DNA of 64,000 bases, from contig NZ_JAMZDZ010000001.1 in assembly GCF_024172085.1 (NCBI RefSeq), positions 434,001 through 498,000 on the forward strand, in the 5' to 3' direction. The notes below the pieces were generated by a model. That model saw only the letters and a list, made by a program, of their open reading frames with translations. It did not search any database and was not told where the DNA came from. Below are positions 1-64,000 of this stretch, one piece after another. The stretch comes from Hamadaea flava (lineage in GTDB: Bacteria > Actinomycetota > Actinomycetes > Mycobacteriales > Micromonosporaceae). The first letter of the stretch is position 1. Every line of letters begins with the position of its first letter. Both the position numbers and the translations under genes were made by a program.

Positions 1-613
1 GGAGTACACCAAGCTCACGCTGGAGATGACCTCCCCCGAGTACGCCGACTACTTCCACGCGCTGCCGATGGGCGTACGCGACTCGCTGAACGTAGCGCAG
101 AAACAGCTCTACAAGGGCATCAACGCCGACCTGATCAACGCCATCTTCGATCAGCTCTACCAGCAGCAGGCAGCTCCGTCCGGTCGCGGCGCGCGTACGC
201 GCCTGATGACGAACACCGCATTGCGTAGAGCGTCCTATGACGCTAGCCAGGACGCTTACACCCTGGATCTGCGGCACGAGGAACAGGGCGTCGACTTCGA
301 GCAGCGTACGCAGGCGCTGGTGCTCGCCACCGGCTACCGGCAGCCGACGCCGGAGTTCCTCGGCCCGATCGAGGACCTGCTCGCCCACGATGCGGTAGGA
401 CGGCTGGCGGTCGGCCGCACCTATCGAGTCGACAATGGACAATCCGGCGCGGTGTACGTCCAGAACGGCGAACTGCACACGCACGGCTTCGTCGCTCCGG
501 ATCTCGGCATGGGGGCGTACCGGAACTCGTGCATCCTGCGGGACATGCTCGGGCGGGAGGCGTACCCGGTCGAGAAGGCCATCGCCTTCCAGGAGTTCGG
601 AGCGCCCGCGTGA
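1..613 (+). CDS. desB: N-hydroxylating lysine/cadaverine monooxygenase, C-terminal part (DesB-like)
   Basis: Only the last ~203 codons are present. The frame is open from base 2, so the start and the FAD-binding N-terminus lie upstream of the window. The visible part carries the family signature LVLATGYRQPTP (about bases 317-350) of the IucD/SidA/PvdA flavin-dependent N-hydroxylases. In desferrioxamine synthesis this enzyme converts cadaverine to N-hydroxycadaverine with NADPH, FAD and O2. The stop overlaps the GTG of the next gene (GTGA, 610-613), so it is translationally coupled to an acyltransferase and a NIS synthetase. That context, not the fragment alone, makes DesB the best name. A lysine or ornithine hydroxylase of another siderophore is the alternative. 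Confidence 0.88.
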   Translation, partial: EYTKLTLEMTSPEYADYFHALPMGVRDSLNVAQKQLYKGINADLINAIFDQLYQQQAAPSGRGARTRLMTNTALRRASYDASQDAYTLDLRHEEQGVDFEQRTQALVLATGYRQPTPEFLGPIEDLLAHDAVGRLAVGRTYRVDNGQSGAVYVQNGELHTHGFVAPDLGMGAYRNSCILRDMLGREAYPVEKAIAFQEFGAPA

Positions 614-1158
614 GCGTCGACAGCGCCTTCGAGATCCGTTACGTCGACGCGGTGGCCGACGCCGGGCTGCTCCACGGCTGGGTCACCCACCCCAAGGCCG
701 CGTTCTGGATGATGCAGCAGGCGTCACTGGGCGAAGTCGCGGCAGAGTACGCCGCGATCGCCGCCCGGCCCGGCCACGACGCGCTGATCGGCTCCCGGGA
801 CGGGCAGCCGGTGTTCCTGATGGAACGCTACGACCCCCGCCACGAACTGTCCGGGGTGTACGCCGTCCAACCCGGCGACGTGGGAATGCACTTCCTCGTC
901 GCCCCGGCGGAAACGCCGATCCCAGGTTTCACCCGCGCTGTCATCCTCGCCGTGCTCGACCTGCTCTTCGCCGATCCGCTCACCCACCGGGTCGTCGTCG
1001 AACCCGACGCGCGCAACACCGCCGTGCACGCGCTCAACGCGTACGCCGGCTTCGAGGTGGCCGGAAAGGTCCGCCTGCCGCACAAGGAAGCCCTGCTGAG
1101 CTTCTGCGCCCGCTCGGCGTTCGAGCACGCCCAGCGAAGGAGTCGTCATGTCCACTGA
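610..1158 (+). CDS. desC: GNAT-family siderophore acyltransferase (DesC-like)
   Basis: A 182-aa GNAT-fold protein of the IucB/RhbD/DesC group. In the desferrioxamine pathway it acylates N-hydroxycadaverine with succinyl-CoA or acetyl-CoA to form the hydroxamate. The C-terminal half holds the acetyl-CoA-binding beta-strand and helix (HRVVVEPDARN, then the NAYAGFEV segment near residues 135-150) typical of this group. The GTG at 610 was chosen because it overlaps the upstream stop and gives the usual family length. An upstream ATG at 529 would run deep into desB. The 3' end overlaps the desD start by 11 nt, so the three genes form one operon. Confidence 0.88.
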   Translation: MSVDSAFEIRYVDAVADAGLLHGWVTHPKAAFWMMQQASLGEVAAEYAAIAARPGHDALIGSRDGQPVFLMERYDPRHELSGVYAVQPGDVGMHFLVAPAETPIPGFTRAVILAVLDLLFADPLTHRVVVEPDARNTAVHALNAYAGFEVAGKVRLPHKEALLSFCARSAFEHAQRRSRHVH

Positions 1159-1186
1159 GGTGTCCACTGAGGTGTCCACTGTGTTG
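1148..1186 (+). repeat. 12-bp tandem repeat over the desD start codon
   Basis: Three near-identical 12-bp units (TGTCCACTGAGG type) follow each other at 1149-1184. They code for the repeated peptide STEVSTEVSTV and place an in-frame ATG or GTG every four codons. Slippage by one unit would keep the frame and move the start. Confidence 0.8.
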
Positions 1187-2959
1187 TCCGCTGCGTCGTC
1201 CGCCGAGTCGTCCGCTGGGCCGCCGACCAAGCACCTCCGGCCCGAGCTGTGGGCCAAGGCCAACCGGCACCTGGCGGCCAAGGCGCTCGCCGAGTTCGCC
1301 CACGAGCGGCTGCTCACGCCGATCCCCCACGGCGACGAATCCACCGACCGGTTCAGCGACCGGTTCACGGTGCGGGCGAACGACACCGAGTACCGGTTCA
1401 CCGCGCGGCTGTTCGCGCTCGACCACTGGCAGATCGATCCGGACTCGGTGACCCGGGTCCGCGAGGGCGCACAGCTCCCGGTGGACGCCGTCGACCTCAT
1501 CCTGGACCTGCGCGACACGCTCGGGCTCTCCCCGGCCGTCCTGCCCGTCTATCTGGAGGAGATCACCAGCACGCTCGCCGGGCTCGCGTACAAGTTCGAT
1601 CGACCGCCGGCCGACCTCAGCAGCGCGGGCTTCCAGGCGATCGAGACCGGCATGACCGAGGGCCACCCCTGCTTCGTCGCCAACAACGGCCGCCTGGGCT
1701 ACAGCATCAGCGACTTCCACGAGTACGCCCCGGAGGCGGCGCACCCGATCCGGCTGACCTGGATCGCCGTACACCGGTCGGTCTCGACCTTCACGTCGTG
1801 TTCCGACGTCGGCTACGACACCCTGATCAGCGGCGAACTCGATGCGTCCACTCTGGAGCGACTGACCGCGTCCCTCGATGAACCCGGCGACTACCACCTG
1901 ATGCCGGTGCACCCGTGGCAGTGGCGCAACCGGATCGCCGTCACCTTCGCCGGCGAGGTCGCGCAGGGCCGGATCGTCCACCTCGGCGACGGCGACGACC
2001 TGCACCAGGCGCAGCAGTCGGTGCGGACCTTCTACAACGTCAGCGCCCCGGAACGGCACTACGTCAAGACCGCGCTGTCGGTGCTCAACATGGGCTTCCT
2101 GCGCGGGCTGTCCGCCGAGTACATGCAGGCCACCCCGGCGATCAACGAATGGCTCGCCGGGCTGATCGCCGACGACCCGGTGCTCGCCAAGACCGGCCTG
2201 ACGATCCTGCGCGAACGGGCGGCGATCGGCTACCGCCACCCCCAGTACGCCCACGCCGCGCCGAAGGGCTCGCCCTACCGCAAGATGCTGGCGGCGTTGT
2301 GGCGGGAGAGCCCCGTCCTCGCTCCGGGCGAACGCGTCACGACGATGGCCGCCCTGCTCCACGAAGACCTCGCCGTCCAGTGGATCACGCGGTCGGGCCT
2401 GCCCGCGGCGGAGTGGCTCCGGCGGTACCTGACGGCGTACCTGACCCCGCTGGTGCACTGCTTCTACGCGTACGAGCTGGTCTTCATGCCGCACGGGGAG
2501 AATGTGATCCTGGTGCTGGACGAGCACGACGCGCCGGTCCGCACGATCTTCAAGGACATCGCCGAGGAGATCGCGGTGATGGACCCGGACCTGCCGTTGC
2601 CCGCGGCGGCCGAGCGGATCCGGGTGAGCGTGCCCGACGAGCTGAAGCTGCTGTCGCTGTTCACCGACGTCCTCGACTGCTTCTTCCGCTTCCTCGCCCC
2701 GCGCCTGGAGCCGGTGCTGCCCGAGGCGGAGTTCTGGCAGCTCGTGGCGGACTGCGTCCGCGACTACCAGGCCGCCAACCCGGCCCTGGCCGAGCGGTAC
2801 GCCAAGTACGACATGTTCGCCGAACGCTTCGACCTGTCGTGCCTGAACCGGCTGCAGCTGCGCAACAACCAGCAGATGGTCGACCTCGAAGACCCGTCGG
2901 GCGCACTGCAGCTGGTGGGCACGCTCGCCAACCCCCTCCACACCGCGTCGTGGGGGTGA
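1148..2959 (+). CDS. desD: IucA/IucC-family NIS synthetase, desferrioxamine synthetase
   Basis: A 603-aa ATP-dependent NRPS-independent siderophore synthetase, of normal length for DesD (~600 aa). The IucA/IucC core includes the nucleotide-binding HPCFVANNGRLGYS segment (H at residue 173) and the HPWQW motif. The C-terminal ~170 residues resemble the FhuF-like iron-transporter domain that is standard in the family. The enzyme condenses N-hydroxy-N-succinylcadaverine units into linear or cyclic desferrioxamine (B or E). It is the last gene of the visible operon. The extreme N-terminus is a low-complexity Ser/Thr/Val repeat that offers several in-frame starts, so the exact start is uncertain. 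Confidence 0.93.
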   Translation: MSTEVSTEVSTVLSAASSAESSAGPPTKHLRPELWAKANRHLAAKALAEFAHERLLTPIPHGDESTDRFSDRFTVRANDTEYRFTARLFALDHWQIDPDSVTRVREGAQLPVDAVDLILDLRDTLGLSPAVLPVYLEEITSTLAGLAYKFDRPPADLSSAGFQAIETGMTEGHPCFVANNGRLGYSISDFHEYAPEAAHPIRLTWIAVHRSVSTFTSCSDVGYDTLISGELDASTLERLTASLDEPGDYHLMPVHPWQWRNRIAVTFAGEVAQGRIVHLGDGDDLHQAQQSVRTFYNVSAPERHYVKTALSVLNMGFLRGLSAEYMQATPAINEWLAGLIADDPVLAKTGLTILRERAAIGYRHPQYAHAAPKGSPYRKMLAALWRESPVLAPGERVTTMAALLHEDLAVQWITRSGLPAAEWLRRYLTAYLTPLVHCFYAYELVFMPHGENVILVLDEHDAPVRTIFKDIAEEIAVMDPDLPLPAAAERIRVSVPDELKLLSLFTDVLDCFFRFLAPRLEPVLPEAEFWQLVADCVRDYQAANPALAERYAKYDMFAERFDLSCLNRLQLRNNQQMVDLEDPSGALQLVGTLANPLHTASWG

Positions 2960-2968
2960 CAGGGCGTG

Positions 2969-2974
2969 TAGCAT
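2969..2974 (+). promoter_or_regulatory. candidate -10 hexamer, leaderless start at 2983
   Basis: TAGCAT lies 8 nt before the GTG of the HAD-like gene. No Shine-Dalgarno is present. This is the arrangement expected of a leaderless actinobacterial transcript. No clear -35 is seen. Confidence 0.45.
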
Positions 2975-2982
2975 CGAAGGCC

Positions 2983-3522
2983 GTGCCCCGTCCGATGCTG
3001 CTGCTCGACGTCGACGGCGTCCTCAATCCCTACGCCGCGCTCTGGTGCCCCGCCGGATTCGGCGAGTACGCCTTCTTCCCCGCCGAGGAGCCGGTACGCC
3101 TCTGTGAGGGCCACGGATCGTGGCTGGCCGACCTCGGTGAGGCGTACGAGCTGATCTGGGCGACCGGCTGGGGCGTCACCGCGAACCGGCTGCTCGCGCC
3201 GTTCCTCGGGCTGGCACAGTTGCCGGTGATCCAGTTTCCGCCGGCGCCGTTCCGCCCGGAGGACAAGGTTCCGGCGATCGCCGCGTACGCCGAGGGGCGG
3301 CCGGCGGTGTGGATCGACGACATGCTGACCCCGGAGGCGTACGCGTGGGCCGATCAGCGGGCCGAGCCGACGCTGCTGATCGCGGCCGATCCCGCCGAGG
3401 GCCTCACCCGCGCCATGGTCGACGAGGCGCTGAGCTGGGCGGCGACCCTCGTCCCCGGCCCGGTTCGGCCGCGGCGGCGGTTGACCTTGCATCGCCGCCT
3501 ACGCAGCTTGCGCGCCCGGTGA
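2983..3522 (+). CDS. HAD-like protein (HAD_SAK-type)
   Basis: A 179-aa protein with haloacid-dehalogenase motif I, LLLDVDGVLNPYA, at residues 5-17, where the first Asp would be the nucleophile. The WATGWG segment in the middle and WIDDM near residue 107 fit motifs II and III. The overall pattern matches the HAD domain named after Swiss-Army-Knife RNA-repair proteins, small stand-alone phosphatase-like proteins common in actinomycetes; the substrate is unknown. The GTG at 2983 is preferred over the ATG at 2995 because of the upstream TAGCAT. The stop overlaps the start of the next gene (GTGA). Confidence 0.75.
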   Translation: MPRPMLLLDVDGVLNPYAALWCPAGFGEYAFFPAEEPVRLCEGHGSWLADLGEAYELIWATGWGVTANRLLAPFLGLAQLPVIQFPPAPFRPEDKVPAIAAYAEGRPAVWIDDMLTPEAYAWADQRAEPTLLIAADPAEGLTRAMVDEALSWAATLVPGPVRPRRRLTLHRRLRSLRAR

Positions 3523-4010
3523 CCCGCCTGCTGCTCAGCCTGGCGGCCCTCGTCTGCGCGGTGCAGGTCGTGACCGGGGTGACGATGTACCGGTCGGACG
3601 CTGTCGAGGACTCCGGCGATGTGGTGGCCTCGGTGGTCGTTCCCGCGGCGCTGGCTGCTGTGCTGCTCGGGACCGCCGCGATGCTCCGGTGGCGTGGGCT
3701 CGCCGTCGGCGCGCTGGTGTTCGCGCTCATCCGGGTCGGCTGTGGCCTGCCCGGCGCGTTCGTGGTGCTGGACGGCGGCCGTCCGCTCGACGGCTTCGCC
3801 GCCGCCGCCGAGGTCGTCGCCGACGCCCTGGTGCTCCCGCTGATCGTCGTCGCGCTCGTCCTCAGCCGCCGTTCGTGGCGGCGGGGCTCGCGGCGGCGGC
3901 GCGAGCAGCCGGTGATCTCCGGAGCGCCAGGTACCCCATCGCCGAGCGGAAAGGTATCCAGCGCTCCGGAGATCGCAAACCGCGAGCTGCGGCGGGCGTC
4001 GCCCGCGTAG
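3519..4010 (+). CDS. small integral membrane protein, function unknown
   Basis: A 163-aa protein with about four hydrophobic segments (roughly residues 4-20, 38-56, 62-80 and 98-113) followed by an Arg-rich cytoplasmic stretch (SRRSWRRGSRRRR). I recognise no family. It is coupled to the HAD-like gene through a GTGA overlap. The last ~30 codons are encoded largely by a long inverted repeat at 3914-3974, so the true C-terminus may be an add-on created by that element. Convergent with the amidohydrolase gene that ends at 4020. Confidence 0.65.
   Translation: MTRLLLSLAALVCAVQVVTGVTMYRSDAVEDSGDVVASVVVPAALAAVLLGTAAMLRWRGLAVGALVFALIRVGCGLPGAFVVLDGGRPLDGFAAAAEVVADALVLPLIVVALVLSRRSWRRGSRRRREQPVISGAPGTPSPSGKVSSAPEIANRELRRASPA
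3914..3974. terminator. long GATC-containing hairpin at convergent gene ends
   Basis: A perfect 14-bp inverted repeat (GATCTCCGGAGCGC, 3914-3927, with its complement at 3961-3974). It extends to ~19/22 paired positions through GGTACC/GGTATCC and closes a ~17-nt loop. It lies inside the end of the upstream ORF and just before the converging stop at 4020, so it could act as a two-way terminator. It resembles the hairpins at 19239, 44158, 51382 and 63351. Confidence 0.6.
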
Positions 4011-4019
4011 CCGGGGGCG

Positions 4020-5291
4020 TCAGGCTCCGCTGCGCGGGAACTGCTCGTCGAGCGCGTCCGGGCTGACCAGCGGCTGGGTCATCATGGACCGGACCGTCTC
4101 GTCCCGAGCGGCCAGGGCGGCGCGTTGCGCGTCGGTCAGGGGGATCCAGGGCGCGGGCGGCTCCGGCAGCCGGGCCGGCAGTCGGCGTCCGGCCCGGTAG
4201 GTGGCCTCGTTCACCAGGCGCAGCGGCGCGGTGCGTACCTGGCCGTGCACGTCGGCGACGGCCCAGGGTTCCTCGACGAGGTGGAACACCGCGAGGTCGG
4301 CTTGGGCGCCGACGTCCAGCGTCCCGGCGGCCAGCCCGAGCACCTCGGCCGGCCGGCGGGTGGCCGCCGCCACGACCTCGTCCAGCGGCCAGCCCGCCGC
4401 CAGCATCTTCGCCATCGTCGTGGGCAGGTCGAACACCGGCCCGTGCAGCGATCGCGCGTGCAGGTCGCTGGAGACCGTGTGCGGCTTCAGCCCGGCGGCG
4501 AGCTGCGCCTCCAGGATGTCGAAGGCGAAGCCGCCGGATCCGTGGCCGATGTCGAACACGACGCCGGACGCGTACGCCTCCTTCGCGGCCGGGTCGATGC
4601 CGCCCGGTAGTGCGGCGGCCGCGATCCCGCTGGCGCAGTGCGTGACGATGTCGCCCGCCCGCAACAACGGCAGGATCTCTCCGAGCGTGGGCGGGGCCGC
4701 CCCGATGTGGACCATCACGGGCAGCCCGCACGCCTCCCCCGCCTCGATGGCGCGGCGCAACGGTTCCAGCCCGCTCGGCCCGACCGCGTGGCGGTCGACG
4801 CGCACCTTGAAGCCGCGTACGCGGTCCGGGTGGGCCCGGGCCGTCGTGACGGCCAGGTCGACGTCGCAGTTCTCCAAGGTCCGGGACTCTCCGGTGGCCG
4901 CCACCAGGCCGACCGCCGAGATGTTCAGCAGCGCGGGCACGTCGACGGTGAACCGGCGTACGCCTTCGTCGAGCGCGGCGAACGAGAAGGCTCCGGCCGA
5001 TCCGGCGTCGACCCAGGTGGTGACCCCGGAATGCCACGCCGTCGGGTCGGGGTCGATGCCCCAGTAGGTCGCTCCGGCATACACGTGGGTGTGCAGGTCG
5101 ACCAGGCCCGGCGTGACCAGGCGGCCGGACACGTCGAGCAGGTCGGCGCCGGCAGCGGCCGGGTCGGCGGCGAGGCCGGGGCCGACGGCGGCGATCCGCC
5201 CACGCGCGACCGCCACGTCGGCCCGGCGTGGTCCGCCCGGCCGGGCGGGGTCCAGGACGTCGCCGCCACGGAGCACCAGGTCCCATCTCAT
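4020..5291 (-). CDS. amidohydrolase/deacetylase family metallohydrolase
   Basis: A 423-aa cytoplasmic TIM-barrel amidohydrolase. The N-terminal beta-sandwich strand ends in the metal-binding motif VDLHTHVY. Further signature points are VMVHIG, DIGHGSGGFAFD and SSDLH, which supply the later His/Asp metal ligands. The pattern matches the dihydroorotase-like group annotated as amidohydrolase/deacetylase metallohydrolases, members of which deacetylate N-acyl amino acids or open cyclic imides. The substrate cannot be told from sequence. Monocistronic and divergent from treT. On its own strand the ATG is preceded by CAGTAT at 7 nt, a weak leaderless-type -10. Confidence 0.85.
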   Translation of the reverse strand: MRWDLVLRGGDVLDPARPGGPRRADVAVARGRIAAVGPGLAADPAAAGADLLDVSGRLVTPGLVDLHTHVYAGATYWGIDPDPTAWHSGVTTWVDAGSAGAFSFAALDEGVRRFTVDVPALLNISAVGLVAATGESRTLENCDVDLAVTTARAHPDRVRGFKVRVDRHAVGPSGLEPLRRAIEAGEACGLPVMVHIGAAPPTLGEILPLLRAGDIVTHCASGIAAAALPGGIDPAAKEAYASGVVFDIGHGSGGFAFDILEAQLAAGLKPHTVSSDLHARSLHGPVFDLPTTMAKMLAAGWPLDEVVAAATRRPAEVLGLAAGTLDVGAQADLAVFHLVEEPWAVADVHGQVRTAPLRLVNEATYRAGRRLPARLPEPPAPWIPLTDAQRAALAARDETVRSMMTQPLVSPDALDEQFPRSGA

Positions 5292-5421
5292 GTGCCTGAT
5301 ACTGCCCGATGTTTCGCCGAAGTGTCACACGGGGATCGTCTGGCGTGTCCCGGGAAATCCGCCCGGGGCGGCACATTCGACCTATCCGCAACGCACCGGA
5401 CGTGGAAAGATCGAAGGTGGT

Positions 5422-5430
5422 GAAAGGAGA
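5422..5430 (+). promoter_or_regulatory. ribosome binding site of treT
   Basis: GAAAGGAGA lies 3-4 nt upstream of ATG 5434. It fixes that start over the long upstream frame opening, which has no other support. The rest of the 142-nt divergent region 5292-5433 shows no obvious operator. Confidence 0.65.
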
Positions 5431-5433
5431 CCG

Positions 5434-6840
5434 ATGACGCCGCAACTGATCACCCCGCCCCGCCGATCGCTGGCCGATCTCGGGGAGGTGATCGGACCGG
5501 AGCGGCTGCGCGTGCTGCGAGCGACCGCCGACGATCTGCGCCGCCGGTTAGGCGGCCGGACGGTCTGGCAGGTCAACTCGACTGCGACGGGCGGCGGCGT
5601 CGCCGAGATGCTCCAGGTGCTGATGGGTTACCTGGCCGACGCCGAACTGCCGACGCACTGGCTCGTCGTCGGCGGCGAACCCGAGTTCTTCGAGATCACC
5701 AAGCGACTGCACAATCGGCTGCACGGTGCGGCCAGCGGCCCGGACCTGACCGAGGCCGACGCGGCGGCGTACGCCCGCGCGACGGCGATCAACGCGACAG
5801 CCGTGGCGGAGCTGGCCCGGCCGGGCGACATCGTCGTGCTGCACGACCCGCAGACCGCCGGGATGGCGTCCGGGCTGGCCGACCGGGGCGTGACGGTGAT
5901 CTGGCGCTGTCACATCGGCGGCGATCGGCGTACGCCGGTCACCGACGAGGCCTGGGAGTTCCTGCGGCCGCATCTGCGGGCCGCCGAGGCGTACGTGTTC
6001 TCGTTGCCGCACTATCGGCCCGAGTTCCTGCCGGCGGATCGGACGGTCGTCATCCCGCCGTCGATCGACCCGGCCGCGCCCAAGAACGCCGACCTCGACC
6101 CGGCGACCGTGGAGGCGGTCCTCCGAGCGTGCGGGATCTTCACCGGCGGCCCGGCCGGTCCAGCCCGGTTCACTCGGCGTGACGGCCGTCCCGGTGAGGT
6201 GACGCGGACGGCGAAGCTGCTGGCCGACGAGCTGCCGAGCCCGGACGAGCCGATGCTGGTGCAGGTCTCGCGGTGGGACCGGCTCAAGGACATGAGCGGG
6301 GTGCTGACGGCGTTCGCCGAGCGGGTCGCCCCGGGTGGCCCGGGCTGGCTGGTGCTGGCCGGTCCGCAGGTCGACGACGTCGGTGACGATCCCGAGGGCG
6401 CCCAGGTGTACGCCGAATGCCAGGCGGCGTGGCAGGCCCTGCCCCGGGCGAGCCGCCGCCGGACGGTGCTGGCGAGCCTGCCGCTGGAGGATCTCGACGA
6501 GAACGCCGTCATGGTCAACGCGCTCCAGCGGCATGCGGCCGTGGTCGCCCAGAAGAGCCTGGCCGAGGGGTTCGGGCTGACCGTCGCCGAGGCCATGTGG
6601 AAGTGCCGGCCGGTCGTGGGGTCCGCTGTCGGCGGCATCCTCGACCAGCTGGGTGACGGGCGTGGGGTGCTGGTCGAGCCGTCGGACGCGGCCGGGTTCG
6701 CCGCCGCGGTCCGCCGCCTGTTCGACGACCCGGCGGAGGCGGCCCGGATCGGCGACGCCGCGCACGCCTTCGTCCACCGCGAGTACCTCGGCGACCGTCA
6801 CCTGTTGCGGTGGGCTGAGCTGCTCGGCCGCTTCCTCTAG
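5434..6840 (+). CDS. treT: trehalose synthase, GT4 glycosyltransferase (TreT type)
   Basis: A 468-aa retaining GT-B enzyme. The N-terminal domain starts with the TreT-like segment WQVNSTATGGGVAEMLQ (about residues 46-62), the nucleotide-sugar side begins near VQVSRWDRLKD, and the GT4 E-x7-E motif is EGFGLTVAE. TreT makes trehalose from NDP-glucose and glucose, a compatible solute and carbon store in actinobacteria. Length and motifs match stand-alone TreT. The ATG is fixed by a strong GAAAGGAGA. It is separated by only 27 nt from the SDR/AMP-ligase fusion gene downstream, but that gene has its own -10-like hexamer, so co-transcription is uncertain. Confidence 0.85.
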   Translation: MTPQLITPPRRSLADLGEVIGPERLRVLRATADDLRRRLGGRTVWQVNSTATGGGVAEMLQVLMGYLADAELPTHWLVVGGEPEFFEITKRLHNRLHGAASGPDLTEADAAAYARATAINATAVAELARPGDIVVLHDPQTAGMASGLADRGVTVIWRCHIGGDRRTPVTDEAWEFLRPHLRAAEAYVFSLPHYRPEFLPADRTVVIPPSIDPAAPKNADLDPATVEAVLRACGIFTGGPAGPARFTRRDGRPGEVTRTAKLLADELPSPDEPMLVQVSRWDRLKDMSGVLTAFAERVAPGGPGWLVLAGPQVDDVGDDPEGAQVYAECQAAWQALPRASRRRTVLASLPLEDLDENAVMVNALQRHAAVVAQKSLAEGFGLTVAEAMWKCRPVVGSAVGGILDQLGDGRGVLVEPSDAAGFAAAVRRLFDDPAEAARIGDAAHAFVHREYLGDRHLLRWAELLGRFL

Positions 6841-6855
6841 GCCGCCGGCGGCGCT

Positions 6856-6861
6856 TAGCCT
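6856..6861 (+). promoter_or_regulatory. candidate -10 hexamer, leaderless start at 6868
   Basis: TAGCCT is 6 nt before GTG 6868, with no Shine-Dalgarno. The same hexamer precedes the starts at 11856 and 27497. Confidence 0.45.
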
Positions 6862-6867
6862 TCCCGC

Positions 6868-8826
6868 GTGGGAAGCGCGACGCATTGGCTGAAGCTGCTC
6901 GGTGGCATCGTCGTGCCCGGGATCGGCGACCGGGCGCTGCGGCGGCGGGTGGCGGGCCGGATCGTGCTCGTCACCGGGGCGTCGGAGGGCATCGGCGCGG
7001 CGACGGCGATCCGGCTCGGTGCGGCGGGCGCGGTCGTGCTGCTCGCCGCGCGGACGGAGAGCCGCCTGCACGAGGTACGCGCCACGATCGAGGCGGCGGG
7101 CGGGAAGGCGTACGCGTATCCGGCTGATCTGTCAGATCCGGAACAGGCCGAGCGGCTCGGCGAGCGGATTCTGCGTGACCATCGCCGGGTCGACGTCGTG
7201 GTGTGCAACGCCGGCCGGTCGATCCACCGGTCGGTCGCCGACACCGCCGACCGCTTCCACGACGTCGTACGCACGGCCGACCTGAACTATCTCGGCCCGG
7301 TGCGGCTGTTGCTGACGCTGCTTCCGGCGATGCGAGCCGGCGACGGCGGGCACATCGTCAACGTCTCGACCGCCGGCCTCCTGACGCCCGCCCAGAACTG
7401 GTCGTCCTACCTGGCGTCGAAGGCGGCGTTCGACGTGTGGTTGCGCTGCGCCGCACCGGAACTGCGGCTCGACGGCGTCACCGTCACCAGCTTCTACAGT
7501 GGACTCGTACGGACCCGGATGAGCGCGCCCACGAAGTTCTTCCGGCGGTATCCGGCCGCCACGCCGGATGAGGCGGCGAGCACGGTGTGCCGTGCGGTCG
7601 CTCGGCGACCGCGTACGGTGCAGGCTTGGTGGTCCCGGCCGGGCGAGGTGCTGGCCGCCGCGTTCAAGAGCCCGGTCGAGCGGGGGATGGCGGCGAGCGC
7701 CCGCCTGCTGCCGTTGCGGGCGGCGGCCCTGGTCGATCCGCTGCGGATGGTCCGCCTGGCCTGGGCGAGCCGCCGCTACGGCTGGACGCTCACGGCGGCC
7801 ACCGCCGGTGGGCGTACCGGGGAGGTCGCGCTCGTGGATCGCAGCGGTCCGCTGACGCGTGGGGAGCTTCAGGCGGCGGCCCAGTCGTGCGCGGCCGCGT
7901 TGCGGGACCGGGGCGTCCGGCCCGGCGACCGCGTGGGTATCCGGTGTGCCACGCATCGCGGTCTCGCGATCACCGCGAGCGCGGCCGGGCTGCTCGGCCT
8001 CGACACCGTGCTGCTGCCACCGCACGCCGAACCGGCGGCCACCCTGACCGTCCTGATCTCCGACGACGCGCCGGGCACGCCGTGGCTCACCCTCGTCGGC
8101 GGCCCCGGCGGTGCGCTCGGCCGTCCGCCGGTGCGCGGGCGGCTCACGGTCCTCACCTCCGGCACCACCGGGACGCCCCGGCTGGTACGCCGAAAGCTGA
8201 CCTGGCGTTCGCTGCTGGGCCCGGCGCTCGCCCATCTGCGACACATCCCGATCCGCACGGGCCGCCCGATCATCGTGGCCGTCCCGGCGTACCACGGCTA
8301 TGGCCTCAGCTATCTAGCGGCGGGGCTGGCCTTGGGCGCGCCCGTCGTCCTCGTGCCCGGCAAGGATCCGGCGGCCGTGCTCGCCGCGGCCCGGGAGCAT
8401 CGGCCGACCGCGATCTTCGCGCTGCCCGAGCACCTCGCCGGGTTGGCCGCCCAGCCCGACGCGGCCGATCTCCCGCCCGGCGTACGCATCGTGACCGGTG
8501 CGGAACCGCTGGCTCCGGAGTTGTCACGCCGGCTGCTGGACGTGTTCGGCGACCGGGTCTACAACCTGTTCGGCTCGACCGAAGCGGGCTGGGCCGCGAT
8601 GGCGACCCCGGCCGATTTGAAGGCCGCACCCGGCACGGTCGGGCGACCGCCGGCCGGCGTACGCCTCCATGTCCTCACCGACGACGGCCGGCCGGCGCTG
8701 CCGGGCGAGACCGGCGCCGTGCACGTCGGCGGCTGGCTGCCCCAGGGGCGCCTGGTCCCCACCGGCGACCTCGGCCACCTCGACCGGGCGGGCCGTCTGA
8801 TGCTCGACGGCCGCGCCCCGTCGTAG
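6868..8826 (+). CDS. SDR oxidoreductase fused to a truncated AMP-binding (acyl-CoA ligase-like) domain
   Basis: A 652-aa two-domain protein. Residues ~30-270 form a short-chain dehydrogenase with the NAD(P)-binding TGASEGIG, the NAG motif and the catalytic Ser plus YLASK. Residues ~310-650 form the large N-terminal subdomain of an adenylating enzyme, with LTSGTTGTPR (A3), NLFGSTEAGW (A5) and TGDLGHLD (A7). The protein stops at LMLDGRAPS, exactly at the A8 hinge, so the small C-terminal subdomain with the catalytic lysine is missing and no other frame restores it. It may bind or adenylate a fatty acid whose carbonyl or hydroxyl the SDR handles, or the ligase part may be degenerate. Start GTG with TAGCCT 6 nt upstream. 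Confidence 0.82.
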   Translation: MGSATHWLKLLGGIVVPGIGDRALRRRVAGRIVLVTGASEGIGAATAIRLGAAGAVVLLAARTESRLHEVRATIEAAGGKAYAYPADLSDPEQAERLGERILRDHRRVDVVVCNAGRSIHRSVADTADRFHDVVRTADLNYLGPVRLLLTLLPAMRAGDGGHIVNVSTAGLLTPAQNWSSYLASKAAFDVWLRCAAPELRLDGVTVTSFYSGLVRTRMSAPTKFFRRYPAATPDEAASTVCRAVARRPRTVQAWWSRPGEVLAAAFKSPVERGMAASARLLPLRAAALVDPLRMVRLAWASRRYGWTLTAATAGGRTGEVALVDRSGPLTRGELQAAAQSCAAALRDRGVRPGDRVGIRCATHRGLAITASAAGLLGLDTVLLPPHAEPAATLTVLISDDAPGTPWLTLVGGPGGALGRPPVRGRLTVLTSGTTGTPRLVRRKLTWRSLLGPALAHLRHIPIRTGRPIIVAVPAYHGYGLSYLAAGLALGAPVVLVPGKDPAAVLAAAREHRPTAIFALPEHLAGLAAQPDAADLPPGVRIVTGAEPLAPELSRRLLDVFGDRVYNLFGSTEAGWAAMATPADLKAAPGTVGRPPAGVRLHVLTDDGRPALPGETGAVHVGGWLPQGRLVPTGDLGHLDRAGRLMLDGRAPS

Positions 8827-8832
8827 GCTCGC

Positions 8833-10050
8833 TCACTTACAGGGGTAGTTGCCCGCCGTGCAGGTGACGCCGGTGTTGTAAGCGTCGTTGAAGTGTGTGT
8901 AGTACGCGTCGTAGAGCGGATGCGTGGACCCGGTCTCCGGCCCCATCTTCACGAAGATCTCGTCGTTCTCGTTGAGGGCGTCCTGCGTCCAGTTCTGCGA
9001 CCCGGTGTAGACCCGGTACTGGTACGCCGACCCGTTGAGCCCGTACAGCACGAAGAACTTGTCGTGCACGTCGTTCTTGCGCCGGATCTTCACTCCGGCG
9101 GCGAGCAGGTCGGCGTACACGCCGCTGTCCATCGCGATGCCACCGGCCGAGTCGGTGCCGACTGCCATCCATACGGCGCACCCGGCCGAACGGAAGCGTT
9201 TGACGAGGCTCACCAGCTCCGGTCGCCCGCCGGTGACGCTCGCCATGCCGACCCGCAGCCGGCAGTCGCTGTTGGGAGTGATGTCGTTGAGCCGGTTGAC
9301 GATCGTGTCGGTCTGGCCCGCGCCCTCCGGCGACGCGTACGCGTCCGCAGCGGTGCCCAGGTAGTAGCCCCGGCTGGAGGCGGCGTCATAGTAGTCGTTG
9401 CCGGTGTAGTGGCGGCGGTTCCACATGTCGGTGAAGTTCGCGACGAACCCGGTGTAGAGCGCCGAGTCCCCGTAGACCGTGATCGCGTTGTTGAACGCGT
9501 CCGGGCCGGTGGCGTACGTGAGGTTGGCCGAGCCGAACCACACGACGTTCGAGCGGGTCACCCCGTTCGGATCGACGGTGCCGCTGAAGGTGAACATCTT
9601 CGTATGCATGTCGCCGTCGGCGCTGGTGCTGATGCAGCCGTGCCCGCCGCTGCTGTTCTGGCAGAACTTGTAGTGCGCCAGCTGCTTGATCGTCGCCACC
9701 GCGGGATCGGCCGACGCCTCGTTCTTGCCGTCGACCACGACCCAGACGGCGACGCCCCGACTCTGCGCCCGGAGCAGCGCGTCGGCGACAGAGTCGATGC
9801 TCAGCGAGTGGATCGTGCCCCGGATGGTCCCACCGGCCGGAGTCCGGTCGATCAGCCGTTGCAGCTCGGTGTGGATGGTGTAGTCCCGCCCCGGGTCCGG
9901 GTTCGAGAAGTGTGCCCACACGGGATACCCGCCGATGACGGCGGAGGCCGACGAGACGGCCGCGGCGCTGGGCAACCCTGGGACGATCGCCACCAGGGCG
10001 CCCAGCATCGCAGCCAGCGCCGCACTACCGGCACGGAGTCGAAGCTTCAT
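8833..10050 (-). CDS. secreted phospholipase D-like protein
   Basis: A 405-aa exported protein with a Sec signal peptide (MKLRLR, hydrophobic core, PSAAA cleavage region near residue 31). Two PLD half-sites are visible: MHTKMF with GSANLT about 30 residues later, and VHDKFF with TGSQNWT. Each keeps the His, Lys and GSxN residues, but neither has the Asp six residues after the Lys, so these are HK rather than HKD motifs. Such proteins are annotated as PLD-like and may be lipases, nucleases or inactive. Cysteines near the C-terminus suggest disulfides. Monocistronic, with its own consensus-like promoter directly upstream. It ends 6 nt from the convergent ligase fusion gene. Confidence 0.8.
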   Translation of the reverse strand: MKLRLRAGSAALAAMLGALVAIVPGLPSAAAVSSASAVIGGYPVWAHFSNPDPGRDYTIHTELQRLIDRTPAGGTIRGTIHSLSIDSVADALLRAQSRGVAVWVVVDGKNEASADPAVATIKQLAHYKFCQNSSGGHGCISTSADGDMHTKMFTFSGTVDPNGVTRSNVVWFGSANLTYATGPDAFNNAITVYGDSALYTGFVANFTDMWNRRHYTGNDYYDAASSRGYYLGTAADAYASPEGAGQTDTIVNRLNDITPNSDCRLRVGMASVTGGRPELVSLVKRFRSAGCAVWMAVGTDSAGGIAMDSGVYADLLAAGVKIRRKNDVHDKFFVLYGLNGSAYQYRVYTGSQNWTQDALNENDEIFVKMGPETGSTHPLYDAYYTHFNDAYNTGVTCTAGNYPCK

Positions 10051-10056
10051 GGATGA

Positions 10057-10085
10057 ATCTTGATGAAAGACCTTAACGCTGTCAA
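10057..10085 (-). promoter_or_regulatory. promoter of the PLD-like gene, leaderless
   Basis: On the minus strand a perfect -35 TTGACA (10080-10085) is followed after 17 nt by CAAGAT (10057-10062). The ATG at 10050 starts 6 nt further on. Transcription would begin at or next to the start codon. It is the only candidate promoter here with a textbook -35. Confidence 0.7.
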
Positions 10086-10104
10086 TGTCTAGAACGTTGA
10101 GGCT

Positions 10105-11793
10105 TCACGCGCCCGGCGCGGCCGCGCCCAGGACGACGGTCTCCAGAGTGGACAGTGGCAGCGGCCCGTGACCGAGCACCGCGTGGTGGAAGTCGCGGAT
10201 GTCGAAGCCCGCACCCCGGGCCGTACGCATCCGCTCCCCCAGCTCCTCGATGCGCAGCTTCCCGATCATGTACGCCAACGCCTGCCCCGGAACGGCGATG
10301 TACCGGTCGACCTCGTTGGTGATGTTGCTCATCGACAGCGCCGTATTGTCGCGCATGTAGTCGATCGCCCGCTGCCGGGACCAGCCGAACTGGTGCATGC
10401 CCGTATCCACCACGAGGCGGCAGGCCCGCCACGCGTCGAAGGAGACCATGCCGAGCCGGGTCGTGTCGTCGGTGTAGAGCTCCATGCGGTCCGCCAGGCG
10501 TTCGGCGTACAGGCCCCAGCCCTCGCCGTGCGCGGTGAGGTAGGCGTACCGGCGGAACTCGGGAAGCTGCCGCTGCGCCTGGGCCACCGCGATCTGCAGA
10601 TGGTGCCCCGGCACGCTCTCGTGGAACGCCAGCGCCTCGTACTCGAACCGCGTACGCGACTGGGGGTGCAGCGTGTTGATGACGTGCGCGCCCGGCCGGG
10701 AACCGTCGCCGGTCGGCGGCTGGTAGTAGCCGAGCACGGAGTTCTCCGCCTCAGCCGAGTCCATCTCGCGGACGACGCACGGGGCCAGCGAGTAGTCGCG
10801 GAACCAGTCCGGCAGCGCCTCCTCGGCCCGGCGGAGCGCCCCGGTGACGGTGTCGACGATCTCGCCGCTCGTGGCGAAGCGCAGCGCCGGATCGTCGCGC
10901 AGCCGGGCGATCACCTCGTCGGCGTCGGACGTGCCGAGCACCTTGGCGCCCCGTTCGGAGAATTCCGCACGCAGGCGCGCCACCAGGCGTACCCCTGTCT
11001 CATGAATCTCGGCAGGCGTGAGTTCCGTGGTGGTGTGGGCACGGACGAGACCGAGGTAGGCGGCCTCGCCGCCGGGCAGACCGCCCACGCCGACCTCGCT
11101 GTCCCCGCGGCCGGCCGCCAGCAAGCGGTCCGCGAGCACTTCGCGGTAGCGGGCCAGCGCGGGCCGCACCGTGCCGCGGACCAGGTCCTCCGCGCGGGCC
11201 AGCCAGCGCGTGCCGTCCACCTCCGCGCCCGGCCGCGGGCCGGTCAGCGGGTCGTTCGCCAGATCACTCGACAGGTACGCGTCCAGCTGCGCGATCGCCT
11301 GCTCGACGCCCAGTCGCGTGGGGGTACGCCCATCGGCGAGCGCTTCGACGTGCCGGTTTCCGAGGGTGTCCAGGAATCCGCCGAGCTTCTCCAGCCGCGC
11401 CAGGTACGCCTCAGCCGCGGCCGGTTCGCCGACCGGCGCGGTCGGAATCGTCCCGACCAGCAGCGGCACCACCCCGGCGATGCTGGCGTTGACGCCGACC
11501 TCCTCCAGCCCGCCCCGGAGCACGTCCTGCTCGTCGGCGAGGACCCGGGTGAGCCAGGCGTGACTGATCCGATCCGACTCCCCCAGCGTGGCTGGATCGA
11601 TGTCGGCGACCTTCGCGGCGATCCCCCCGAGCCGGGTCGCGGCCCGATCCGCCGCCGCCCGGCTGGGATCGGGCACCTCGGCGTCGTACCCCGTCACGCC
11701 GAACACCGTGGCGCCGAACGGATCGTGTTCGTTGCGGGCCCGGAAGTAGTCGTCGCCCAGTTCGGCGAGACGCGTGTCCTGTGTCGTGTCCAT
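10105..11793 (-). CDS. DUF885 family protein, putative zinc peptidase
   Basis: A 562-aa protein of the DUF885 family. The hallmark HESVPGHHLQ (an HExxxGHH metal site) and the EGWGLYAE motif, which supplies the distal Glu, are both present in the C-terminal half. The family is related to M32-like zinc peptidases and is often annotated as a putative carboxypeptidase. There is no signal peptide, so it is probably cytoplasmic. The ATG is preceded by TAGGCT at 7 nt and lacks a Shine-Dalgarno, so it is probably leaderless. No operon partner. Confidence 0.85.
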   Translation of the reverse strand: MDTTQDTRLAELGDDYFRARNEHDPFGATVFGVTGYDAEVPDPSRAAADRAATRLGGIAAKVADIDPATLGESDRISHAWLTRVLADEQDVLRGGLEEVGVNASIAGVVPLLVGTIPTAPVGEPAAAEAYLARLEKLGGFLDTLGNRHVEALADGRTPTRLGVEQAIAQLDAYLSSDLANDPLTGPRPGAEVDGTRWLARAEDLVRGTVRPALARYREVLADRLLAAGRGDSEVGVGGLPGGEAAYLGLVRAHTTTELTPAEIHETGVRLVARLRAEFSERGAKVLGTSDADEVIARLRDDPALRFATSGEIVDTVTGALRRAEEALPDWFRDYSLAPCVVREMDSAEAENSVLGYYQPPTGDGSRPGAHVINTLHPQSRTRFEYEALAFHESVPGHHLQIAVAQAQRQLPEFRRYAYLTAHGEGWGLYAERLADRMELYTDDTTRLGMVSFDAWRACRLVVDTGMHQFGWSRQRAIDYMRDNTALSMSNITNEVDRYIAVPGQALAYMIGKLRIEELGERMRTARGAGFDIRDFHHAVLGHGPLPLSTLETVVLGAAAPGA

Positions 11794-11800
11794 GGTCCGC

Positions 11801-11806
11801 AGCCTA
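11801..11806 (-). promoter_or_regulatory. candidate -10 hexamer, leaderless start at 11793
   Basis: TAGGCT on the minus strand, 7 nt before ATG 11793. Confidence 0.45.
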
Positions 11807-11842
11807 TTCGTGGCTCCGCAGCCTCTTCGCCGGCGGACCGAC

Positions 11843-11848
11843 TAGCCT
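11843..11848 (+). promoter_or_regulatory. candidate -10 hexamer, leaderless start at 11856
   Basis: TAGCCT, 7 nt before GTG 11856. It selects this start over the upstream ATG at 11781. Confidence 0.45.
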
Positions 11849-11855
11849 GGTCGCT

Positions 11856-12356
11856 GTGCCTCCCGCAGACGCCGAGCCCGACGTGCTGGCCGCGTCGCTC
11901 GCCGACCGGCTCACCGCGCTGACCTTCGCCGACCGGACCACCGACGAGGTCACCCAGGTGCTGCTGGACGAGATCGCGGCGTGGGCCCACGACCGCGGCT
12001 GGCGGGTCTATCGCCGCGCCGCCAGCGTCGCCCGGCTGCCACCGCCCTACGACCGGCAGCACTCCTACCTCGACATCGCCTGCGCCCGCCCCGACGGCGG
12101 TCCCGTGGTGATCGAGGTCGACCACACCGACCGCCGGCGCACCGTCGACAAGCTGCTCGAAGAGGCCGCCGCTGGGCGTACGCCGATCTGGGTGCGCTGG
12201 AGCAGCCGGGCGATCGCCACCCCGCCCGACCCCGTACGCCTCGTCGCCGTCCCCGTCACCACGGTCCGGGGACTGCACTCGCGCCGCCATGACCTTCCGG
12301 TGCCGACGCACAGCGCTGCCGACCTCGGCGACACCGAGCAGCCGGACCTGTTCTAG
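11856..12356 (+). CDS. hypothetical protein with a possible PD-(D/E)XK-like core
   Basis: A 166-aa soluble protein. The central SYLDIACARPDGGPVVIEVD puts an Asp about 13 residues before an E-x-D on a hydrophobic strand, and a basic helix follows. This spacing resembles restriction-endonuclease-like folds, but the match is weak and no known family is recognised. The start GTG 11856 follows a TAGCCT hexamer. Its stop overlaps the stop of the convergent gene at 12353 by a few bases. Confidence 0.55.
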   Translation: MPPADAEPDVLAASLADRLTALTFADRTTDEVTQVLLDEIAAWAHDRGWRVYRRAASVARLPPPYDRQHSYLDIACARPDGGPVVIEVDHTDRRRTVDKLLEEAAAGRTPIWVRWSSRAIATPPDPVRLVAVPVTTVRGLHSRRHDLPVPTHSAADLGDTEQPDLF

Positions 12357-12847
12357 CCGCGGCTCTTGCGGCGCAGCTTCTCCAGCGTCTCCGTCGCGTG
12401 GTGGCGTACCAGTTCGTCTTCGTCAGCGGTCGCCAACGCCACCGACGCCACGACGAACGGAGTCGCCGGGAACTCGGCCAACGCGATCGCCGCGTCGAGG
12501 CGGTCGCCCCAGTGATCCGCCCCGATCAGCACCTCCACCACCGGGCGTACCCAGGCCGCGTCGCCGGTGAGCCGGAACAGCGCCTGCGCGCCGCGTACGG
12601 CGAACACCCCGCTCGCGTCGATCATCTGCTGCTTCAGCAGGCCGGGAAGATCCGGCAGCCCGGACTCGGCCACTGCCTGAGCGGCGACCGCGTCGCGTTC
12701 GCGCAGACCCGCGCTGATCCACGCCGTCACCACCTCGGGCTCAGTCCCGACCCGTCTCCGCAACTCGGCGAAGTCCGCGCCCTCATGCCACACGAGGTAC
12801 GGATCGCCGAAGACCTCCCGCCGCCACTGCACCCAGTCGGTCGCCAT
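12353..12847 (-). CDS. hypothetical HEAT-repeat-like protein
   Basis: A 164-aa, mostly helical protein (several Ala/Val-rich helices such as VASVALATADEDELVRHHA and a Lys/Arg end). The helix pairs look like short HEAT repeats, suggesting a protein-binding role, but I recognise no specific family. ATG 12847 (MATDWVQW) is chosen over the longer frame because TAGGCT lies 7 nt upstream. Divergent from the nucleotidyltransferase gene. Confidence 0.6.
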   Translation of the reverse strand: MATDWVQWRREVFGDPYLVWHEGADFAELRRRVGTEPEVVTAWISAGLRERDAVAAQAVAESGLPDLPGLLKQQMIDASGVFAVRGAQALFRLTGDAAWVRPVVEVLIGADHWGDRLDAAIALAEFPATPFVVASVALATADEDELVRHHATETLEKLRRKSRG

Positions 12848-12854
12848 GACGGAC

Positions 12855-12864
12855 AGCCTACGAT
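12855..12864. promoter_or_regulatory. overlapping divergent -10-like hexamers
   Basis: TAGGCT on the minus strand (12855-12860) is 7 nt from ATG 12847. TACGAT on the plus strand (12859-12864) is 6 nt from a GTG at 12871 in frame with the nucleotidyltransferase. Both would be leaderless, and because they overlap they could not be used at once. Confidence 0.4.
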
Positions 12865-12951
12865 CGATCCGTGGTTCGGCGAGTCCGGCGTACGCTGGCA
12901 GGCCAAACACGCCGCCACCCAGGCGATGACCGAACTTCCTTAGGCGACATC

Positions 12952-13701
12952 ATGTTCTCCACCCAGGAACGAGACACCATCCGGCAGCGGCTGCTGGAGC
13001 TGGCCGCCGCCGATCCCGCGATCGCCGGCGCGGCCGTCACCGGCTCGCAGGCCACCGGCGACGAAGACCGCTGGTCCGACATCGACCTGGTGTTCGGTGT
13101 CGACGGCCCGCCCGCCGTGAGCATGCGCCACTGGACCGACCGGCTCTACGACGACTTCGGCGCGGCACACCATTGGGACCTGCCCTCCGGCTCGGCCGTC
13201 TACCGAGTGTTCCTGCTTCCCGGATGCCTCGAGGCCGACATCGCGTTCGTGCCGATCGCCGACTTCGCCCCACGCGGCCCGAGCTGGCGGACCGTCTTCG
13301 GCACCCCCGCCGAGCCGCACCCCGCACCGGCGCCGACCGCGGACCACCTGGCCGGCTTGGCCTGGCATCACGCGCTGCACGCCAGGATCAGCATCGAGCG
13401 GAATCGGCTGTGGCAAGCCGAGCACTGGATCGGCGCAGTACGCACCCAGGTGATCGCCCTGGCCTGCCTGCGCCTCGGTCATCCGACCAGTTACGCCAAG
13501 GGCGCCCATCTACTCCCCGCCGACCTGACCTCCATGCTGGCGGCCACCCTCGTCCGCACCCTCGACGACGCCGAACTGCACCGCGCCCTCAGGGCTACCG
13601 TCGATGCGCTGGTAGCAGAACTCGTCCGCATTGATCCGGCGCTGGCCGCTCGGCTGCTTCCCGCCCTCACCGACCTCGCGAGCCCGACCCCACTTCCGTG
13701 A
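12952..13701 (+). CDS. nucleotidyltransferase domain protein
   Basis: A 249-aa protein with the polymerase-beta-type active site TGSQATGDED...WSDIDL (GS near residue 26, catalytic Asp pair near 38-40). Proteins of this build include aminoglycoside-type and unassigned nucleotidyltransferases; the substrate is unknown. The ATG at 12952 matches where family members usually start. A GTG at 12871 with a TACGAT hexamer 6 nt upstream would add a basic 27-residue leader and cannot be excluded. No toxin or HEPN partner is adjacent. Confidence 0.75.
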   Translation: MFSTQERDTIRQRLLELAAADPAIAGAAVTGSQATGDEDRWSDIDLVFGVDGPPAVSMRHWTDRLYDDFGAAHHWDLPSGSAVYRVFLLPGCLEADIAFVPIADFAPRGPSWRTVFGTPAEPHPAPAPTADHLAGLAWHHALHARISIERNRLWQAEHWIGAVRTQVIALACLRLGHPTSYAKGAHLLPADLTSMLAATLVRTLDDAELHRALRATVDALVAELVRIDPALAARLLPALTDLASPTPLP

Positions 13702-13745
13702 ACCAGGCCCGCCCTGTGCCACGATCGAGTCCACAAGAGACCTGC

Positions 13746-14375
13746 TCAGGAGACCGCTGCCGGGCTGTGCGGCATCTCCCACGCGGCGGCCAGGCGGGAC
13801 TCGGCCAGGTTCTCGCCACCGCCGAAGAACTCACAGAACTTCATGATCAGCGGATCCCAGGCGACCGGATCCACGTACGCCGTGCCCGGGATGCTCACGT
13901 GCTCCTCGGCGTACGCCCGCAGCACCTTGGCGTGGAACGCCGTCGCGCTCAGGTCGCTCAGCGGATGGGCTGCCGTCACGGTGCACTCCAGCTGGATCGG
14001 GCACTCCTCGACGCGCTGTGGGCGTACCAGCTGGGATTGCTGAGGAGTGAGCCCCGCGGCCCGGAACTTGTCCGCGACGTGGCGGTAGCCCATGGTGGCC
14101 TTGTGGGCCGGGACGTCGGCGCGGCCGGTGGTGAGCGCGAGCCGGTCGACCGCAGCGACCAATGTGGAGGGTACGAGGTTGAGCACGCATTCGCCGTCAC
14201 GCCGCAGGTTGGCGGCGGTCTGCGACGAGTTGCCCAGCCCGAGTACGCATTCCTGGCCGAGCCACCACGCCGACGACATGGGCGCCAGGTTGGTGGTGCC
14301 ATCCGGGTTGCGTGAGCTGATCAGGACGACGGGAGTGCCGAAGTAGAGGACCTTGAGGTCGATTGTCTGATGCAC
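13746..14375 (-). CDS. flavin reductase-like, FMN-binding split-barrel protein
   Basis: A 209-aa protein of the flavin-reductase-like family. The N-terminal strand PVVLISSRNPDGTTNLAPMS carries the usual FMN phosphate-contact region, and GLGNSSQTAANL fits the family's Ser/Thr loop. It probably binds FMN and reduces it with NAD(P)H or acts as an FMN-dependent reductase. Start GTG 14375 is preceded by CACGAT at 6 nt. It stands alone between two unrelated genes. Confidence 0.8.
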   Translation of the reverse strand: MHQTIDLKVLYFGTPVVLISSRNPDGTTNLAPMSSAWWLGQECVLGLGNSSQTAANLRRDGECVLNLVPSTLVAAVDRLALTTGRADVPAHKATMGYRHVADKFRAAGLTPQQSQLVRPQRVEECPIQLECTVTAAHPLSDLSATAFHAKVLRAYAEEHVSIPGTAYVDPVAWDPLIMKFCEFFGGGENLAESRLAAAWEMPHSPAAVS

Positions 14376-14430
14376 ACCACGATCGTGGCGCGGCCGGACC
14401 TGCGGTGCTGGCGAGAATCGGCCGTCACGA

Positions 14431-15339
14431 TCATGACGCGTCGAACAGGTCGTCGCAGACCTGCGCCAGGAACTCGCTGGGCGAGTCCGGGAAGTCGTCC
14501 GGCGGGACGATCGTCAGGAAGGTCTGCTCGTCGAACTGGTCCGGCGGATCGAGGCGCAGCGGCAACTCCACCCCCGGCGACGGATCGGCGCCCGAGTGAT
14601 CCCCGTACGCCTCCGCGACGTCGGCGCCGGTCACGCGCAGGATGCGAGAAATGCTGACGAACGCCGGATCGTCGGCCTCGTCGACCGCTCGTGACCAGTG
14701 CCGGAGCAGGACCACGGCGGCGGCGCTGAGCACGGCCGTCCACGGCCCGGCCAGCGTCGGCGGAACGTCGAGCACCTGCAGTTCCGGCAGCCCGTAACGG
14801 TCGAGTCCTTTGGTGGTCATCCAGATCCCGTGGTCGTCCGGCGACTGCGGTACGAGCACCCATCGGGTCAGCGTCACCCGGTCCTCTTCGTCGGGCAGCG
14901 TCTCCAGGGCCTGCTTCGGATTCAGGATCTGCGGCATGAACGCGTCGATGAGCGTACCGGGGAGGTCCTGGGCCAGGGCGGCGGCGACGCCCCGGGCGTT
15001 CCACTCGTGCGCGGGCGGCCAACCTGGCCGGAACGCCGCCTGGCAGATCACGACATGCGTCGCAGTGGACGCCACACCCAGCTCGGCCGAGGTCGCGCCG
15101 AACATCCGCAGATAGTCCAGCGGCAGCGGCGGCGCCTCCTCGGCCGGCCACACCTCAAGGGTGAGCAGCGGACCGGCCAGCATCTGCAGCGCACCCGAGC
15201 GCAGCGGCTCCGGCAGCCGCAACGCGGCCTGGGCGGCGGCCACCTCTATGTCGTCGGGCGGCGAGGACGTCGTCACGACATAGGTCGCCTGGACCATCTC
15301 GGGAACACTGAGCGTCACCACGTCGTCGGAATCAGCCAC
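14431..15339 (-). CDS. hypothetical protein
   Basis: A 302-aa acidic soluble protein without signal peptide or membrane segment. It contains a long central region with many Trp/Pro-flanked strands (for example TRWVLVPQSPDDHGIWMTT) and an acidic C-terminus. I do not recognise the family. Start GTG 15339 has CACGAT 6 nt upstream, the same variant hexamer as the flavin reductase gene next to it. Codon use looks like the neighbours, so it is probably a real gene. Confidence 0.55.
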   Translation of the reverse strand: MADSDDVVTLSVPEMVQATYVVTTSSPPDDIEVAAAQAALRLPEPLRSGALQMLAGPLLTLEVWPAEEAPPLPLDYLRMFGATSAELGVASTATHVVICQAAFRPGWPPAHEWNARGVAAALAQDLPGTLIDAFMPQILNPKQALETLPDEEDRVTLTRWVLVPQSPDDHGIWMTTKGLDRYGLPELQVLDVPPTLAGPWTAVLSAAAVVLLRHWSRAVDEADDPAFVSISRILRVTGADVAEAYGDHSGADPSPGVELPLRLDPPDQFDEQTFLTIVPPDDFPDSPSEFLAQVCDDLFDAS

Positions 15340-15556
15340 TCAGCCATCGTGCCCAAGATCGGGCCTCGCGGCCAGTCCCACGCGGCTAAGACACGGCCGA
15401 CGCGACCGAACCGCGCGACCGAACGAGCACGACGCGGCTGGTTCGAGCGGCACGGGCGGTGGGCGCGGCACTGCCGGTGGGCGCAGTCGATCATGCCCGT
15501 GGGGGGTCGATCAGGGTCCTACGGACACGACACACCGGTCGATCACGACCGTAGGT
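15340..15556. other. 217-nt intergenic region with weak inverted repeats
   Basis: No gene is seen. The half next to the MarR gene holds nested inverted repeats: GATCATG (15489-15495) with CATGATC (15558-15564), and CCTACGG (15518-15524) with CCGTAGG (15549-15555). These could terminate the MarR transcript. Two short direct repeats (GCGACCGAAC and CGGTGGGCGC) lie in the other half. Confidence 0.4.
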
Positions 15557-16090
15557 TCATGATCGCGCGGAAAGCCCGGGGGCGGAGGCGGCGGAGGCAG
15601 CGGAGGCAGCGCGCGAGGAGGAGAGGGCGGCGACGACGGCGTCGCAGGGGTCGTCGACGGCCTCGATGTCCCGGACGGCGCACGCCACCCGCCGGAGCAG
15701 GACGCGGAACGCGTCGCGTTCGGCCGGCGACAACGTGCCGAGCACCGTGTCCTCCGCTGTGCGTACGCGCTTCTGGAGGTCTTTGAGCGCGCGCCGGCCC
15801 GCCGCGGTGGCGACGACCTTGCGCTGGCGGCGGTCGGCCGGGTTGAGCCGACGTTCGACGAGCCCGGCGGTGACGAGGTCGTCGATGAGGTAGGTCATCA
15901 CGGTGCGGTCGATGCCCAGGTACGCCGCGAGCGCGAGCTGGCTGGGGTGTTCGCCGCGGACGACCTCCGTGAGCGTCTGGTAGCCGCGCGGGCCGTGGGG
16001 AAAGTCGCCCAGCTCGGTGACGACCGTGCTCTGGTACGCCCGCAGCAGCACGCCGAGGCCCCACCCGAAGTCGTCATGCTCCCGATCCAT
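15557..16090 (-). CDS. MarR-family transcriptional regulator
   Basis: A 177-aa winged-helix regulator. The recognition region runs through LALAAYLGIDRTVMTYLIDDLVTAGLVERR and the wing NPADRRQRKV, both typical of MarR proteins. The Ala/Ser-rich C-terminal tail (SSSRAASAASAAS) is unusual and possibly disordered. ATG 16090 is supported by TATGCT 7 nt upstream; an ATG at 16102 is also in frame. It is transcribed away from the LLM-FAD oxidase fusion gene 90 nt away and is the obvious candidate to control it, as MarR proteins often respond to the small aromatic substrates of neighbouring oxidoreductases. Confidence 0.85.
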   Translation of the reverse strand: MDREHDDFGWGLGVLLRAYQSTVVTELGDFPHGPRGYQTLTEVVRGEHPSQLALAAYLGIDRTVMTYLIDDLVTAGLVERRLNPADRRQRKVVATAAGRRALKDLQKRVRTAEDTVLGTLSPAERDAFRVLLRRVACAVRDIEAVDDPCDAVVAALSSSRAASAASAASAPGLSARS

Positions 16091-16097
16091 GCCCGGA

Positions 16098-16103
16098 AGC
16101 ATA
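16098..16103 (-). promoter_or_regulatory. candidate -10 hexamer, leaderless start at 16090
   Basis: TATGCT on the minus strand, 7 nt before ATG 16090. The 90-nt divergent spacer also holds the AT-richer stretch ATCATCTGTGCGACATACGATCT (read in two parts around 16129-16151), a plausible site for MarR binding. Confidence 0.4.
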
Positions 16104-16180
16104 CCCGCCGAAGCGCGGTTGCACCTATCATCTGTGCGACATACGATCTGTCTCGCAGCACATAACTGGGGAGGGCGAGC

Positions 16181-18319
16181 ATGGAGTTCGGCACGTCGAT
16201 CACACCGGCCAACGGCGGTGATCCCGTCGCGCTGGCACGCCGGAGCGAGGAGTTGGGCTTCGACCTGGTCACCTTCCAGGACCATCCGTACCAGCCCCGG
16301 TTCCACGACACCTGGACGCTGCTGGCCTGGGTCGCCGGGCGGACCGAGCGCATCCGGCTCGCCGGGAACGTGCTGAACCTGCCGCTACGCGAACCGGCCG
16401 TGCTGGCGCGGAGCGCCGCGAGCCTCGACCTGCTGTCCGGCGGCCGGCTGGAGCTGGCGCTGGGCGCGGGCGGGTTCTGGGACGCGATCGAGGCGATGGG
16501 CGGCCCTCGGCGGGAGCCGCGGGAGGCGGTCGAGGCCACCGAAGAGGCGATCGAGATCATCCGGGGGATGCTGGACGCCGGAAACCAGACCCCGTTCCGA
16601 TACCGGGGCAGGCATTACCAGGTGCCCAACGCGCAGCGCGGCCCCCTGCCCGCCCATAACATCCCACTGTGGCTGGGCGCGCTCGGTCCTCGCATGCTGC
16701 GCCTGATCGGCCGCAAGGCGGACGGCTGGCTGCCGAGCCTGGGCCGGGTGGGCGTCGACGGTCTCCGTGCCGGGAACAAGCTGATCGACGAGGCCGCCGA
16801 GGCGGCCGGGCGCGATCCGTCGGACATCCGCCGTCTCGTGAACGTCACGCCGGACGTCCCGCTGGAGATCCTGCAGACCCTGGAAGCGGACACGCTCATC
16901 CTCTACACCGACGATGTGTCCGAGATGGAGCGGTTCGCCGCGGAAGTCATGCCGGTGCTGCGCGCGACGAACCGCCGGCCCACCCGGCCGAGCTGGGTCC
17001 GGGCGAAGCGGCGCGACGGGATCGACTACGACGGCGTACCGGCGTCGGCGGACGCGGTCGAGCCCGGGGACATCGACTTTCCCCGCCTGAGGTCGACCTA
17101 TCTGCGCGGCGGGAACCCCGGCATCGTGCTGCGGCCCCGGACGACCGGCGACGTGGTGGAGGCGCTGGCGTTCGCGCGCCGTCACCGGAACGTCCCGCTC
17201 GGCATCCGCAGCGCTGGGCACGGCGTCAGCGGGCGGTCCACGAACGACGGTGGGATCGTCCTCAGCGTGGCGCGGCTCGATCACGTCGAGATCGTGGGCG
17301 ACCGCCGGATCCGCGTCGGCCCCGGCGCGCGCTGGGCCGACATCGCCCGCGCGCTCGCGCCCCACGGCTGGGCGCTCACCTCGGGCGACTACGGCGGCGT
17401 GGGCGTCGGCGGCCTGACCACCGCGGGCGGCATCGGCTGGCTCGCCCGCAAACACGGGCTCACCCTCGACCACTTGCGCTCCGCGGAGGTCGTGCTCGCT
17501 TCAGGCCAAGTCGTACGCGTGGACGCGGCGCACAGCCCGGAGCTGTTCTGGGCTATCCGGGGCGCCGGCGCCAACTTCGGCGTGGTGACGGACTTCGAGT
17601 TCGACGTGGACGAGGTCGGCGACGTCGGGTTCGCCCAGCTGGCCGTGGACGGAAGCGATCCGGCGGGGGTGCTCGAACGGTTCGGCGCAGCGGTCGAGGC
17701 CGCGCCACGGGACCTGACCGCCGAACTCATCATGAGCCGGCCCCGGCCGGGGGCGTACGCGACGATCCTGGCGGTCGTCGACAGCGACGACCCCGAGACG
17801 ATCGTGTCCCAGCTGGAGCCGGTGGCGTCCATCGCTCCCCTGCTGGATCAGCGCGTCGTCATCACCCCGTACGCCGGTGTCATGGCGAACGCCGGCGACG
17901 CGGACCACGACGGCCAGGGAGAGCCGGCGGCCCGATCCGGGCTGATCGAGCACCTGACGCCGGAATTCTCCGCCGCCGCCGAAGAGCTGCTGCGCAGCGG
18001 CGCTGTGCACTTCTTCCAGCTCCGGTCGGTCGGCGGTGCGGTCGCCGACGTCGACCCGATGGCGACGGCGTACGCGAACCGGGCGGCGAACTTCTCGGTG
18101 ACCGCGCTCGGCGGCAGTCAGCACCGGCTCGACGCGCTCTGGGATCGCCTGCTCCAGCCGCATTTCACCGGCTCATACCTCAACTTCGACACCGATCGGC
18201 GGCCGGAACGGCTGCGCGACGCGTGGCCGCCGGAGCACCTGGCCCGGCTGCGCGACCTCAAACGCCGCTACGACCCGGACGGGCTCTTCCGCGACAACTT
18301 CTACCTCGGGGACTCCTGA
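16181..18319 (+). CDS. fusion of an LLM flavin-dependent oxidoreductase with a berberine-bridge-type FAD oxidase
   Basis: A 712-aa two-domain enzyme. Residues 1-~270 form a luciferase-like TIM barrel (FMN or F420 dependent), strongly similar to the protein encoded directly downstream. A short linker (~272-300) leads to a PCMH-type FAD domain with IRSAGHGVSGRS, in which H347 is the expected covalent FAD attachment site, and with GGIGWLARKHG. The Cys of doubly linked BBE enzymes is replaced there, so single histidyl linkage is expected. The C-terminus ends in a BBE domain (KRRYDPDGLFRDNFY). Two flavin enzymes in one chain suggest that one oxidises what the other reduces or monooxygenates. ATG 16181 follows GGGGAGGGCGAGC. 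It overlaps the next start (TGATG). Confidence 0.88.
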   Translation: MEFGTSITPANGGDPVALARRSEELGFDLVTFQDHPYQPRFHDTWTLLAWVAGRTERIRLAGNVLNLPLREPAVLARSAASLDLLSGGRLELALGAGGFWDAIEAMGGPRREPREAVEATEEAIEIIRGMLDAGNQTPFRYRGRHYQVPNAQRGPLPAHNIPLWLGALGPRMLRLIGRKADGWLPSLGRVGVDGLRAGNKLIDEAAEAAGRDPSDIRRLVNVTPDVPLEILQTLEADTLILYTDDVSEMERFAAEVMPVLRATNRRPTRPSWVRAKRRDGIDYDGVPASADAVEPGDIDFPRLRSTYLRGGNPGIVLRPRTTGDVVEALAFARRHRNVPLGIRSAGHGVSGRSTNDGGIVLSVARLDHVEIVGDRRIRVGPGARWADIARALAPHGWALTSGDYGGVGVGGLTTAGGIGWLARKHGLTLDHLRSAEVVLASGQVVRVDAAHSPELFWAIRGAGANFGVVTDFEFDVDEVGDVGFAQLAVDGSDPAGVLERFGAAVEAAPRDLTAELIMSRPRPGAYATILAVVDSDDPETIVSQLEPVASIAPLLDQRVVITPYAGVMANAGDADHDGQGEPAARSGLIEHLTPEFSAAAEELLRSGAVHFFQLRSVGGAVADVDPMATAYANRAANFSVTALGGSQHRLDALWDRLLQPHFTGSYLNFDTDRRPERLRDAWPPEHLARLRDLKRRYDPDGLFRDNFYLGDS

Positions 18320-19212
18320 TGACCGACTACGGGCACGACCTCCAGTTCGGGGTGTTCGTCACCCCCACCGCCCAGCCCGTACAGCACGCCGTCGAGCTGG
18401 CCGTCGCCGCCGACCGGGCCGGGCTGGACCTGGTGACCTTCCAGGACCATCCCTATCAGCCCCGCTTCCACGACACCTGGACGCTGCTGAGCTACGCGGC
18501 GTCGCGTACGCAGCGGGTGCACGTCAGCGGCAACGTCCTGAACCTGCCGCTGCGGCAGCCGGCCGTCCTCGCCCGCGCCGCCGCCTCCCTGGACCTGCTC
18601 TCGGGCGGCCGGTTCGAGCTGGGCATCGGCGCGGGCGGGTTCTGGGACGCGATCGAGGCGATGGGCGGGCGGCGGCTCAGCCCCGGGCAGTCGGTGCAGG
18701 CGCTCGAAGAGGCGATCACGATCTTCCGCGAGATCTGGAACCCGGCCGAGCGAGGCGGCGTACGCGTCGACGGCGAGTTCTACCAGGTACGCGGGGCCAA
18801 GCGCGGTCCCGCCCCGGCGCACGACATCCCGATCTGGCTGGGTGCGTACAAGCCGCGCATGCTGCGCCTGATCGGGCGGAAGGCCGACGGATGGCTGCCG
18901 TCGCTGGGCTATCTGCCCGGCGGTGCGACCGAGCTGGGTCCGCTCAACGAGGTGATCGACGAGGCCGCGGTCGCGGCCGGGCGGTCGCCCTCGGCCGTCC
19001 GGCGGCTGCTGAACGTCGGCGGGCAGTTCTCCGCGCAGTCGACCGGCTTCCTCAACGGGCCGCCGGAGCAGTGGGCCGAGGACCTCGCCGGGCTGACCCT
19101 GGAATACGGGGTGAGCACCTTCATCCTCGCCACCGACGACGCCGCCACGCTCGAGCTGTACGCGGCCGAGGTCGCGCCCGCGACCCGCGCACTCGTCGCC
19201 GCCGCCCGCTGA
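18319..19212 (+). CDS. LLM class flavin-dependent oxidoreductase
   Basis: A 297-aa luciferase-like monooxygenase/reductase, complete as a single domain. It shares long near-identical stretches with the N-terminal domain of the preceding fusion, for example VTFQDHPYQPRFHDTWTLL, NVLNLPLR and GAGGFWDAIEAMGG, so the two arose by duplication. Its ATG overlaps the upstream stop (TGATG), giving translational coupling. The two barrels could pair as a heterodimer, as in bacterial luciferase, or serve successive steps. Cofactor (FMN or F420) cannot be decided by eye. A strong hairpin follows at 19239. Confidence 0.88.
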   Translation: MTDYGHDLQFGVFVTPTAQPVQHAVELAVAADRAGLDLVTFQDHPYQPRFHDTWTLLSYAASRTQRVHVSGNVLNLPLRQPAVLARAAASLDLLSGGRFELGIGAGGFWDAIEAMGGRRLSPGQSVQALEEAITIFREIWNPAERGGVRVDGEFYQVRGAKRGPAPAHDIPIWLGAYKPRMLRLIGRKADGWLPSLGYLPGGATELGPLNEVIDEAAVAAGRSPSAVRRLLNVGGQFSAQSTGFLNGPPEQWAEDLAGLTLEYGVSTFILATDDAATLELYAAEVAPATRALVAAAR

Positions 19213-19238
19213 CCATGCCGGCTCTCTCCCCGTTGGCC

Positions 19239-19297
19239 GCGGATCACGGTTACGCATGTTTCCACCGGCCGATTTGGCCTGCGTAACCGTGATCCGC
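19239..19297. terminator. 18-bp perfect inverted repeat after the LLM gene
   Basis: Arms GCGGATCACGGTTACGCA (19239-19256) and its exact complement (19280-19297) enclose a 23-nt loop that itself can pair GGCC/GGCC. It begins 27 nt after the LLM stop. No U-tract follows, as is usual in high-GC actinomycetes. It belongs to the GATC hairpin set. Confidence 0.75.
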
Positions 19298-19363
19298 AGC
19301 ATTTAAGGGCGTCCACGGGTGTAGCACAGGTGGTGCATAGGGCGGCGGGTTTGACTCGCCGAC

Positions 19364-20287
19364 ATGAAGATCTCACGCCGTGGGCTGCTGCTGAGCGGGC
19401 TCGGGGTGGTGGCCGCCGGCGGCGGCACCGCCGCCTGGGCCCTCGACCGCTATGTGATCGACCACGTCGAGGTGTCCAACGCGTCGCAGATCGTCGCGCC
19501 CAAGGCGACGGTAGCGACAGCGGGCGGCTCTGTCACGAGCACCGCCACCTCGTACGCCAGCGACACGGCGAAGATCTCGATCGAGAAGGTCGAGACGGGC
19601 TCGGGCGACGACAAGGTCACCTACTTCGTCGCCGACGTCCAGATGACCGACGCCACGATCGTGCGGTCGGCTTTCGCGAACGACGAGTTCGGTCAGAACA
19701 TCATCGCGAACACCTCGGAGATCGCCCGGGACGCCGGTGCCGTGCTGGCCGTCAACGGCGACTACTACGGCTTTCGCACCACCGGCATGGTGATCCGCAA
19801 CGGGGTGGCCTTCCGCGACTCCGGTGCGCGGCAAGGTCTCGCGTTCTACACGGACGGCACGGCCAAGCTGTACGACGAGACCACGACGTCGGCCCAGGAC
19901 CTGGTCGACGCCGGAGTCTGGAACACCCTGTCGTTCGGGCCGGGGATCGTCGACGACGGCAAGCCGGTCGCCGGCATCGACTCCGTCGAGGTCGACACCA
20001 ACTTCGGCAACCACTCCATCCAGGGCCGGCAGCCGCGTACGGGGGTCGGGCTGCTCGGCGCCAACCATCAGCTCTGGATCGTGGCCGACGGGCGCAGCAA
20101 CGGCTACAGCCGGGGCGTCACGATGACGGAGTTCGCGAACATCTTCGTCGACCACGGCGCACAGACGGCGTACAACATCGACGGCGGCGGCTCGTCCACC
20201 CTGGTGTTCCAGGACAAGCTGGTCAACAACCCACTCGGCAAGGGCCAGGAGCGCGGCACCAGCGACATCCTCTACGTCGCGGGCTGA
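19364..20287 (+). CDS. exported phosphodiester glycosidase (NAGPA domain)
   Basis: A 307-aa protein with an N-terminal SRRGLLLSGLGVVAAGGG segment that looks like a twin-arginine or Sec signal/anchor. The rest is a phosphodiester glycosidase domain related to the mammalian uncovering enzyme: LAVNGDYYGFR, FGPGIV and the conserved NIDGGGSSTLVF near the C-terminus. The family removes sugars linked through phosphodiesters and in bacteria often acts on cell-surface polymers. The stop is 2 nt before the ATG of the GT2-GtrA gene, so the pair is one operon: a surface hydrolase and a lipid-linked sugar transferase. Confidence 0.85.
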   Translation: MKISRRGLLLSGLGVVAAGGGTAAWALDRYVIDHVEVSNASQIVAPKATVATAGGSVTSTATSYASDTAKISIEKVETGSGDDKVTYFVADVQMTDATIVRSAFANDEFGQNIIANTSEIARDAGAVLAVNGDYYGFRTTGMVIRNGVAFRDSGARQGLAFYTDGTAKLYDETTTSAQDLVDAGVWNTLSFGPGIVDDGKPVAGIDSVEVDTNFGNHSIQGRQPRTGVGLLGANHQLWIVADGRSNGYSRGVTMTEFANIFVDHGAQTAYNIDGGGSSTLVFQDKLVNNPLGKGQERGTSDILYVAG

Positions 20288-20289
20288 CG

Positions 20290-21276
20290 ATGGTCGTCCT
20301 CATCCCGGCGTACGAACCGGACACCCGCCTGATCGACCTGGTACGCCGGTTGCCGCACCATCGCGTGGTCGTCGTCGACGACGGCAGCGGTCTCGCGTAC
20401 AAGCAGGTCTTCGAAGGCGTCCGGCGACTCGGCGCCGACGTCGTGACCCTGGGCCGCAACCACGGTAAAGGACAGGCGCTGAAGACGGGCTTCGCGCACG
20501 TCGAGGAGAAGTTCCCCGGCGAGCCGGTGGTGTGCGCGGACAGCGACGGGCAGCATCGCGCCGAGGACATCGACGCGGTGGCCCGGCGGCTGAGCGAGAC
20601 GAACGCGGCGATGGTGCTGGGCGCGCGGCGGTTCACCGGACCGGTGCCGGCGCGCAGCCGCCTCGGCAACACCGTGACCCGGGCAGCGTTCCGGCTGGTG
20701 ACCGGCACTTCGGTCAGCGACACGCAGACCGGACTACGCGGCTATCCGCCCCGGATGCTGACCTGGCTGGGCGACGTCCGCGGCGAACGGTTCGAGTACG
20801 AACAGCGCCTCCTGCTGCGCGCGGCCCGCGAACGGCTGCCGCTGGCGGAGGTCGAGATCGCCACGATCTACCTCGACGAGAACGCCTCCTCGCACTTCCG
20901 CCCGGTACGCGATTCGCTGCGCGTCTTCGGGCAGCTGGCCACGTTCGCCACCTCCTCGCTGCTCGGCTTCGCCGTGGACTTCGTGGCCCTGTTCCTGCTG
21001 GCCGCGTGCACCGGGAACATCGTCCTCGCGGCGATCCTGGCCCGGCTGCTGAGCGCCACGATCAACTACGGCGTGAACCGCCGATACGTCTTCGCCTCCA
21101 CGCGCCGCCGGTCGGCCCTGCGGTACGCCGCCCTCGCCACCATCGTCCTCGGCGCGAACGTGGTCCTGCTGGACGTGCTCAGCGCGGTGACGGGGTCGCT
21201 ACTGATCGCCAAGCTCGCCACCGAGCTGGTCCTGTTCAGCGCGAGCTACCTGATCCAGCGCCGCCTCGTCTTCTGA
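20290..21276 (+). CDS. GT2 glycosyltransferase fused to a GtrA-like membrane domain
   Basis: A 328-aa protein. Residues 1-~205 form a GT2 domain of the polyprenyl-phosphate mannose/glucose synthase type, with VVVVDDGSG and the metal-binding ADSDGQH. Residues ~215-328 form a GtrA-like domain with four membrane segments and the NYGVNRRYVF motif. Such enzymes load a sugar onto undecaprenyl phosphate and may help flip it for surface glycosylation. ATG 20290 lies right after the upstream stop; the longer open frame from 19330 is only the shadow of the glycosidase gene. Confidence 0.88.
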   Translation: MVVLIPAYEPDTRLIDLVRRLPHHRVVVVDDGSGLAYKQVFEGVRRLGADVVTLGRNHGKGQALKTGFAHVEEKFPGEPVVCADSDGQHRAEDIDAVARRLSETNAAMVLGARRFTGPVPARSRLGNTVTRAAFRLVTGTSVSDTQTGLRGYPPRMLTWLGDVRGERFEYEQRLLLRAARERLPLAEVEIATIYLDENASSHFRPVRDSLRVFGQLATFATSSLLGFAVDFVALFLLAACTGNIVLAAILARLLSATINYGVNRRYVFASTRRRSALRYAALATIVLGANVVLLDVLSAVTGSLLIAKLATELVLFSASYLIQRRLVF

Positions 21277-21314
21277 GGCTCCCGCCGGCCCCGCCGAGAC
21301 TTTCACCGCCGGCC

Positions 21315-21698
21315 TCACTGCTGGCGACGCCGCGCCGACCGGGGCCTGCCGGGGCGACCCCGCCCCGAGCTTCGCCGAGGACTGCGGGGCTTCGGCTGGG
21401 TCGCCTGCCGTTCCGCCATCACCGACACCAATCCAGCGACGGCGAGCGCCGCACCCCCGATCGCGAACGTGGCCCCGATGCCGTATTTGGTCGACATGGC
21501 TTCGTCGTACGTCTCGTAGTGCGAGAACTCGCGGCTGGTCCCGCCGTGTGACCGCGTGTAGACAGGACAGACGTCGGACCGGCTCATGAGTTCCCCGTCG
21601 CACATGGTGTTCGGGCTCACCAGCATGCAAAGCCCGATGAGGACGAAGACGCCGCCGAGGAACACGAAGACCCAACGGTGCTTGGTCCAATACGGCAT
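21315..21698 (-). CDS. small membrane protein with two transmembrane segments
   Basis: A 127-aa protein with hydrophobic segments near residues 9-27 and 75-95, an extracytoplasmic loop holding two Cys (MCDGEL and DVCPVY), and an Arg/Pro-rich cytoplasmic tail. I recognise no family. ATG 21698 is fixed by GGAGGG at 5-6 nt. Convergent with the glycosyltransferase gene. It lies downstream of the histidine kinase gene on the same strand with a 74-nt gap, so it may be the last gene of that operon. Confidence 0.6.
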   Translation of the reverse strand: MPYWTKHRWVFVFLGGVFVLIGLCMLVSPNTMCDGELMSRSDVCPVYTRSHGGTSREFSHYETYDEAMSTKYGIGATFAIGGAALAVAGLVSVMAERQATQPKPRSPRRSSGRGRPGRPRSARRRQQ

Positions 21699-21772
21699 CT
21701 CTGCCCTCCGGGAACTTGGTTGGTTCCCCATCCTGAACCGTCGCCGCAACTCCCGCCGGCCGTTACGAACCG

Positions 21773-23272
21773 CTATTCCGCGAGGGGGAGGCGGACGGTG
21801 AACGTCGTCCGGCCCGGCTCGCTGGCCACGGCGACGCTCCCCCGGTGCGCGGCCACGACCGCCTGCACGATCGCGAGGCCCAGCCCGGTGCTTCCGGCGG
21901 TACGTGAGCGCGATCCGTCGCCGCGGGCGAACCGTTCGAAGATGTGCGGCAGCAACTCGGGCGGTATGCCCGGGCCGGCGTCGGTGACGCTCAGCTCGGC
22001 CTGCTTGCCCGACGGCGAGACCGCGACCGTGACGACCGTCCCTTCGGGCGTGTGCGTACGCGCGTTGGCGAGCAGGTTCGCGACGACCTGGTGCAGCCGC
22101 GCCCGATCGCCGGTGACGACGACCGGTTCCTCGGGGACGTCCAGGCGCCACTCGTGCCGGGGTCCGGCGGCGTGCGCGTCGCTGACTGTGTCTACGACGA
22201 GCGCGGTCAGGTCGACCGGCTGGTATTCCAGCGGGCGGCCGGCGTCGAGGCGGGCCAGCAGCAGCAGGTCCTCGACGAGGCCGCTCATCCGCTGCGCCTC
22301 CGACTCCATCCGGCCGAGCAGGTGTGCCACGTCTTCCGGGAGGTCGTGGCGGCGGCTGAGTTCGGCGTACCCGCGGATGGAGGCGAGCGGGGTGCGCAGT
22401 TCGTGGCTGGCGTCGGCGACGAACTGGCGTACCTGGGTCTCGCTGGCGTGGCGGGCTTCGAGCGCCTCGCCGACGTGGTCCAGCATCCGGTTCAGCGCCG
22501 CGCCGACCTGGCCGACCTCCGTACGCGGATCGGTGTCCTGCTCGTCGACGCGTTGGGGCAGCTCGACCTCACCGCGATCGAGGCGTACCTGGGAGACGCG
22601 GGTGGCGGTGGCGGCGACCCTCGACAGTGGACGAAGCGCCCGGCGGACGATGACCGTTCCCCCGTACGCCACCGAGCCGAGCACCAGCAGAGTCGTCCCG
22701 GCGACGACGGCTGCCAGCAGCAGCACCGTCTCCTGGGTCTCCTCCAGCGGCAGCCCGGTGACCAGGATCGCCCCGTCGTCCATCTGCTTGGCCACGACCC
22801 GGTACGCCCCCTGGTCGCACAGCTCGATGGTGTGCGCCTTGCCGTCGACGGGGACCGACAGCAGATTCGCGTACGCGTCGGTGAGGTCGGGTGAGGTCTG
22901 GCCCTGCTCCGACAGCACCGACGCCGAGACCACCTGGCTGCCGCAGAGCCGGGCGTTGAGCGTGCCGATGCTCTGGCCGAGTACCCAGCTGTCCTGGTCC
23001 GACTCGCCCGAACAGTCCTTCGCGCCAGTGGTTCCGGCGTCGGCGGGCTTCGGCTTGTGGTTGTCGTACCCCTTCGGCGCGCGGATCGCCGCCGCGGTCA
23101 GCTGCTTGTCGATCTGCCCGTTGAGCGTCTTGCTCAACGCGACGATGGTGGTGATGCCCACCGCGAGGAAGGCCAGCGCCAGCAGCGTCGTCATCGCCGC
23201 GACCAACCGGGCCCGCAGCGTCCAGGCGGTGGGGCGTGGCCAGACCCGCCTACGCGGCCGGCTTGAGGACAT
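21773..23272 (-). CDS. two-component sensor histidine kinase
   Basis: A 499-aa OmpR-class kinase. One membrane segment near residues 25-50, an extracytoplasmic sensor of ~120 residues with a few Cys, a second membrane segment near 175-200, HAMP, then the dimerisation/phosphoacceptor motif VADASHELRTPLAS with H290, and a HATPase domain with the N, G1 (DAGPGIPPE) and G2 (STGLGLAIV) boxes. The ATG at 23272 or a GTG at 23281 lies within the 3' end of the response-regulator gene (about 23 nt overlap), which ensures coupled expression. The stimulus is unknown, but the pair stands between two surface-polysaccharide gene groups. Confidence 0.9.
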   Translation of the reverse strand: MSSSRPRRRVWPRPTAWTLRARLVAAMTTLLALAFLAVGITTIVALSKTLNGQIDKQLTAAAIRAPKGYDNHKPKPADAGTTGAKDCSGESDQDSWVLGQSIGTLNARLCGSQVVSASVLSEQGQTSPDLTDAYANLLSVPVDGKAHTIELCDQGAYRVVAKQMDDGAILVTGLPLEETQETVLLLAAVVAGTTLLVLGSVAYGGTVIVRRALRPLSRVAATATRVSQVRLDRGEVELPQRVDEQDTDPRTEVGQVGAALNRMLDHVGEALEARHASETQVRQFVADASHELRTPLASIRGYAELSRRHDLPEDVAHLLGRMESEAQRMSGLVEDLLLLARLDAGRPLEYQPVDLTALVVDTVSDAHAAGPRHEWRLDVPEEPVVVTGDRARLHQVVANLLANARTHTPEGTVVTVAVSPSGKQAELSVTDAGPGIPPELLPHIFERFARGDGSRSRTAGSTGLGLAIVQAVVAAHRGSVAVASEPGRTTFTVRLPLAE

Positions 23273-24041
23273 ACCCCGCACCGCGCATCGTGTGGATCAT
23301 CGGCACCCGCCCGGCGTCGATCTTCTTCCGCAGGTAGGAGATGTACAGCTCGACGACGTTGGCCTGGCCGCCGAAGTCGTAGTTCCAGACCCGGTCGAGG
23401 ATCTGCCGCTTGGACAGCACCCGGCGCGGGTTGCGCATGAGGTAGCGCAGCAGTTCGAACTCGGTCGCGGTCAGTTCGATCGAGTGGCCGCCGCGGCGGA
23501 CCTCCCGGCTGTCCTCCTCCAGCACGAGATCGCCGACGACCAGCATCGACTCCGACTGGGACTCGGCGCGGACCGAGCGGCGTACGAGCGCGCGGAGGCG
23601 GGCGACGAGTTCCTCGATGCTGAACGGCTTGGTGACGTAATCGTCGCCGCCGGCAGTGAGCCCGGCCACCCGGTCCTCGACGGAGTCCTTCGCCGTGAGG
23701 AAGAGCACTGGCAGCTCCGGTGCGTCGGCGCGCAGTTTCCGCAGCACCTGGAGGCCGTCGAAGTCGGGCAGCATCATGTCGAGGACGACGGCGTCGGGCC
23801 GGAACTCCCGGGCGGTACGCACCGCGCTGCCACCGTCGGCGGCGCTGCGCACCTCCCAGCCCTCATACCGCAGCGCCATCGACAGCAGCTCGGCCAGGGT
23901 CGGCTCGTCGTCCACCACGAGCATGCGGACCGGGCTGCCGTCGGCCCGGCGGAGCTGTCCTCGCTTGGCCGTGGCGGCCGCCGAGGGGACCGCCGCGTTC
24001 ACCGGGACCGCGTTCACCGTGGCTGCATTCACCGTCGTCAT
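23250..24041 (-). CDS. OmpR-family response regulator
   Basis: A 263-aa regulator. It has an unusual ~38-residue N-terminal extension of repeated TVNA/PVNAA units, then a receiver domain (VVDDEPT; phosphoacceptor D88 in VVLDMMLPD; KPF switch Lys) and a winged-helix Trans_reg_C domain (ELTATEFELLRYL, YLRKKID, TMRGAGYVL). ATG 24041 (MTTVNAATV) is preferred; an ATG at 24053 would add four residues. It is first in the operon with the kinase and is divergent from the DUF4956-VTC-lipoprotein operon 155 nt away, which makes that operon a likely target. Confidence 0.9.
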   Translation of the reverse strand: MTTVNAATVNAVPVNAAVPSAAATAKRGQLRRADGSPVRMLVVDDEPTLAELLSMALRYEGWEVRSAADGGSAVRTAREFRPDAVVLDMMLPDFDGLQVLRKLRADAPELPVLFLTAKDSVEDRVAGLTAGGDDYVTKPFSIEELVARLRALVRRSVRAESQSESMLVVGDLVLEEDSREVRRGGHSIELTATEFELLRYLMRNPRRVLSKRQILDRVWNYDFGGQANVVELYISYLRKKIDAGRVPMIHTMRGAGYVLKPAA

Positions 24042-24196
24042 GCCCTCGATCATGCGGGCGTCCGCTAGAGGCCCGCTTTTCGTTCGCTGTGTGTTCCCTG
24101 TACTTATCGGCGACCTAGCCGGCTCACAGGTCACACCTAGCTCGGGACGGCTGAATGAACGGCAGGCCAACCTGAGCTGAAGACGAAGGATATCCC

Positions 24197-24808
24197 GTGA
24201 CCGATCTGACCATCATCGCCGCCGATCTCGCGGCGATCTGTCTGCTGACGTTCGCCGTCTACTTCCCCCGGCACCACCGCCGCGACCTGGTCGCGGCGTT
24301 CCTCGGCGTCAACATCGGCGTCTTGGCGGTGTCGATGGTGCTCGGCTCGTCGACCGTCGGCGCGGGCCTCGGGCTGGGGCTGTTCGGCGTCCTGTCGATC
24401 ATCCGGCTGCGCTCCTCCGAGATCGCCCAGCATGAGGTCGCGTACTACTTCGCCGCGCTCGCGCTCGGCCTCATCTCAGGGCTCAGCTCCGAGGTCACCA
24501 TCCTCAGCGGCGCCCTCATGCTGCTCGTGGTCGCGGCGCTGTTCGTGGGCGACCATCCCGGCCTGTTCCGCAGCTACCGGCAGCAGACCGTGCGGCTCGA
24601 CGTCGCGTACACCGACGAGGCGGCGCTGCGCGCTCGCCTGGAGACCGTGCTGGGCGGCCGCGTCGTCAACCTCACCGTCCGCGAACTCGACCTCGTCAAC
24701 GACATCACGGTGGCCGAGGTCCGCTACACGGCCGGCGATTCTCCACTGGTACGCGATTCTCCAGCGGTACGCGAGCCGGGCCCGCGCGTCGAGCGGATCG
24801 CGGCATGA
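24197..24808 (+). CDS. DUF4956 membrane protein
   Basis: A 203-aa protein with four hydrophobic helices in residues 5-115 and a cytoplasmic C-terminal ferredoxin-like region (residues ~125-195). The segment GLGLFGVLSIIRLRSSEI matches the conserved core of DUF4956. The GTG start is preceded by AAGGA at 8 nt. The ATGA overlap with the VTC-domain gene at 24805 shows translational coupling. DUF4956 proteins recur next to VTC-domain and beta-helix surface proteins across bacteria; their molecular role is not established. Confidence 0.85.
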   Translation: MTDLTIIAADLAAICLLTFAVYFPRHHRRDLVAAFLGVNIGVLAVSMVLGSSTVGAGLGLGLFGVLSIIRLRSSEIAQHEVAYYFAALALGLISGLSSEVTILSGALMLLVVAALFVGDHPGLFRSYRQQTVRLDVAYTDEAALRARLETVLGGRVVNLTVRELDLVNDITVAEVRYTAGDSPLVRDSPAVREPGPRVERIAA

Positions 24809-25566
24809 CGGCGTACGCGGCGGGCCTGCCGCCGATCGCGCTCGACGAGCTGACCGCACGGGCGGAGTTGCTGACCCGGGTCGACCGCAAGTACGTGCTG
24901 CCCCGCTCGGAGCTGCCCGAGCTGCTCGACGGACTGGCTGGGCGGGCGCGCGTACTGGAGATCGACGGCCGCCGAGAGTTCGGCTATCACTCCGTCTACT
25001 TCGACACCCCAGAGTTGGACAGCTACCTCGGCGCGGCGCGGCGGCGTCGCCGTCGGTTCAAGGCGCGCCTGCGGCACTACGTCGACTCGGGCCTCCAGTA
25101 CGCCGAGGTCAAGACGAGAGGTCCCCGGGGCACGACGGTCAAACGCCGCCGGCCTTACGACGGCGGAGACGGCTTCGCCCCGGTGCTCGCCGAGTCCGGT
25201 GTGGACGTCGATCCGGCGCGGCTGAGCCCGACGCTGACCACGTGCTATCGGCGTACCACCTTGTATGTGAGCGAGACCGGCACCCGCGTGACGATCGACG
25301 CGGACCTGGCCTGGCGCGTGCCCGGCGGTCCGGAGCTGGACCTGGCGGGCCGAGTGATCGTCGAGACCAAGTCGGGTGGCCGCGCGTCGGCGGCGGACCG
25401 GCTGCTGTGGTCGCTGGGCCATCGGCCGTGCCCGGTCTCCAAGTACGCCACCGGGCTGGCCGCGTTGCGCCCCGGGCTGCCCGCGCACCGCTGGCGGCCG
25501 GTGCTCCGCCGCCACTTTCCCGCTCTGTCATCTGCCCTGCCACCTGCCCTGGAGGACCTGTCATGA
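24805..25566 (+). CDS. VTC-domain protein (polyphosphate polymerase-like)
   Basis: A 253-aa triphosphate-tunnel-type protein. Basic and acidic tunnel residues typical of VTC domains are visible: LTRVDRKYVLP near residue 21-31, YHSVYFDTP, FKARLRHY, YAEVKTRG, TIDADL and IVETKSGG. Yeast VTC polymerises ATP gamma-phosphate into polyphosphate; bacterial stand-alone homologues next to DUF4956 are uncharacterised. It is cytoplasmic and probably works with the membrane protein encoded upstream. It overlaps both neighbours by ATGA, so all three genes form one translational unit. Confidence 0.87.
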   Translation: MTAYAAGLPPIALDELTARAELLTRVDRKYVLPRSELPELLDGLAGRARVLEIDGRREFGYHSVYFDTPELDSYLGAARRRRRRFKARLRHYVDSGLQYAEVKTRGPRGTTVKRRRPYDGGDGFAPVLAESGVDVDPARLSPTLTTCYRRTTLYVSETGTRVTIDADLAWRVPGGPELDLAGRVIVETKSGGRASAADRLLWSLGHRPCPVSKYATGLAALRPGLPAHRWRPVLRRHFPALSSALPPALEDLS

Positions 25567-27362
25567 AGATCCGCAGGAAAGCGCTCGTCGCGGTCACCTC
25601 GGCCGCACTCGGCATCGCGGCGCTGGCCGGCTGCTCGACCAGCGCCGACCCGGGCACCTCGACGGCGGCGTCCACTTCGGGCACGTCGACGGTCAGCGGT
25701 TCGCAGACCGCCCAGGAGGTGATGGCCGCCAACCAGGCCGACCACGTGGACGGCGATCAGTCGGCGTTCACCGAGTCCGAAGTCGTCGACGTGAAGCTCA
25801 GCGGCGGCAGCGCCTCCGTCGACGGCGACGGCGACGGCGTCAAGGTGGACGGCTCGACGGTGACCATCACGCAGGGTGGGACCTATCGGCTGTCGGGGTC
25901 GCTGACCGGGCAGGTGGTCGTCGCGGCGGCGGACGCGACCGTCAAGCTCATCCTCGACGACGCCACGATCACCAGCAGCACGACGGCCGCCATCGCCGTG
26001 ACGGACGCGAAACTGGTCACCGTCGTCCTGGCCGGGGGCAGCCAGAACTCGCTTGCCGACACGTCCTCGTACGCCGACGACGCGGATGTCAACGCGGCCC
26101 TGTTCAGCTCGGCCGACCTGACGATCACCGGCGCCGGCGCGCTGACCGTGCACGGCAACGGCAACGACGGCATCGCGAGCAAGGACGGTCTGGTCATCCA
26201 GGCCGGCACCATTTCCGTCACCGCCAAGGACGACGGCGTACGTGGCAAGGACTATCTGGTCGTCGACGGCGGCACGGTGACGGTCGCCGGCGGCGGAGAC
26301 GGTTTGAAGGCGGACAACGACACCGACGCCGACCGTGGCTACATCTCCGTCGCGGGCGGAACCGTGAAGGTCACCGCCGGGGGTGACGGCGTGGACGCCT
26401 CGACCGACCTCGTCGTCACCGGCGGTACGCTCACCGTCGCGACCGGCGGCGGCAGCGGCGAACAGCCGTCCGACGACACGTCGGCCAAGGGTCTGAAGTC
26501 GAACGTCATCACCGTCCTCGACGGCGGCACGATCACGGCCGACTCCGCCGACGACGCCGTGCACAGCGACGGCGCGGTGCACTTCGCCGGGGCCACCGTC
26601 ACCGTGGCGAGCGGGGACGACGGCGTACACGCCGAAGGGGACCTGATCGTCGACAAGGGCACGGTGACGGTCACGAAGTCGAACGAGGGCCTGGAGGGCA
26701 AGGACATCACCGTCAACGGCGGCGACGTCACGGTCACCTCCAGCGACGACGGCATCAATGCAGCCGGCGGCTCGGGCACCTCGCAGTCCGGCGGCGGGTT
26801 CGGCCGGGGTGGCGGTGGAGGTGGCGAGATGGGCGTCGGCGACTACTCGCTGAGCATCGCCGGTGGCACCACCGTCATCAACGCCGACGGCGACGGCTTC
26901 GACTCCAACGGAATGGCGAAGATCACCGGCGGCACCCTGGTCGTCAACGGCCCGACGATGAACGGCAACGGGGCACTGGACGTCAACGGCTCGTTCGAGA
27001 TCACCGGGGGCGTACTCGTGGCGGCGGGCAGCGCGGGCATGGCGGTCGCCCCCGACACCGGATCGGCACAGGGCTGGCTGTCGGCCACCTTCGACTCCGC
27101 CGTGAGCGCCGGGACGACGGTCCACGTGACCGATTCGTCCGGCCAGGTGCTGGCGACCTTCGTGACGTCGAAGTCCATGCAGAACCTGGTCTACTCGTCC
27201 ACGGAGATCAAGAGCGGCACGGCGTACAAGATCTACACGGGTGGCTCCGCCTCCGGCGCCGACACCGGCGGACTACGCGCGTCAGGCAGCCTGGGCTCGG
27301 CGACCGTGCTCGCCACGGTCACCGCCGGCCAGGCCCCGGCCGGCGGCTTCGGCCGCCGCTGA
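25563..27362 (+). CDS. beta-helix lipoprotein, carbohydrate-binding domain family
   Basis: A 599-aa exported lipoprotein. The signal peptide ends in the lipobox LAGC (Cys near residue 22), followed by a Ser/Thr-rich linker. The body is made of repeated ~20-25-residue turns of the form DGV/DGL...GGT(V/I)TV, as in the Cthe_2159-type carbohydrate-binding beta-helix family, interrupted by a Gly-rich loop (GFGRGGGGGG) near residue 420. Family members bind acidic polysaccharide with calcium. It is the third gene of the coupled DUF4956-VTC operon. The exposed product suggests the operon makes or anchors a surface polymer. No CotH kinase gene, often found with these, is in the window. Confidence 0.85.
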   Translation: MKIRRKALVAVTSAALGIAALAGCSTSADPGTSTAASTSGTSTVSGSQTAQEVMAANQADHVDGDQSAFTESEVVDVKLSGGSASVDGDGDGVKVDGSTVTITQGGTYRLSGSLTGQVVVAAADATVKLILDDATITSSTTAAIAVTDAKLVTVVLAGGSQNSLADTSSYADDADVNAALFSSADLTITGAGALTVHGNGNDGIASKDGLVIQAGTISVTAKDDGVRGKDYLVVDGGTVTVAGGGDGLKADNDTDADRGYISVAGGTVKVTAGGDGVDASTDLVVTGGTLTVATGGGSGEQPSDDTSAKGLKSNVITVLDGGTITADSADDAVHSDGAVHFAGATVTVASGDDGVHAEGDLIVDKGTVTVTKSNEGLEGKDITVNGGDVTVTSSDDGINAAGGSGTSQSGGGFGRGGGGGGEMGVGDYSLSIAGGTTVINADGDGFDSNGMAKITGGTLVVNGPTMNGNGALDVNGSFEITGGVLVAAGSAGMAVAPDTGSAQGWLSATFDSAVSAGTTVHVTDSSGQVLATFVTSKSMQNLVYSSTEIKSGTAYKIYTGGSASGADTGGLRASGSLGSATVLATVTAGQAPAGGFGRR

Positions 27363-27496
27363 CCCCCACCGGCACTCCCCGGTCCGGCGTGATCCTTACG
27401 CCAGCCACGCTTTTTCCGGCAACGAAATGCCCGGGTACGCAGCATGGCCGGCGCAATGATCGAGCGGCGGGGACCAGACGCCGGTAGCCTGGGCGC
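27363..27496. other. 134-nt intergenic with a weak terminator-like hairpin
   Basis: GGCGT and ACGCC (27388-27404) form a short stem, and CTTTTT follows about 10 nt later. This is the only T-run of its kind in the region and may end the lipoprotein operon. A -10-like TAGCCT for the next gene lies at 27485-27490. Confidence 0.35.
27485..27490 (+). promoter_or_regulatory. candidate -10 hexamer, leaderless start at 27497
   Basis: TAGCCT, 6 nt before ATG 27497, with no Shine-Dalgarno. Confidence 0.45.
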
Positions 27497-28372
27497 ATGG
27501 GCGGCATCCGGGTCGGCACCGCCTCGTGGACCGACAAGACCCTGCTCGCCTCGGGGTGGTATCCGCAGGCGGCCGACACCGCCGAGCAGCGCCTGGCGTA
27601 CTACGCCCGGCAGTTCCCGCTCGTCGAGGTCGACTCCACGTACTACTCACCGCCCGCCGAGCAGACCGTGCAGCTGTGGGCCGAGCGCACCCCGGCCGGC
27701 TTCCTCTTCAACGTCAAGGCGTTCAGTCTGCTCACCGGACACCCGACGAAGGTGTCGTCGATCTTCAAGGATCTCCGCCCGGAGACCGACAAGACCTCGG
27801 TCTACCCCCGCGACCTGGATCCGAAGACGACCGACGAGATCTGGGACCGGTTCCTGTCGGCGTTGCGGCCGCTGACCGACGCGGGCAAGCTCGGCGTACT
27901 GCTGTTCCAGTTCCCGCCGTGGTTCACCATCCGGCGGTCGAACAAGGACTATGTCCTGGAGGCGGCCGAACGCTGCCGCCCGCTGCCCATCGCGGTCGAG
28001 TTCCGGCACGAGTCCTGGTTCGCCGGGGACAACCGCGCCGAGACCCTCGACTTCCTGCGCCGCCATCATCTGCCGCTCGTCTGCGTCGACATGCCGCAGG
28101 GCCACAAGTCGTCGATCCCGCCGGTCGTGGAGGCGACCGCCGATCGGGCGGTGGTCCGCTTCCACGGGCACAGCGACAAGTGGACGAGCCGCGACATCTA
28201 CGAGAAGTTCGGCTACCTCTACTCGGAGCGCGAGCTGAAGGACTGGGCACCGAAGCTGGAGCAGCTCGCCGACACCGCCGGCGAGACCCATGTGCTCATG
28301 AACAACTGCTACTCAGACTACGCCCAGCGCAATGCGAGGCAGCTCGTCGATCTGCTGACGGGCGCGGACTGA
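27497..28372 (+). CDS. DUF72 family protein
   Basis: A 291-aa TIM-barrel-like protein of the DUF72 (YecE) family. Recognisable points are IRVGTASWTDKTLL at the N-terminus, YYARQFPLVEVDSTYY, FLFNVKAF, FQFPPWF, AVEFRHESWF and the final MNNCYSDYAQRNA. The family is widespread, its structure is known to resemble a barrel, and its function is not established. Leaderless-type start with TAGCCT 6 nt upstream. Monocistronic. Confidence 0.9.
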   Translation: MGGIRVGTASWTDKTLLASGWYPQAADTAEQRLAYYARQFPLVEVDSTYYSPPAEQTVQLWAERTPAGFLFNVKAFSLLTGHPTKVSSIFKDLRPETDKTSVYPRDLDPKTTDEIWDRFLSALRPLTDAGKLGVLLFQFPPWFTIRRSNKDYVLEAAERCRPLPIAVEFRHESWFAGDNRAETLDFLRRHHLPLVCVDMPQGHKSSIPPVVEATADRAVVRFHGHSDKWTSRDIYEKFGYLYSERELKDWAPKLEQLADTAGETHVLMNNCYSDYAQRNARQLVDLLTGAD

Positions 28373-28459
28373 GCTGCGAAGACGGCATCACCCCCAGAGC
28401 TCGACATCTGTCGATCATGTGATCCACGACATGCCCATGTGGGGGCGGGCAACGGTCCG

Positions 28460-28492
28460 GGGTGATCTTGCGTCAAGGTGCTCAGATCACCC
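28460..28492. promoter_or_regulatory. inverted repeat upstream of the penicillin-binding protein gene
   Basis: GGGTGATCT (28460-28468) and AGATCACCC (28484-28492) form a 9-bp inverted repeat, 27 nt before ATG 28520. It may be an operator or part of the end of the DUF72 transcript. A weaker TGTCG/CGACA pair lies at 28412-28434. Confidence 0.4.
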
Positions 28493-28519
28493 GCCCGTTT
28501 CGACCCCGGTGGTGCCCTC

Positions 28520-30940
28520 ATGCGTAAAGGCGACCGCAATCCCGTCATGAACGTGGCGTCCCTGCTGATCTGTGGTGTCCTCGCGGGCGTCGTGGTGGCG
28601 GCGGCGGCGTTCCCGGCGATCGCGATGTCCGGTCTAGCGGCGAAGTCGGGCGCGCAGGCGTTCGCGGACCTGCCGAGCGAGCTGACCGTGAAACGGTCGC
28701 CGCAGATGAGCAAGGTGTACGCGAGCGACGGCCGGACCTTGCTGGCCTCGATCTATGACGAGAACCGGCAGGACATCGCCATGGATCAGATTCCCAAGGT
28801 CATGCAGCAGGCGATGATCGCCGCCGAGGACCACAAGTTCTACGAGCACAACGGCGTCGACGTCCAGGGCATCGCGCGGGCGTTCGTGGCGAACAAGAAC
28901 TCCGGCGAGACTCAGCAAGGCGCGTCCACCCTGACGATGCAGTACGTCCGGCTGTCGATCACGTACGCCGCCGACAACCCCAACGACGTGTTGAACGCCG
29001 CCGAGGACACCCCGGCGCGGAAGTTGCGCGAGGTCAAGTACGCGCTGGCGATCGAGAAGAAGCTCACGAAGGACCAGATCCTGGAGGGCTACCTCAACAT
29101 CGCATACTTCGGGAACCACGCGTTCGGCATCTACGCCGCGTCGCAGGTGTACTTCGGCAAGGAGCCGAAGAACCTGACGGTCGAGGAGGCGGCCTTCCTG
29201 GCGGGGCTCGTCAAGTCGCCGAGCGACTTCAACCCGATCCAGGACGACGGCACCGTCAACGAGCAGGCCGCCGCCGACGGCAAGGGCCGACGCGACTGGG
29301 TGATCGACCAGATGCACGAGATCGGCGCGATCACGGCCGAGCAGGTGACGCAGGCCAAGGCCAAGGAACTGAAGATCACCGGCAAGCCCGCGCCGAACGG
29401 CTGCACCGCGACGGCGATCGCCAGCGCCGGGTTCTTCTGCGACTTCCTTCAGCGCTGGTGGATGAGCGAGCCCGCGTTCGGGGCGAACTCCTACGAGCGT
29501 GAGCGGGCGCTGAAGACCGGCGGTTACAAGATCGTCTCCTCGTTGGACGTGTCGACCCAGAACGCGGCCAAGGCGAACGTCGAGAAGTACCTCAAGACCG
29601 GCAAGAAGCACGCGCTGATGGTGGTCGCCGTGGAGCCCGGCACGGGCAAGGTCCGGTCGATGGCGGTCAACCGAAACTTCAAGATCGACGACGCGGCCAG
29701 CCCGAAGAACGGCCTGTCCACCGACCCGGCCAAGGCCGCCAAGAACATTCGCGGCACGTACCCGAACACGGTCAACCCGCTGATGAGCGGCGACCAGTAC
29801 GGCTACCAGTTCGGCTCGACGTTCAAGGTGTTCACGGCGGTCGCCGCGCTGGAGAACGGCTACCCGCTCGACTACACGATCAACTCGCCGTACCAGTGGG
29901 TGTCGCCGTTCGTCACCGCGCCCGGCCCGGCCAGCTGCGGCGACAAGTGGTGCCCGAAGAACGCGTCGCAGTCGATGACCGGCGTACACACGATGTGGCA
30001 GGCGTTCGGGCGCTCGGTGAACACCTACTTCGCGCAGCTCATCGCCCGGGTCGGCCCGGGCAAGGCGGTCGAGGCCGCGAGGCAGATGGGGCTGACCTTC
30101 CGGGGTGACCCGAACCAGCAGGGCACCGACGCGTACTTCGCGGCGCACCCGGACGCCTGGGGCACGTTCACCCTCGGCGTCACCCAGAACACGCCGATGG
30201 AGATGGCCAACGCGTTCGCGACGCTGGCCGCCGACGGCACCTACTGCCAGCCGATCCCGGTGGAGTCCATCACCGACGCCAACGGAGTGCAGCTCGACGC
30301 GGCCAAGCCGCGGTGCCAGAAGGTGATCGACACCGACGTGGCGCGGGCCGCGATCGACATGGCGCGCTGCCCGCTCGGCGACCGGTCTCAGCTCGGCGGA
30401 TGCGCCAACGGGGGCACCGCGCCCTACGTCCGCAACATGGTCGACAAGCCGGTGGCCGGCAAGACCGGCACCACCGACAACGACCGCACGGCCGCGATGG
30501 TGGCCACGACGCGTCAGCTGTCGGTGGCGGGCATCGTCGCCGACCCGGACTGGACCAACAACACGGTCAGCTCCGCCAACCTCGGCGGCAAGGACGCGCA
30601 CCGCGACGTGGTCAACCCGGCTGTCGCCGACACGCTGCACGACGGGATGAAGGGCAAACCGGCGCAGCAGTTCGGCAAGCCGGACGGCACGAAGATCGTG
30701 CACGGGACGAAGACCTCGATCCCGAGCGTCACCTGCAAGACGGTGAGCGAAGCGACCACCGTCCTGCGCAACAAGGGCTTCTCGGTGACGGTCGAGCCGG
30801 GCGAGGTCAACTCGACCTGCCCGAAGGGCACCGTCGCCGGGACGTCGCCGAGCGGCTCGACGAGCAAGGGCAGCACGGTGGCCATCCAGGTCAGCAACGG
30901 CCAGGGTGGCGGGCAGAACCCGCCACCCCAACAGCGCTAG
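28520..30940 (+). CDS. class A penicillin-binding protein with PASTA domain
   Basis: An 806-aa bifunctional peptidoglycan synthase. One N-terminal membrane anchor (residues ~15-38) is followed by a GT51 transglycosylase domain (catalytic E103 in IAAEDHKFYEH) and a transpeptidase domain with the serine motifs STFK (S433-K436), SVN (S499-N501) and KTGT (K648-T651). A single C-terminal PASTA domain (about residues 735-795) would bind muropeptides or linkage units. All catalytic residues are present. ATG 28520 is the natural start (MRKGDRNP), but only a poor GGTGG ribosome site is visible. It ends 1 nt before the stop of the convergent gene. Confidence 0.93.
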   Translation: MRKGDRNPVMNVASLLICGVLAGVVVAAAAFPAIAMSGLAAKSGAQAFADLPSELTVKRSPQMSKVYASDGRTLLASIYDENRQDIAMDQIPKVMQQAMIAAEDHKFYEHNGVDVQGIARAFVANKNSGETQQGASTLTMQYVRLSITYAADNPNDVLNAAEDTPARKLREVKYALAIEKKLTKDQILEGYLNIAYFGNHAFGIYAASQVYFGKEPKNLTVEEAAFLAGLVKSPSDFNPIQDDGTVNEQAAADGKGRRDWVIDQMHEIGAITAEQVTQAKAKELKITGKPAPNGCTATAIASAGFFCDFLQRWWMSEPAFGANSYERERALKTGGYKIVSSLDVSTQNAAKANVEKYLKTGKKHALMVVAVEPGTGKVRSMAVNRNFKIDDAASPKNGLSTDPAKAAKNIRGTYPNTVNPLMSGDQYGYQFGSTFKVFTAVAALENGYPLDYTINSPYQWVSPFVTAPGPASCGDKWCPKNASQSMTGVHTMWQAFGRSVNTYFAQLIARVGPGKAVEAARQMGLTFRGDPNQQGTDAYFAAHPDAWGTFTLGVTQNTPMEMANAFATLAADGTYCQPIPVESITDANGVQLDAAKPRCQKVIDTDVARAAIDMARCPLGDRSQLGGCANGGTAPYVRNMVDKPVAGKTGTTDNDRTAAMVATTRQLSVAGIVADPDWTNNTVSSANLGGKDAHRDVVNPAVADTLHDGMKGKPAQQFGKPDGTKIVHGTKTSIPSVTCKTVSEATTVLRNKGFSVTVEPGEVNSTCPKGTVAGTSPSGSTSKGSTVAIQVSNGQGGGQNPPPQQR

Positions 30941-30941
30941 G

Positions 30942-32324
30942 TCACATGGTGGACCAGCCGTCGATCGCGTCGTCGATCGGCGGCTGGTTGATCCGCGTAC
31001 GCCCGACGACCCGCCCGGTCGCGTCGAGCGCCTCGAACTCGGCGCTCAGCGGGTCGGCCACGGTCACCACCGCCGCGTCGTTCGCCACCGGGGCCTGTGC
31101 CACGAGCGCGCCGCCGACGAGGACGCGTACGCCGGTCGCGGTCTTCGGCGTGATCACCAGTACGCCGGACGCGGTGTCGTCCAGGCGTACCGCGACTGTC
31201 GTGTGGGGATCAGCGGGGTTCTCCTCGGTGAACAGGCTCCGCCCGATCCCGAGGCCGGTGCCGGTGTCCCGGTCGTAGCGGATCGAGACGGTGCCCGACC
31301 AGCCTCCGGTCACCCGGGGCGCGGCGACGACCGTCGTGACCCCCGTACGCCCGGCCGCGTCACCGCCGGGCCAGTCGATCCGGCCGCCCCACACGATCCG
31401 GGGCAGGCCGCTCAGCACGGCCGGGCCGAGCGGGGTCCGCTCGCCTTCCAGCGCCTCCCGGGCGAGCTGCCCGTCCGGGGTGCCGCGAGCGGTCCGCAGC
31501 TCCTGATGGACGACCTGATCGGTGATCGGGAGGATGCCGGTGTCGTATGGAGCGGGCATCTTCTCCCGGACCCGGCCACCACACTCGACACGCCACCATT
31601 CGGCCCGCGCGGTGCTCGCCTCGCGAACCAGGTAGGAGCCGGTGGGCTCGGCCTGCCAGCGGTTCAGGTCGGGCCAGGCGGCCGAGTAGACGGTGCACCC
31701 GGCCGGGGCCAGCGCCACCACCGCCGCGATCGAGGTCTTGTTCTCGTCCACGAACTCGGCGTGCGTGAACGGGCCCAGCCCATCGCTGTAGCTGTTCAAC
31801 GCCTCGATCCGGGTCAGCTCGGTCGCCGGCGCGCCCTTCGGCGCCCGGAAGATCGCCGAAGCCTGGGTCCACGCCTCCGCTCCCGGGTCGGCCAAGGCGA
31901 ACGCGACGATCGCGATCCGCCACGGACCCACGTCATCGAGATAGAGGATGTGCGTCTCGCGTACCGCATAGCGGGTGAGATAGAGCCCGCCGCGCCGATG
32001 CTCCCCGATCAGCCGGTCCACGTCGGCGAGGTAGCCGGGGTCCGCGGCCGCCAGCTTGCCGCGGACCGGCGTGTCCGCGAGCCGCTGTTCCCAGCTCCGC
32101 TGGGCGTCGAAGCCGGTGGCGGGCGGCGGTTCGGGCGCGTTCTGCGGCCCGACGGTGACCCACGCGACCGCGAGCGCACCGGCCACAGTGGTGGCGACGG
32201 CGGCGTTCCGGCGACGGCGCGACCGCCGATGACGGGTCCGGATCCGGCTGTACGGGTCGTGTTCGGGGCGGACCTCGTCGGCCAGGTCGCGTAGGGCGCG
32301 GCCGACCATCTCGTCGACGCTCAC
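30942..32324 (-). CDS. membrane-anchored partner of the ECF sigma factor, possible anti-sigma factor
   Basis: A 460-aa protein: ~45 cytoplasmic residues ending in an Arg cluster (RTRHRRSRRRRN), one membrane segment near 47-66, and a large extracytoplasmic domain of beta-rich type with two isolated Cys. No standard zinc-binding anti-sigma motif is present. The GTG overlaps the sigma-factor stop (GTGA), so the two are coupled, which in actinobacteria usually marks a sigma/anti-sigma pair. The sensor role is inferred from context only. Confidence 0.65.
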   Translation of the reverse strand: MSVDEMVGRALRDLADEVRPEHDPYSRIRTRHRRSRRRRNAAVATTVAGALAVAWVTVGPQNAPEPPPATGFDAQRSWEQRLADTPVRGKLAAADPGYLADVDRLIGEHRRGGLYLTRYAVRETHILYLDDVGPWRIAIVAFALADPGAEAWTQASAIFRAPKGAPATELTRIEALNSYSDGLGPFTHAEFVDENKTSIAAVVALAPAGCTVYSAAWPDLNRWQAEPTGSYLVREASTARAEWWRVECGGRVREKMPAPYDTGILPITDQVVHQELRTARGTPDGQLAREALEGERTPLGPAVLSGLPRIVWGGRIDWPGGDAAGRTGVTTVVAAPRVTGGWSGTVSIRYDRDTGTGLGIGRSLFTEENPADPHTTVAVRLDDTASGVLVITPKTATGVRVLVGGALVAQAPVANDAAVVTVADPLSAEFEALDATGRVVGRTRINQPPIDDAIDGWSTM

Positions 32325-32815
32325 AGCGGGATCCTTTCCAGATCGACCGGGTCGAGGACGGCACGGAGCCGGGCCAGTCCCCGGCTGGCGTGACTCTTGA
32401 CGTTGCCGAGCGAGCAGCCCAAGGCGGCCGCCACCTCCGCCTCGGACATGTCGCCGAGATAGCGCAGCACGACGACGGCCCGGGTACGCGGCGGCAGTGC
32501 CCGCAGCGCGTCTCTGACCGCGTGCCGCTGGGCGACCGCGTCGGCGGTGTCGGCGAAGGCCGTGTCCGGCGGCGACGCGGTGACCAGTTCCCGCCGCCGG
32601 AACCGGCGCCAGGCGCTGATGTGCTGGTTCACCATGACGCGGCGGACGTAGGGCATCGGCTCGTCCACCCGGGACCACGCCCGCATCGTGCGGACCAGCG
32701 CGTTCTGCACCAGGTCCTCGGCCTCGTGCGCCGAGCCGGTGAGCAGGTACGCGATCCGCAGCAGCTCGACGTAGCGAGCCTCCACGAATTCGCGGAACCC
32801 GTCCTCACCAGGCAT
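32321..32815 (-). CDS. SigE-family ECF RNA polymerase sigma factor
   Basis: A 164-aa ECF sigma factor. Region 2 is seen in LLRIAYLLTGSAHEAEDLVQ and region 4 in LPPRTRAVVVLRYLGDMSEAEVAAALGCS, with the usual GNVKSHASRGLARLR recognition helix. The sequence style is that of the SigE family (SACE/M. tuberculosis SigE-like short ECF proteins) common in actinomycetes. ATG 32815 is set by GGGGGAG at ~8 nt. It forms a two-gene operon with the downstream membrane protein. Confidence 0.88.
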   Translation of the reverse strand: MPGEDGFREFVEARYVELLRIAYLLTGSAHEAEDLVQNALVRTMRAWSRVDEPMPYVRRVMVNQHISAWRRFRRRELVTASPPDTAFADTADAVAQRHAVRDALRALPPRTRAVVVLRYLGDMSEAEVAAALGCSLGNVKSHASRGLARLRAVLDPVDLERIPL

Positions 32816-32934
32816 CGGCGCACTCCCCCTCGGCAGTCCGGGCTGGGCCGCCCGGCTTACCTGACACGACCCGGCGACGCCGCGGAAGGTTGTGTCCGGC
32901 CGCCAAGATCTTCCCGCGGAGTTCTTCGCGGGGC

Positions 32935-33636
32935 TCAGACCGTCACGGGTGTCGAGGCGGCCGGTGCCGCCACCGCCGCCCGCGAGGTACGCAGCCAGAC
33001 GGAGAACCCGTAGGCCACCAGCCCGCCGTAGACCACGTAGAGGACCGCCGACGGATAGAAATGCGACTTGATCAGCAGCGGTACGCCGACCGCGTCGACG
33101 GCCAGCCAGGCGAGCCAGAAGTCGTTCCAGCCCCGGGCCATCGCGTAGGTGGCGACCATCGAGCCGACGAAGATCCAGGCGTCGCACCAGAAGTACCAGC
33201 GCGGCGCCGGCCAGCCCGCCCCGAACCAGACGAACACCTGCTGGACCACGACGACCGCGACCACCCAGAACGCGGCCAACGCCAGCCGCTCGCGCACGGT
33301 GGCCCAGCGAGGTGTGATGGCCGGGCCCGTCGAGCCGCGACCGCGCGACACGCCATACCAGCGCCACCAGCCGTAGATGCTGGTGACGATGAAGAAGATC
33401 TGCCGTCCGGCCTGGCCGAACAGGGTCATCGCCTGCGGGTTGTCGAAGGCGACGCCGAAGAACACGGTGAACAGCAGGAGATTGCCGGCGATGCCGGCCG
33501 GCCAGGCCCAGACGCGGCGGCGCAGGCCGCCGATCGCCGAGGCGAAGCCGAACGCGTTGCCGATGACCTCGCGCCACAGGATGTGCTGGCCGAAGACGGT
33601 CAGCTGGGCGTCGAACAGGTCGTGCAGAACACTCAT
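32935..33636 (-). CDS. pnuX: PnuC-family transporter under an FMN riboswitch, probable riboflavin transporter PnuX/RibM
   Basis: A 233-aa integral membrane protein of the PnuC vitamin-transporter family, with seven to eight hydrophobic segments and the Trp-rich SIYGWWRWYGVSR region. PnuC itself carries nicotinamide riboside, but actinobacterial homologues called PnuX or RibM import riboflavin and are preceded by an FMN riboswitch. Here a canonical FMN riboswitch lies 77 nt upstream, so riboflavin is the likely substrate. ATG 33636 has GGAAAGGGA at ~8 nt. That ribosome site lies in a hairpin (33641-33664) that probably forms the switch output. Confidence 0.88.
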   Translation of the reverse strand: MSVLHDLFDAQLTVFGQHILWREVIGNAFGFASAIGGLRRRVWAWPAGIAGNLLLFTVFFGVAFDNPQAMTLFGQAGRQIFFIVTSIYGWWRWYGVSRGRGSTGPAITPRWATVRERLALAAFWVVAVVVVQQVFVWFGAGWPAPRWYFWCDAWIFVGSMVATYAMARGWNDFWLAWLAVDAVGVPLLIKSHFYPSAVLYVVYGGLVAYGFSVWLRTSRAAVAAPAASTPVTV

Positions 33637-33640
33637 CACA

Positions 33641-33664
33641 GGGTCCCTTTCCACTATGGACCCC
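33641..33664 (-). promoter_or_regulatory. hairpin sequestering the pnuX ribosome binding site
   Basis: On the minus strand GGGGTCC and GGACCC(T) can pair across an 11-nt loop that holds the Shine-Dalgarno. A second perfect stem, GTCAGCC-GTG-GGCTGAC (33685-33701), sits between it and the riboswitch. Together they form a plausible translational expression platform. Confidence 0.55.
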
Positions 33665-33712
33665 GGGGGACGCGAGACGGCGGCGTCAGCCCACGGCTGA
33701 CCCCGTTCGTCG

Positions 33713-33837
33713 CGTGCTGCCTCCCATCCGGACTTTCACCGTCGGTCCCGGAGTTCCACCGGGTCCACCGGCCGCTGGCTGCGGTCGGGTCGCGGACTGT
33801 CACCGCCGGTTCGGACTTTCACCGACCCCGGAGCACG
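33713..33837 (-). ncRNA. FMN riboswitch (RFN element)
   Basis: Reading the minus strand, the hallmark conserved boxes appear in order: GGTCGGTGAAAGTCC, ACCGGCGGTGACAGTCCGCGA, GGTGGAACTCCGGGACC and GACGGTGAAAGTCCGGATGG. The closing P1 stem pairs CGTGCT (5') with AGCACG (3'). This is a full six-helix RFN element of ~125 nt. It binds FMN and normally shuts off riboflavin synthesis or uptake genes. The downstream gene is a PnuC-type transporter. Confidence 0.95.
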
Positions 33838-33884
33838 TCTGGCCGCAGTATCACACTTGACCGGCCCGCTCCCTAGGGTGCCGG

Positions 33885-34505
33885 TCACAGCGGCAGGTCG
33901 GCGCCCGCGTCGCGCAGGATGCCCGCGATCTTCGCGCGGTGCGCCGACTCCCACTCGTCCAGCGTCTCGGCCGCTTCCTTGGCCAGCTTGGCCTGCGCCT
34001 TCGCGGCGATCTCGGCCTGCCGGGCGGCGGGGACGACGACCACGCCCTCCTCGTCGGCCACCACCACGTCACCAGGGTGGACGGTCACGCCACCGCAGGT
34101 CACCGGGACGTTCAGCGGCTCGGGGCCGGCCTTCGAGCCGGGGATCGGGATGACACCCCGGGCGAAGACCGGGAAGCGGGCGTCGCGCACCTCGGCCAGA
34201 TCGCGGATCAGTCCATCGAGGACGAAACCGGCGATCCCCCGGCGCTGGGCGACCGCACAGACGTTGCCGCCGGCGAGCGCGTAGTCCAGGTCGCCCGACT
34301 CCACGACGATCACCGAACCCGGCTCGGCCAGATGGATCGCCGCGTGCAGCATCAGGTTGTCGCCCGGCCGGCAGCGCACGGTGAACGCCGGCCCCGCGAC
34401 GCGCGGCGTCGGCGACCACAACGGGCGGATGCCGATGTCCATCACCTGCGCCCGATCCAGCAGGTCGGCAAGGGTGGTCGTGGGGAGGTCAGCGAAGTCG
34501 GTCAC
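33885..34505 (-). CDS. RraA-like protein (aldolase/demethylmenaquinone methyltransferase-like family)
   Basis: A 206-aa protein of the RraA/HMG-aldolase fold. The conserved core PGDNLMLHAAIHLAEPGSVIVVESGD, the G-G-x-x-C segment (AGGNVCAVAQRRG), DGLIRD and HPGDVVVADEEGVVVVP are all present. Family members include RNase E regulators and class II pyruvate/oxaloacetate aldolases; with the DGxxRD metal site the aldolase type is more likely here. GTG 34505 is chosen; the open frame upstream runs into a palindrome. The next gene downstream on the same strand is pnuX, beyond its own riboswitch. Confidence 0.8.
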   Translation of the reverse strand: MTDFADLPTTTLADLLDRAQVMDIGIRPLWSPTPRVAGPAFTVRCRPGDNLMLHAAIHLAEPGSVIVVESGDLDYALAGGNVCAVAQRRGIAGFVLDGLIRDLAEVRDARFPVFARGVIPIPGSKAGPEPLNVPVTCGGVTVHPGDVVVADEEGVVVVPAARQAEIAAKAQAKLAKEAAETLDEWESAHRAKIAGILRDAGADLPL

Positions 34506-34519
34506 GTCCCCATCTAACA

Positions 34520-34531
34520 GTACGAACGTAC
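34520..34531. promoter_or_regulatory. palindrome upstream of the RraA-like gene
   Basis: GTACG-AA-CGTAC, 15 nt upstream of GTG 34505, partly repeated by GTACGGTA beside it. It is a candidate operator for a TetR-type regulator. Confidence 0.35.
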
Positions 34532-34608
34532 GGTATGCAAACGGGCCCGCTGGTCTCGGGCCCGTTTGCTCGCTTCGTGTCGGGCCCGCCTGCATCAGGC
34601 CCCGTGCC

Positions 34609-35763
34609 TCAGAGGCTCGCGAAGAACTCGCGCAGGTCCGTCACCAGGAGATCGGGATCAGTCGTGTACGCGAAATGCCCGCCCCGGTCGAACTCGGAGT
34701 AGCGCACGATGTTGTTCGACCGCCCGGCGAACGTCTGGATCGTGCGGAAGTCCTGCGGGAACACCGCGACCGCGGTCGGGATCTGGTTGGGCTCCTCGCG
34801 GTAGCCCGCGCCGCTCTGCGCATCCTCGTAGTAGTGCCGGGCGCTCGAGCCGCCGGTCCGGGTGAACCAGTAGATGCTCACGTGCGTCAGGTAGTTGTCG
34901 ACGTCGAGGTACTCGGCGAAGTCGCCCCAGCCCGTCCAGAGTTCGGCGTTCCAGGCCAGCTGCCCGGCCGGCGAGTCGGTCAGCCCGTACGCCAACGTCA
35001 GCGGCCGCGTCTGCTGGATCTGCTGATAGCCCGCCTTGCTCTGGAAGTCGGCCGTGGTGCCGGACAGGCTCGCCTTGTCGGCGTCGGAGATCTTCTCGAA
35101 CTCGGCCGGATCACCGGACGGGAAGGCGAAGATCTGCAACAGATGTACGCCGATCAACCCGGCCGGGGCCAGGATGCCCAGCTCGCGGCCGACCAGTGCG
35201 CCCGCGTCACCGCCGGCGGCGCCCCACCGCTCGTAGCCGAGCCGCGCCATCAGGGTCGCGAACGCCCGCGCCATCCGGGCACTGTCCCAGCCCTGCTCGG
35301 TCGGCGGCCCGGAGAATCCGTAGCCGGGCAACGACGGCGCGATGACGTGGAACGCCTGGGCCGGGTCGCCGCCGTGCGACCGCGGATCGGTCAGCGGGCC
35401 GATCACCTTCAGGAACTCCACGATGGACCCCGGCCAGCCGTGCAGGAGCAACAACGGCGTCGCGTCCGGCTCGGCCGAGCGTACGTGCAGGAAGTGGATG
35501 TTCTGCCCGTCGATGGTCGTGGTGAACTGCGGAATCTCGTTGAGCCGGGCCTCGGCGGCCCGCCAGTCGTAGCCGTCGCGCCAGCGCTCGGCCAGCCGGC
35601 GTACGACCGCCGTCGGCATCCCGTACGTCGTGCCGCTGCCAGGCACATCGTCCGGCCAGCGGGTCGCCGCGAGCCGGGTAGCCAAGTCGTCGAGGTCGGC
35701 CTGCGGAACGTCGATCCGGAACGGCACGATCTCCGACTGCACAGTCTCGGTCATCTCAGTCAT
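34609..35763 (-). CDS. epoxide hydrolase family protein (EHN domain, alpha/beta hydrolase)
   Basis: A 384-aa enzyme. The N-terminal EHN segment ([23 protein letters not shown]) is typical of microsomal-type epoxide hydrolases. The alpha/beta-hydrolase core has the oxyanion HGWPGS, the nucleophile elbow GGDAGA (catalytic Asp) and the GGHFAY motif with the catalytic His. It should open epoxides by a covalent ester intermediate, though the substrate is unknown. ATG 35763 follows TAACGT at 7 nt. An inverted repeat just upstream may control it. Confidence 0.87.
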
Positions 35764-35770
35764 GACCCCG

Positions 35771-35805
35771 ACGTTACGGGGGCTTTAGGACGAGATCATT
35801 CCTAA
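35771..35805 (-). promoter_or_regulatory. leaderless promoter and operator-like repeat of the epoxide hydrolase gene
   Basis: TAACGT (minus strand, 35771-35776) is 7 nt before ATG 35763. The inverted repeat TTAGGA/TCCTAA (35785-35805) covers the -10/-35 spacer and -35 area, where a repressor would block RNA polymerase. Confidence 0.5.
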
Positions 35806-35872
35806 TGCGCCAACGCACGAGACGGATCCTCGCCCGCCGAGCCGGACCCCGCCGCGGCCGCCCTTCGATGAA

Positions 35873-35893
35873 GATCGTCGGCTGCCGACGATC
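35873..35893. terminator. 9-bp perfect hairpin after the ABC permease gene
   Basis: GATCGTCGG-CTG-CCGACGATC, about 54 nt past the permease stop on the minus strand. It is a compact stem with a 3-nt loop, and again contains GATC. Confidence 0.55.
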
Positions 35894-35946
35894 ACCACCG
35901 GCCGCCGAGCGCGAAGCACCCCGGAGACCTGAGGAAGGCGGCGGGC

Positions 35947-37563
35947 TCAGGAAGAAAGGTCCCGCCGCCGGAACAATGCCAGCCCGCCAACGGTCAGCAC
36001 GATCGCGACCACGAGCAGCGCCGCGAGCGGACCGACCGCGGGATCGGCGACCGGGACGGCCGGCACGTGGCTGAACGGCGAGATGTCCCGGGCGGCCTGC
36101 GGCAGGCCGAACAGGTCGCCGAGCATGCCGAAGACGATGCTCACGACCAGCCCGGTCCAGGCGAGTGCGACGCTGATCCGGGGCAGCGCACCGAAGGCGA
36201 GCACGACGAAGCCCGCCACGGTCAGCGCGGCCGGGAGCTGGACCAGCGCCGCGCCGACCAAGGTGCCGACGCTGGTCTGCCCACCGGTCGAGAGGTCGCC
36301 GAGCCCCATGGCCAGTCCTGACGCCGCGAGCAGCAGCACCGCGCCGCCGACCGCGATGGTCAGGTGCGAGGCGACCCACTGGACTCGGCCGGTCGCGGTG
36401 GCCAGGGCCGCCTCGGCCGTGCCGGCCGTCTCCTCGCTGCGCAGCCGCAGCAGGACCTGGACCGCGAATCCGGCGGCGAGTACGCCGAAGATCGCCATCA
36501 TGGCCGCGTAGAAGACGTCCACGAGGCCGCCGGACGCTCCCCCGGCCAGCTGGCCCATGAGGTCGGCGACTCCCTTGTTCTCCTCGAACGCGTCGTTCAC
36601 CGTGTTGCCCAGCGTGCCGATGCCGTAGCCGAACACGGCACCGCCGATCACCCAGCCGATCACGGTGCCACGCTGCAATCGCCAGGCCAGGCCGGTCGGG
36701 CTGAGCAGCGAGCGGGAAGCGGCCGGCGGGCCGAGCCGGGCGGGCACCAGGCCCGCGCCGAGGTCGCGGCGGTTGACCAGGGCGTACGCCCCGGCGGCAC
36801 AGGCAAGGGTGAAGAGCAGCGGGATGATCAGCGCCCACCAGCGTTCGTCGCCGTAGGGGCGTACCTGTTCGCCCCAGCCGAGCGGGGACATCCAGGCCAC
36901 CCAGGTGCTCGTGACACGGATGCCGTCCGGTCCGATCTCGCCGAGGGCGTCGCCGACCCCCCGCACGAAGTACGCCACGCCGATGGTGAGGGCCGCGAAC
37001 CCGTTGGCGGCGCGGGCGGTGCTGAACACTTGAGCGGCCAGTGCCGCGATCCCGGCGAAGGACATCCCGGTGAGCACGCTGGCCGCACCCCAGGCGACCG
37101 AGCCGGCGGCGGGCAGGCCCGCGCCGAGCAGTGCCAGGGTCAGGAATAGTCCCATGAGGACATTCGCGATCAGGGCGTGGGTCAGCGCCGCCACCAGGCC
37201 GGCGTGCCGGCCGACCGCGGCCGACCCGATCAGCTCCGACCGGCCGGTCTCCTCGTTCTGCCGGGTATGCCGGACGACGAGGAAGGTGCTCATCAGCGCC
37301 ACCAGGACCAGCAGCGACGCATAGTTGCGGAAGTTGACGAGCGCGCCCTGCGTGACGCCGACCGGGACGCCCCGCATCAGCAGCACGGCCGGGCTCGTAA
37401 CGGCGCCCTTGAGCGCGGTCGCCGCATCCGCCTCCGTCGGGAACTCGTCCTTGACCGCGGCGGCGCCCGCGTACAGGAGCAGCATCGCGCCGGCGATCCA
37501 GATCGGCAGCTGAATCCGGTCGCGCCGCAGGGCGAGCCGGGTCAGCCGGAGTGCGCCCTTCAT
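35947..37563 (-). CDS. ABC transporter permease, ABC-2 exporter type
   Basis: A 538-aa polytopic membrane protein with about twelve hydrophobic segments, consistent with a duplicated ABC-2 permease of the actinomycete multidrug/antibiotic exporter kind. Its ATG overlaps the stop of the ATPase gene (ATGA at 37560-37563), and a TetR gene leads the operon. Together they form a classical drug- or metabolite-efflux unit: repressor, ATPase, permease. The exported compound is unknown. Confidence 0.87.
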
Positions 37564-38504
37564 CGCGACACCCCGGTTCCGGCGGTGGCGGCAGCGGGCC
37601 GGTTGTAGTGACGCAGGAACAACTCCTCCAGCGTCGGCGGCTGGCTGACCAGCCCGCGTACGCCGGCCTCGGCGAGCAGCCGCAGCGCCTGCTCCAGGAC
37701 GGCGTTGTCGACGGCGAAGCTCACCGTCGAGCCGGCCGTGCCGTCCTGTACGCGCAGGTCGTGCACGCCCGGCAGCGCGGCCAGCCCGTTGACCGTTCCG
37801 GCCAGCTCGGCTCGGATCGTCGTACGCGTCAGGTGCCGCAGGTCGGCGAGCGTACCGGTCTCGACCGCCTTGCCGTCGCGGATGATGGTGAGCCGGTCGC
37901 AGAGCGCTTCCACCTCGGACAGGATGTGGCTCGACAGCAGGACGGTACGCCCACCGCGCTGCACCTCGGCCCGGACGACCTCGCGGAAGACCTCTTCCAT
38001 CAGGGGGTCGAGACCGGACGTCGGCTCGTCCAGGATGAGCAGTTCGACGTCGGAGGCGAGCGCGGCGACGAGGGCCACCTTCTGCCGGTTGCCCTTGGAG
38101 TAGGTGCGGGCCTTCTTGCGGGGGTCGAGGTCGAACGCGGTGAGCAGTTCGTCCCGGCGCTGCTTGTTCAGCCCGCCGCGCAGGTCGCCGAGCAGGTCGA
38201 TGACCTCGCCGCCGGACAGGTTGGGCCACAGCGTCACATCGCCGGGCACGTACGCGAGCCGCCGGTGCAGTTCGGTGGCCTGCGCCCACGGATCGCCGCC
38301 GAGCAGCCGGGCCGTGCCGCCGTCGGATCGCAGCAGGCCGAGCAGGACGCGGATGGTGGTGGTCTTCCCGGCGCCGTTCGGGCCGAGGAAGCCGTGCACC
38401 TCACCGGTGCGGACGGCCAGGTCGAGGCCGTCCAGCGCACGGGTGCGCCCGAACGACTTCACCAGGCTCTCCACCTGAATCGCGTGCGTGATCGCGTCGG
38501 ACAT
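37560..38504 (-). CDS. ABC transporter ATP-binding protein
   Basis: A 314-aa ATPase with Walker [11 protein letters not shown], a Q-loop region, a signature variant YSKGNRQKV in place of LSGGQ, Walker [13 protein letters not shown] and the switch His in SSHILSE. The C-terminal ~90 residues form the accessory domain seen in drug-resistance DrrA-like ATPases. ATG 38504 is 12 nt after AAGGAG; an in-frame GTG at 38516 is too close to that site. It lies directly after the TetR gene, whose stop is 9 nt upstream. Confidence 0.9.
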
Positions 38505-38512
38505 GGTGGTCG

Positions 38513-39163
38513 TCACTCCTTCGAGGAGGCTTCTTGAGGGGGTTCGGTGAGCAGACGATCCATCGCCGTATGCAGGTAGCCGGCCTGCTCGGGCGACAGC
38601 ATGGCGTTGGCGGCGACGTCGATGAGGGCGCGGTTGATCCGCACGTAGCCCTCCGTGCTGGACAGATCGACGCCGAGCACCCGGGACAGCTGGTCGGAGA
38701 GCAGGAAGACGCCGAGTTGCATCGCGCAGATGACGGCTCCGTACGCCCGCGGGTCCTGGGTCTGTACCCCGGTCTTGACGGTCCACTCCTCGCCGAGGTC
38801 GACCATCTGATCGAACATCGCGGAGGCCGCCGGTGAACCATCCTTTATGGACTGCACCAGGTAGCGCTGCAACAGCCTCATCTCCGGGCTGTGGCTGACG
38901 AGGAAGCCGGGGTCGGCCAGCTTGCCGCCGAAGACCTCCTCGCGGAACTGGTCGGTGCGCGCCTTGGCGTACTCGTCGCAGGTGTCGCGCAGCGCCTCCT
39001 TGGAGCCGAAGTGGTGCCGCAGCAGGCCGGAGGACACCCCGGCCTCCTGCGCGATGTCTCGGACGGACGCCCCGGCGATCCCCCGGTCGGCGAACAGCCG
39101 GATGGCCGCGTCCCGGATGCGGGCACGGGCGGTCAGGTCGTCGGGCGCTCGTTCGCTACACAC
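38513..39163 (-). CDS. TetR-family transcriptional repressor of the ABC exporter operon
   Basis: A 216-aa regulator. The N-terminal helix-turn-helix runs through [38 protein letters not shown]; the rest is a ligand-binding helical domain. Start GTG 39163 lies 6 nt after TACGCT. A strong palindrome and a weaker copy overlap this promoter and the start codon, so the protein very probably represses its own operon until the exported compound binds. Confidence 0.9.
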
Positions 39164-39192
39164 ACGTATAGCGTACTACACGCTCGTGTAGT
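39155..39192. promoter_or_regulatory. TetR operator pair over the exporter promoter
   Basis: A near-perfect 18-bp palindrome, ACTACACG-CT-CGTGTAGT (39175-39192), abuts the minus-strand -10 TACGCT (39170-39175). A degenerate second copy, GCTACACA/CGTATAGC (39155-39170), covers the start codon at 39163. The two centres lie about 21 bp apart, two helical turns. Confidence 0.75.
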
Positions 39193-39201
39193 CGCCAAGA
39201 G

Positions 39202-40185
39202 TCATACCCTGACCAGCATCTTTCCGACGTTGTCACCGCGCAGCACGGCTAGGAACGCCTCGACCGTGCGCTCGACGCCGTCGAAGATCGTCTCGTCGGA
39301 GACCGCCCGCCCCGCCTGGATCTCCGGGACGATCAGCGCCTCCAGCTCGTCGCGCAGGTCCAGGTTGTGCCGGACGAGGAAGCCCTCCAGCCGCAGCTGC
39401 TTGCCGACGATGTCGTAGAGGTTGTAGGGCGCGGGCGGCGGGTTGTCCGGGTCGTTGTACTGGGCGACCGCGCCGCACCAGGCGATCCGCCCCCGCTCGC
39501 GCAGCACGTCGATCGCGGCCGCGAGATGGTCGCCGCCCACGTTGTCGAGATAGACGTCGATGCCGTCCGGTGCGGCGGCCCGAAGCCCGCTCAGCACCCC
39601 GTCGTGGTAATCGAACGCGGCGTCGAAGCCCACGTGGTCGGTCAGGTGCCGGGCCTTCGCCGGCGAACCCGTGCTGCCGATCACTCGCCGCGCGCCCAAC
39701 AGCCGCGCGATCCGCCCGGCCGCCGTTCCCACTCCCCCGGCCGCCGCGGAGACGAACAGCGTCTCACCCGCCCTCAGCTCCGCGGTCCGCTTCAGGCCCA
39801 CATAGGCGCTCAGTCCCGTGCCACCCAGAATCCCCAGATACGCCGAAAGGGGCACCCGATCCGGGACAGTGAGCACGCGCACCTCCTCGTATCGCACGAG
39901 CGCGTGCGATCGCAGCCCGTGACGATGGGCCACGACGTCGCCGACCGCCAACGACGGCGTACGCGACTCGACGACCCGGCCGACGGCTCGTCCCTCCAGC
40001 GGCGCGTGCAGGTCGTTGTCCGCCATCGCCTCCCGCATGTAGGGATCGACCGACAGGTACGCGTTCGCCACGAGCGCCTGCCCCTCGGCCGGGCTTGGCA
40101 GCGGCTCCTCGACGAAGGCGAAGTCGGCGGGCGTGGGCAGGCCCTGCGGGCGGCGTACCTGATGCACGGTGAGCGATGTCGTCAT
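39202..40185 (-). CDS. NADP-dependent zinc-free medium-chain oxidoreductase
   Basis: A 327-aa MDR-superfamily enzyme of the leukotriene-B4 dehydrogenase / curcumin-reductase type. It has the VDPYMR motif near residue 49 and the nucleotide-binding SAAAGGVGTAAGRIARLLGA. The zinc ligands of alcohol dehydrogenases are absent. It probably reduces the C=C bond of enones or quinones with NADPH. ATG 40185 is preceded by TAGCGT at 7 nt. It is divergent from a LysR gene that probably controls it. Confidence 0.88.
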   Translation of the reverse strand: MTTSLTVHQVRRPQGLPTPADFAFVEEPLPSPAEGQALVANAYLSVDPYMREAMADNDLHAPLEGRAVGRVVESRTPSLAVGDVVAHRHGLRSHALVRYEEVRVLTVPDRVPLSAYLGILGGTGLSAYVGLKRTAELRAGETLFVSAAAGGVGTAAGRIARLLGARRVIGSTGSPAKARHLTDHVGFDAAFDYHDGVLSGLRAAAPDGIDVYLDNVGGDHLAAAIDVLRERGRIAWCGAVAQYNDPDNPPPAPYNLYDIVGKQLRLEGFLVRHNLDLRDELEALIVPEIQAGRAVSDETIFDGVERTVEAFLAVLRGDNVGKMLVRV

Positions 40186-40192
40186 GCGACCA

Positions 40193-40198
40193 ACGCTA
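40193..40198 (-). promoter_or_regulatory. candidate -10 hexamer, leaderless start at 40185
   Basis: TAGCGT on the minus strand, 7 nt before ATG 40185. Confidence 0.45.
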
Positions 40199-40268
40199 GG
40201 CAGCGACAACGGGTGTGAGCAGGGGCATTCACGCATGCCTACGGCGGCTTCCATGAAGGCCGCTCATG

Positions 40269-40274
40269 TACCTT
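40269..40274 (+). promoter_or_regulatory. candidate -10 hexamer, leaderless start at 40282
   Basis: TACCTT, 7 nt before ATG 40282. CTTCCATGAAGG (40249-40260) in the shared spacer is a partly palindromic candidate LysR site. Confidence 0.4.
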
Positions 40275-40281
40275 CGGCCTC

Positions 40282-41232
40282 ATGCCCGCTGCCGCCCCTG
40301 ACGGCAAAGCCGACCCTGCCGCCGATCTCGCCCCGAACGAGCTGCGCGTCCTCGTCGCCGTCGACGCCGCCGGAGGCTTCACCGCCGCCGCGGCCCAGCT
40401 CGGCCTCACCCAGTCGGCCGTATCGCACGCCGTCCGGGCCTGCGAACGCAAGATCGGCGTCGTCCTGTTCGACCGCGGGCGGCACGGCGCCCGGCCCACC
40501 CCGGCGGGCGTACGCGCGGTGGCGCACGCTCGCCGCATCCTGCGGCTGCTGGAGACTCTGGGCGCGGAGGCGCGTGGCGCGGCGGCCGGCAGTGTCGAGG
40601 GGCCGCTGCGGATCGCCGCGTTCCGCAGTGCGGCCGCGCATCTACTCCCCGCCGTGCTGGCCCGGTTGACCGTCCGGCTCCCCGGCGTACGCCCGGAGGT
40701 GGCGATCGTCCGGGAAGTCGGCCGGGGCACCGCCGGTGAGGTCGCCGACGGCCGGGCCGACATCGGCATCGCGACCCTCGGCGGCAGCCAGGCGATCCCC
40801 GCCGGCCTGCTGTCGGGACGGCTCTTCGAGGACCCGTACGCGCTGGCGTACCCGTCAGGCCACCGGGAGCCGCGCGGCCTGCCGCTGATCGACTGGGACG
40901 AGAACTGCGGCTCCTACACGCGCGAGTGGTGGTCGGCGCAGGAGTGGCTGCCGCGCGCGACGATCACCGCGCAGGACGACAGCGTGGTGCTGTCGATGGT
41001 CGCGCAGGGCATGGGCATGGCGGTGGCCCCGCAGCTCAGCCTGCTGGGCGCGCCGCCCGGACTGGCGATCGAGGACCTGGGCGAGAGCCGGCCTCGGCGG
41101 GAGATCGGCTACGTGACGACCCCCGCGATGGCCCGGTCGCTGGCGGTCCGCACCTTCATCCGGGAGTTGCGGTCGACGGCGAGGCTGCCCACCGCATCCG
41201 GTGAGCAGCCTCGGGCACGGTCGGATCAGTAG
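40282..41232 (+). CDS. LysR-family transcriptional regulator
   Basis: A 316-aa LTTR. The N-terminal winged helix (LRVLVAVDAAGGFTAAAAQLGLTQSAVSHAVRACERKIG) is intact, followed by the two-lobed effector domain. The N-terminus has ~17 extra residues ahead of the usual start. Divergent from the MDR oxidoreductase gene with a 96-nt spacer; LysR proteins usually activate such a divergent neighbour. The stop overlaps the end of the convergent secreted-protein gene by 7 nt. Confidence 0.9.
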   Translation: MPAAAPDGKADPAADLAPNELRVLVAVDAAGGFTAAAAQLGLTQSAVSHAVRACERKIGVVLFDRGRHGARPTPAGVRAVAHARRILRLLETLGAEARGAAAGSVEGPLRIAAFRSAAAHLLPAVLARLTVRLPGVRPEVAIVREVGRGTAGEVADGRADIGIATLGGSQAIPAGLLSGRLFEDPYALAYPSGHREPRGLPLIDWDENCGSYTREWWSAQEWLPRATITAQDDSVVLSMVAQGMGMAVAPQLSLLGAPPGLAIEDLGESRPRREIGYVTTPAMARSLAVRTFIRELRSTARLPTASGEQPRARSDQ

Positions 41233-41735
41233 GGGACGTCCAGCCATTCCCACCCGGGCCAGATGCTCGGGTTCGACGTGTGGACGCAGAACGTCTGCTC
41301 GGTGGCCACGTGCTTCATCTTCTTGCGGGTGTTCGGCCCGGCCCAGCCATCGACGACCAGGCCCGCACCCTCGTAGGTGTTGAGGTAGGACTGGACGTTC
41401 TTGACGGCCTGCCGCGTGTTCGGGCCGTACTCGCCGTCGATGCTGATGCCCTGGCCGTAGCAGAACACCAGGTCCCATTGGATCTGCTTGATCGCCCGCC
41501 GCTGTCCGGCGGAGCCGTTCTCGTTGAGATAGTTCATGTCGCAGCTGACGGTGTAGCTGCCGCTGCTGTTGACGTACGTCTCGTACCGGGAGAGCCCGGC
41601 CGCGTCGTCGCTGACACCGCTGACGTTGTTGCAGTACGGCAGGGCGGCGCTGGCCGGGCTGGCGGTGAGGACGACGCCGCCGCCGGTGGCGGCGATCATC
41701 GTGACGACCGCGAGGACTCGTTTGAGGGTGTTCAC
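41226..41735 (-). CDS. secreted peptidoglycan-binding domain protein
   Basis: A 169-aa exported protein. The signal peptide (VNTLKRVLAVV, cleavage after SPASA near residue 31) is followed by a PG_binding_1-like domain, recognised by IDGEYGPNTRQAVKNVQSYL and a second GWAGPNTRKKM half. The segment between contains paired Cys. It has no catalytic domain, so it probably binds or decorates the cell wall. GTG 41735 is fixed by AAGGAG at 6-7 nt. An upstream ATG at 41792 would destroy the signal peptide layout. Confidence 0.82.
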   Translation of the reverse strand: MNTLKRVLAVVTMIAATGGGVVLTASPASAALPYCNNVSGVSDDAAGLSRYETYVNSSGSYTVSCDMNYLNENGSAGQRRAIKQIQWDLVFCYGQGISIDGEYGPNTRQAVKNVQSYLNTYEGAGLVVDGWAGPNTRKKMKHVATEQTFCVHTSNPSIWPGWEWLDVPY

Positions 41736-41876
41736 TGCACACTCCTTGGACCGGGGACACGACGCGTCAAGCGACAGTTCTGCATGCATCACTGCGCTGA
41801 CCGAGTCATCGTCCCGGCCCCCGGCGGGCCTGCGAAACGCTGTTTCGGTTCCCGCCGAACATGTACAAAAAGTGAT

Positions 41877-42350
41877 TCAGCGCTCGGCCGCGCGCTCCGG
41901 CAGCATCGTCGGAACCGGGTTGCTGACCTGCTGGAAGATCACCGACGTCCGGAACCCCGCGATCTCCCGCCGCTTGCTCAACCGGTCGAGCAGGAAGGCG
42001 TGCAAGGCGTCCAGATCCGACACGCCGACGTGCAGGAGGAAGTCGTCGCCGCCGGCGAGGACGAAGACGCTGAGCACCTCGGGCATCTTCGCGGCCGATG
42101 CCTTGAACGAGTCGATCACGGCTCGGCTCAGCGGGCGTACCTGAACCGAGACCATGGCCTGCACGCCGCGGTTGAGTGCGACGGGATCGATCTCGGCGTG
42201 ATAGCCGCGGATGACACCCCGGCGGGTCAGCGCGCGTACGCGCTCCAGACAGGTCGACGGGGCGATGCCGAGCCGCCGGGCGAGTTCCCGGTTGGACAGC
42301 CGCGCATCTGACTGCAGGAGGCGGATGATCGCCGAATCAAGTTCGTCCAC
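41877..42350 (-). CDS. Lrp/AsnC-family transcriptional regulator
   Basis: A 157-aa regulator with the AsnC-type helix-turn-helix (LDSAIIRLLQSDARLSNRELARRLGIAPST) and a RAM ligand domain. Start GTG 42350 has CAGAAT 6 nt upstream. It is divergent from an amino-acid permease gene (78-nt spacer), the classical pairing in which an Lrp protein senses the amino acid and switches the exporter on. Confidence 0.9.
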   Translation of the reverse strand: MDELDSAIIRLLQSDARLSNRELARRLGIAPSTCLERVRALTRRGVIRGYHAEIDPVALNRGVQAMVSVQVRPLSRAVIDSFKASAAKMPEVLSVFVLAGGDDFLLHVGVSDLDALHAFLLDRLSKRREIAGFRTSVIFQQVSNPVPTMLPERAAER

Positions 42351-42416
42351 GACCGTATTCTGCGCTCGATTCCAGCCATTCGTTCGGCCGGGAGTCGGCT
42401 AGGCCGAACACTTGCC

Positions 42417-42422
42417 TAGCGT
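42417..42422 (+). promoter_or_regulatory. candidate -10 hexamer, leaderless start at 42429
   Basis: TAGCGT, 6 nt before GTG 42429. CGAACACTTG and ATTCGTTCGG in the spacer toward the Lrp gene are candidate Lrp-contact sequences. Confidence 0.4.
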
Positions 42423-42428
42423 CGAACC

Positions 42429-43718
42429 GTGACGAAGACACGACTGGGAGTCTGGGCCGGTACCGCCATGGTGCTCGGCGGCGTACTCGGGCCGGGCATG
42501 CTCGTGCTCCCGCATCTGGCGGCGACGGCGGCGGGACCGGGCGCGATCGTGGCTTGGGCGGGCCTCGTCGTGGTCAGCGTCCCGGTCGCGATCACGTTCG
42601 CCCGGCTGGGGGCAAGGCTGCCGGGTGGCGGTGGGGTGGCGCACTACGCCGGGGCGGCGTTCGGGCGCTGGGCGTACGCCCTGGTCGGCTGGTGGTTCTT
42701 CGCGGCGGTGCCGATCGGGACGCTGGCCGGCGCGCTCGCGGGCGGACTCTACGCCGCTACCGCGTTCGGCTGGCCCGGGCCGGCCACCACGGTGATCGCC
42801 GCCCTGGTCTTGACGGCGGCGTTCGCGGCCAACGCGGCCGGCCTGCGGATCGGCGCCAAAGTGCAGGTCGGCCTGCTCGCGCTGCTACTCGTGGTGCTGA
42901 TCGGCGCCATCGTCGCCAGTACGCCCGCCGTCCAGGCCGCGTACTTCGAGCCGTTCCTCCCCCGCGGGCTCGGCGGCGTCGGCCGGGCGGTCGGAGTACT
43001 GATGTTCGCGTTCGTCGGCTGGGAGGCCGCGAGCCACCTGTCGGCGGAGTTCTCGGGAAAGCGGCTGCTGACCGCGACCAGCCTGACCCTGGCCGTGATG
43101 GCGGTCGTCTATCTCGGCGTCGCGGTGACCGCCGCGGGCTCCGGCGCGGCAGCCTCCCCGGTGCCGCTGACGACGATGCTGAGCACCGGCATCGGGCGCA
43201 CCGCCGCGCCCGTCACCGGAGTCGCCGCCCTCGTGCTTACCTTCGGCGCGGTCAACACCTACCTCGCCGGAGCAAGCCGACTAGGTGCCGCGCTCGCCGA
43301 GCAGCGCCTGCTGCCCCATCGGCTGGCTCGGCCCGGACGTAGCCTGCTCGTCATGGCCGCCGCCATCACCGTCGCCGGAGTCGTCACGGCCGGCCGTCCG
43401 CTCGACCTCGATCCGCTGCTGCGGGCCACGTCCGCGTGCCTGGCGACAGTGATGGCGCTCGGCACCGCCGCCGCCGTCCGGCTGCTGCGCGGACCCGGCC
43501 GGGCGACCGCGATCGCCGCGACCGCGCTGACTTCACTCACGCTCGCGCTGTGCGGGGCGTACCTGGTCGTCCCGGCCGCGATCGCGATCTTCGGCGGAGC
43601 CGTCCGCGCCGGATTTCAGAAGCGACTCCATTCCCGACCGGGCACCACGTCCCACGGAACGTCCGCCGGCTCGGCGAGAAACACCGGCCGGCTGACCACG
43701 AAGTCCCCGGCCCGCTGA
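42429..43718 (+). CDS. APC-superfamily amino-acid permease/exporter (YjeH-like)
   Basis: A 429-aa membrane protein with about eleven to twelve hydrophobic helices and the unwound-helix motif VLGGVLGPGML at residues 15-25, as in YjeH-type methionine/branched-chain exporters. After the last membrane helix comes a ~38-residue basic tail (GFQKRLHSRPGTTSHG and on). That tail is encoded antisense to the 3' end of the convergent gene, so the two ORFs share ~100 bp. Regulated most likely by the divergent Lrp protein. Confidence 0.85.
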   Translation: MTKTRLGVWAGTAMVLGGVLGPGMLVLPHLAATAAGPGAIVAWAGLVVVSVPVAITFARLGARLPGGGGVAHYAGAAFGRWAYALVGWWFFAAVPIGTLAGALAGGLYAATAFGWPGPATTVIAALVLTAAFAANAAGLRIGAKVQVGLLALLLVVLIGAIVASTPAVQAAYFEPFLPRGLGGVGRAVGVLMFAFVGWEAASHLSAEFSGKRLLTATSLTLAVMAVVYLGVAVTAAGSGAAASPVPLTTMLSTGIGRTAAPVTGVAALVLTFGAVNTYLAGASRLGAALAEQRLLPHRLARPGRSLLVMAAAITVAGVVTAGRPLDLDPLLRATSACLATVMALGTAAAVRLLRGPGRATAIAATALTSLTLALCGAYLVVPAAIAIFGGAVRAGFQKRLHSRPGTTSHGTSAGSARNTGRLTTKSPAR

Positions 43719-44104
43719 GCCCGCAGAATCAATCCCAGCTCGAACAGCTCCGGATCGGCGGTGTGGGAGTACCGCAGGGTGAGGTCGTGCTGCTCCCGAT
43801 AGCCGAACGCCCACTGCTCAAGCTGCGACGGCACTCGCCCGACCAGACGTTCACCGTCGAGCGTGATCTGCGGGCCGGTCAAGCCGTCCACCGCGACGCA
43901 GACGAGCGCATCGTCGGCGCAGTAAACGGTGAGGCCGCGCTCATCCAGCTCGCCGAACCTTCGAACGTTCGGGTCGCGGCCCGGGGAAAGCACGCGAATG
44001 ACCTCGGCGCACGTCATCCCAAACCGCAGCGGCCCAACACCGGCAAGCGGCTCAAACTCCCACTGTTCCCGGTCATCGTCCGAGAAGACTCGCCAGATGT
44101 CCAT
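43616..44104 (-). CDS. hypothetical protein
   Basis: A 162-aa soluble protein. The segment GVGPLRFGMTCAEVIRVL resembles a short motif (PxRFGMTxxEV) seen in many uncharacterised, possibly immunity-like small proteins, but I cannot assign a family. ATG 44104 is preferred, with GGAG about 10 nt upstream; ATG 44113 and GTG 44122 are in frame. Its last ~34 codons overlap the permease gene on the other strand. Confidence 0.6.
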   Translation of the reverse strand: MDIWRVFSDDDREQWEFEPLAGVGPLRFGMTCAEVIRVLSPGRDPNVRRFGELDERGLTVYCADDALVCVAVDGLTGPQITLDGERLVGRVPSQLEQWAFGYREQHDLTLRYSHTADPELFELGLILRAQRAGDFVVSRPVFLAEPADVPWDVVPGREWSRF

Positions 44105-44157
44105 GCGCGGCATTCTCCGCACGTCGCTCGATGGCTGGATGACCAGGGTGCGGACTT

Positions 44158-44205
44158 GATCTAGGCGGGAAACGGCTGCCTGAGCAACCGTTTCCCGCCT
44201 AGATC
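44158..44205. terminator. 18-bp perfect inverted repeat after the VOC gene
   Basis: GATCTAGGCGGGAAACGG (44158-44175) pairs exactly with 44188-44205 across a 12-nt loop. It lies 35 nt past the VOC stop on the minus strand. Member of the GATC hairpin set. Confidence 0.78.
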
Positions 44206-44239
44206 ATCCCTGCGTGACGCAACGGCCAGCGCGACGGCG

Positions 44240-44650
44240 CTACTGCGGGTGGACGATGTCGATCATCCACGGTACGCCGAACTGGTCGACGCAGCTTCCG
44301 TACTCGTCGCCCCACATCTGCTTCTCGAGCGCCATCGTGACGGTGCCCTTGGCGGCCAGCTTGTCCCAGTAGCCGCGCAGCGCGTCGGCGTCCTCGCCGC
44401 TGATGCTGATCGAGATGTTCTGGCCGGGCTGGTGCTCCATGCCGGGCGGCAGGTCGGAGGCCATGATCGTGAACCCGGCCGGGGTCTCCAGCAGGGCGTG
44501 CATGATCTGGTCCTTGGTCGCCGCGTCGTCCGAGCCGAACTCGCCGAACGTGGTGAGCTTCAGGTCGCCGCCGAGTACCTCCTGGTAGAACTCCATGGCC
44601 TCCTTGCAGGAGCCGGGGAAGTTCAGGTACGGGTTCAGGCGCGTGCTCAT
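44240..44650 (-). CDS. VOC-family protein (PhnB/glyoxalase-like)
   Basis: A 136-aa vicinal-oxygen-chelate fold protein of the PhnB-like group: LNPYLNFPGSCKEAMEFYQ at the N-terminus and MWGDEYGSCVDQFGVPWMI at the C-terminus. Members serve as small metal-binding enzymes or binding proteins, often of unknown substrate. ATG 44650 follows a perfect AAGGAGG at 4-5 nt. The leader upstream contains five copies of a ~15-bp repeat. Confidence 0.88.
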   Translation of the reverse strand: MSTRLNPYLNFPGSCKEAMEFYQEVLGGDLKLTTFGEFGSDDAATKDQIMHALLETPAGFTIMASDLPPGMEHQPGQNISISISGEDADALRGYWDKLAAKGTVTMALEKQMWGDEYGSCVDQFGVPWMIDIVHPQ

Positions 44651-44695
44651 GGATCCTCCTTGATCGCTGATCACCGTCACAGGGGCGCTGTCCGC

Positions 44696-44764
44696 GGAGA
44701 GCTGACCCCCGGGATAGCCGTCCCGTGGAGAGCTGTCCCCGGAGAGCTGTCTCATGGAGAGCTG
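44696..44764. repeat. five-copy ~15-bp direct repeat upstream of the VOC gene
   Basis: GGAGAGCTG begins at 44696, 44727, 44741 and 44756, with a degenerate copy GGATAGCCG at 44712, so the spacing is 14-16 bp. On the gene strand the unit reads CAGCTCTCC. TAGGCT (44775-44780, minus) just beyond could be the -10, which would put the repeats in the 5' leader. An in-frame ATG at 44755 would translate them as QLSGDSS/QLSADSA. Confidence 0.6.
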
Positions 44765-44870
44765 TCGCCCCTGAGCCTAGGGCGATGTCCCGGGGCCGAC
44801 CGGCGCTTCAGCCGAACGAGTACGGCGAATTCGTTTGTGCCGGCCTCGCCGGCATGCGATCTTTCGCAGC

Positions 44871-45719
44871 GTGAGCAACCCCGCAGACGCCGGCTACGCC
44901 GACAGCATCGCCATCAACCGCGCCAACTGGGACGAACGCGCCCCGGCCCACGCTCAGTCGCCCGGGTACAACGTCGCCGACTTCGCCGCCGATCCGGCGT
45001 ACCTGTCCGAGGTCGTCCGGTTCGACACCCCCCGGCTCGGTGACATCGCCGGTCTTCGTGGCGTACACCTGCAGTGTCACATCGGCACCGACACCGTCTC
45101 CCTCGCCCGGCTCGGCGCGCGGATGACCGGCCTCGACTTCTCGCCCTCCGCGCTGGTGGAGGCCCGCGCGCTCGCCAAGGCCGCCGGCGTCGAGGTCGAC
45201 TTCGTCGAATCCGACGTGTACGCCGCCGCCGACGTCCTCCCGGCGGGCGAGTTCGACCTGGTCTTCACCGGGATCGGAGCCCTGTGCTGGCTGCCGGACG
45301 TACGCCGCTGGGCGGCGGTGGTGGCGCGGCTGCTCAAGCCGGGCGGGCGGCTGTTCCTCCGGGAGGGGCATCCGATGCTCTGGGCGCTCAACGAGCACAC
45401 CACCGACGGCATCAAGGTCACGTATCCGTACTTCGAGACGGCGGAACCGCTGGTCTTCGACGAGCCGGGCACCTATGTGGAGACCGAGACGCAGTTCGAG
45501 CACAACGTCAGCCACAGCTGGAACCACGGGCTCGGGGAGATCGTGTCCGCGCTGCTCGCCGAGGGGATGCGGCTGACGATGCTCGAGGAGCACGACAGCG
45601 TGCCGTGGAAGGCGCTGCTCGAAGGCATGGTGGAGGACGAGCACGGTGAATGGCGGCTGGCCGAGCACCGTGAGCGGGTGCCGATGAGCTACACGCTGCA
45701 GGCGGTACGCGAGCGGTAG
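44871..45719 (+). CDS. class I SAM-dependent methyltransferase
   Basis: A 282-aa enzyme with a Rossmann methyltransferase core: motif I region VHLQCHIGTDTVSLARLGARMTGLDFS (with CHIGTD in place of the usual GxGxG), the acidic loop ESDVYAAAD, and FDLVFTGIGALCWLPD as motif II/post-I. The family is a common actinobacterial small-molecule methyltransferase; the substrate is unknown. GTG 44871 was chosen as the first start that matches family N-termini. Confidence 0.83.
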   Translation: MSNPADAGYADSIAINRANWDERAPAHAQSPGYNVADFAADPAYLSEVVRFDTPRLGDIAGLRGVHLQCHIGTDTVSLARLGARMTGLDFSPSALVEARALAKAAGVEVDFVESDVYAAADVLPAGEFDLVFTGIGALCWLPDVRRWAAVVARLLKPGGRLFLREGHPMLWALNEHTTDGIKVTYPYFETAEPLVFDEPGTYVETETQFEHNVSHSWNHGLGEIVSALLAEGMRLTMLEEHDSVPWKALLEGMVEDEHGEWRLAEHRERVPMSYTLQAVRER

Positions 45720-45732
45720 GGCGCCGGAGCAG

Positions 45733-45738
45733 TAAAAT
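45733..45738 (+). promoter_or_regulatory. candidate -10 hexamer, leaderless start at 45747
   Basis: TAAAAT, 8 nt before ATG 45747 and the most AT-rich hexamer in the region. Confidence 0.5.
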
Positions 45739-45746
45739 CATTCGCG

Positions 45747-46349
45747 ATGAATGATCCGACCACCGAGGGATACGCCGCCACCCCGGCCGAGATCGAGGGG
45801 ATGCTGCGCAACCTCTGCGCGTACGCCTTGAGCGAGCCCGATCCGATGCAACGGTATGTCGAACTGACTCACCAGCAGGTGCTGTTCCAGGGCATGGTCG
45901 AGGCGATCCGCCGCGAACGGGGCCGGGCGCTGGCGGATCTGCTGGTGGCCGGGATGCCGGCGGCCCAGGTCGCGGCGAAGACGAACCTGGCGACCGAGCC
46001 GAAGGTACGCAAGCTGGTCAGCTCGGCCGGTGAGGCGGAACGGGTCAAGGCGGCGGCCCGCCCGGCGAAGGCCACCAAGGCGGCTAAAGCAGCCAAGGCG
46101 GCCAAGGCGGCCCCTGCGAAGAAGGAACCGGAGCCGTTGCCGCCGCACTTGGCCGCGCCCAGTGGGAAACGCGTACTGACGCCGGCCGACCTCGAGGCGT
46201 TGGGGCTCAGCCCGAAGAAGCGCGCCGCCAAGAAGGCGACACCCGCGAAGCAGGCGGCCACCACGGCAGCCGGCACGGAGTCGGCGGCGGGCAAAGGTTC
46301 GGCGGTGGGCAAGGCTGTGCAGCCGAAGGGTCAGAAGAGCGCGAGCTGA
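45747..46349 (+). CDS. basic protein with histone H1-like Lys/Ala tail
   Basis: A 200-aa protein. Residues 1-~95 are an acidic-to-neutral helical domain with a possible helix-turn-helix (ADLLVAGMPAAQVAAKTNL). Residues ~100-200 are Lys/Ala/Pro-rich with repeats such as KAAKAAKAAKAA, like the tails of histone H1-type bacterial proteins and of mycobacterial HupB. It probably binds DNA or RNA non-specifically. The family is not known to me. Its last 19 nt overlap the end of the convergent exonuclease gene. Confidence 0.72.
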   Translation: MNDPTTEGYAATPAEIEGMLRNLCAYALSEPDPMQRYVELTHQQVLFQGMVEAIRRERGRALADLLVAGMPAAQVAAKTNLATEPKVRKLVSSAGEAERVKAAARPAKATKAAKAAKAAKAAPAKKEPEPLPPHLAAPSGKRVLTPADLEALGLSPKKRAAKKATPAKQAATTAAGTESAAGKGSAVGKAVQPKGQKSAS

Positions 46350-47431
46350 CCGGGGATCGGATCACGCCGGTTGCGCCTGCGCCACTGATTCGGCACGTAC
46401 GCAGTGCCGGCCGGGTCGGTGCCGTTCGGGTCGGCGCGCCCGGTCAACGCCCACAGCGACGGCCCGAGCGAGATCCCGTGGCCGGACAGTGCCCGGCGCA
46501 TCACCGCCAGGTCGAGCGGCAGCCGGATGCCGTCGAGCGCCGGGATCGTCAGATCGTGCCGCATCGCCATGATCCGCCGGTTCCGGTCGACGACCTCGCG
46601 GGCTTCGGGCGTACCGAAGTGGGTGGCGGCGCGGTCGCCGACGGCGCTGCGGACGGATTCGGCCTGGCCGTCGTCCCACGCTGACCAGGCCGCGTCGACG
46701 CTGCCGAACGCGGCGAGCAGCCGGGCCGCGGTCGCCGATCCGAAGCCGCGTACGCCGTGCAGGTTGTCGGAGGGGTCGCCGCGCAGCGCCGCGTAGTCCC
46801 GATACTGGCCGGGCGTCACGCCGTACACGTCGGCGAGGGATTCCGGCGTCACCACGACCGCCTCGTCGAATCCGCCGTTGCGGATGCGCAGCACCGACGT
46901 CGTGGGGTCGATCAGGGCGAACGCGTCCCGATCGCTGGTGACGAGGATCGACCGCCAGCCGTCGCAGCGAGCCCGCTCGGCCGAGCTGGCGAGCACGTCG
47001 TCCGCCTCGTACGCAGTCGGCGTGACCACGCAGAGGCCGGCTGCTCGCAACAGCTCGGGCGCGGTCGCCAGCTGGTCGGTCAGGTCGGCGGGTTTGTCCG
47101 GCCGCTGCGCCTTGTAACCGGGGTACGCCACCCGCCGGGCGGATTCGTCGGGGCAGTCGAACCCGACGACCACCGCGTGGGGCCGGATCTTCGCGGCGGC
47201 GCGGGCGATCGACAGCATGAGCCCGTGCAACGCCCAGACCGGGCGGTCCGCGTTGTCGACGAGCTTGCCGATGGGCGCCGCGTGGTACGCCCGGTGCAGC
47301 AGGCTGTTGCCGTCGACCGCCAGCAGCACCGGCCGCCGCTCGGCCGGTATCCCGGTGACAGCTGTTCCGGCGGCCGGCTTCGCGGAGGCAGACGTCCCCG
47401 AGGCGCGTGGCGGCGGGGACGGCGGGGGCAC
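46331..47431 (-). CDS. 5'-3' exonuclease (PolA N-terminal/flap-endonuclease type)
   Basis: A 366-aa stand-alone nuclease. After a ~30-residue Pro/Ala leader it has LLAVDGNSLLHRAYHA, GFDCPDESARR, YEADDVLA, LVTSDRDAFALI and the H3TH region YAALRGDPSDNLHGVRGFGSATA, giving the full set of acidic metal ligands. It would remove RNA primers or flaps alongside DNA polymerase I. Start GTG 47431 with TACTCT 6 nt upstream. Confidence 0.9.
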   Translation of the reverse strand: MPPPSPPPRASGTSASAKPAAGTAVTGIPAERRPVLLAVDGNSLLHRAYHAAPIGKLVDNADRPVWALHGLMLSIARAAAKIRPHAVVVGFDCPDESARRVAYPGYKAQRPDKPADLTDQLATAPELLRAAGLCVVTPTAYEADDVLASSAERARCDGWRSILVTSDRDAFALIDPTTSVLRIRNGGFDEAVVVTPESLADVYGVTPGQYRDYAALRGDPSDNLHGVRGFGSATAARLLAAFGSVDAAWSAWDDGQAESVRSAVGDRAATHFGTPEAREVVDRNRRIMAMRHDLTIPALDGIRLPLDLAVMRRALSGHGISLGPSLWALTGRADPNGTDPAGTAYVPNQWRRRNRRDPIPGQLALF

Positions 47432-47437
47432 CCGCTC

Positions 47438-47443
47438 AGAGTA
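47438..47443 (-). promoter_or_regulatory. candidate -10 hexamer, leaderless start at 47431
   Basis: TACTCT on the minus strand, 6 nt before GTG 47431. It overlaps nearly the end of the next gene upstream (stop 47447). Confidence 0.4.
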
Positions 47444-47446
47444 GCG

Positions 47447-48220
47447 TCAGGGTCCGATCTCGATGCCGAGCTCCCGGCGCAGGTGTTTGCGCAGGGCCTG
47501 CTCCATGGCGTCGGGCCAGGTCGCCCCGGTCCGCTCCGCCAGCTCCCGGGCGACCGGGAGGAACAGCCGTGAGCAGGCCAGATGCGCCGACACCACCGAG
47601 GTGCGGGTCGCCTCGATCGACGGCAGCGCGGCGTACGCGGCGAGCCGGTCGGCGGGCAGGATTCCCTTCAGGCGAAGCGCACCGGCCCGCTCCGCGCCTT
47701 GGAGGACCGCGTCCTCCAGCATCACTTGCAAGATCAACGTACGCAGCAGCCCCGAGCCGGACGCGCCGACGGCGTACTCGCCGCGGCCGAGGACCACGGG
47801 CAACAGTCCGAGCACCCGCAGGAACTCCCGGATCAGGTGCTCGACCCGGGCCGGGTCCGGCGACGGCGGCTCGTCGGCGGGCACTGCCAGCTCCCCGAAC
47901 AGCGGGCGCAGCTGGCCGCGTACGCGGTCGGGGGTGGTGATGGTGACGTCGAAGCGTAGCCAGTCAGCCGTCACGTGGGTGACGACCGTCGTCGTCGCGT
48001 CGGCCATCCGCTGACGGTGCACGACGGTCGCCACCTTGTCGGCGACGGCGTCCCAGTCCGCCGCGTACGCCTTCGGATCGTCCGTCGCGACGACGAGGTC
48101 GACGTCGCTGAACTGGTCCGCCGCGCCCCGGCCGAGACTGCCGCCGAGCCAGGCGGCTTGGACCCGTCGATCGGCGCGCAGCTGGGCGGTCAGCCGATCG
48201 ATCAACTCGTCCGGGGTCAC
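47447..48220 (-). CDS. nucleotidyltransferase domain protein
   Basis: A 257-aa protein with the polymerase-beta-type active site LGGSLGRGAADQFSDVDLVV (GS near residue 26; Asp pair DVD near 40) and a helical C-terminal half. This resembles the aminoglycoside-adenylyltransferase-like group but lacks features that would prove resistance activity. GTG 48220 has AAGGAGG at 5 nt and overlaps the stop of the small membrane protein gene (GTGA). Confidence 0.78.
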   Translation of the reverse strand: MTPDELIDRLTAQLRADRRVQAAWLGGSLGRGAADQFSDVDLVVATDDPKAYAADWDAVADKVATVVHRQRMADATTTVVTHVTADWLRFDVTITTPDRVRGQLRPLFGELAVPADEPPSPDPARVEHLIREFLRVLGLLPVVLGRGEYAVGASGSGLLRTLILQVMLEDAVLQGAERAGALRLKGILPADRLAAYAALPSIEATRTSVVSAHLACSRLFLPVARELAERTGATWPDAMEQALRKHLRRELGIEIGP

Positions 48221-48456
48221 CGGATCCTCCTTCGGTTGCGCGGCCCGCTGCCCGGACCCCGGTAGAGGCTCAGGAAGTACACGCCGGCGCCGAAGACGGT
48301 GAACCCGAGGAACGCCGCCAGCCAAGCCGTGCGCGCGTTGCGGGTGAGCAGCGGATTCTGCAGCATGTCGTCGAGCATCCACGCCCAGAACACGATCAGC
48401 GGGGCGATGAGGAGGAACACCAGGACGCTCTGCACCAGGGGACCGAGCCGGATCAC
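48217..48456 (-). CDS. small membrane protein, PLD_N (PLDc N-terminal) type
   Basis: A 79-aa protein with two hydrophobic segments (about residues 8-28 and 43-64) and the pattern WAWMLDDMLQNPLL...WLAAFLGFTVFGAGVYF, which fits the stand-alone PLD nuclease N-terminal domain family of short membrane proteins. Start GTG 48456 follows TAGATT at 7 nt. It leads a two-gene operon with the nucleotidyltransferase. Confidence 0.65.
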   Translation of the reverse strand: MIRLGPLVQSVLVFLLIAPLIVFWAWMLDDMLQNPLLTRNARTAWLAAFLGFTVFGAGVYFLSLYRGPGSGPRNRRRIR

Positions 48457-48463
48457 GCCGACC

Positions 48464-48469
48464 AATCTA
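48464..48469 (-). promoter_or_regulatory. candidate -10 hexamer, leaderless start at 48456
   Basis: TAGATT on the minus strand, 7 nt before GTG 48456. Confidence 0.45.
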
Positions 48470-48490
48470 CGTCGCCGGTCTACGTCGCGA

Positions 48491-49114
48491 TCACGCCGGA
48501 GCCGGTGCGAGACCGAACCACGCCGCGACCTGCGCGACAAGATCATCCTCCGATGCCGTGCCGTCCACCTCCAGCACCCGCAGCCCGAGATCGGCGGCTT
48601 CGGCCCGGACTCGATCGGTGAACATCGCGTCGCGGGCGAGCAGGTTCGCCAACGCCGTCGCCGGGTCACTCGTGCGGCCCGCGATGTTCCACAACGAACC
48701 CCGGCCCTCGAACGCCGCCCGCCGGAACTCCGGGGTCGGCAGCAGCCAGACCGCGTGGCGTGGACTCGCCAACTGCGGCCGGACCAGGTGCGGCAACAGG
48801 CGGAAACCCTCTGCGACGACGCCCGCGTCCCCGTCGGCCCGGAGGTCGTCGACGATCAGGCCGAACGCCTCACCGCGATACCAGTGGAAGGTGTCGAGCA
48901 TGGTCTCCGGCGACCGCAGCAGCCACCGCTGGTCCATGTCCATCGCCAGGAACCGCGCCAGTTCCGGGCTGTCGGCCGGCGTACTGCGGCGGGCGTGGTC
49001 GGCCATCACGTCGTCGGTGGCGTACAGCCGCAGACCCTGGGCGGCGGCCAGCCGTCGGGCGACGGTCGACTTGCCGCCGCCGCTCCCGCCGCCGATCCAG
49101 TAGACGTGCTCCAT
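48491..49114 (-). CDS. P-loop kinase-like protein
   Basis: A 207-aa P-loop protein. Walker A GGGSGGGKST is at residues 9-18. The acidic segment ATDDVM and a downstream lid-like region fit small-molecule kinases of the AAA_17/cytidylate-kinase-like type. The substrate is unknown. The ATG overlaps the stop of the upstream SDR gene (TGATG on the minus strand), so TetR, SDR and this kinase form one operon. Confidence 0.75.
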   Translation of the reverse strand: MEHVYWIGGGSGGGKSTVARRLAAAQGLRLYATDDVMADHARRSTPADSPELARFLAMDMDQRWLLRSPETMLDTFHWYRGEAFGLIVDDLRADGDAGVVAEGFRLLPHLVRPQLASPRHAVWLLPTPEFRRAAFEGRGSLWNIAGRTSDPATALANLLARDAMFTDRVRAEAADLGLRVLEVDGTASEDDLVAQVAAWFGLAPAPA

Positions 49115-49977
49115 CACTCCGGGTCAGCTGCCTCGGCTTCAGCTGCCTCGACGTCAGCTGCCTCGATGTCGGCACAGCCGGTCAGCTCCAGGCTGCGGCG
49201 CCACAGCTCCGCGCGGGCAGCCAAGTCGTACGCCTGGCTGTCGGCGCGTTCCTCCCGCATGCGGTCGTAGAAGCGCCCAGTGACCCCGTCCAGGTCGCCG
49301 TTGACCGCCAGCCGCCGCACGGATTCCACCCCGACCTCGAGGGCGTCGACGGAGCGGCCGATCGACTTGAGCACCATCTTGGTCGGCATGTAGGTGCCCG
49401 GGTGCAGGCTGTTGACGGTCACCTCCGTGGCGGGCAGCCGCTCGGCCAGCTCAAACCCGGCGATGATCTGCGCGAGCTTGCTCTGGGCGTACGCCCGCAT
49501 GCCGTCGTAGCCGTGCTCCAGCATCAGGTCGTCGAAGTCGAGCGGGTACTGCCCGAGCGAGGCGACGTTGACGATCCGCGCCGGCGCGGCGGCCCGCAGC
49601 AGCGGCAGCAGGTCCAGCGACAACGCGAACCCGGCCAGATAGTTCACGGCGAACCGCAGCTCGTGGCCGTCGGCGCTGACTCGCCGGTCCACCCCGTCGG
49701 GCTCACCGCCGCCGATGCCCGCGTTGCTCACGAAGACGTCCAGCCGGTCGGCCACTTCCCCGACCTGGGCAGCGAGACGGCGTACCTGCTGGAGATCGGC
49801 GAGATCGGCCACGACGGATCGTGGACGCTTGCCGCGCTCGGCGACCTCGGCGGCGACCTGGTCGAGCCGGGTGGTGTCGCGGCCGTGCAGGATCAGGTCG
49901 TGGCCGTCGGCCGCGAGCCGGTACGCGAGCGCGCGGCCCAGGCCGTCGGTGGCGCCGGTGATGAAGATGGTGCTCAT
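49114..49977 (-). CDS. SDR family oxidoreductase with repetitive acidic tail
   Basis: A 287-aa short-chain dehydrogenase: FITGATDGLGRAL (cofactor), SNAGIGG, VNVASLG (Ser) and YAQSKLA (Tyr/Lys). The size and the lack of further domains fit a retinol-dehydrogenase-like SDR. The last ~20 residues (IEAADVEAAEAEAAD) come from a short imperfect DNA repeat of GCAGCTGA type at ~49119-49165 and look like a recent extension. ATG 49977 overlaps the TetR stop (ATGA). Confidence 0.87.
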   Translation of the reverse strand: MSTIFITGATDGLGRALAYRLAADGHDLILHGRDTTRLDQVAAEVAERGKRPRSVVADLADLQQVRRLAAQVGEVADRLDVFVSNAGIGGGEPDGVDRRVSADGHELRFAVNYLAGFALSLDLLPLLRAAAPARIVNVASLGQYPLDFDDLMLEHGYDGMRAYAQSKLAQIIAGFELAERLPATEVTVNSLHPGTYMPTKMVLKSIGRSVDALEVGVESVRRLAVNGDLDGVTGRFYDRMREERADSQAYDLAARAELWRRSLELTGCADIEAADVEAAEAEAADPE

Positions 49978-50573
49978 CGGTGAGTGACTCCCGGGTTCGC
50001 GAGGGTGTGGACGAGTTCGTCGACCAGCTCGGCGCCGAACCGCCGATCGGTGGCGAGTAGGCGATACCAGAGCAGGCCGAAGACCAGGTCGAGGACCGTC
50101 TCCGGGGACAGGCCGGGCGGCAGGTCGCCCCGGTCCTGGGCCCGGTCGACGAGCTGCCGGAGCGCGGCCCGGCGATGACTGAGGAACTCGGCCCGGAAGC
50201 GCTCGCCGAAGGCCGGATTGACCTGCGCCTCCGCCATCAGCGCCCGCAACGTGCCGGCGATACGCGGCTGCCCGCCGAGCTGGAACGTCGCCGTGAGGAA
50301 GGCCCGCAGGTCGGCGGGGTAGCTGCCCTCGTCCGGAATCGGGATGTGCAGCTCGGCCTTGGTGGTCAGGGCGTCGAGCAGCACGTCCGCTTTGGACGGC
50401 CACCAGCGGTAGATGGTCTGCTTGCCCGCGCCCGACCGGGCGGCGATGCCCTCGATGGTGAGCCCCGCGTAGCCGACTTCGGCCAGCAGGTCGAGGGCCG
50501 CCGCCAGGATCGCGAGGCGGCTGGCTTCGCTGCGCGGGCGTCCGGGGCGAGCGGGTTGGCGTTCCACGATCAC
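49974..50573 (-). CDS. TetR-family transcriptional regulator
   Basis: A 199-aa regulator. Its helix-turn-helix runs through ILAAALDLLAEVG and IEGIAARSGAGKQTIYRWWPSKADVL, with a TetR_C-like helical ligand domain. GTG 50573 has TACGCT 6 nt upstream; a second GTG at 50567 is possible. It heads the TetR-SDR-kinase operon and is divergent from a second SDR gene. The 81-nt spacer holds CGAGACGAGACG repeats and an inverted GTCTCG, so it probably represses both directions. Confidence 0.9.
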   Translation of the reverse strand: MIVERQPARPGRPRSEASRLAILAAALDLLAEVGYAGLTIEGIAARSGAGKQTIYRWWPSKADVLLDALTTKAELHIPIPDEGSYPADLRAFLTATFQLGGQPRIAGTLRALMAEAQVNPAFGERFRAEFLSHRRAALRQLVDRAQDRGDLPPGLSPETVLDLVFGLLWYRLLATDRRFGAELVDELVHTLANPGVTHR

Positions 50574-50579
50574 GATGCT

Positions 50580-50639
50580 AGCGTAAAACGAGACGAGACG
50601 TCACGGTTCGAAATTCCGGCCCGGCTCAGTCTCGCTATC
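50580..50639. promoter_or_regulatory. divergent control region TetR / SDR
   Basis: TACGCT (minus, 50580-50585) serves the TetR gene. CGAGAC is directly repeated near 50588-50599, and its complement GTCTCG lies near 50632-50637. These are candidate TetR sites for both operons. Confidence 0.4.
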
Positions 50640-50654
50640 GCAAGGGAGATCCAC

Positions 50655-51371
50655 ATGAGTGACCTCACCGCTCTGGTCGTCGGGGGAACGTCGGGCATCG
50701 GCCTGGCCACCGCCCGCCAACTGGCCGCCCGTGGCGCGCGTACGCACATCGCCGGGCGCAGCCGGGACCGGCTGGACGCCGTGGCCTCCACCGACCCCGG
50801 GCTGATCGGGCACCAGGTCGACGGCGCCGATCGGGACGGCATCGCCGCCGTCGCCGCGTCGATCGGGCGCATCGACGCGCTCGTGCTCGCCCTCAGCAGC
50901 ACCCTCGGCGCCGGTCCGCTCGCCGACCTGGATCTGGGCGTACTCCGGACGGCGTTCGACGGGAAGTTCTGGGCCCACCTCACCACGGTGCAGACGACGT
51001 TGCCATATCTGGCGGCGGACGCGTCGATCACCTTCGTGAGCGCCATCAGTGCGCGTACGGGGCTCGCCGGGACGGCCGGGCTCGCCGCGATCAACGGGGC
51101 GATCGAGTCGATCGTGCCGCCGCTCGCGGTGGAACTCGCGCCGCGCCGGGTCAACGCGGTCTCCCCCGGGCTCGTCGACACCCCGTGGTGGGACGGGCTG
51201 CCCGCGGACGGACGGGCGGCGTACTTCGCCCAGGCCGCGGCGGCGCTGCCGGTACGCCACGTCGCCACCGCGGACGAGGTCGCCGAAGTGGTGGTGCTGG
51301 CCGCGACCAACCGCAACCTCACCGGGACCGTGCTGGAAGCCGACGGCGGGGCTCGACTGGCCGCGCTGTAA
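50655..51371 (+). CDS. SDR family oxidoreductase
   Basis: A 238-aa short-chain dehydrogenase: LVVGGTSGIGLATARQL at the N-terminus and C-terminal VNAVSPGLVDTPWW. The usual catalytic YxxxK is not evident in the helix after SAISARTGLAG (there it reads AGLAAINGA), so this is an atypical or divergent SDR. AAGGGAG at 6-7 nt fixes ATG 50655. Divergent from TetR. Followed by a long hairpin shared with the convergent proline dehydrogenase gene. Confidence 0.83.
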   Translation: MSDLTALVVGGTSGIGLATARQLAARGARTHIAGRSRDRLDAVASTDPGLIGHQVDGADRDGIAAVAASIGRIDALVLALSSTLGAGPLADLDLGVLRTAFDGKFWAHLTTVQTTLPYLAADASITFVSAISARTGLAGTAGLAAINGAIESIVPPLAVELAPRRVNAVSPGLVDTPWWDGLPADGRAAYFAQAAAALPVRHVATADEVAEVVVLAATNRNLTGTVLEADGGARLAAL

Positions 51372-51381
51372 GCGCCGCTTG

Positions 51382-51436
51382 CTTGATCAGCGGAAGCTTG
51401 GCGGGGTCATGACACCGCGAACTTCCGCTGATCAAG
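51382..51436. terminator. long nested hairpin between convergent SDR and proline dehydrogenase genes
   Basis: CTTGATCAGCGGAAG (51382-51396) pairs perfectly with 51422-51436. The loop can continue the stem (GCGGGGTC with GACACCGC), making nearly the whole 55 nt one hairpin. It is placed to terminate both transcripts. Confidence 0.78.
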
Positions 51437-51445
51437 ACAGAACAC

Positions 51446-52363
51446 TCAGGACCGCGAAACCAGCGCCCGCAGGAAGAACGTCAGGTTCGCCGGCCGCTCG
51501 GCGAGCCGCCGCATGAAGTAGCCGTAGTACTCGCCGCCGTAAGGCACGTACACCCGCATGGTGTACCCGGCGGCGGCGAGGCGCTCCTGCTCCGGAACCC
51601 GGATGCCGTAGAGCATCTGGTGCTCCCACGAGTCGGCCGAGCGCCCGTACTGGGCGGCCATGCGCTGGGCGGAGGAGATGATCGCCGGGTCGTGCGAGGC
51701 GACCATCGGGTAGCCCGGCCCGGCCATGAGGATGTCGAGGCAGCGCAGGTACGCGGCGTCGATCTCGGCCTTCTTCTGGTACGCCACCGTTTCCGGCTCC
51801 TTGTACGCGCCTTTGCAGAGGCGTACGCGAGAACCGGCAGCGGCCAGTTCGCGGCAGTCGGCCTCGGTCCGGTGCAATGCCGCCTGCACGACCGCGCCGA
51901 CCCAGGGGAACTCCGTCCGCAGCTTGTGCAGGATGCGCAGAGTCGAGTCGGTGGTGGTGTGCGACTCCATGTCGAGGGTGACCGTCGTGCCGACGTCGGC
52001 CGCGGCGGTACAGATGCGCCGGGCGTTGGCGAGCGCGATCTCCTCACCGTCGCCGGGCAGCGCCTGGCCGACCGCGGACAGCTTCACGGAGACCTCGGCC
52101 GACGTCCCGTAGGACAGCCCGCCCAGCAACGCCAGGTACGCCTCCACGGTGGCGTCGGCCTGCGACCGGTCGAGGGTGTCCTCGCCGAGGTAGTCGAGCG
52201 TGACGGCCCGCCCGCTTCGGATGAGTTCGCCGGTGACGGCGAGGGCGTCGGTGGTGGCGGAGCCGGGGACGAACCGGTTGACCATCGCCCGGGTCGGGCG
52301 CAGACGCTCGACGACGCGGCGGGTGCGGCCGGAACGGGCGGCCGCGAGCAGCAGGGTACGCAT
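51446..52363 (-). CDS. proline dehydrogenase
   Basis: A 305-aa monofunctional FAD-dependent proline dehydrogenase (PRODH barrel). Key segments are TLDYLGEDT, VSVKLSA, LDMESH, VRLCKGAYKEP, ASHDP and YGGEYYGYFMRRLAERPAN. It oxidises proline to pyrroline-5-carboxylate; no P5C dehydrogenase gene is in the window. ATG 52363 is given; GTG 52366 just before it is 7 nt from TAGCGT and may be the leaderless start. Divergent from a PucR regulator. Confidence 0.92.
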   Translation of the reverse strand: MRTLLLAAARSGRTRRVVERLRPTRAMVNRFVPGSATTDALAVTGELIRSGRAVTLDYLGEDTLDRSQADATVEAYLALLGGLSYGTSAEVSVKLSAVGQALPGDGEEIALANARRICTAAADVGTTVTLDMESHTTTDSTLRILHKLRTEFPWVGAVVQAALHRTEADCRELAAAGSRVRLCKGAYKEPETVAYQKKAEIDAAYLRCLDILMAGPGYPMVASHDPAIISSAQRMAAQYGRSADSWEHQMLYGIRVPEQERLAAAGYTMRVYVPYGGEYYGYFMRRLAERPANLTFFLRALVSRS

Positions 52364-52373
52364 CACGCTGATC

Positions 52374-52401
52374 ACGCTAAGCCGCCGCGAGCCGCTACTG
52401 T
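52374..52401. promoter_or_regulatory. back-to-back -10 hexamers of the proline dehydrogenase / PucR pair
   Basis: TAGCGT (minus, 52374-52379) is 7 nt before GTG 52366. TACTGT (plus, 52396-52401) is 8 nt before ATG 52410. With only 46 nt between the two start codons, both promoters must overlap and one bound activator could govern both. Confidence 0.45.
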
Positions 52402-52409
52402 TTGTGCTG

Positions 52410-54020
52410 ATGGACAATGTACGCGCTGCCGAGTTGGAGCAGCGGACAACGCTTCGGGAGATGATCACCGCGTTGGGCGGGCATCTCGTCGATGTCGTGA
52501 TCGCCCCGAAGGGCCTGGCGGTCGGCGTACGCGATGTCGTGGTGGCCGATCCGTACGACGACCCGGCGTTGCGGGAGGGCGACGTCGTGCTCGTCGTCGG
52601 TGCGCGCGGCGCGGACGCCCGGCCGCTGGTGGCGCACGCCGGGACCCGTGGCGCGGCTGCGGTCGTGGTCAAAGGCGGCGTGATCTTGAAGGAGGCGGCC
52701 CGGGACGCCGGCGTCGCGTTGCTGACCGTCGACGGCGACGCGCGCTGGGATCAGGTGCAGACGCTGCTGCGTTCCGGGCTGGCGACGGCCGAACCGGTCC
52801 CGCTGCCCAACGAGACGGGCGACCTCTTCGCGCTCGCGCAGACCATCGCCACGCTGACCGGCGGCAGCGTCAGCGTCGAGGACGTCGGCAGCCGCGTCCT
52901 GGCGTACTCGGCGGTCGCGGGCGAGGTCGACGACCTGAGGTTGCGGTCGATCCTCGGGCGACGCGGGCCGGAATCCTACCTGGCGTTGCTGCGCGAGTGG
53001 GGCGTCTACGACGAGCTGCGCCGACCGGATCACGTGGTGACCGTGCCCGACCATCCGGAGCTCGGCATCCGGCGGCGGCTGGCGATCGGCCTGCACGCGG
53101 GCGGGCGGCAACTGGGTTCGATCTGGGTCCAGGAGGGCGGCCGGCCGCTCGCCGAGGGAACGGCCGAGGTGCTGATCGGCGCGGCCCGGCTGGCCGCGCA
53201 GGACGTCGTCGCGCAGGCGCACGGCGCGACGAGCCGAGGCTTCCGGTCGCGGCTGCTCGCCGACGGGCTCACCGGGCGCGTGCCCGGCTCGCTGGTCGCC
53301 GCCGACCTCGGCCTGCCCGCCGGCCCGGCGCTGCTGGTCGCCTGCGACATCCGGGACCAGCCGGGCGACGGCGAACCGGCTGGGGCGGCACTGCGGCGGG
53401 CGCGCGCCGCCGAGATCATCGCGGTCCACGCGGCCGCGTTCCGGCGCAGCGCCGTCACCGCTCAGGTCGGCCCCAGGGTGTACGCGATGCTGCCCGGCCT
53501 CGACGTCGACCCCGCCGGCGCGCAGGCCCAGACCTGGGCGGCCGAGACGACCGAGGCGGTACGCCGGGAGTCGGGCTTCCCGGTCCGGGCCGCCATCGTC
53601 ACCGCCGACACGGAAGCCTTGGAACAGGCCCGATCCGAGGCCGATCAAGTGCTCCGGGTGCTGCTGCGCTCCCCCGATCGCCCGGTCGGCACGATGGCCC
53701 AGGTACGCGCGGCGGTCCTCCTGCAGGAGGCGCTGGACGCCACCGCCGGACTGCGCCATCCGGGGCTGGACGCGCTCGCGGCGCACGACGCGGACCACCA
53801 CGGCGAGCTGGCCACGACGCTGTGGTCCTATCTGGACGCATTCGGCGACGTCCCCGTGGTCGCCGCCCGGTTGCACGTCCATCCAAACACCGTGCGGCAT
53901 CGCGTACGCCGGGCGGCGGAGATCGCCGGGCTGGAGCTGGCCGATCCCGAACAGCGGCTGCTCGCCGCCCTGCTGCTGCGGGGCAGCCGGCGCCGTCAGG
54001 CCGAGTCCGGCCAGCTGTAG
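52410..54020 (+). CDS. PucR-family transcriptional regulator of proline catabolism (PruR-like)
   Basis: A 536-aa regulator. The N-terminal ~120 residues are a PucR-type domain, the middle is GAF/GGDEF-like, and the C-terminus carries the helix-turn-helix YLDAFGDVPVVAARLHVHPNTVRHRVRR. In actinobacteria such a gene next to proline dehydrogenase (PruR) activates proline use. The divergent arrangement here supports that role. Confidence 0.88.
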   Translation: MDNVRAAELEQRTTLREMITALGGHLVDVVIAPKGLAVGVRDVVVADPYDDPALREGDVVLVVGARGADARPLVAHAGTRGAAAVVVKGGVILKEAARDAGVALLTVDGDARWDQVQTLLRSGLATAEPVPLPNETGDLFALAQTIATLTGGSVSVEDVGSRVLAYSAVAGEVDDLRLRSILGRRGPESYLALLREWGVYDELRRPDHVVTVPDHPELGIRRRLAIGLHAGGRQLGSIWVQEGGRPLAEGTAEVLIGAARLAAQDVVAQAHGATSRGFRSRLLADGLTGRVPGSLVAADLGLPAGPALLVACDIRDQPGDGEPAGAALRRARAAEIIAVHAAAFRRSAVTAQVGPRVYAMLPGLDVDPAGAQAQTWAAETTEAVRRESGFPVRAAIVTADTEALEQARSEADQVLRVLLRSPDRPVGTMAQVRAAVLLQEALDATAGLRHPGLDALAAHDADHHGELATTLWSYLDAFGDVPVVAARLHVHPNTVRHRVRRAAEIAGLELADPEQRLLAALLLRGSRRRQAESGQL

Positions 54021-54029
54021 GCGTACGGG

Positions 54030-54395
54030 TCAGCGCTGGACCGGGGTGAACTCCGGCCGGTCCAGCACCCGCAGCCAGCTGCCGTCCGGCTGACGGCGGG
54101 CGACCTGGGCCCGCGCTCCGGCCGCGTCCTTCGGCGGCGTCGCGGTCAACGCCAGGTCGCCGTGGATCAGCGTCGGCAGCGGCGTCTCCGGCTCGAACCG
54201 CGCCCCGCTCGCGAGCACCTTCTCCCACAGCGCCTGAATCGCGGCCCGGCCCACGGTCTGACCGCCCGGCGGGTACGCCAGCACGGCGTCCGGCTCGTAC
54301 AGGGCGGCGACACCGGCCGCGTCCCCCGCGTTGGACCGTTCCACGAACAGCCGGGTGATGTCCTCCGGCGTCTGCGCCTTCTCGTACTGCGTCAT
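54030..54395 (-). CDS. SnoaL/NTF2-like small protein
   Basis: A 121-aa protein of the nuclear-transport-factor-2 fold: ITRLFVERSNAGDAAGVAALYEPDAVLAYP followed by GRAAIQALWEKVL, the common pattern of YybH/SnoaL-type proteins. It may be a small cyclase or isomerase or a ligand-binding protein. ATG 54395 has AAGGAG at 7 nt. Divergent from a LysR gene that is the likely regulator. Confidence 0.83.
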   Translation of the reverse strand: MTQYEKAQTPEDITRLFVERSNAGDAAGVAALYEPDAVLAYPPGGQTVGRAAIQALWEKVLASGARFEPETPLPTLIHGDLALTATPPKDAAGARAQVARRQPDGSWLRVLDRPEFTPVQR

Positions 54396-54438
54396 CGCGC
54401 TCTCCTTCCCTTCACCTCCAGCGTCACGCGTACTGATC

Positions 54439-54475
54439 TAGAAGTCCAACAGCTAGTTCTTCTGGGAGCTAGAAT
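54439..54475. promoter_or_regulatory. LysR promoter and candidate binding sites
   Basis: TAGAAT (54470-54475) is 8 nt before ATG 54484. The flanking CTAGAAGT, AGCTAGTTCTTCT and AGCTAG repeats give dyads typical of LysR-type sites. Confidence 0.45.
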
Positions 54476-54483
54476 CAGCGCTT

Positions 54484-55362
54484 ATGGAACTGCGGCAGCT
54501 GGAGTACTTCGTGGCGGTCGCCGAGGAGCAGAACTTCACCCGGGCCGCCGACCGCGTGCACATCAGCCAGTCCGGGATCAGCGCCCAGATCCGGCAGCTG
54601 GAGAAGGAACTCGGCACGGAGCTGTTCGACCGCTCCGGGCGTACGGCGACGTTGACGGTCGCCGGGAAGGCGGCGCTGGAACACGCGCGGGCGGCCTTGG
54701 CCGCGGCGGGCGCGGTCGAGCAAGCCGTCGGCGAGGTCAGCGACGTGCTACGGGGACGGCTGCGGCTCGGGATGGTGGTCGGCTGCACGGTGACGCCGCT
54801 GTTCGAGGCGCTGGCCGCCTTCCATCAGGCGTACCCGGGAGTGGAGCTGTCGCTCACCGAGGACGCCTCCGACCGCATGGCCGACGGCGTACGCCTCGGC
54901 GAACTCGACGCCGCCCTGATCGGCGCGGCCGGCGCACCACCATCCGGAGTGGAGTCTCTGACGCTGGTCAGTGAGCCCCTCGTCGCCGTCGTCCCGGCGG
55001 GCCATCCCATAGCGGAACGCCGGACGTTGACGCTGCGGGCGCTGTGCGCGTACCCGTTGGTGTGCATGCCCCGGGGCACCGGCCTGCGGGCGGTGCTGGA
55101 GGGCGCGTGCGCGGCCCGGGGCCTCACTCCGACGATCGTGGTGGAGGCGGGCGCGGGCGACGCGATCGCCGACCTGGCGGGGCGCGGGCTGGGCGTCGGC
55201 GTGCTCAGCGCCTCGATGGCGGCGGCCTACCCGCTCGTCGCCCGGGAGGTGTCTGATGTGGATGATCCGGCCGTGCTGGCGTTGATCTGGCGGACCGCGC
55301 CGCCACCGGCGGTACGCCGGTTCGTGAGTCTCGCCCGGAAGAGCTTCAGCGCAGCACGCTGA
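54484..55362 (+). CDS. LysR-family transcriptional regulator
   Basis: A 292-aa LTTR. It begins with the classic MELRQLEYFVAVAEEQNFTRAA and VHISQSGISAQIRQLEKELG helix-turn-helix, followed by the effector domain. The start is unambiguous. Divergent from the SnoaL-like gene. The end overlaps the convergent dihydrofolate-reductase-like gene by 17 nt. Confidence 0.92.
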   Translation: MELRQLEYFVAVAEEQNFTRAADRVHISQSGISAQIRQLEKELGTELFDRSGRTATLTVAGKAALEHARAALAAAGAVEQAVGEVSDVLRGRLRLGMVVGCTVTPLFEALAAFHQAYPGVELSLTEDASDRMADGVRLGELDAALIGAAGAPPSGVESLTLVSEPLVAVVPAGHPIAERRTLTLRALCAYPLVCMPRGTGLRAVLEGACAARGLTPTIVVEAGAGDAIADLAGRGLGVGVLSASMAAAYPLVAREVSDVDDPAVLALIWRTAPPPAVRRFVSLARKSFSAAR

Positions 55363-55888
55363 ACCGCACGTAGTTGGCGAGCGGAGCGGAACCCTCGTCG
55401 ATCCGCCGCAGCTTGACGGTCGCCCCACCCGGATGGTCGAACAGCCGTACGCCGTCGCCGAGCAGCACGGGTGCGATGAAGACGGCGACCTCGTCGAGCC
55501 AGCCCGCCTCGATGCACTGCCGCGCGACATCGGCGCCGATGATGTTGACGACCTTCTCCCCCGCTGCCGTCCGGGCGGCCTCGACCGCCTCCTCGAAGTC
55601 GTTGACGAAGGCGACCCCGGGGACCGGTTCGGCGGGCGGATTGTGGGTCAGCACGAACTGCGGGCCCGCCCACCCGCCGCCGAACGCCTTGCCCTCACCC
55701 TCGGTACCGCGATGCGGGTCGTCGCCGCCGAACGAGCGCCGCCCCACGAGGATCGAGCCGACCTCGCCGACGAGCGCGTCGGCCGCCGGGTTCGGGCCGA
55801 TGAACTCGGTCAGCCAGGACATGTCACCGCCGGGGCCCGCGATGAACCCGTCCAGCGACATCGTCGCGGAGTACAGAAGCTTGGCCAT
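55346..55888 (-). CDS. dihydrofolate reductase-like protein (RibD C-terminal family)
   Basis: A 180-aa protein of the RibD_C/DHFR-like family: LLYSATMSLDGFIAGPGGDMSW at the N-terminus, VGRRSFGG, and VNIIGADVARQCIEAGWLDE near residue 115-135. It probably uses NADPH for reduction of an unknown heterocycle; these proteins are common single genes in actinomycetes. ATG 55888 is preceded by TAGGCT at 7 nt. Confidence 0.88.
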   Translation of the reverse strand: MAKLLYSATMSLDGFIAGPGGDMSWLTEFIGPNPAADALVGEVGSILVGRRSFGGDDPHRGTEGEGKAFGGGWAGPQFVLTHNPPAEPVPGVAFVNDFEEAVEAARTAAGEKVVNIIGADVARQCIEAGWLDEVAVFIAPVLLGDGVRLFDHPGGATVKLRRIDEGSAPLANYVRFSVLR

Positions 55889-55895
55889 GCCTCGA

Positions 55896-55901
55896 AGCCT
55901 A
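55896..55901 (-). promoter_or_regulatory. candidate -10 hexamer, leaderless start at 55888
   Basis: TAGGCT on the minus strand, 7 nt before ATG 55888. Confidence 0.45.
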
Positions 55902-55932
55902 GGCGCGGCCGCCGACAGTTACGCCGTCCTCG

Positions 55933-56097
55933 TCATTCGTCGGCGCGGCGTTCCTTGATGGCGTCGATGAAGACCAGCCATTCGATCGGCGTCGGGATCA
56001 GCTGACGCTGGGCTCGCTCGGCGGCCTCCCGGCGTTCGCGGTCACGCCGGTCGTGGTCGGGGTCGCCGCACCCCGTGTCGGGGGTGTGCTCAGACAT
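55933..56097 (-). CDS. small hypothetical protein
   Basis: A 54-aa charged protein (DHDRRDRERREAAERAQRQ, then PTPIEWLVFIDAIKE). It reads as one amphipathic helix with an acidic N-terminus and a hydrophobic patch. I recognise no family. ATG 56097 has AGGTG at 6-7 nt; a longer frame to 56166 is possible. Codon use supports coding, but evidence is modest. Confidence 0.5.
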   Translation of the reverse strand: MSEHTPDTGCGDPDHDRRDRERREAAERAQRQLIPTPIEWLVFIDAIKERRADE

Positions 56098-56230
56098 CAG
56101 CGTCACCTGCTCTCCGTACGCCGCTCCGTCGTATATAGAACGGCGCGACTGTCGCAAGCGTTTCACCCATCGTTGAACGCCGGCTCAGCAACGTCCCTGG
56201 CCTCGGCGAAGTCCGGCCTCGGCCGTGACC

Positions 56231-57175
56231 TCAGGCCCGCCGGGTACGCAGGACGAGGACCGCCCCGGCGATCAGCATCCCGGTCCCGGCCGCCACCCAG
56301 CCGCCCAGCGGCAGCCCGGTCACCGGCAGCGGCGGGCTCGTCGACGGGCTGGGCGGACCCGGTGTGGTCGGCGTCGGCGGTCCCGGCGTCGGGGTAGGCG
56401 TGTGAGTCGGACTCGGCGTCGGCGAGGTCGGCGTCACCGTGACGGTCGGGCTCGCCGTCGGCGATTCGGTCGGCGATGCCGTGACAGTCGGAGTGACCGT
56501 AGGAGTCACCGTCGGCGTGACAGTCGGGGCCGGCGTGGTCGGCGTCGGGGTCGGCGCGACAGGCGGGCCGCAGGTCGCGGAGGAGATGATCACCTCGCCG
56601 GGACCGGGCGGCGTCGCCGTGAACGTGAAGTGCGCGGCGTTGAGCGTGAGGCCCCCGGCGAACGGGAGCTGCTCGTTGAGCACGAGCGTGCCGATCCGCG
56701 TCGTGCCGTCCATCAGCGGGATGGTCGTGTTCGGCCGCGGGTTCGGCACGATCAGCAGGCTCACGCCGTTGATGATGACCGTCAGGCTGGAGATCGACAC
56801 CGTGGGCGTGGCGTTGACGCCGTCGTAGAAACAGTTGGCGTACAGGGCCGCGCCGTCGATCGTCACGTAGTCGCTCAGGGTCAGGTCGACCGAGGCGACG
56901 CTCGCGGTCGCCTGGCTGGTGTTGCTAACCATGTCGTCCTGTGCCACCGCGTGCAACGACGTGGCGGTGCCCGCGCCGGGGATCGACAAACTGTCGATCG
57001 AGCTGGACTCGTTGCCCTGTGCGGTCGGTGTCGGCGGCTGATTCACGCCGCCCGTCGTCACGGTGATGCCGTACGCCGACGGCACGGGCTCTGCGGCCCA
57101 ACCAGGCAGGGCCAGCCAGGTAGCCGCAACGGCGAGGCAGGCCGCGAGCGCGGCGACCGTCAGCTTACGAGTCAC
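56231..57175 (-). CDS. LPXTG-type cell-wall-anchored protein
   Basis: A 314-aa surface protein. N-terminal signal peptide (cleavage after LPGWA near residue 27), a ~160-residue beta-rich domain with two Cys pairs resembling the choice-of-anchor family, a Thr/Pro stalk (PTVTPTVTPTVT repeats, residues ~210-280), and a C-terminal sorting signal: LPVTG, a hydrophobic helix and RTRRA. A sortase would link it to peptidoglycan. The sortase gene is not in the window. Start GTG with TACCGT at 6 nt. Confidence 0.87.
   Translation of the reverse strand: MTRKLTVAALAACLAVAATWLALPGWAAEPVPSAYGITVTTGGVNQPPTPTAQGNESSSIDSLSIPGAGTATSLHAVAQDDMVSNTSQATASVASVDLTLSDYVTIDGAALYANCFYDGVNATPTVSISSLTVIINGVSLLIVPNPRPNTTIPLMDGTTRIGTLVLNEQLPFAGGLTLNAAHFTFTATPPGPGEVIISSATCGPPVAPTPTPTTPAPTVTPTVTPTVTPTVTASPTESPTASPTVTVTPTSPTPSPTHTPTPTPGPPTPTTPGPPSPSTSPPLPVTGLPLGGWVAAGTGMLIAGAVLVLRTRRA
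56339..56560 (-). repeat. Thr/Pro stalk coding repeat
   Basis: Degenerate short repeats of the ACCGTGACGCC kind encode the TPT/VTPT stalk of the LPVTG protein. Confidence 0.7.
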
Positions 57176-57181
57176 CTGCTA

Positions 57182-57187
57182 ACGGTA
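57182..57187 (-). promoter_or_regulatory. candidate -10 hexamer, leaderless start at 57175
   Basis: TACCGT on the minus strand, 6 nt before GTG 57175. Confidence 0.4.
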
Positions 57188-57206
57188 TCTTCTGGACATT
57201 ATGGAC

Positions 57207-57998
57207 TCAGCTCGACACACCCAAGGTCGCGCGGGCGTACGCCCCGGTCTCCGGTCCAGCCTCGGCGACGACCGACCCGGCCGGGTCCCAGATCCGGGAG
57301 CGCCCGGCCGCATCGTCGTAACCGGCGCCGGTCGACCCGGCGAAGCTGGCCGTCACCACCCAGACGCCATAGGTCGTGGCGGTACGCCGAGCGCGCTCGT
57401 CCTGCACCGAGATCTCGTGCGACCCGTCCAGCGCCCCGGCAACGTACGCGTCGATCCCGAGGTCGCAGGTACGGGCGGCGTGCTCGGCGACTCCGGTGTC
57501 CTTGCAGACGGCCAACCCGAGCCGCCAGCCGTCGACCTCCAGCACGGCCGGCGCGTCGCCGGGGACGAAGTGCTCGGGCTCGGCCCCGCCCAGGAACATC
57601 TTCCGGTACGCCACCCGCGCCCCGTCGCCGTCGATCGCCAGCACGCCGATGTGCTTCGCAGCTGCCCCCGCCGGCCAAGCCGATCCACCCGGCCCGGACG
57701 CGGCCGCATGGGGCGAGACAGCCGTCGCGGCGGACGCGGCGACGGGCGCGCCGATCAGCGCGATAGCGCCCGCCTCCGCGCAGGCGGCGACGATCGGGGC
57801 GAGCCGTGAATCGTCGGGGGCGACCGGGACGGCATCGAACTCGTACCCGGTCAGCGACATCTCCGGGAACACGACCACCCGGGCGGCGGCCGCCCGGACG
57901 AGGCCGGCATGCGCGAGCGCATTCGCGGCTACGTCGTGCGCCACGCAGGTGGGCTGTGCCGCCGCGACGAGCAGGGGAACGCGTGGAGAGCCGATCAT
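57207..57998 (-). CDS. carbon-nitrogen hydrolase (nitrilase superfamily)
   Basis: A 263-aa enzyme with the nitrilase triad in its motifs: Glu in FPEMSLTGYE, Lys in YRKMFLGG and Cys in LAVCKDTG. It hydrolyses an amide or nitrile of unknown identity. It has a Gly/Ala/Ser-rich insertion near residues 100-120. ATG 57998 follows TACGCT at 6 nt. Monocistronic. Confidence 0.88.
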   Translation of the reverse strand: MIGSPRVPLLVAAAQPTCVAHDVAANALAHAGLVRAAAARVVVFPEMSLTGYEFDAVPVAPDDSRLAPIVAACAEAGAIALIGAPVAASAATAVSPHAAASGPGGSAWPAGAAAKHIGVLAIDGDGARVAYRKMFLGGAEPEHFVPGDAPAVLEVDGWRLGLAVCKDTGVAEHAARTCDLGIDAYVAGALDGSHEISVQDERARRTATTYGVWVVTASFAGSTGAGYDDAAGRSRIWDPAGSVVAEAGPETGAYARATLGVSS

Positions 57999-58004
57999 GA
58001 GCCC

Positions 58005-58010
58005 AGCGTA
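58005..58010 (-). promoter_or_regulatory. candidate -10 hexamer, leaderless start at 57998
   Basis: TACGCT on the minus strand, 6 nt before ATG 57998. Confidence 0.45.
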
Positions 58011-58051
58011 AGTCGGCTATGTTTCCCGCCCGTGTCGGCCGCAACCCCGGG

Positions 58052-58849
58052 TCAGACGACGCGCGGCTCCGGCTCCTCGGTGCTCGCCGGTTCCGGGGCA
58101 GGCTTGGGTGGGAACAGCACCGCCGTCAGATCCCGGCCTTTGAGCAGCCAGGACGTGCCGAACGCCCAGACGGCGACCACCTCGCCGACGTAGAGCGGCG
58201 TCAGCTCGCCCAGGGACAGCCGGAGCAGCCCGCCGACGGCGACCCACGCCACGGCGACGATGATCGCCCAGCCGCAGATCTTCTGCACCAGTGCCATCCG
58301 CCGATCGTTCTCGTACTTCTTCTCGCGGTACGCGAAGATGAACGCGATCGCCGCGAGGCTGCCGATGAAGATCGCGGCACAGGTGAAGTGGACGACCGCC
58401 ACCGTGTTCTCGCCGAGGGCCTGCTGCATCGGGGCACACCCGGCCGGTTCGGGCTGGACGCCGCACAGCGGCGCTCCCGGCTCGATGCCGACCCGGCGGG
58501 TGGGGAAGAACACCACGCCGACGACGGCCACTCCGGCCACCGTGCTCAGCCAGTAGTCCCAGGTCCGCGGCTGCGCGGACATGTAGGTGAGCAGTAGGAA
58601 GCCGACCACGCTCAGCCCGGCCACGAAGAGGTCGCGCATCGACGAGTGGTAGTACGCGCTGATCGAGCCGCGCACGTGGACGCTCCCCCGCAGGTACGCC
58701 GCCTCGCCCACGATGAACGCGATCGGCAGGGCGAGTCCGATGATTCCCACGACGGTGCGGATATTCAGGTAGGACCGGACGTAGAGGGCGGCCGGATCCG
58801 TGCGGCCGGCGGCGTCCGCCGGGCGCTGGAAGGTGTCGGTGGCGGCCAT
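58052..58849 (-). CDS. integral membrane protein, DUF998-like
   Basis: A 265-aa protein with about six hydrophobic helices and the motif SISAYYHSSMRDLFVAGL after the first, which is like the DUF998/frag1-type membrane family. An extracytoplasmic loop has two Cys (LCGVQPEPAGCAP). The C-terminal tail is Pro/Glu rich. ATG 58849 is given; ATG 58876 (adding MIAAADRGK) is 6 nt from CATCTT and is possible. No operon partner is evident. Confidence 0.65.
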   Translation of the reverse strand: MAATDTFQRPADAAGRTDPAALYVRSYLNIRTVVGIIGLALPIAFIVGEAAYLRGSVHVRGSISAYYHSSMRDLFVAGLSVVGFLLLTYMSAQPRTWDYWLSTVAGVAVVGVVFFPTRRVGIEPGAPLCGVQPEPAGCAPMQQALGENTVAVVHFTCAAIFIGSLAAIAFIFAYREKKYENDRRMALVQKICGWAIIVAVAWVAVGGLLRLSLGELTPLYVGEVVAVWAFGTSWLLKGRDLTAVLFPPKPAPEPASTEEPEPRVV

Positions 58850-58893
58850 CTTCCCACGATCCGCCGCCGCGATCATCGACGCAAGATGATCCC

Positions 58894-61161
58894 CTAGACG
58901 GTGTACGTCTTGGCCACCAGCACCAGCTCCGACGTGTGCGAACCCTCGACGCCGACGTCCGGCGGGCGCGGGGTGAAGCCGGGCAGCCCGGCCAGCCCGT
59001 CGCTGCCGTCCATGACGCGTACGCTCACCGGCCCGGTCTGCTCGACGGTCAGGGTCACGGTGAGCCCGTCGGCGGGCGGCGCGTGGAACAGCACCCCGAA
59101 GTCGCCCGTGAGGGCGTCGGACGGCACGGCTCGTCCGGCGACGGTCGCACTGGTCACCTTCACTCCGGGCACCTTGACGTAGACCAGCCGGACGTCCCGG
59201 TTCGGCTTGATCAGCAGCGTCATCGTCCGGCGCGGGCCCTCCACCGTGGAGGACGTGGCGGTCAGGCTCGGCGCGGGCAGATCCGCCGCCTGCGCCGGTC
59301 CGCTGGCGACGTCGCCGTGCAACAGCGGGAACTTCGCCTCGACGTTCTCGGTGCCGGACGCGTACTGGGCGGCCCAGGCTCCCGGCTTGTCGTCGGCGCT
59401 GACCCAGCGGGCCTGCCCGGTGTCCGTGTCCAGGGCGTACATGAGCTGCTCGGGCGCGGGATGCTTGGCGTCGAACCGGTCGACCGCCAGACCCACGCCG
59501 GTGAACACCAGCATCAGCACCGCCGCGCCGACCGCCGGCCACATCGCCCGCCGAGGGAACACCACCCACAGCGCGAGTCCCAACATCGTCGCGAAGAGGG
59601 CGGCCGCGGCACCGGTCGCCAGGCCCAGCGCCGGGAAGAACAGCATCACGGTGGGCGCGAGGATCACCACCGCCACCGCGCCACCGATGGTCACCGCCGC
59701 GGGCTTCGCCCAGGGGATACGCACAACGGAGGCGACGATTCCCGCCAAAGCCCCGAACAGGGCCGGCAACGCAGCGAGATAGGAGCCGCCAGGTGCGAAC
59801 GCTGCGAGGACGACGCCGAGGACGGCGAGCCAGCCGAACCCGGCGACGGCCAACGCCCATCGCCCAAGACGCCTGCCCCACCAGGCGTACCAGAAGAGGA
59901 GCAGGGTCGCGACCAGCGCGACCACGGCGGCCCGGAACCACTCCGGCCGCCAGGGGTCGATCATCTGCCGGTAGCCGGGCCGGATCGCGACCAGGATCAG
60001 CCAGTAGACCTGGGCGAGGACGGGCGCGAGCGCGAGCGGCACGAGGCCGAGCCCGAACGCGGCGGCCTGCCGCCCGAACCCGGCGCGGTGCCGCACCACG
60101 ACGCTCAGCGCGACCACGGCGAGCGATGCGAGGATCGCGACCGGCCAGACCAGCCAGCCCGGGTAGCGGACGAGGTAGCCGAGGACCGGGAAGTAGGTGG
60201 AGTCGCCCGCCGACGGCTGCTCGAGCGTGGCCAGATCGCGGGCCGCGAACGCCTTCGCGACCGCGAGCGCGTTGGCCCCGTGATGCTGGAGGCTCGCCTG
60301 GTCCATGTACTCCGGACGGTCCTCGGGCGTGTGGTAGACCGCCGAGCCGTCGATGTACGCCGTGTTCAGCCCGGTGAACCGGCCCGCGTCGCGGAACGGC
60401 GAGAAGTCGGTGTCGTTGGGCAGGATCCGGTAGACCTCGACGGCGAAACTGGTCGCGACCGGGTACGGCGCCACGTCGCCGTAGACCCCCACGACGTCGG
60501 CGTTGTCGCGGGTCGTCTCGAACATGATGGCCGGGCCCGACGAGCCGCGCGCCTCGTAGTTGAGCACGACCCCGCCGTCCTTGGCGAGGTCGTGCTGGCT
60601 GACGAAGGCCTCCGCACCGCACAGGCACGCCTCTTCGGCGTCGGTGAACAGGAACACGACGTCGTTACGCGGCCGCTCGCGGCTGGTCAGGATGCGGGCG
60701 GTCTCCAGGAGCGTGGCGACCCCGGCCCCGTCGTCGTTGCCACCGTAGGACACCTGCACCGAGTCGTAGTGCGCGACGAGGAACACGCGTCCGGTCGAGG
60801 CGGTGCCCTTCAGCACCGCGACGACGTTGCGTACGCGGGCCATCGTGTAGCCCTCGCCGAGCGCGTCGTCCGCCCCGACCGCGTCCTGGATCTGCGGATC
60901 GAGCCCGTAATCCTTCAGCGTCCCGACGATGTAGTCCCGGGCGGCGGCGGCGTTCTTCGACCCGGCGACGTGGACGGACTCGCCCAGCGTCTGCACGTGC
61001 GCGTACGCCCGGCCCGCGCTGAACTCGTCACCGGGCGCGTCGGCGGCCAGCGGCGCGGGCGGCCGGACCGTCCACACGCTCAGGAAGGCCAGGCCGGCCA
61101 GCACGACGAGGACGATGAGGCCGCCGAGCGTACGGCGAGCGGGTGTGTGCTCCACGCCCAC
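58894..61161 (-). CDS. membrane-bound M28-family zinc peptidase
   Basis: A 755-aa protein. One N-terminal membrane segment is followed by an M28 aminopeptidase-like domain facing outward: FLVAHYDSVQVSYGGNDDGAG (His/Asp ligands), FLFTDAEEACLCGAEAF (Glu/Glu), PNDTDFSPF and YHTPEDRPEYM (last His). Residues ~335-575 hold about eight membrane helices, and a ~170-residue C-terminal beta-rich domain follows. The layout matches the ER/vacuolar ERMP1/PFF1-type peptidases. All metal ligands seem present. Start GTG 61161 or GTG 61155 (the latter 6 nt after GAAGAT). Confidence 0.88.
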   Translation of the reverse strand: MGVEHTPARRTLGGLIVLVVLAGLAFLSVWTVRPPAPLAADAPGDEFSAGRAYAHVQTLGESVHVAGSKNAAAARDYIVGTLKDYGLDPQIQDAVGADDALGEGYTMARVRNVVAVLKGTASTGRVFLVAHYDSVQVSYGGNDDGAGVATLLETARILTSRERPRNDVVFLFTDAEEACLCGAEAFVSQHDLAKDGGVVLNYEARGSSGPAIMFETTRDNADVVGVYGDVAPYPVATSFAVEVYRILPNDTDFSPFRDAGRFTGLNTAYIDGSAVYHTPEDRPEYMDQASLQHHGANALAVAKAFAARDLATLEQPSAGDSTYFPVLGYLVRYPGWLVWPVAILASLAVVALSVVVRHRAGFGRQAAAFGLGLVPLALAPVLAQVYWLILVAIRPGYRQMIDPWRPEWFRAAVVALVATLLLFWYAWWGRRLGRWALAVAGFGWLAVLGVVLAAFAPGGSYLAALPALFGALAGIVASVVRIPWAKPAAVTIGGAVAVVILAPTVMLFFPALGLATGAAAALFATMLGLALWVVFPRRAMWPAVGAAVLMLVFTGVGLAVDRFDAKHPAPEQLMYALDTDTGQARWVSADDKPGAWAAQYASGTENVEAKFPLLHGDVASGPAQAADLPAPSLTATSSTVEGPRRTMTLLIKPNRDVRLVYVKVPGVKVTSATVAGRAVPSDALTGDFGVLFHAPPADGLTVTLTVEQTGPVSVRVMDGSDGLAGLPGFTPRPPDVGVEGSHTSELVLVAKTYTV

Positions 61162-61187
61162 ATCTTCACCCGGCGGCCCGCCGATTG

Positions 61188-61694
61188 TCAGTCAAGCCGG
61201 TCGCCCAGGTCGATTTTCAGCTCGGTGATCTGCCGGAACTGATCGTCGAGCAGCCGGGTCACGACCGACCGGATCGTCCCGGCGAACTCCTCCTCGGAGT
61301 ATTCCCGCAGCGTGCCGGGCTGGACGCGGACCGTCCACTCCTGCATGCCCCGGACCGAGATGGCGATCCGGCCGTCGGAAGACTCGCCGCGGGCGACGAT
61401 CTGCGCCCGCCGCTCGACGAACTCCCACTGACCCTCGGTGACCGGCTCGGGCTCGGCGGTCCTCCGCTCGTCCTCGTCCTCGCTGAGAATCTCGTAGTAC
61501 TCCCGCATGCGCCGGGCCCACAACACCCGCGCCAATGCTTCGAGCTGGCCGGGCAGGCGGCTCTCGTCGAGCCACCGGTAGCCGCCCGGGAACCGCAGCC
61601 GAACCTGGTCCCGGTCGTACAGTTCGGCCGTCATGGCGCCGTCCGGCGTGGCCGCCGTGATCACCATCTGGTCGAGTTGCTCGCTCACCATCAT
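61188..61694 (-). CDS. hypothetical protein of a type VII secretion-type gene group
   Basis: A 168-aa acidic protein without signal peptide; helices such as ESRLPGQLEALARVLWARRMREYYEIL. I do not recognise the family. ATG 61694 has GGGGAGG at 8 nt; GTG 61703 is too close. It is the third gene of a three-gene operon after two WXG-type secreted-protein-like genes, and could be a chaperone-like partner of the kind found with type VII substrates. Confidence 0.6.
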   Translation of the reverse strand: MMVSEQLDQMVITAATPDGAMTAELYDRDQVRLRFPGGYRWLDESRLPGQLEALARVLWARRMREYYEILSEDEDERRTAEPEPVTEGQWEFVERRAQIVARGESSDGRIAISVRGMQEWTVRVQPGTLREYSEEEFAGTIRSVVTRLLDDQFRQITELKIDLGDRLD

Positions 61695-61712
61695 CGTCAG
61701 CACCTCCCCGGG

Positions 61713-62624
61713 CTAGTTGGCGTTGCCCATCAAGTCGTGCACGTTGCCCTTGGTGGCTCCGGCGAGTTCGGGGCGCATCGGGATCAGCTTCGACCGGCCG
61801 CCCTGCAGCGCGCTCAGATCCTTCGCGATGACCGTGTGCACCTTGTTCTGCTCTTCCTTGATGTGCTCGGTCAGCTTCTTGAGGGCCTGCTTGAGCTTCG
61901 GCACGATGGTCAGCGGATCCGAGCCGGAGACGTCGACCTCTTCCTTCGCCTGGCCGGCGGCCTGCGCCCCGACCTGGGCCGCTCCCGCCACCAGTTCCAG
62001 CGCGAGGACGCCGGCCACGACCGGCCCGCCCGCGAACGCCGTGCCGACCGAGGCGACCGACCCGATGACGGTGAGCGCCATCGACGCGCCGCCGCCCCAA
62101 CTGCAGTCGTGCTCCAGCGCCTTGAGCGTCTTGTCGGCGATCTTGTTGACGTCGTCCCGCGCGGTCTTCCAGACGCTCTGATATGCCTGGACGGCGCCGC
62201 GCATCACGTAGACGGCGATGAACTGGCTCTGCACGTTCGCCGGGAACGGCTTGATGAAGTTGGTCGTGAAGTTCTGCGCCGCGCTGCCGGTCCAGCCGTC
62301 GACCAGCGTGCTGACGTCCATGTGCTTCAGATCGCCGACCGGCGAGATGGTCTCGCCCTCCTTGTTGGCCTTGGTCGGCGGCAGCAACTGTCCGTCGGAC
62401 AGCTCGGTCAGCGCGCCCTTGAGGTCGTCGATGATCGTCTTCACCGACCCGTTGGGATCGGGGAGCTGCGCGAAGGGCTCGAACAGCTGCGGGATCTGGC
62501 TCCAGGTCGCCATCTCCGCCCGTTGCTCGGCGTCCAGCACCGTCCCGTTCGCCTGGATCTTCTGCGCCCACTCGTTGCACTTCTGCAGGATCTTGCTCGC
62601 CTTGCCCCGGATGTCGTCGCTCAT
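61713..62624 (-). CDS. WXG100-like type VII secretion substrate, long form
   Basis: A 303-aa protein with a helical N-terminal ~160 residues containing WTGSAAQNF, a W-x-G turn as in WXG100/LXG proteins, then an Ala/Gly-rich hydrophobic pair of helices (VASVGTAFAGGPVVAGVLALE) and a coiled-coil Lys/Glu-rich end. This resembles PPE/EspB-like or DUF-type ESX substrates. Its stop and the neighbouring starts are 7-19 nt apart, giving one operon with the genes at 62632 and 61188. No ESX machinery genes are in the window. Confidence 0.68.
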   Translation of the reverse strand: MSDDIRGKASKILQKCNEWAQKIQANGTVLDAEQRAEMATWSQIPQLFEPFAQLPDPNGSVKTIIDDLKGALTELSDGQLLPPTKANKEGETISPVGDLKHMDVSTLVDGWTGSAAQNFTTNFIKPFPANVQSQFIAVYVMRGAVQAYQSVWKTARDDVNKIADKTLKALEHDCSWGGGASMALTVIGSVASVGTAFAGGPVVAGVLALELVAGAAQVGAQAAGQAKEEVDVSGSDPLTIVPKLKQALKKLTEHIKEEQNKVHTVIAKDLSALQGGRSKLIPMRPELAGATKGNVHDLMGNAN

Positions 62625-62631
62625 GTCAGCC

Positions 62632-63045
62632 TCACAGCGCCAGCTTGATGTCGGGGATCGAGACCTTGTTGCCGGACTTGTCCTGCGTGTAGTCGTTGCT
62701 CATCAGCTTCCGCAGCTCGGTCCCGGCCGCCTGGTCGGTGCGTGCGTACTCCTGCGCAGCCAGCCGCAGCGCCTCCGCGGTCAGTTCGACGTTGTGCCCA
62801 GCCTCCTTCACGCAGCCGGCGATGATGTCGCCCAACTGCGAGATGACCTCCGCGTGCTTGTCACCGCCGCCACCCTCGAAGTCCGCGGGCCGGGTGAAGG
62901 CCGCCGCGACGTTGTCCGCCGCGTACTGGACCTTGCCCTGCACGCGATAGAACGCCGCCTGCACCACCGGCATCTCGGCATTGGCCGCGCGCACCAGATC
63001 TTCGAGCCGTGCGCCCAGCAGCTGCCCGCTCAGATAATTCCCCAC
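62632..63045 (-). CDS. small type VII secretion-type protein (EspC-like)
   Basis: A 137-aa helical protein with the pattern LEDLVRAANAEMPVVQAAFYRVQGKVQYAADNVAAAF, like the short ESX-associated EspC/WXG relatives. It has no classic WXG. GTG 63045 has GGGGAGG at 5 nt; GTG 63051 overlaps that site. First gene of the three-gene group. Function as a secreted partner is inferred. Confidence 0.62.
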   Translation of the reverse strand: MGNYLSGQLLGARLEDLVRAANAEMPVVQAAFYRVQGKVQYAADNVAAAFTRPADFEGGGGDKHAEVISQLGDIIAGCVKEAGHNVELTAEALRLAAQEYARTDQAAGTELRKLMSNDYTQDKSGNKVSIPDIKLAL

Positions 63046-63209
63046 CGCCACCTCCCCAGGTCCGAAAGCTGGGGAACGCACAGTGTGGGATGTCTTGTGT
63101 GACGGTGAGCCCCCCAGCTGAGGCCATCGTAGGAAGATCGGCACGCCCGATACGTCGCACAGGAAGTGGAAATAGCTCTACAACTTGTGCGGTATATGAA
63201 TGAGGCGGA
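63046..63209. other. upstream region of the type VII-type operon
   Basis: No gene is seen. The GGGGAGG ribosome site lies at ~63051-63057 (minus). An AT-richer stretch follows at about 63155-63205 and is the best place for the promoter. Confidence 0.35.
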
Positions 63210-63350
63210 CTACTCCGCTTCGGCGACCCGCTCTAACGCGGGCAGATACGCGCGATACGGCCCGACGTCGAGCCGATGCCGCCTGGCCAGCACCTCCGCG
63301 ATCTGCCCCAGATGGGTGAGGTCGTGCGCGACCCACGCCGCGCTTCGCCA
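63210..63350 (-). pseudogene. 3' remnant of a DinB-family gene
   Basis: Read on the minus strand, 46 codons end at TAG 63210-63212 and spell WVAHDLTHLGQIAEVLARR and VGPYRAYLPALERVAEAE, the conserved C-terminal part of DinB_2-type proteins (His ligands in HDLTH). Upstream the frame meets a stop within 3 codons inside the hairpin at 63351-63411, and the missing ~110 N-terminal residues are not found. So this is a truncated, non-functional gene whose break coincides with the inverted repeat. Confidence 0.75.
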
Positions 63351-63411
63351 GGCAGATCAGGGAGATGCATGCTTCCGAGGCCCAAGATCGCAGGCATATC
63401 CCTGATCTGCC
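63351..63411. repeat. GATC-containing inverted repeat at the break of the DinB gene
   Basis: GGCAGATCAGGGAGATGC (63351-63368) pairs with 63394-63411 with one mismatch across a 25-nt loop. It is 27 nt past the stop of the DUF624-like gene (minus), so it could be its terminator, and it sits exactly where the DinB remnant ends. Member of the hairpin set. Confidence 0.75.
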
Positions 63412-63437
63412 GATACAGGCAGGGCTGGGGTGGGCGG

Positions 63438-64000
63438 TCAGGAGTGCAGGGCTGCGACGATGTGGCGGGTGTTGGCCCAGACGACGTACAGCGCCGGCCC
63501 GGCGAGCAGGAACAGCCCGATGGCTGGCTTGGTGACGACTGCGCCGGCCAGTACGCCGAGCACGGCCAGGTTCGCCAGGCTGAGGTACCACTTGCGGACC
63601 GACAGGTAGGCCGCCGCGACGACGAGCCGCCAGGTCAGCCGGGTGTCCAGCGCCAGCAGGGCGGTGGCGGTGACGACGACCAGCACGACGAGCAGGGCCA
63701 GCATCGGGGTGGCCGCGCCGAACGGCGTACCGAGGGCGAGGCGGAAGTCGGTGGCCAGCACGATGACGGCGAACGCCGCCGCCGCACCGACCGCGAGCGA
63801 CCGGCCGAACCGCTTCCGGTAGGACTGCCAGAACGAGCCGCCCGTGAAGGAGCCGAACGCGGCCGCCACCGCCGGGCCGAGCACCGCCGACAGCGCGACG
63901 AAGAACGGCCAGGCGGCCAGCGGCTCCCCGCTGAACGCGAAGGCGGCCAGCAAGGGCAGTGCGGCCGCGACGAGCGCGAGGTTGGTCTTGAGGAACGCGT
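63438..64000 (-). CDS. DUF624/YesL-like membrane protein, 5' end outside the window
   Basis: The C-terminal ~187 residues of a polytopic membrane protein; the frame is open to the window end, so the start is upstream (beyond 64000). It has five hydrophobic segments and the FWQSYRKRFGRSL loop typical of the YesL/DUF624 family, which often sits beside carbohydrate ABC transporters. No partner is visible because the window ends. Confidence 0.72.
   Translation of the reverse strand, partial: AFLKTNLALVAAALPLLAAFAFSGEPLAAWPFFVALSAVLGPAVAAAFGSFTGGSFWQSYRKRFGRSLAVGAAAAFAVIVLATDFRLALGTPFGAATPMLALLVVLVVVTATALLALDTRLTWRLVVAAAYLSVRKWYLSLANLAVLGVLAGAVVTKPAIGLFLLAGPALYVVWANTRHIVAALHS

Follow-up and report, generated by a model that had tools for sequence, protein, structure and literature searches.

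The yeast VTC complex is composed of the Vtc4 tunnel domain and the membrane domains of Vtc1 and Vtc3. The locus described here, found in a 64,000-nucleotide stretch (the window) of the Hamadaea flava genome, shares with that complex the predicted fold, the active-site residues, and the pairing of a tunnel-domain polymerase with a membrane protein. It differs in lacking SPX and Vtc-type transmembrane domains and in co-encoding a lipoprotein, and it does not qualify as a eukaryotic VTC complex.

A related system is the CotH-VTC-DUF4956 trio, whose genes PMC7112168 and PMC12345266 describe as accessory to Pel exopolysaccharide loci. In Streptococcus intermedius, mutants of the DUF4956-like gene (SIR_1592) and of the CotH gene (SIR_1594) changed Pel level and aggregation, and the available text of PMC12345266 describes no phenotype for a deletion of the VTC gene (SIR_1593). 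A simple linear polyphosphate pathway is therefore not favored. The same source interprets SIR_1592 as MgtC plus ACT. The Gram-positive Pel-locus set (CotH-PPP-DUF4956) and the window both contain a contiguous VTC-type polymerase and DUF4956/MgtC-ACT protein together with a secreted protein. In the window, Cthe_2159 replaces CotH, and NAGPA, GT2-GtrA, and a two-component system are added.

In its available text, PMC12345266 places the trio in Pel loci and reports that it was not detected elsewhere. In contrast, 78 family loci examined here carry CotH within 4 kb of VTC, and no Pel family was found among 20 proteins flanking six CotH loci, a set covering part of the flanks. The original prediction had put the locus forward as the best candidate for an undescribed system in the window. 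This holds only in part: the two papers already describe the trio, and no description of the Cthe_2159/NAGPA/GT2-GtrA variant was found in the literature searched.

Gene content and arrangement of the locus

The NAGPA gene (19364..20287, + strand) encodes a phosphodiester glycosidase of 307 amino acids that matches Pfam PF09992 with 113.8 bits against a cut-off of 25. Its N-terminus is a twin-arginine hydrophobic leader, and the protein would be extracytoplasmic. Weak PDB matches include the mammalian-type NAGPA structures 6pkg/6pku, and a DGGGSS stretch is common to the protein and its PDB relative 6ozd. The following gene (20290..21276, + strand) encodes a fusion of about 328 amino acids between a GT2 glycosyltransferase (PF00535) and a GtrA/DPMS membrane domain (PF04138). 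The NCBIfam models AglJ and PpgS match it far under their cut-offs; it is likely a polyprenyl-phosphate sugar synthase. A small membrane protein (21315-21698, − strand) also lies inside the interval.

The two-component system is encoded on the − strand. Pfam identifies HAMP, HisKA, and HATPase_c in the sensor histidine kinase (21773..23281, with the start uncertain between 23281 and 23194), and Response_reg and Trans_reg_C in the OmpR/PhoB-type response regulator (23250-24053). Four tandem 11-bp direct repeats of the form GYYCSCTNNNN (24060..24099, + strand) occupy the divergent promoter between the response regulator and DUF4956 and form a candidate response-regulator site. The array had no match in 100 shuffles, the pattern itself being derived from 24060..24099, and a period of 11 was found in response-regulator-divergent regions relative to controls. 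Response-regulator genes are crowded near DUF4956-VTC, with 28 at 3 kb or less and 2 at 3-9 kb (118 loci). This crowding and the array support the predicted link between the kinase/regulator pair and the operon. A PHO-box identity was set aside, and only a candidate regulator-type repeat array is claimed; a search for two units with one mismatch allowed gave no hit in the vicinity of NAGPA. GTTC repeats in 105 DUF4956 upstream regions (18 matches versus 0.55 in single-base shuffles) were also set aside; several came from near relatives.

The remaining three genes are on the + strand. DUF4956 (24197..24808) is a membrane protein with a GTG start that matches PF16316 with 198.4 bits. The VTC-domain, polyphosphate-polymerase-like protein (24805..25566) is 253 amino acids long. 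The Cthe_2159 right-handed beta-helix lipoprotein (25563..27362) is 599 amino acids long and has a lipobox, LAGC. Every gene predicted for the interval is present (NAGPA, GT2-GtrA, kinase, regulator, DUF4956, VTC, and Cthe_2159), and the ATGA overlaps of the DUF4956-VTC-beta-helix operon were confirmed at 24805 and 25563. Across the loci compared, 94 of the 104 pairs in which DUF4956 and VTC adjoin share 1-4 bp at the joint, as do 30 of 76 pairs of VTC and Cthe_2159; these counts include the window locus, contain one locus twice, and take starts from the gene caller used here. Both frequencies exceed chance. The overlaps suggest translational coupling; an overlap is no proof of the fixed ratio of products that had been predicted from them.

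The VTC and DUF4956 proteins

The VTC protein matches PF09359 in two stretches with 81.4 bits against a cut-off of 23, and Pfam finds VTC only, with no SPX or other extra domain. A plain sequence search of the PDB gave no match at E 1; a profile search with the VTC family picked up Vtc4. The best Foldseek matches of its AlphaFold2 model (pLDDT 90) are the Vtc4 structures 3g3r and 3g3q (E about 1e-12 and TM about 0.6; 3g3r ranks best with E 7e-13), so the modeled protein has a triphosphate tunnel fold nearest Vtc4, ahead of CYTH-type enzymes. CYTH/TTM hydrolases carry an N-terminal ExExK motif. This motif is absent from VTC, where the matching stretch (25-30) reads RVDRKY and resembles RQTTKY of Vtc4. 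Fold ranking and motif both speak against a CYTH hydrolase.

Residues K29, R88, R90, K103, Y148, R150, R161, E187, K189, S212, and K213 are invariant among 24 sequences and align, in that order, with Vtc4 K200, R264, R266, K281, Y359, R361, R373, E426, K428, S457, and K458. The last stretch of this alignment, which holds the E187/E426 pairing, is weak, and the fold agrees with that pairing. Aligned positions other than R264, R266, and E426 are presumably active-site residues. R88, R90, and E187 align with the three Vtc4 residues (R264, R266, and E426) whose joint mutation has been used for inactivation (PMC9911596).

Bacterial VTC proteins are named “polyphosphate polymerase”, and no tested activity of any of them was found in the literature searched. 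Here VTC coexists with PPK1, encoded elsewhere in the genome, which makes bulk storage an unlikely role. Plain intracellular storage of polyphosphate is disfavored both by PPK1 and by the lipoprotein in the operon.

Pfam finds only DUF4956 in the protein paired with VTC. Its AlphaFold2 model shows five long helices and a C-terminal ACT-like domain at moderate confidence (pLDDT 74, pTM 0.53). With Foldseek, no match to this model reached E 0.001, and several low-scoring matches are, presumably, enzymes bearing ACT domains. Like the MgtC/SapB family, distant DUF4956 members match PF02308 (MgtC) over nearly the full length, below the cut-off (one with 24.3 bits versus 31.4), and the ACT-like tail is a further likeness. 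Unlike that family, the window protein does not match PF02308 at a threshold of E 0.01. Comparison of DUF4956 and MgtC profiles gave 65.6% for the long type, 20.1% (weak) for the window type, and 70.4% for both, with only 4 of 15 rows on the MgtC side surviving ORF selection. Six comparisons with three unrelated families gave 0.1-0.5%, and the positive control (long versus short DUF4956) reached only 65.5%. DUF4956 appears to be distantly related to MgtC and to end in an ACT-like domain. Basic residues on its cytosolic side are expected anyway from the positive-inside rule.

Co-conservation and the exchangeable partner

DUF4956 adjoins VTC on the same strand at 121 of 124 VTC places in 150 family genomes, and among 14 control genomes both were detected in the same three. 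With the partner gene, the pair behaves as one co-inherited unit. The original prediction was to fall if its three genes were not co-conserved, and on this point it survives, because they are.

At the same 124 loci, the partner within 4 kb of VTC is CotH at 78, Cthe_2159 at 31, both at none, and neither at 15, one of which sits at a contig end. CotH and Cthe_2159 are near-exclusive alternatives, a choice of partner that the original prediction had no means of reading from the window. Exclusivity is not absolute, given the 15 loci with neither and a locus outside the family sample (L139) at which both flank DUF4956-VTC. VTC is present in 68 of 69 CotH-bearing family genomes and in 17 of 18 CotH-bearing genomes of a 246-genome phylum sample, with one genome common to the two sets. 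No PF08757 (CotH) match was found in the genome of the window. Bacillus subtilis has CotH and lacks VTC. Cthe_2159 also occurs apart from the pair: 22 of its 52 places have no DUF4956 within 3 kb. In a quick VTC tree, the partner label needs 5 changes once nine partner-less loci are left out; just 1 (Cthe_2159) to 3 (CotH) changes are required by the starred branches.

The lipoprotein of the window covers the full PF14262 profile (1-262 of 262) with residues 96-354 (279.5 bits, E 3e-83) and matches the solved Cthe_2159-family structures 4peu and 4phb (E 1.5e-30). It differs from that family in its lipoprotein-type leader, about 245 residues beyond the domain, and the translational overlap with VTC. 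Its lipobox was read by eye; under simple rules, 69 of 78 Cthe_2159 genes have a lipobox and 27 of 35 CotH genes encode a hydrophobic N-terminus.

NAGPA, GT2-GtrA, or both occur at 27 of 76 Cthe_2159 loci; neither occurs in the stretch examined at the other 49. In Arthrobacter, NAGPA/GT2-GtrA and DUF4956-VTC-Cthe_2159 form a contiguous, co-oriented five-gene run, and small-frame NAGPA genes also occur near DUF4956. The predicted tie of NAGPA/GT2-GtrA to the operon is upheld by this neighborhood recurring in several actinobacterial lineages. Two further gene types of Actinoplanes loci, XRE/DUF5753 between Cthe_2159 and NAGPA and FMN_bind/ferric reductase, were rejected as parts of the system; each is nearly limited to one genus group, with one member of each family scanned.

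Proposed function and alternative readings

DUF4956-VTC is tentatively proposed, at slightly below an even chance, to be a prokaryotic membrane-coupled polyphosphate polymerase that hands its product to an extracytoplasmic partner. The purpose of the set would be a phosphate polymer made inside and used outside the cell. As for catalysis, product, and export, VTC would convert ATP to polyphosphate at the inner membrane face, and the MgtC-like DUF4956 would anchor VTC and move the chain through the membrane. Against this putative conduit role stand the moderate confidence of the model and an MgtC tie that falls under the Pfam cut-off. A third, exchangeable component would take up or use the product outside. 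Here the beta-helix lipoprotein may hold the polyanion at the envelope, perhaps via calcium, which Cthe_2159 binds. At other loci this place would fall to a CotH kinase whose N-terminus is in most cases signal-like. In the Cthe_2159 version, GT2-GtrA would supply a polyprenyl-phosphate sugar and NAGPA would cleave sugar phosphodiesters in a sugar-phosphate step. The two-component system may act on the operon via the 11-bp repeats.

Another possible reading, on the unlikely side, is that the MgtC-like, ACT-bearing DUF4956 and VTC sense ATP/phosphate status and tune a surface glycan, with polyphosphate as an intracellular signal that is not exported. The MgtC relation, the ACT-like tail, and the S. 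intermedius deletions, which altered Pel amount for SIR_1592 and SIR_1594 with none described for SIR_1593 in the available text (PMC12345266), are consistent with it. Alone, it does not account for the association with CotH or Cthe_2159 at 109 of 124 loci.

An extension of the polymerase proposal, itself unlikely, is that exported polyphosphate serves as extracytoplasmic phosphoryl donor where there is no ATP. Secreted CotH kinases would phosphorylate surface targets with it, and in the Cthe_2159/NAGPA/GT2-GtrA version the polymer on the acidic beta-helix would feed envelope sugar-phosphate modification. Such a donor would explain why CotH nearly never occurs without VTC in the Actinomycetota samples. 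B. subtilis would be an exception, as ATP is at hand in its mother cell.

Adhesion to plant polysaccharides is a quite unlikely purpose. Cthe_2159 and CBM2-bearing CotH would attach cells to the plant wall, and the VTC/DUF4956 product would modify the adhesin. CBM2 is present on 2 of 3 CotH proteins scanned, GH53 genes adjoin two CotH loci, and 16 loci, 15 of them in Streptomyces, carry a gene family of which the single member scanned is a pectate lyase. The ligands reported for Cthe_2159 in the available text of PMC6712302 are cellulose and polygalacturonate (pectin), not polyphosphate. Against an adhesion role, the Arthrobacter and Actinoplanes loci lack the pectate-lyase-type family, the plant-polymer family looked for there, and NAGPA/GT2-GtrA are left unexplained.

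It is very unlikely that VTC is a tunnel enzyme phosphorylating an acceptor that is lipid-linked or lies in the membrane, for example to build a phosphoglycan, so that the product is a phosphorylated glycan in place of polyphosphate: co-conservation with GT2-GtrA and NAGPA and the presence of PPK1 suit this, but all compared Vtc4 active-site residues are kept, the nearest fold is a polymerase, and most Cthe_2159 loci (49 of 76) lack both genes in the stretch examined.

The DUF4956 pairing and the near-exclusivity of CotH and Cthe_2159 lead to a testable idea for the membrane-coupled polymerase, that a phosphate polymer is delivered across the membrane. If true, a prokaryote would couple synthesis to translocation as yeast does, extracellular kinases might draw phosphate from the polymer, and soil actinobacteria would have a new component in their envelope.

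Gene content of the locus and its host genome

A gene-by-gene check located every gene that the original prediction had named within 19364-27362, and the ATGA overlaps at 24805 and 25563 are real. NAGPA, followed by GT2-GtrA, is on the forward strand, the histidine kinase and response regulator (RR) are on the reverse strand, and DUF4956, VTC, and Cthe_2159, joined by the two overlaps, are on the forward strand. A small membrane protein of 127 amino acids, with a sub-threshold match to Trp_oprn_chp, is encoded on the reverse strand between GT2-GtrA and the kinase (21315-21698). The forward-strand region 16181-19212 contains a 712-amino-acid frame that by eye looks like an LLM-class oxidoreductase fused to a FAD-linked oxidase, and a second LLM-like protein comes after it. 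Downstream of the operon is a class A penicillin-binding protein with a PASTA domain (28523-30940, forward strand). In six Arthrobacter/Paenarthrobacter loci, this operon likewise has genes downstream of it that cluster with the penicillin-binding protein gene.

The host genome is a single contig of 8.86 Mb, of which the window is part. It has one copy each of VTC, DUF4956, and Cthe_2159, and one PPK1-type kinase located away from the operon. A profile search of this genome gave no match to CotH.

The DUF4956-VTC pair

The family set is composed of 150 genomes and includes the window's own. PF09359 (VTC) matches 76 of these at 124 places, after the merging of eight second stretches belonging to the same genes. 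PF16316 (DUF4956) exceeds the cut-off in 75 genomes at 122 places, with three sub-cut-off rows left out. A same-strand DUF4956 is present at 121 of the 124 VTC places, with domain hits 93-290 bp apart. The three VTC places lacking this neighbor are in genomes G071, G003, and G059 (a draft), and the one DUF4956 place lacking VTC is in G033. Two layouts exist: DUF4956 is upstream of a short VTC at 70 places and downstream of a long VTC at 51. Of 14 control genomes, scored for co-occurrence per genome and not for gene adjacency, three match the VTC profile, and these are also the ones that match DUF4956 (Bacteroides ihuae, Corynebacterium glutamicum, and Methanosarcina acetivorans).

VTC was modeled with AlphaFold2 from 24 sequences at a pLDDT of 90. 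The model's best PDB matches are the yeast polyphosphate polymerase Vtc4 (3g3r and 3g3q; E about 1e-12, TM about 0.6), which outranks YgiF and other tunnel enzymes, and a profile of the same alignment matches Vtc4 by sequence (E 6e-8). Residues K29, R88, R90, and K103 align with Vtc4 K200, R264, R266, and K281, and R150, R161, E187, and K213 align with R361, R373, E426, and K458, the final stretch of the alignment being weak. All eight are invariant in the 24 sequences. The substitutions R264A/R266A/E426N have been used for inactivating Vtc4, in which a positively charged belt is described as extending between the exit of the tunnel and the membrane channel (PMC9911596, accessible text).

In the DUF4956 model (pTM 0.53), five long helices are followed by a beta-alpha-beta-beta tail. 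ACT-domain enzymes are among the model's weak Foldseek matches, none of which is significant. If the tail is cytosolic, the invariant R25, H26, R28, R70, and R72 would face the cytosolic side of the model; the positive-inside rule alone could explain this placement. A distant long-form DUF4956 matches the membrane family MgtC (PF02308) at 24.3 bits, below the cut-off, and three such members do so again. Profile comparison of DUF4956 with MgtC gave probabilities of 20-70% on the basis of four MgtC rows; the positive control itself reached only 65.5%, and six comparisons with three unrelated families gave 0.5% or less. The accessible text of PMC12345266 independently describes streptococcal SIR_1592 as an MgtC domain with four membrane segments, joined to an ACT domain, and reports ATP synthase as a target of MgtC action. 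In two loci of one genus (L041 9339-10748 and L044 9546-10973), a gene resembling, by eye, that of the ATP synthase beta subunit is located approximately 2.7 kb from DUF4956-VTC.

Partner genes and the five-gene form

CotH is present in 69 of the 150 family genomes, 68 of which also have VTC (the exception is G043), and 78 of its 88 places are within 4 kb of VTC. Cthe_2159 is present in 35, all with VTC; 52 of 85 rows were kept, the other 33 being weaker second stretches or fragments. Thirty of these 52 places are within 3 kb of DUF4956, as measured against a shortened list of 32 of the 122 DUF4956 places. Across the full list of 124 VTC loci, at 4 kb, long-form loci have CotH at 51, while short-form loci have CotH at 27, Cthe_2159 at 31, and neither at 15, one of which begins approximately 100 bases from a contig end. 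No VTC of the 124 has both partners within 4 kb. The partner is usually CotH or Cthe_2159. Exclusivity is not absolute, because Paractinoplanes tereljensis (L139) has both. Its order at 6354-11494 is CotH-DUF4956-VTC-Cthe_2159, in which CotH immediately precedes DUF4956 and Cthe_2159 immediately follows VTC.

In a phylum sample of 246 genomes, VTC is present in 25 and CotH in 18, 17 of them with VTC; the remaining one (G313) has a weak and partial CotH match. The hypergeometric p for this co-occurrence is 2.7e-19 and ignores phylogeny, as do the tests on family-set associations. Among the three control genomes with VTC-DUF4956, CotH is present in two and Cthe_2159 in one; in the control Bacillus subtilis, CotH is present and VTC is not. 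A quick VTC tree of 116 loci, with L139 labeled as Cthe_2159 and nine partner-less loci left out, needs five partner changes, of which well-supported branches force only one to three.

Cthe_2159 family binding of cellulose and polygalacturonate is reported in the accessible text of PMC6712302. Pectin-related enzymes occur near both versions. GH53 adjoins two CotH loci (L069 7605-10698 and L118 5702-7297), and the gene family containing a scanned pectate lyase (L083 7378-8718) is found at 16 loci, 15 from Streptomyces plus L139.

Gene order was compared using the best 80 of 575 confirmed relatives, which lean towards the window's type because they were ranked by similarity to its VTC, and 40 further family loci. 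VTC was called in 116 of these 120 loci (absent from the calls in L065, L128, L136, and L145) and in the window, for 117 loci that count one place twice, as L038 and as L080. Only seven gene families were considered, and intervening genes were ignored. DUF4956-VTC-Cthe_2159 stands alone in 45, is followed by NAGPA-GT2-GtrA in 13, and is preceded by it in 10 (eight loci from Arthrobacter or Paenarthrobacter, one from Propionicimonas, and the window's own). The remaining orders are mostly CotH-type, with DUF4956-VTC alone in nine. The five genes of the Arthrobacter loci share one orientation and almost touch, in Klenkia (L153) NAGPA-GT2-GtrA is divergent from the operon, and in the window the opposite-strand two-component system separates the two gene groups. 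Overlaps of 1-4 bp join GT2-GtrA to DUF4956 in 5 of 10 neighboring pairs, and 8 of 22 neighboring NAGPA/GT2-GtrA pairs overlap. One or both of these genes are in the fetched stretch of 27 of the 76 Cthe_2159 loci in the tree set. Actinomyces gerencseriae (L134 5743-9837) has a tandem double DUF4956-VTC ahead of Cthe_2159, resembling the repeated VTC pair reported for Clostridium perfringens in the accessible part of PMC2879425.

By eye, at least 13 of the 150 family genomes have a NAGPA with an open frame of at most 330 amino acids. Among the matches listed (20 rows compared), it is 0.5-5.3 kb from DUF4956 in 12 of 13 genomes, and only a fragment (G078) is elsewhere. Two further NAGPA genes close to DUF4956, in G075 and G006, have longer frames. 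The many larger-frame NAGPA genes were classed by frame length alone, and one of them, with 665 amino acids, is near a CotH-type locus in G006 (L057).

Regulation, published relatives, and proposed function

RR genes are concentrated around DUF4956-VTC: across 118 loci (window excluded), 28 are located within 3 kb and two from 3 to 9 kb away. Nine of the 28 are one Actinoplanes-group arrangement and others are near relatives, so independent cases are far fewer. The window's RR/DUF4956 gap contains four tandem 11-bp units (24060-24099). Eight RR-divergent regions, the window's among them and three of the eight being near relatives, have a mean z of 2.4 for three-unit repeats of period 11 (about 2.1 from the printed values once the window is removed), and 0.5 or less for periods 9, 10, 12, and 13. 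Control means, from 60 of 125 divergent regions, are -0.1 to 0.6, with 0.4 for period 11. In the L060 region, period 10 outscores period 11. Sites of the OmpR/PhoB type have this tandem layout, and 24060-24099 is a candidate response-regulator site.

Contiguous CotH, poly-phosphate polymerase, DUF4956, and DUF4832 genes are described beside loci for the exopolysaccharide Pel in streptococci and clostridia, with a variant in bifidobacteria (PMC7112168, accessible text). The available portion of PMC12345266 reports that streptococcal deletion of the DUF4956-like gene raises Pel and lowers aggregation, and that CotH deletion lowers both; it describes no change for VTC deletion. It also states that the trio is not found outside Pel loci, whereas the window's family has many places with CotH next to VTC-DUF4956. 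No Pel family was found among 20 proteins flanking six CotH loci, in the parts of the flanks scanned. A Clostridium perfringens locus with VTC or polyphosphate-polymerase and CotH genes appears in the accessible text of PMC2879425 and PMC11677781. A literature search by title and start of abstract, partly of the top 20-25 matches and with most subscription papers and all preprints outside its scope, listed no paper on DUF4956-VTC-Cthe_2159 or on NAGPA/GT2-GtrA with them.

The simplest model that fits, and the most likely, is a membrane-coupled polyphosphate polymerase that hands its product to an extracytoplasmic partner. VTC-DUF4956 would be the predicted polymerase and its membrane coupling, the product would pass outward to the partner, which in the window would be the Cthe_2159-family lipoprotein, and GT2-GtrA with NAGPA may add a step on sugar phosphodiesters. 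The system is real and conserved. With Cthe_2159, NAGPA/GT2-GtrA, and the two-component system, it is a new version of the poorly understood VTC-DUF4956 systems, for which we infer this function.
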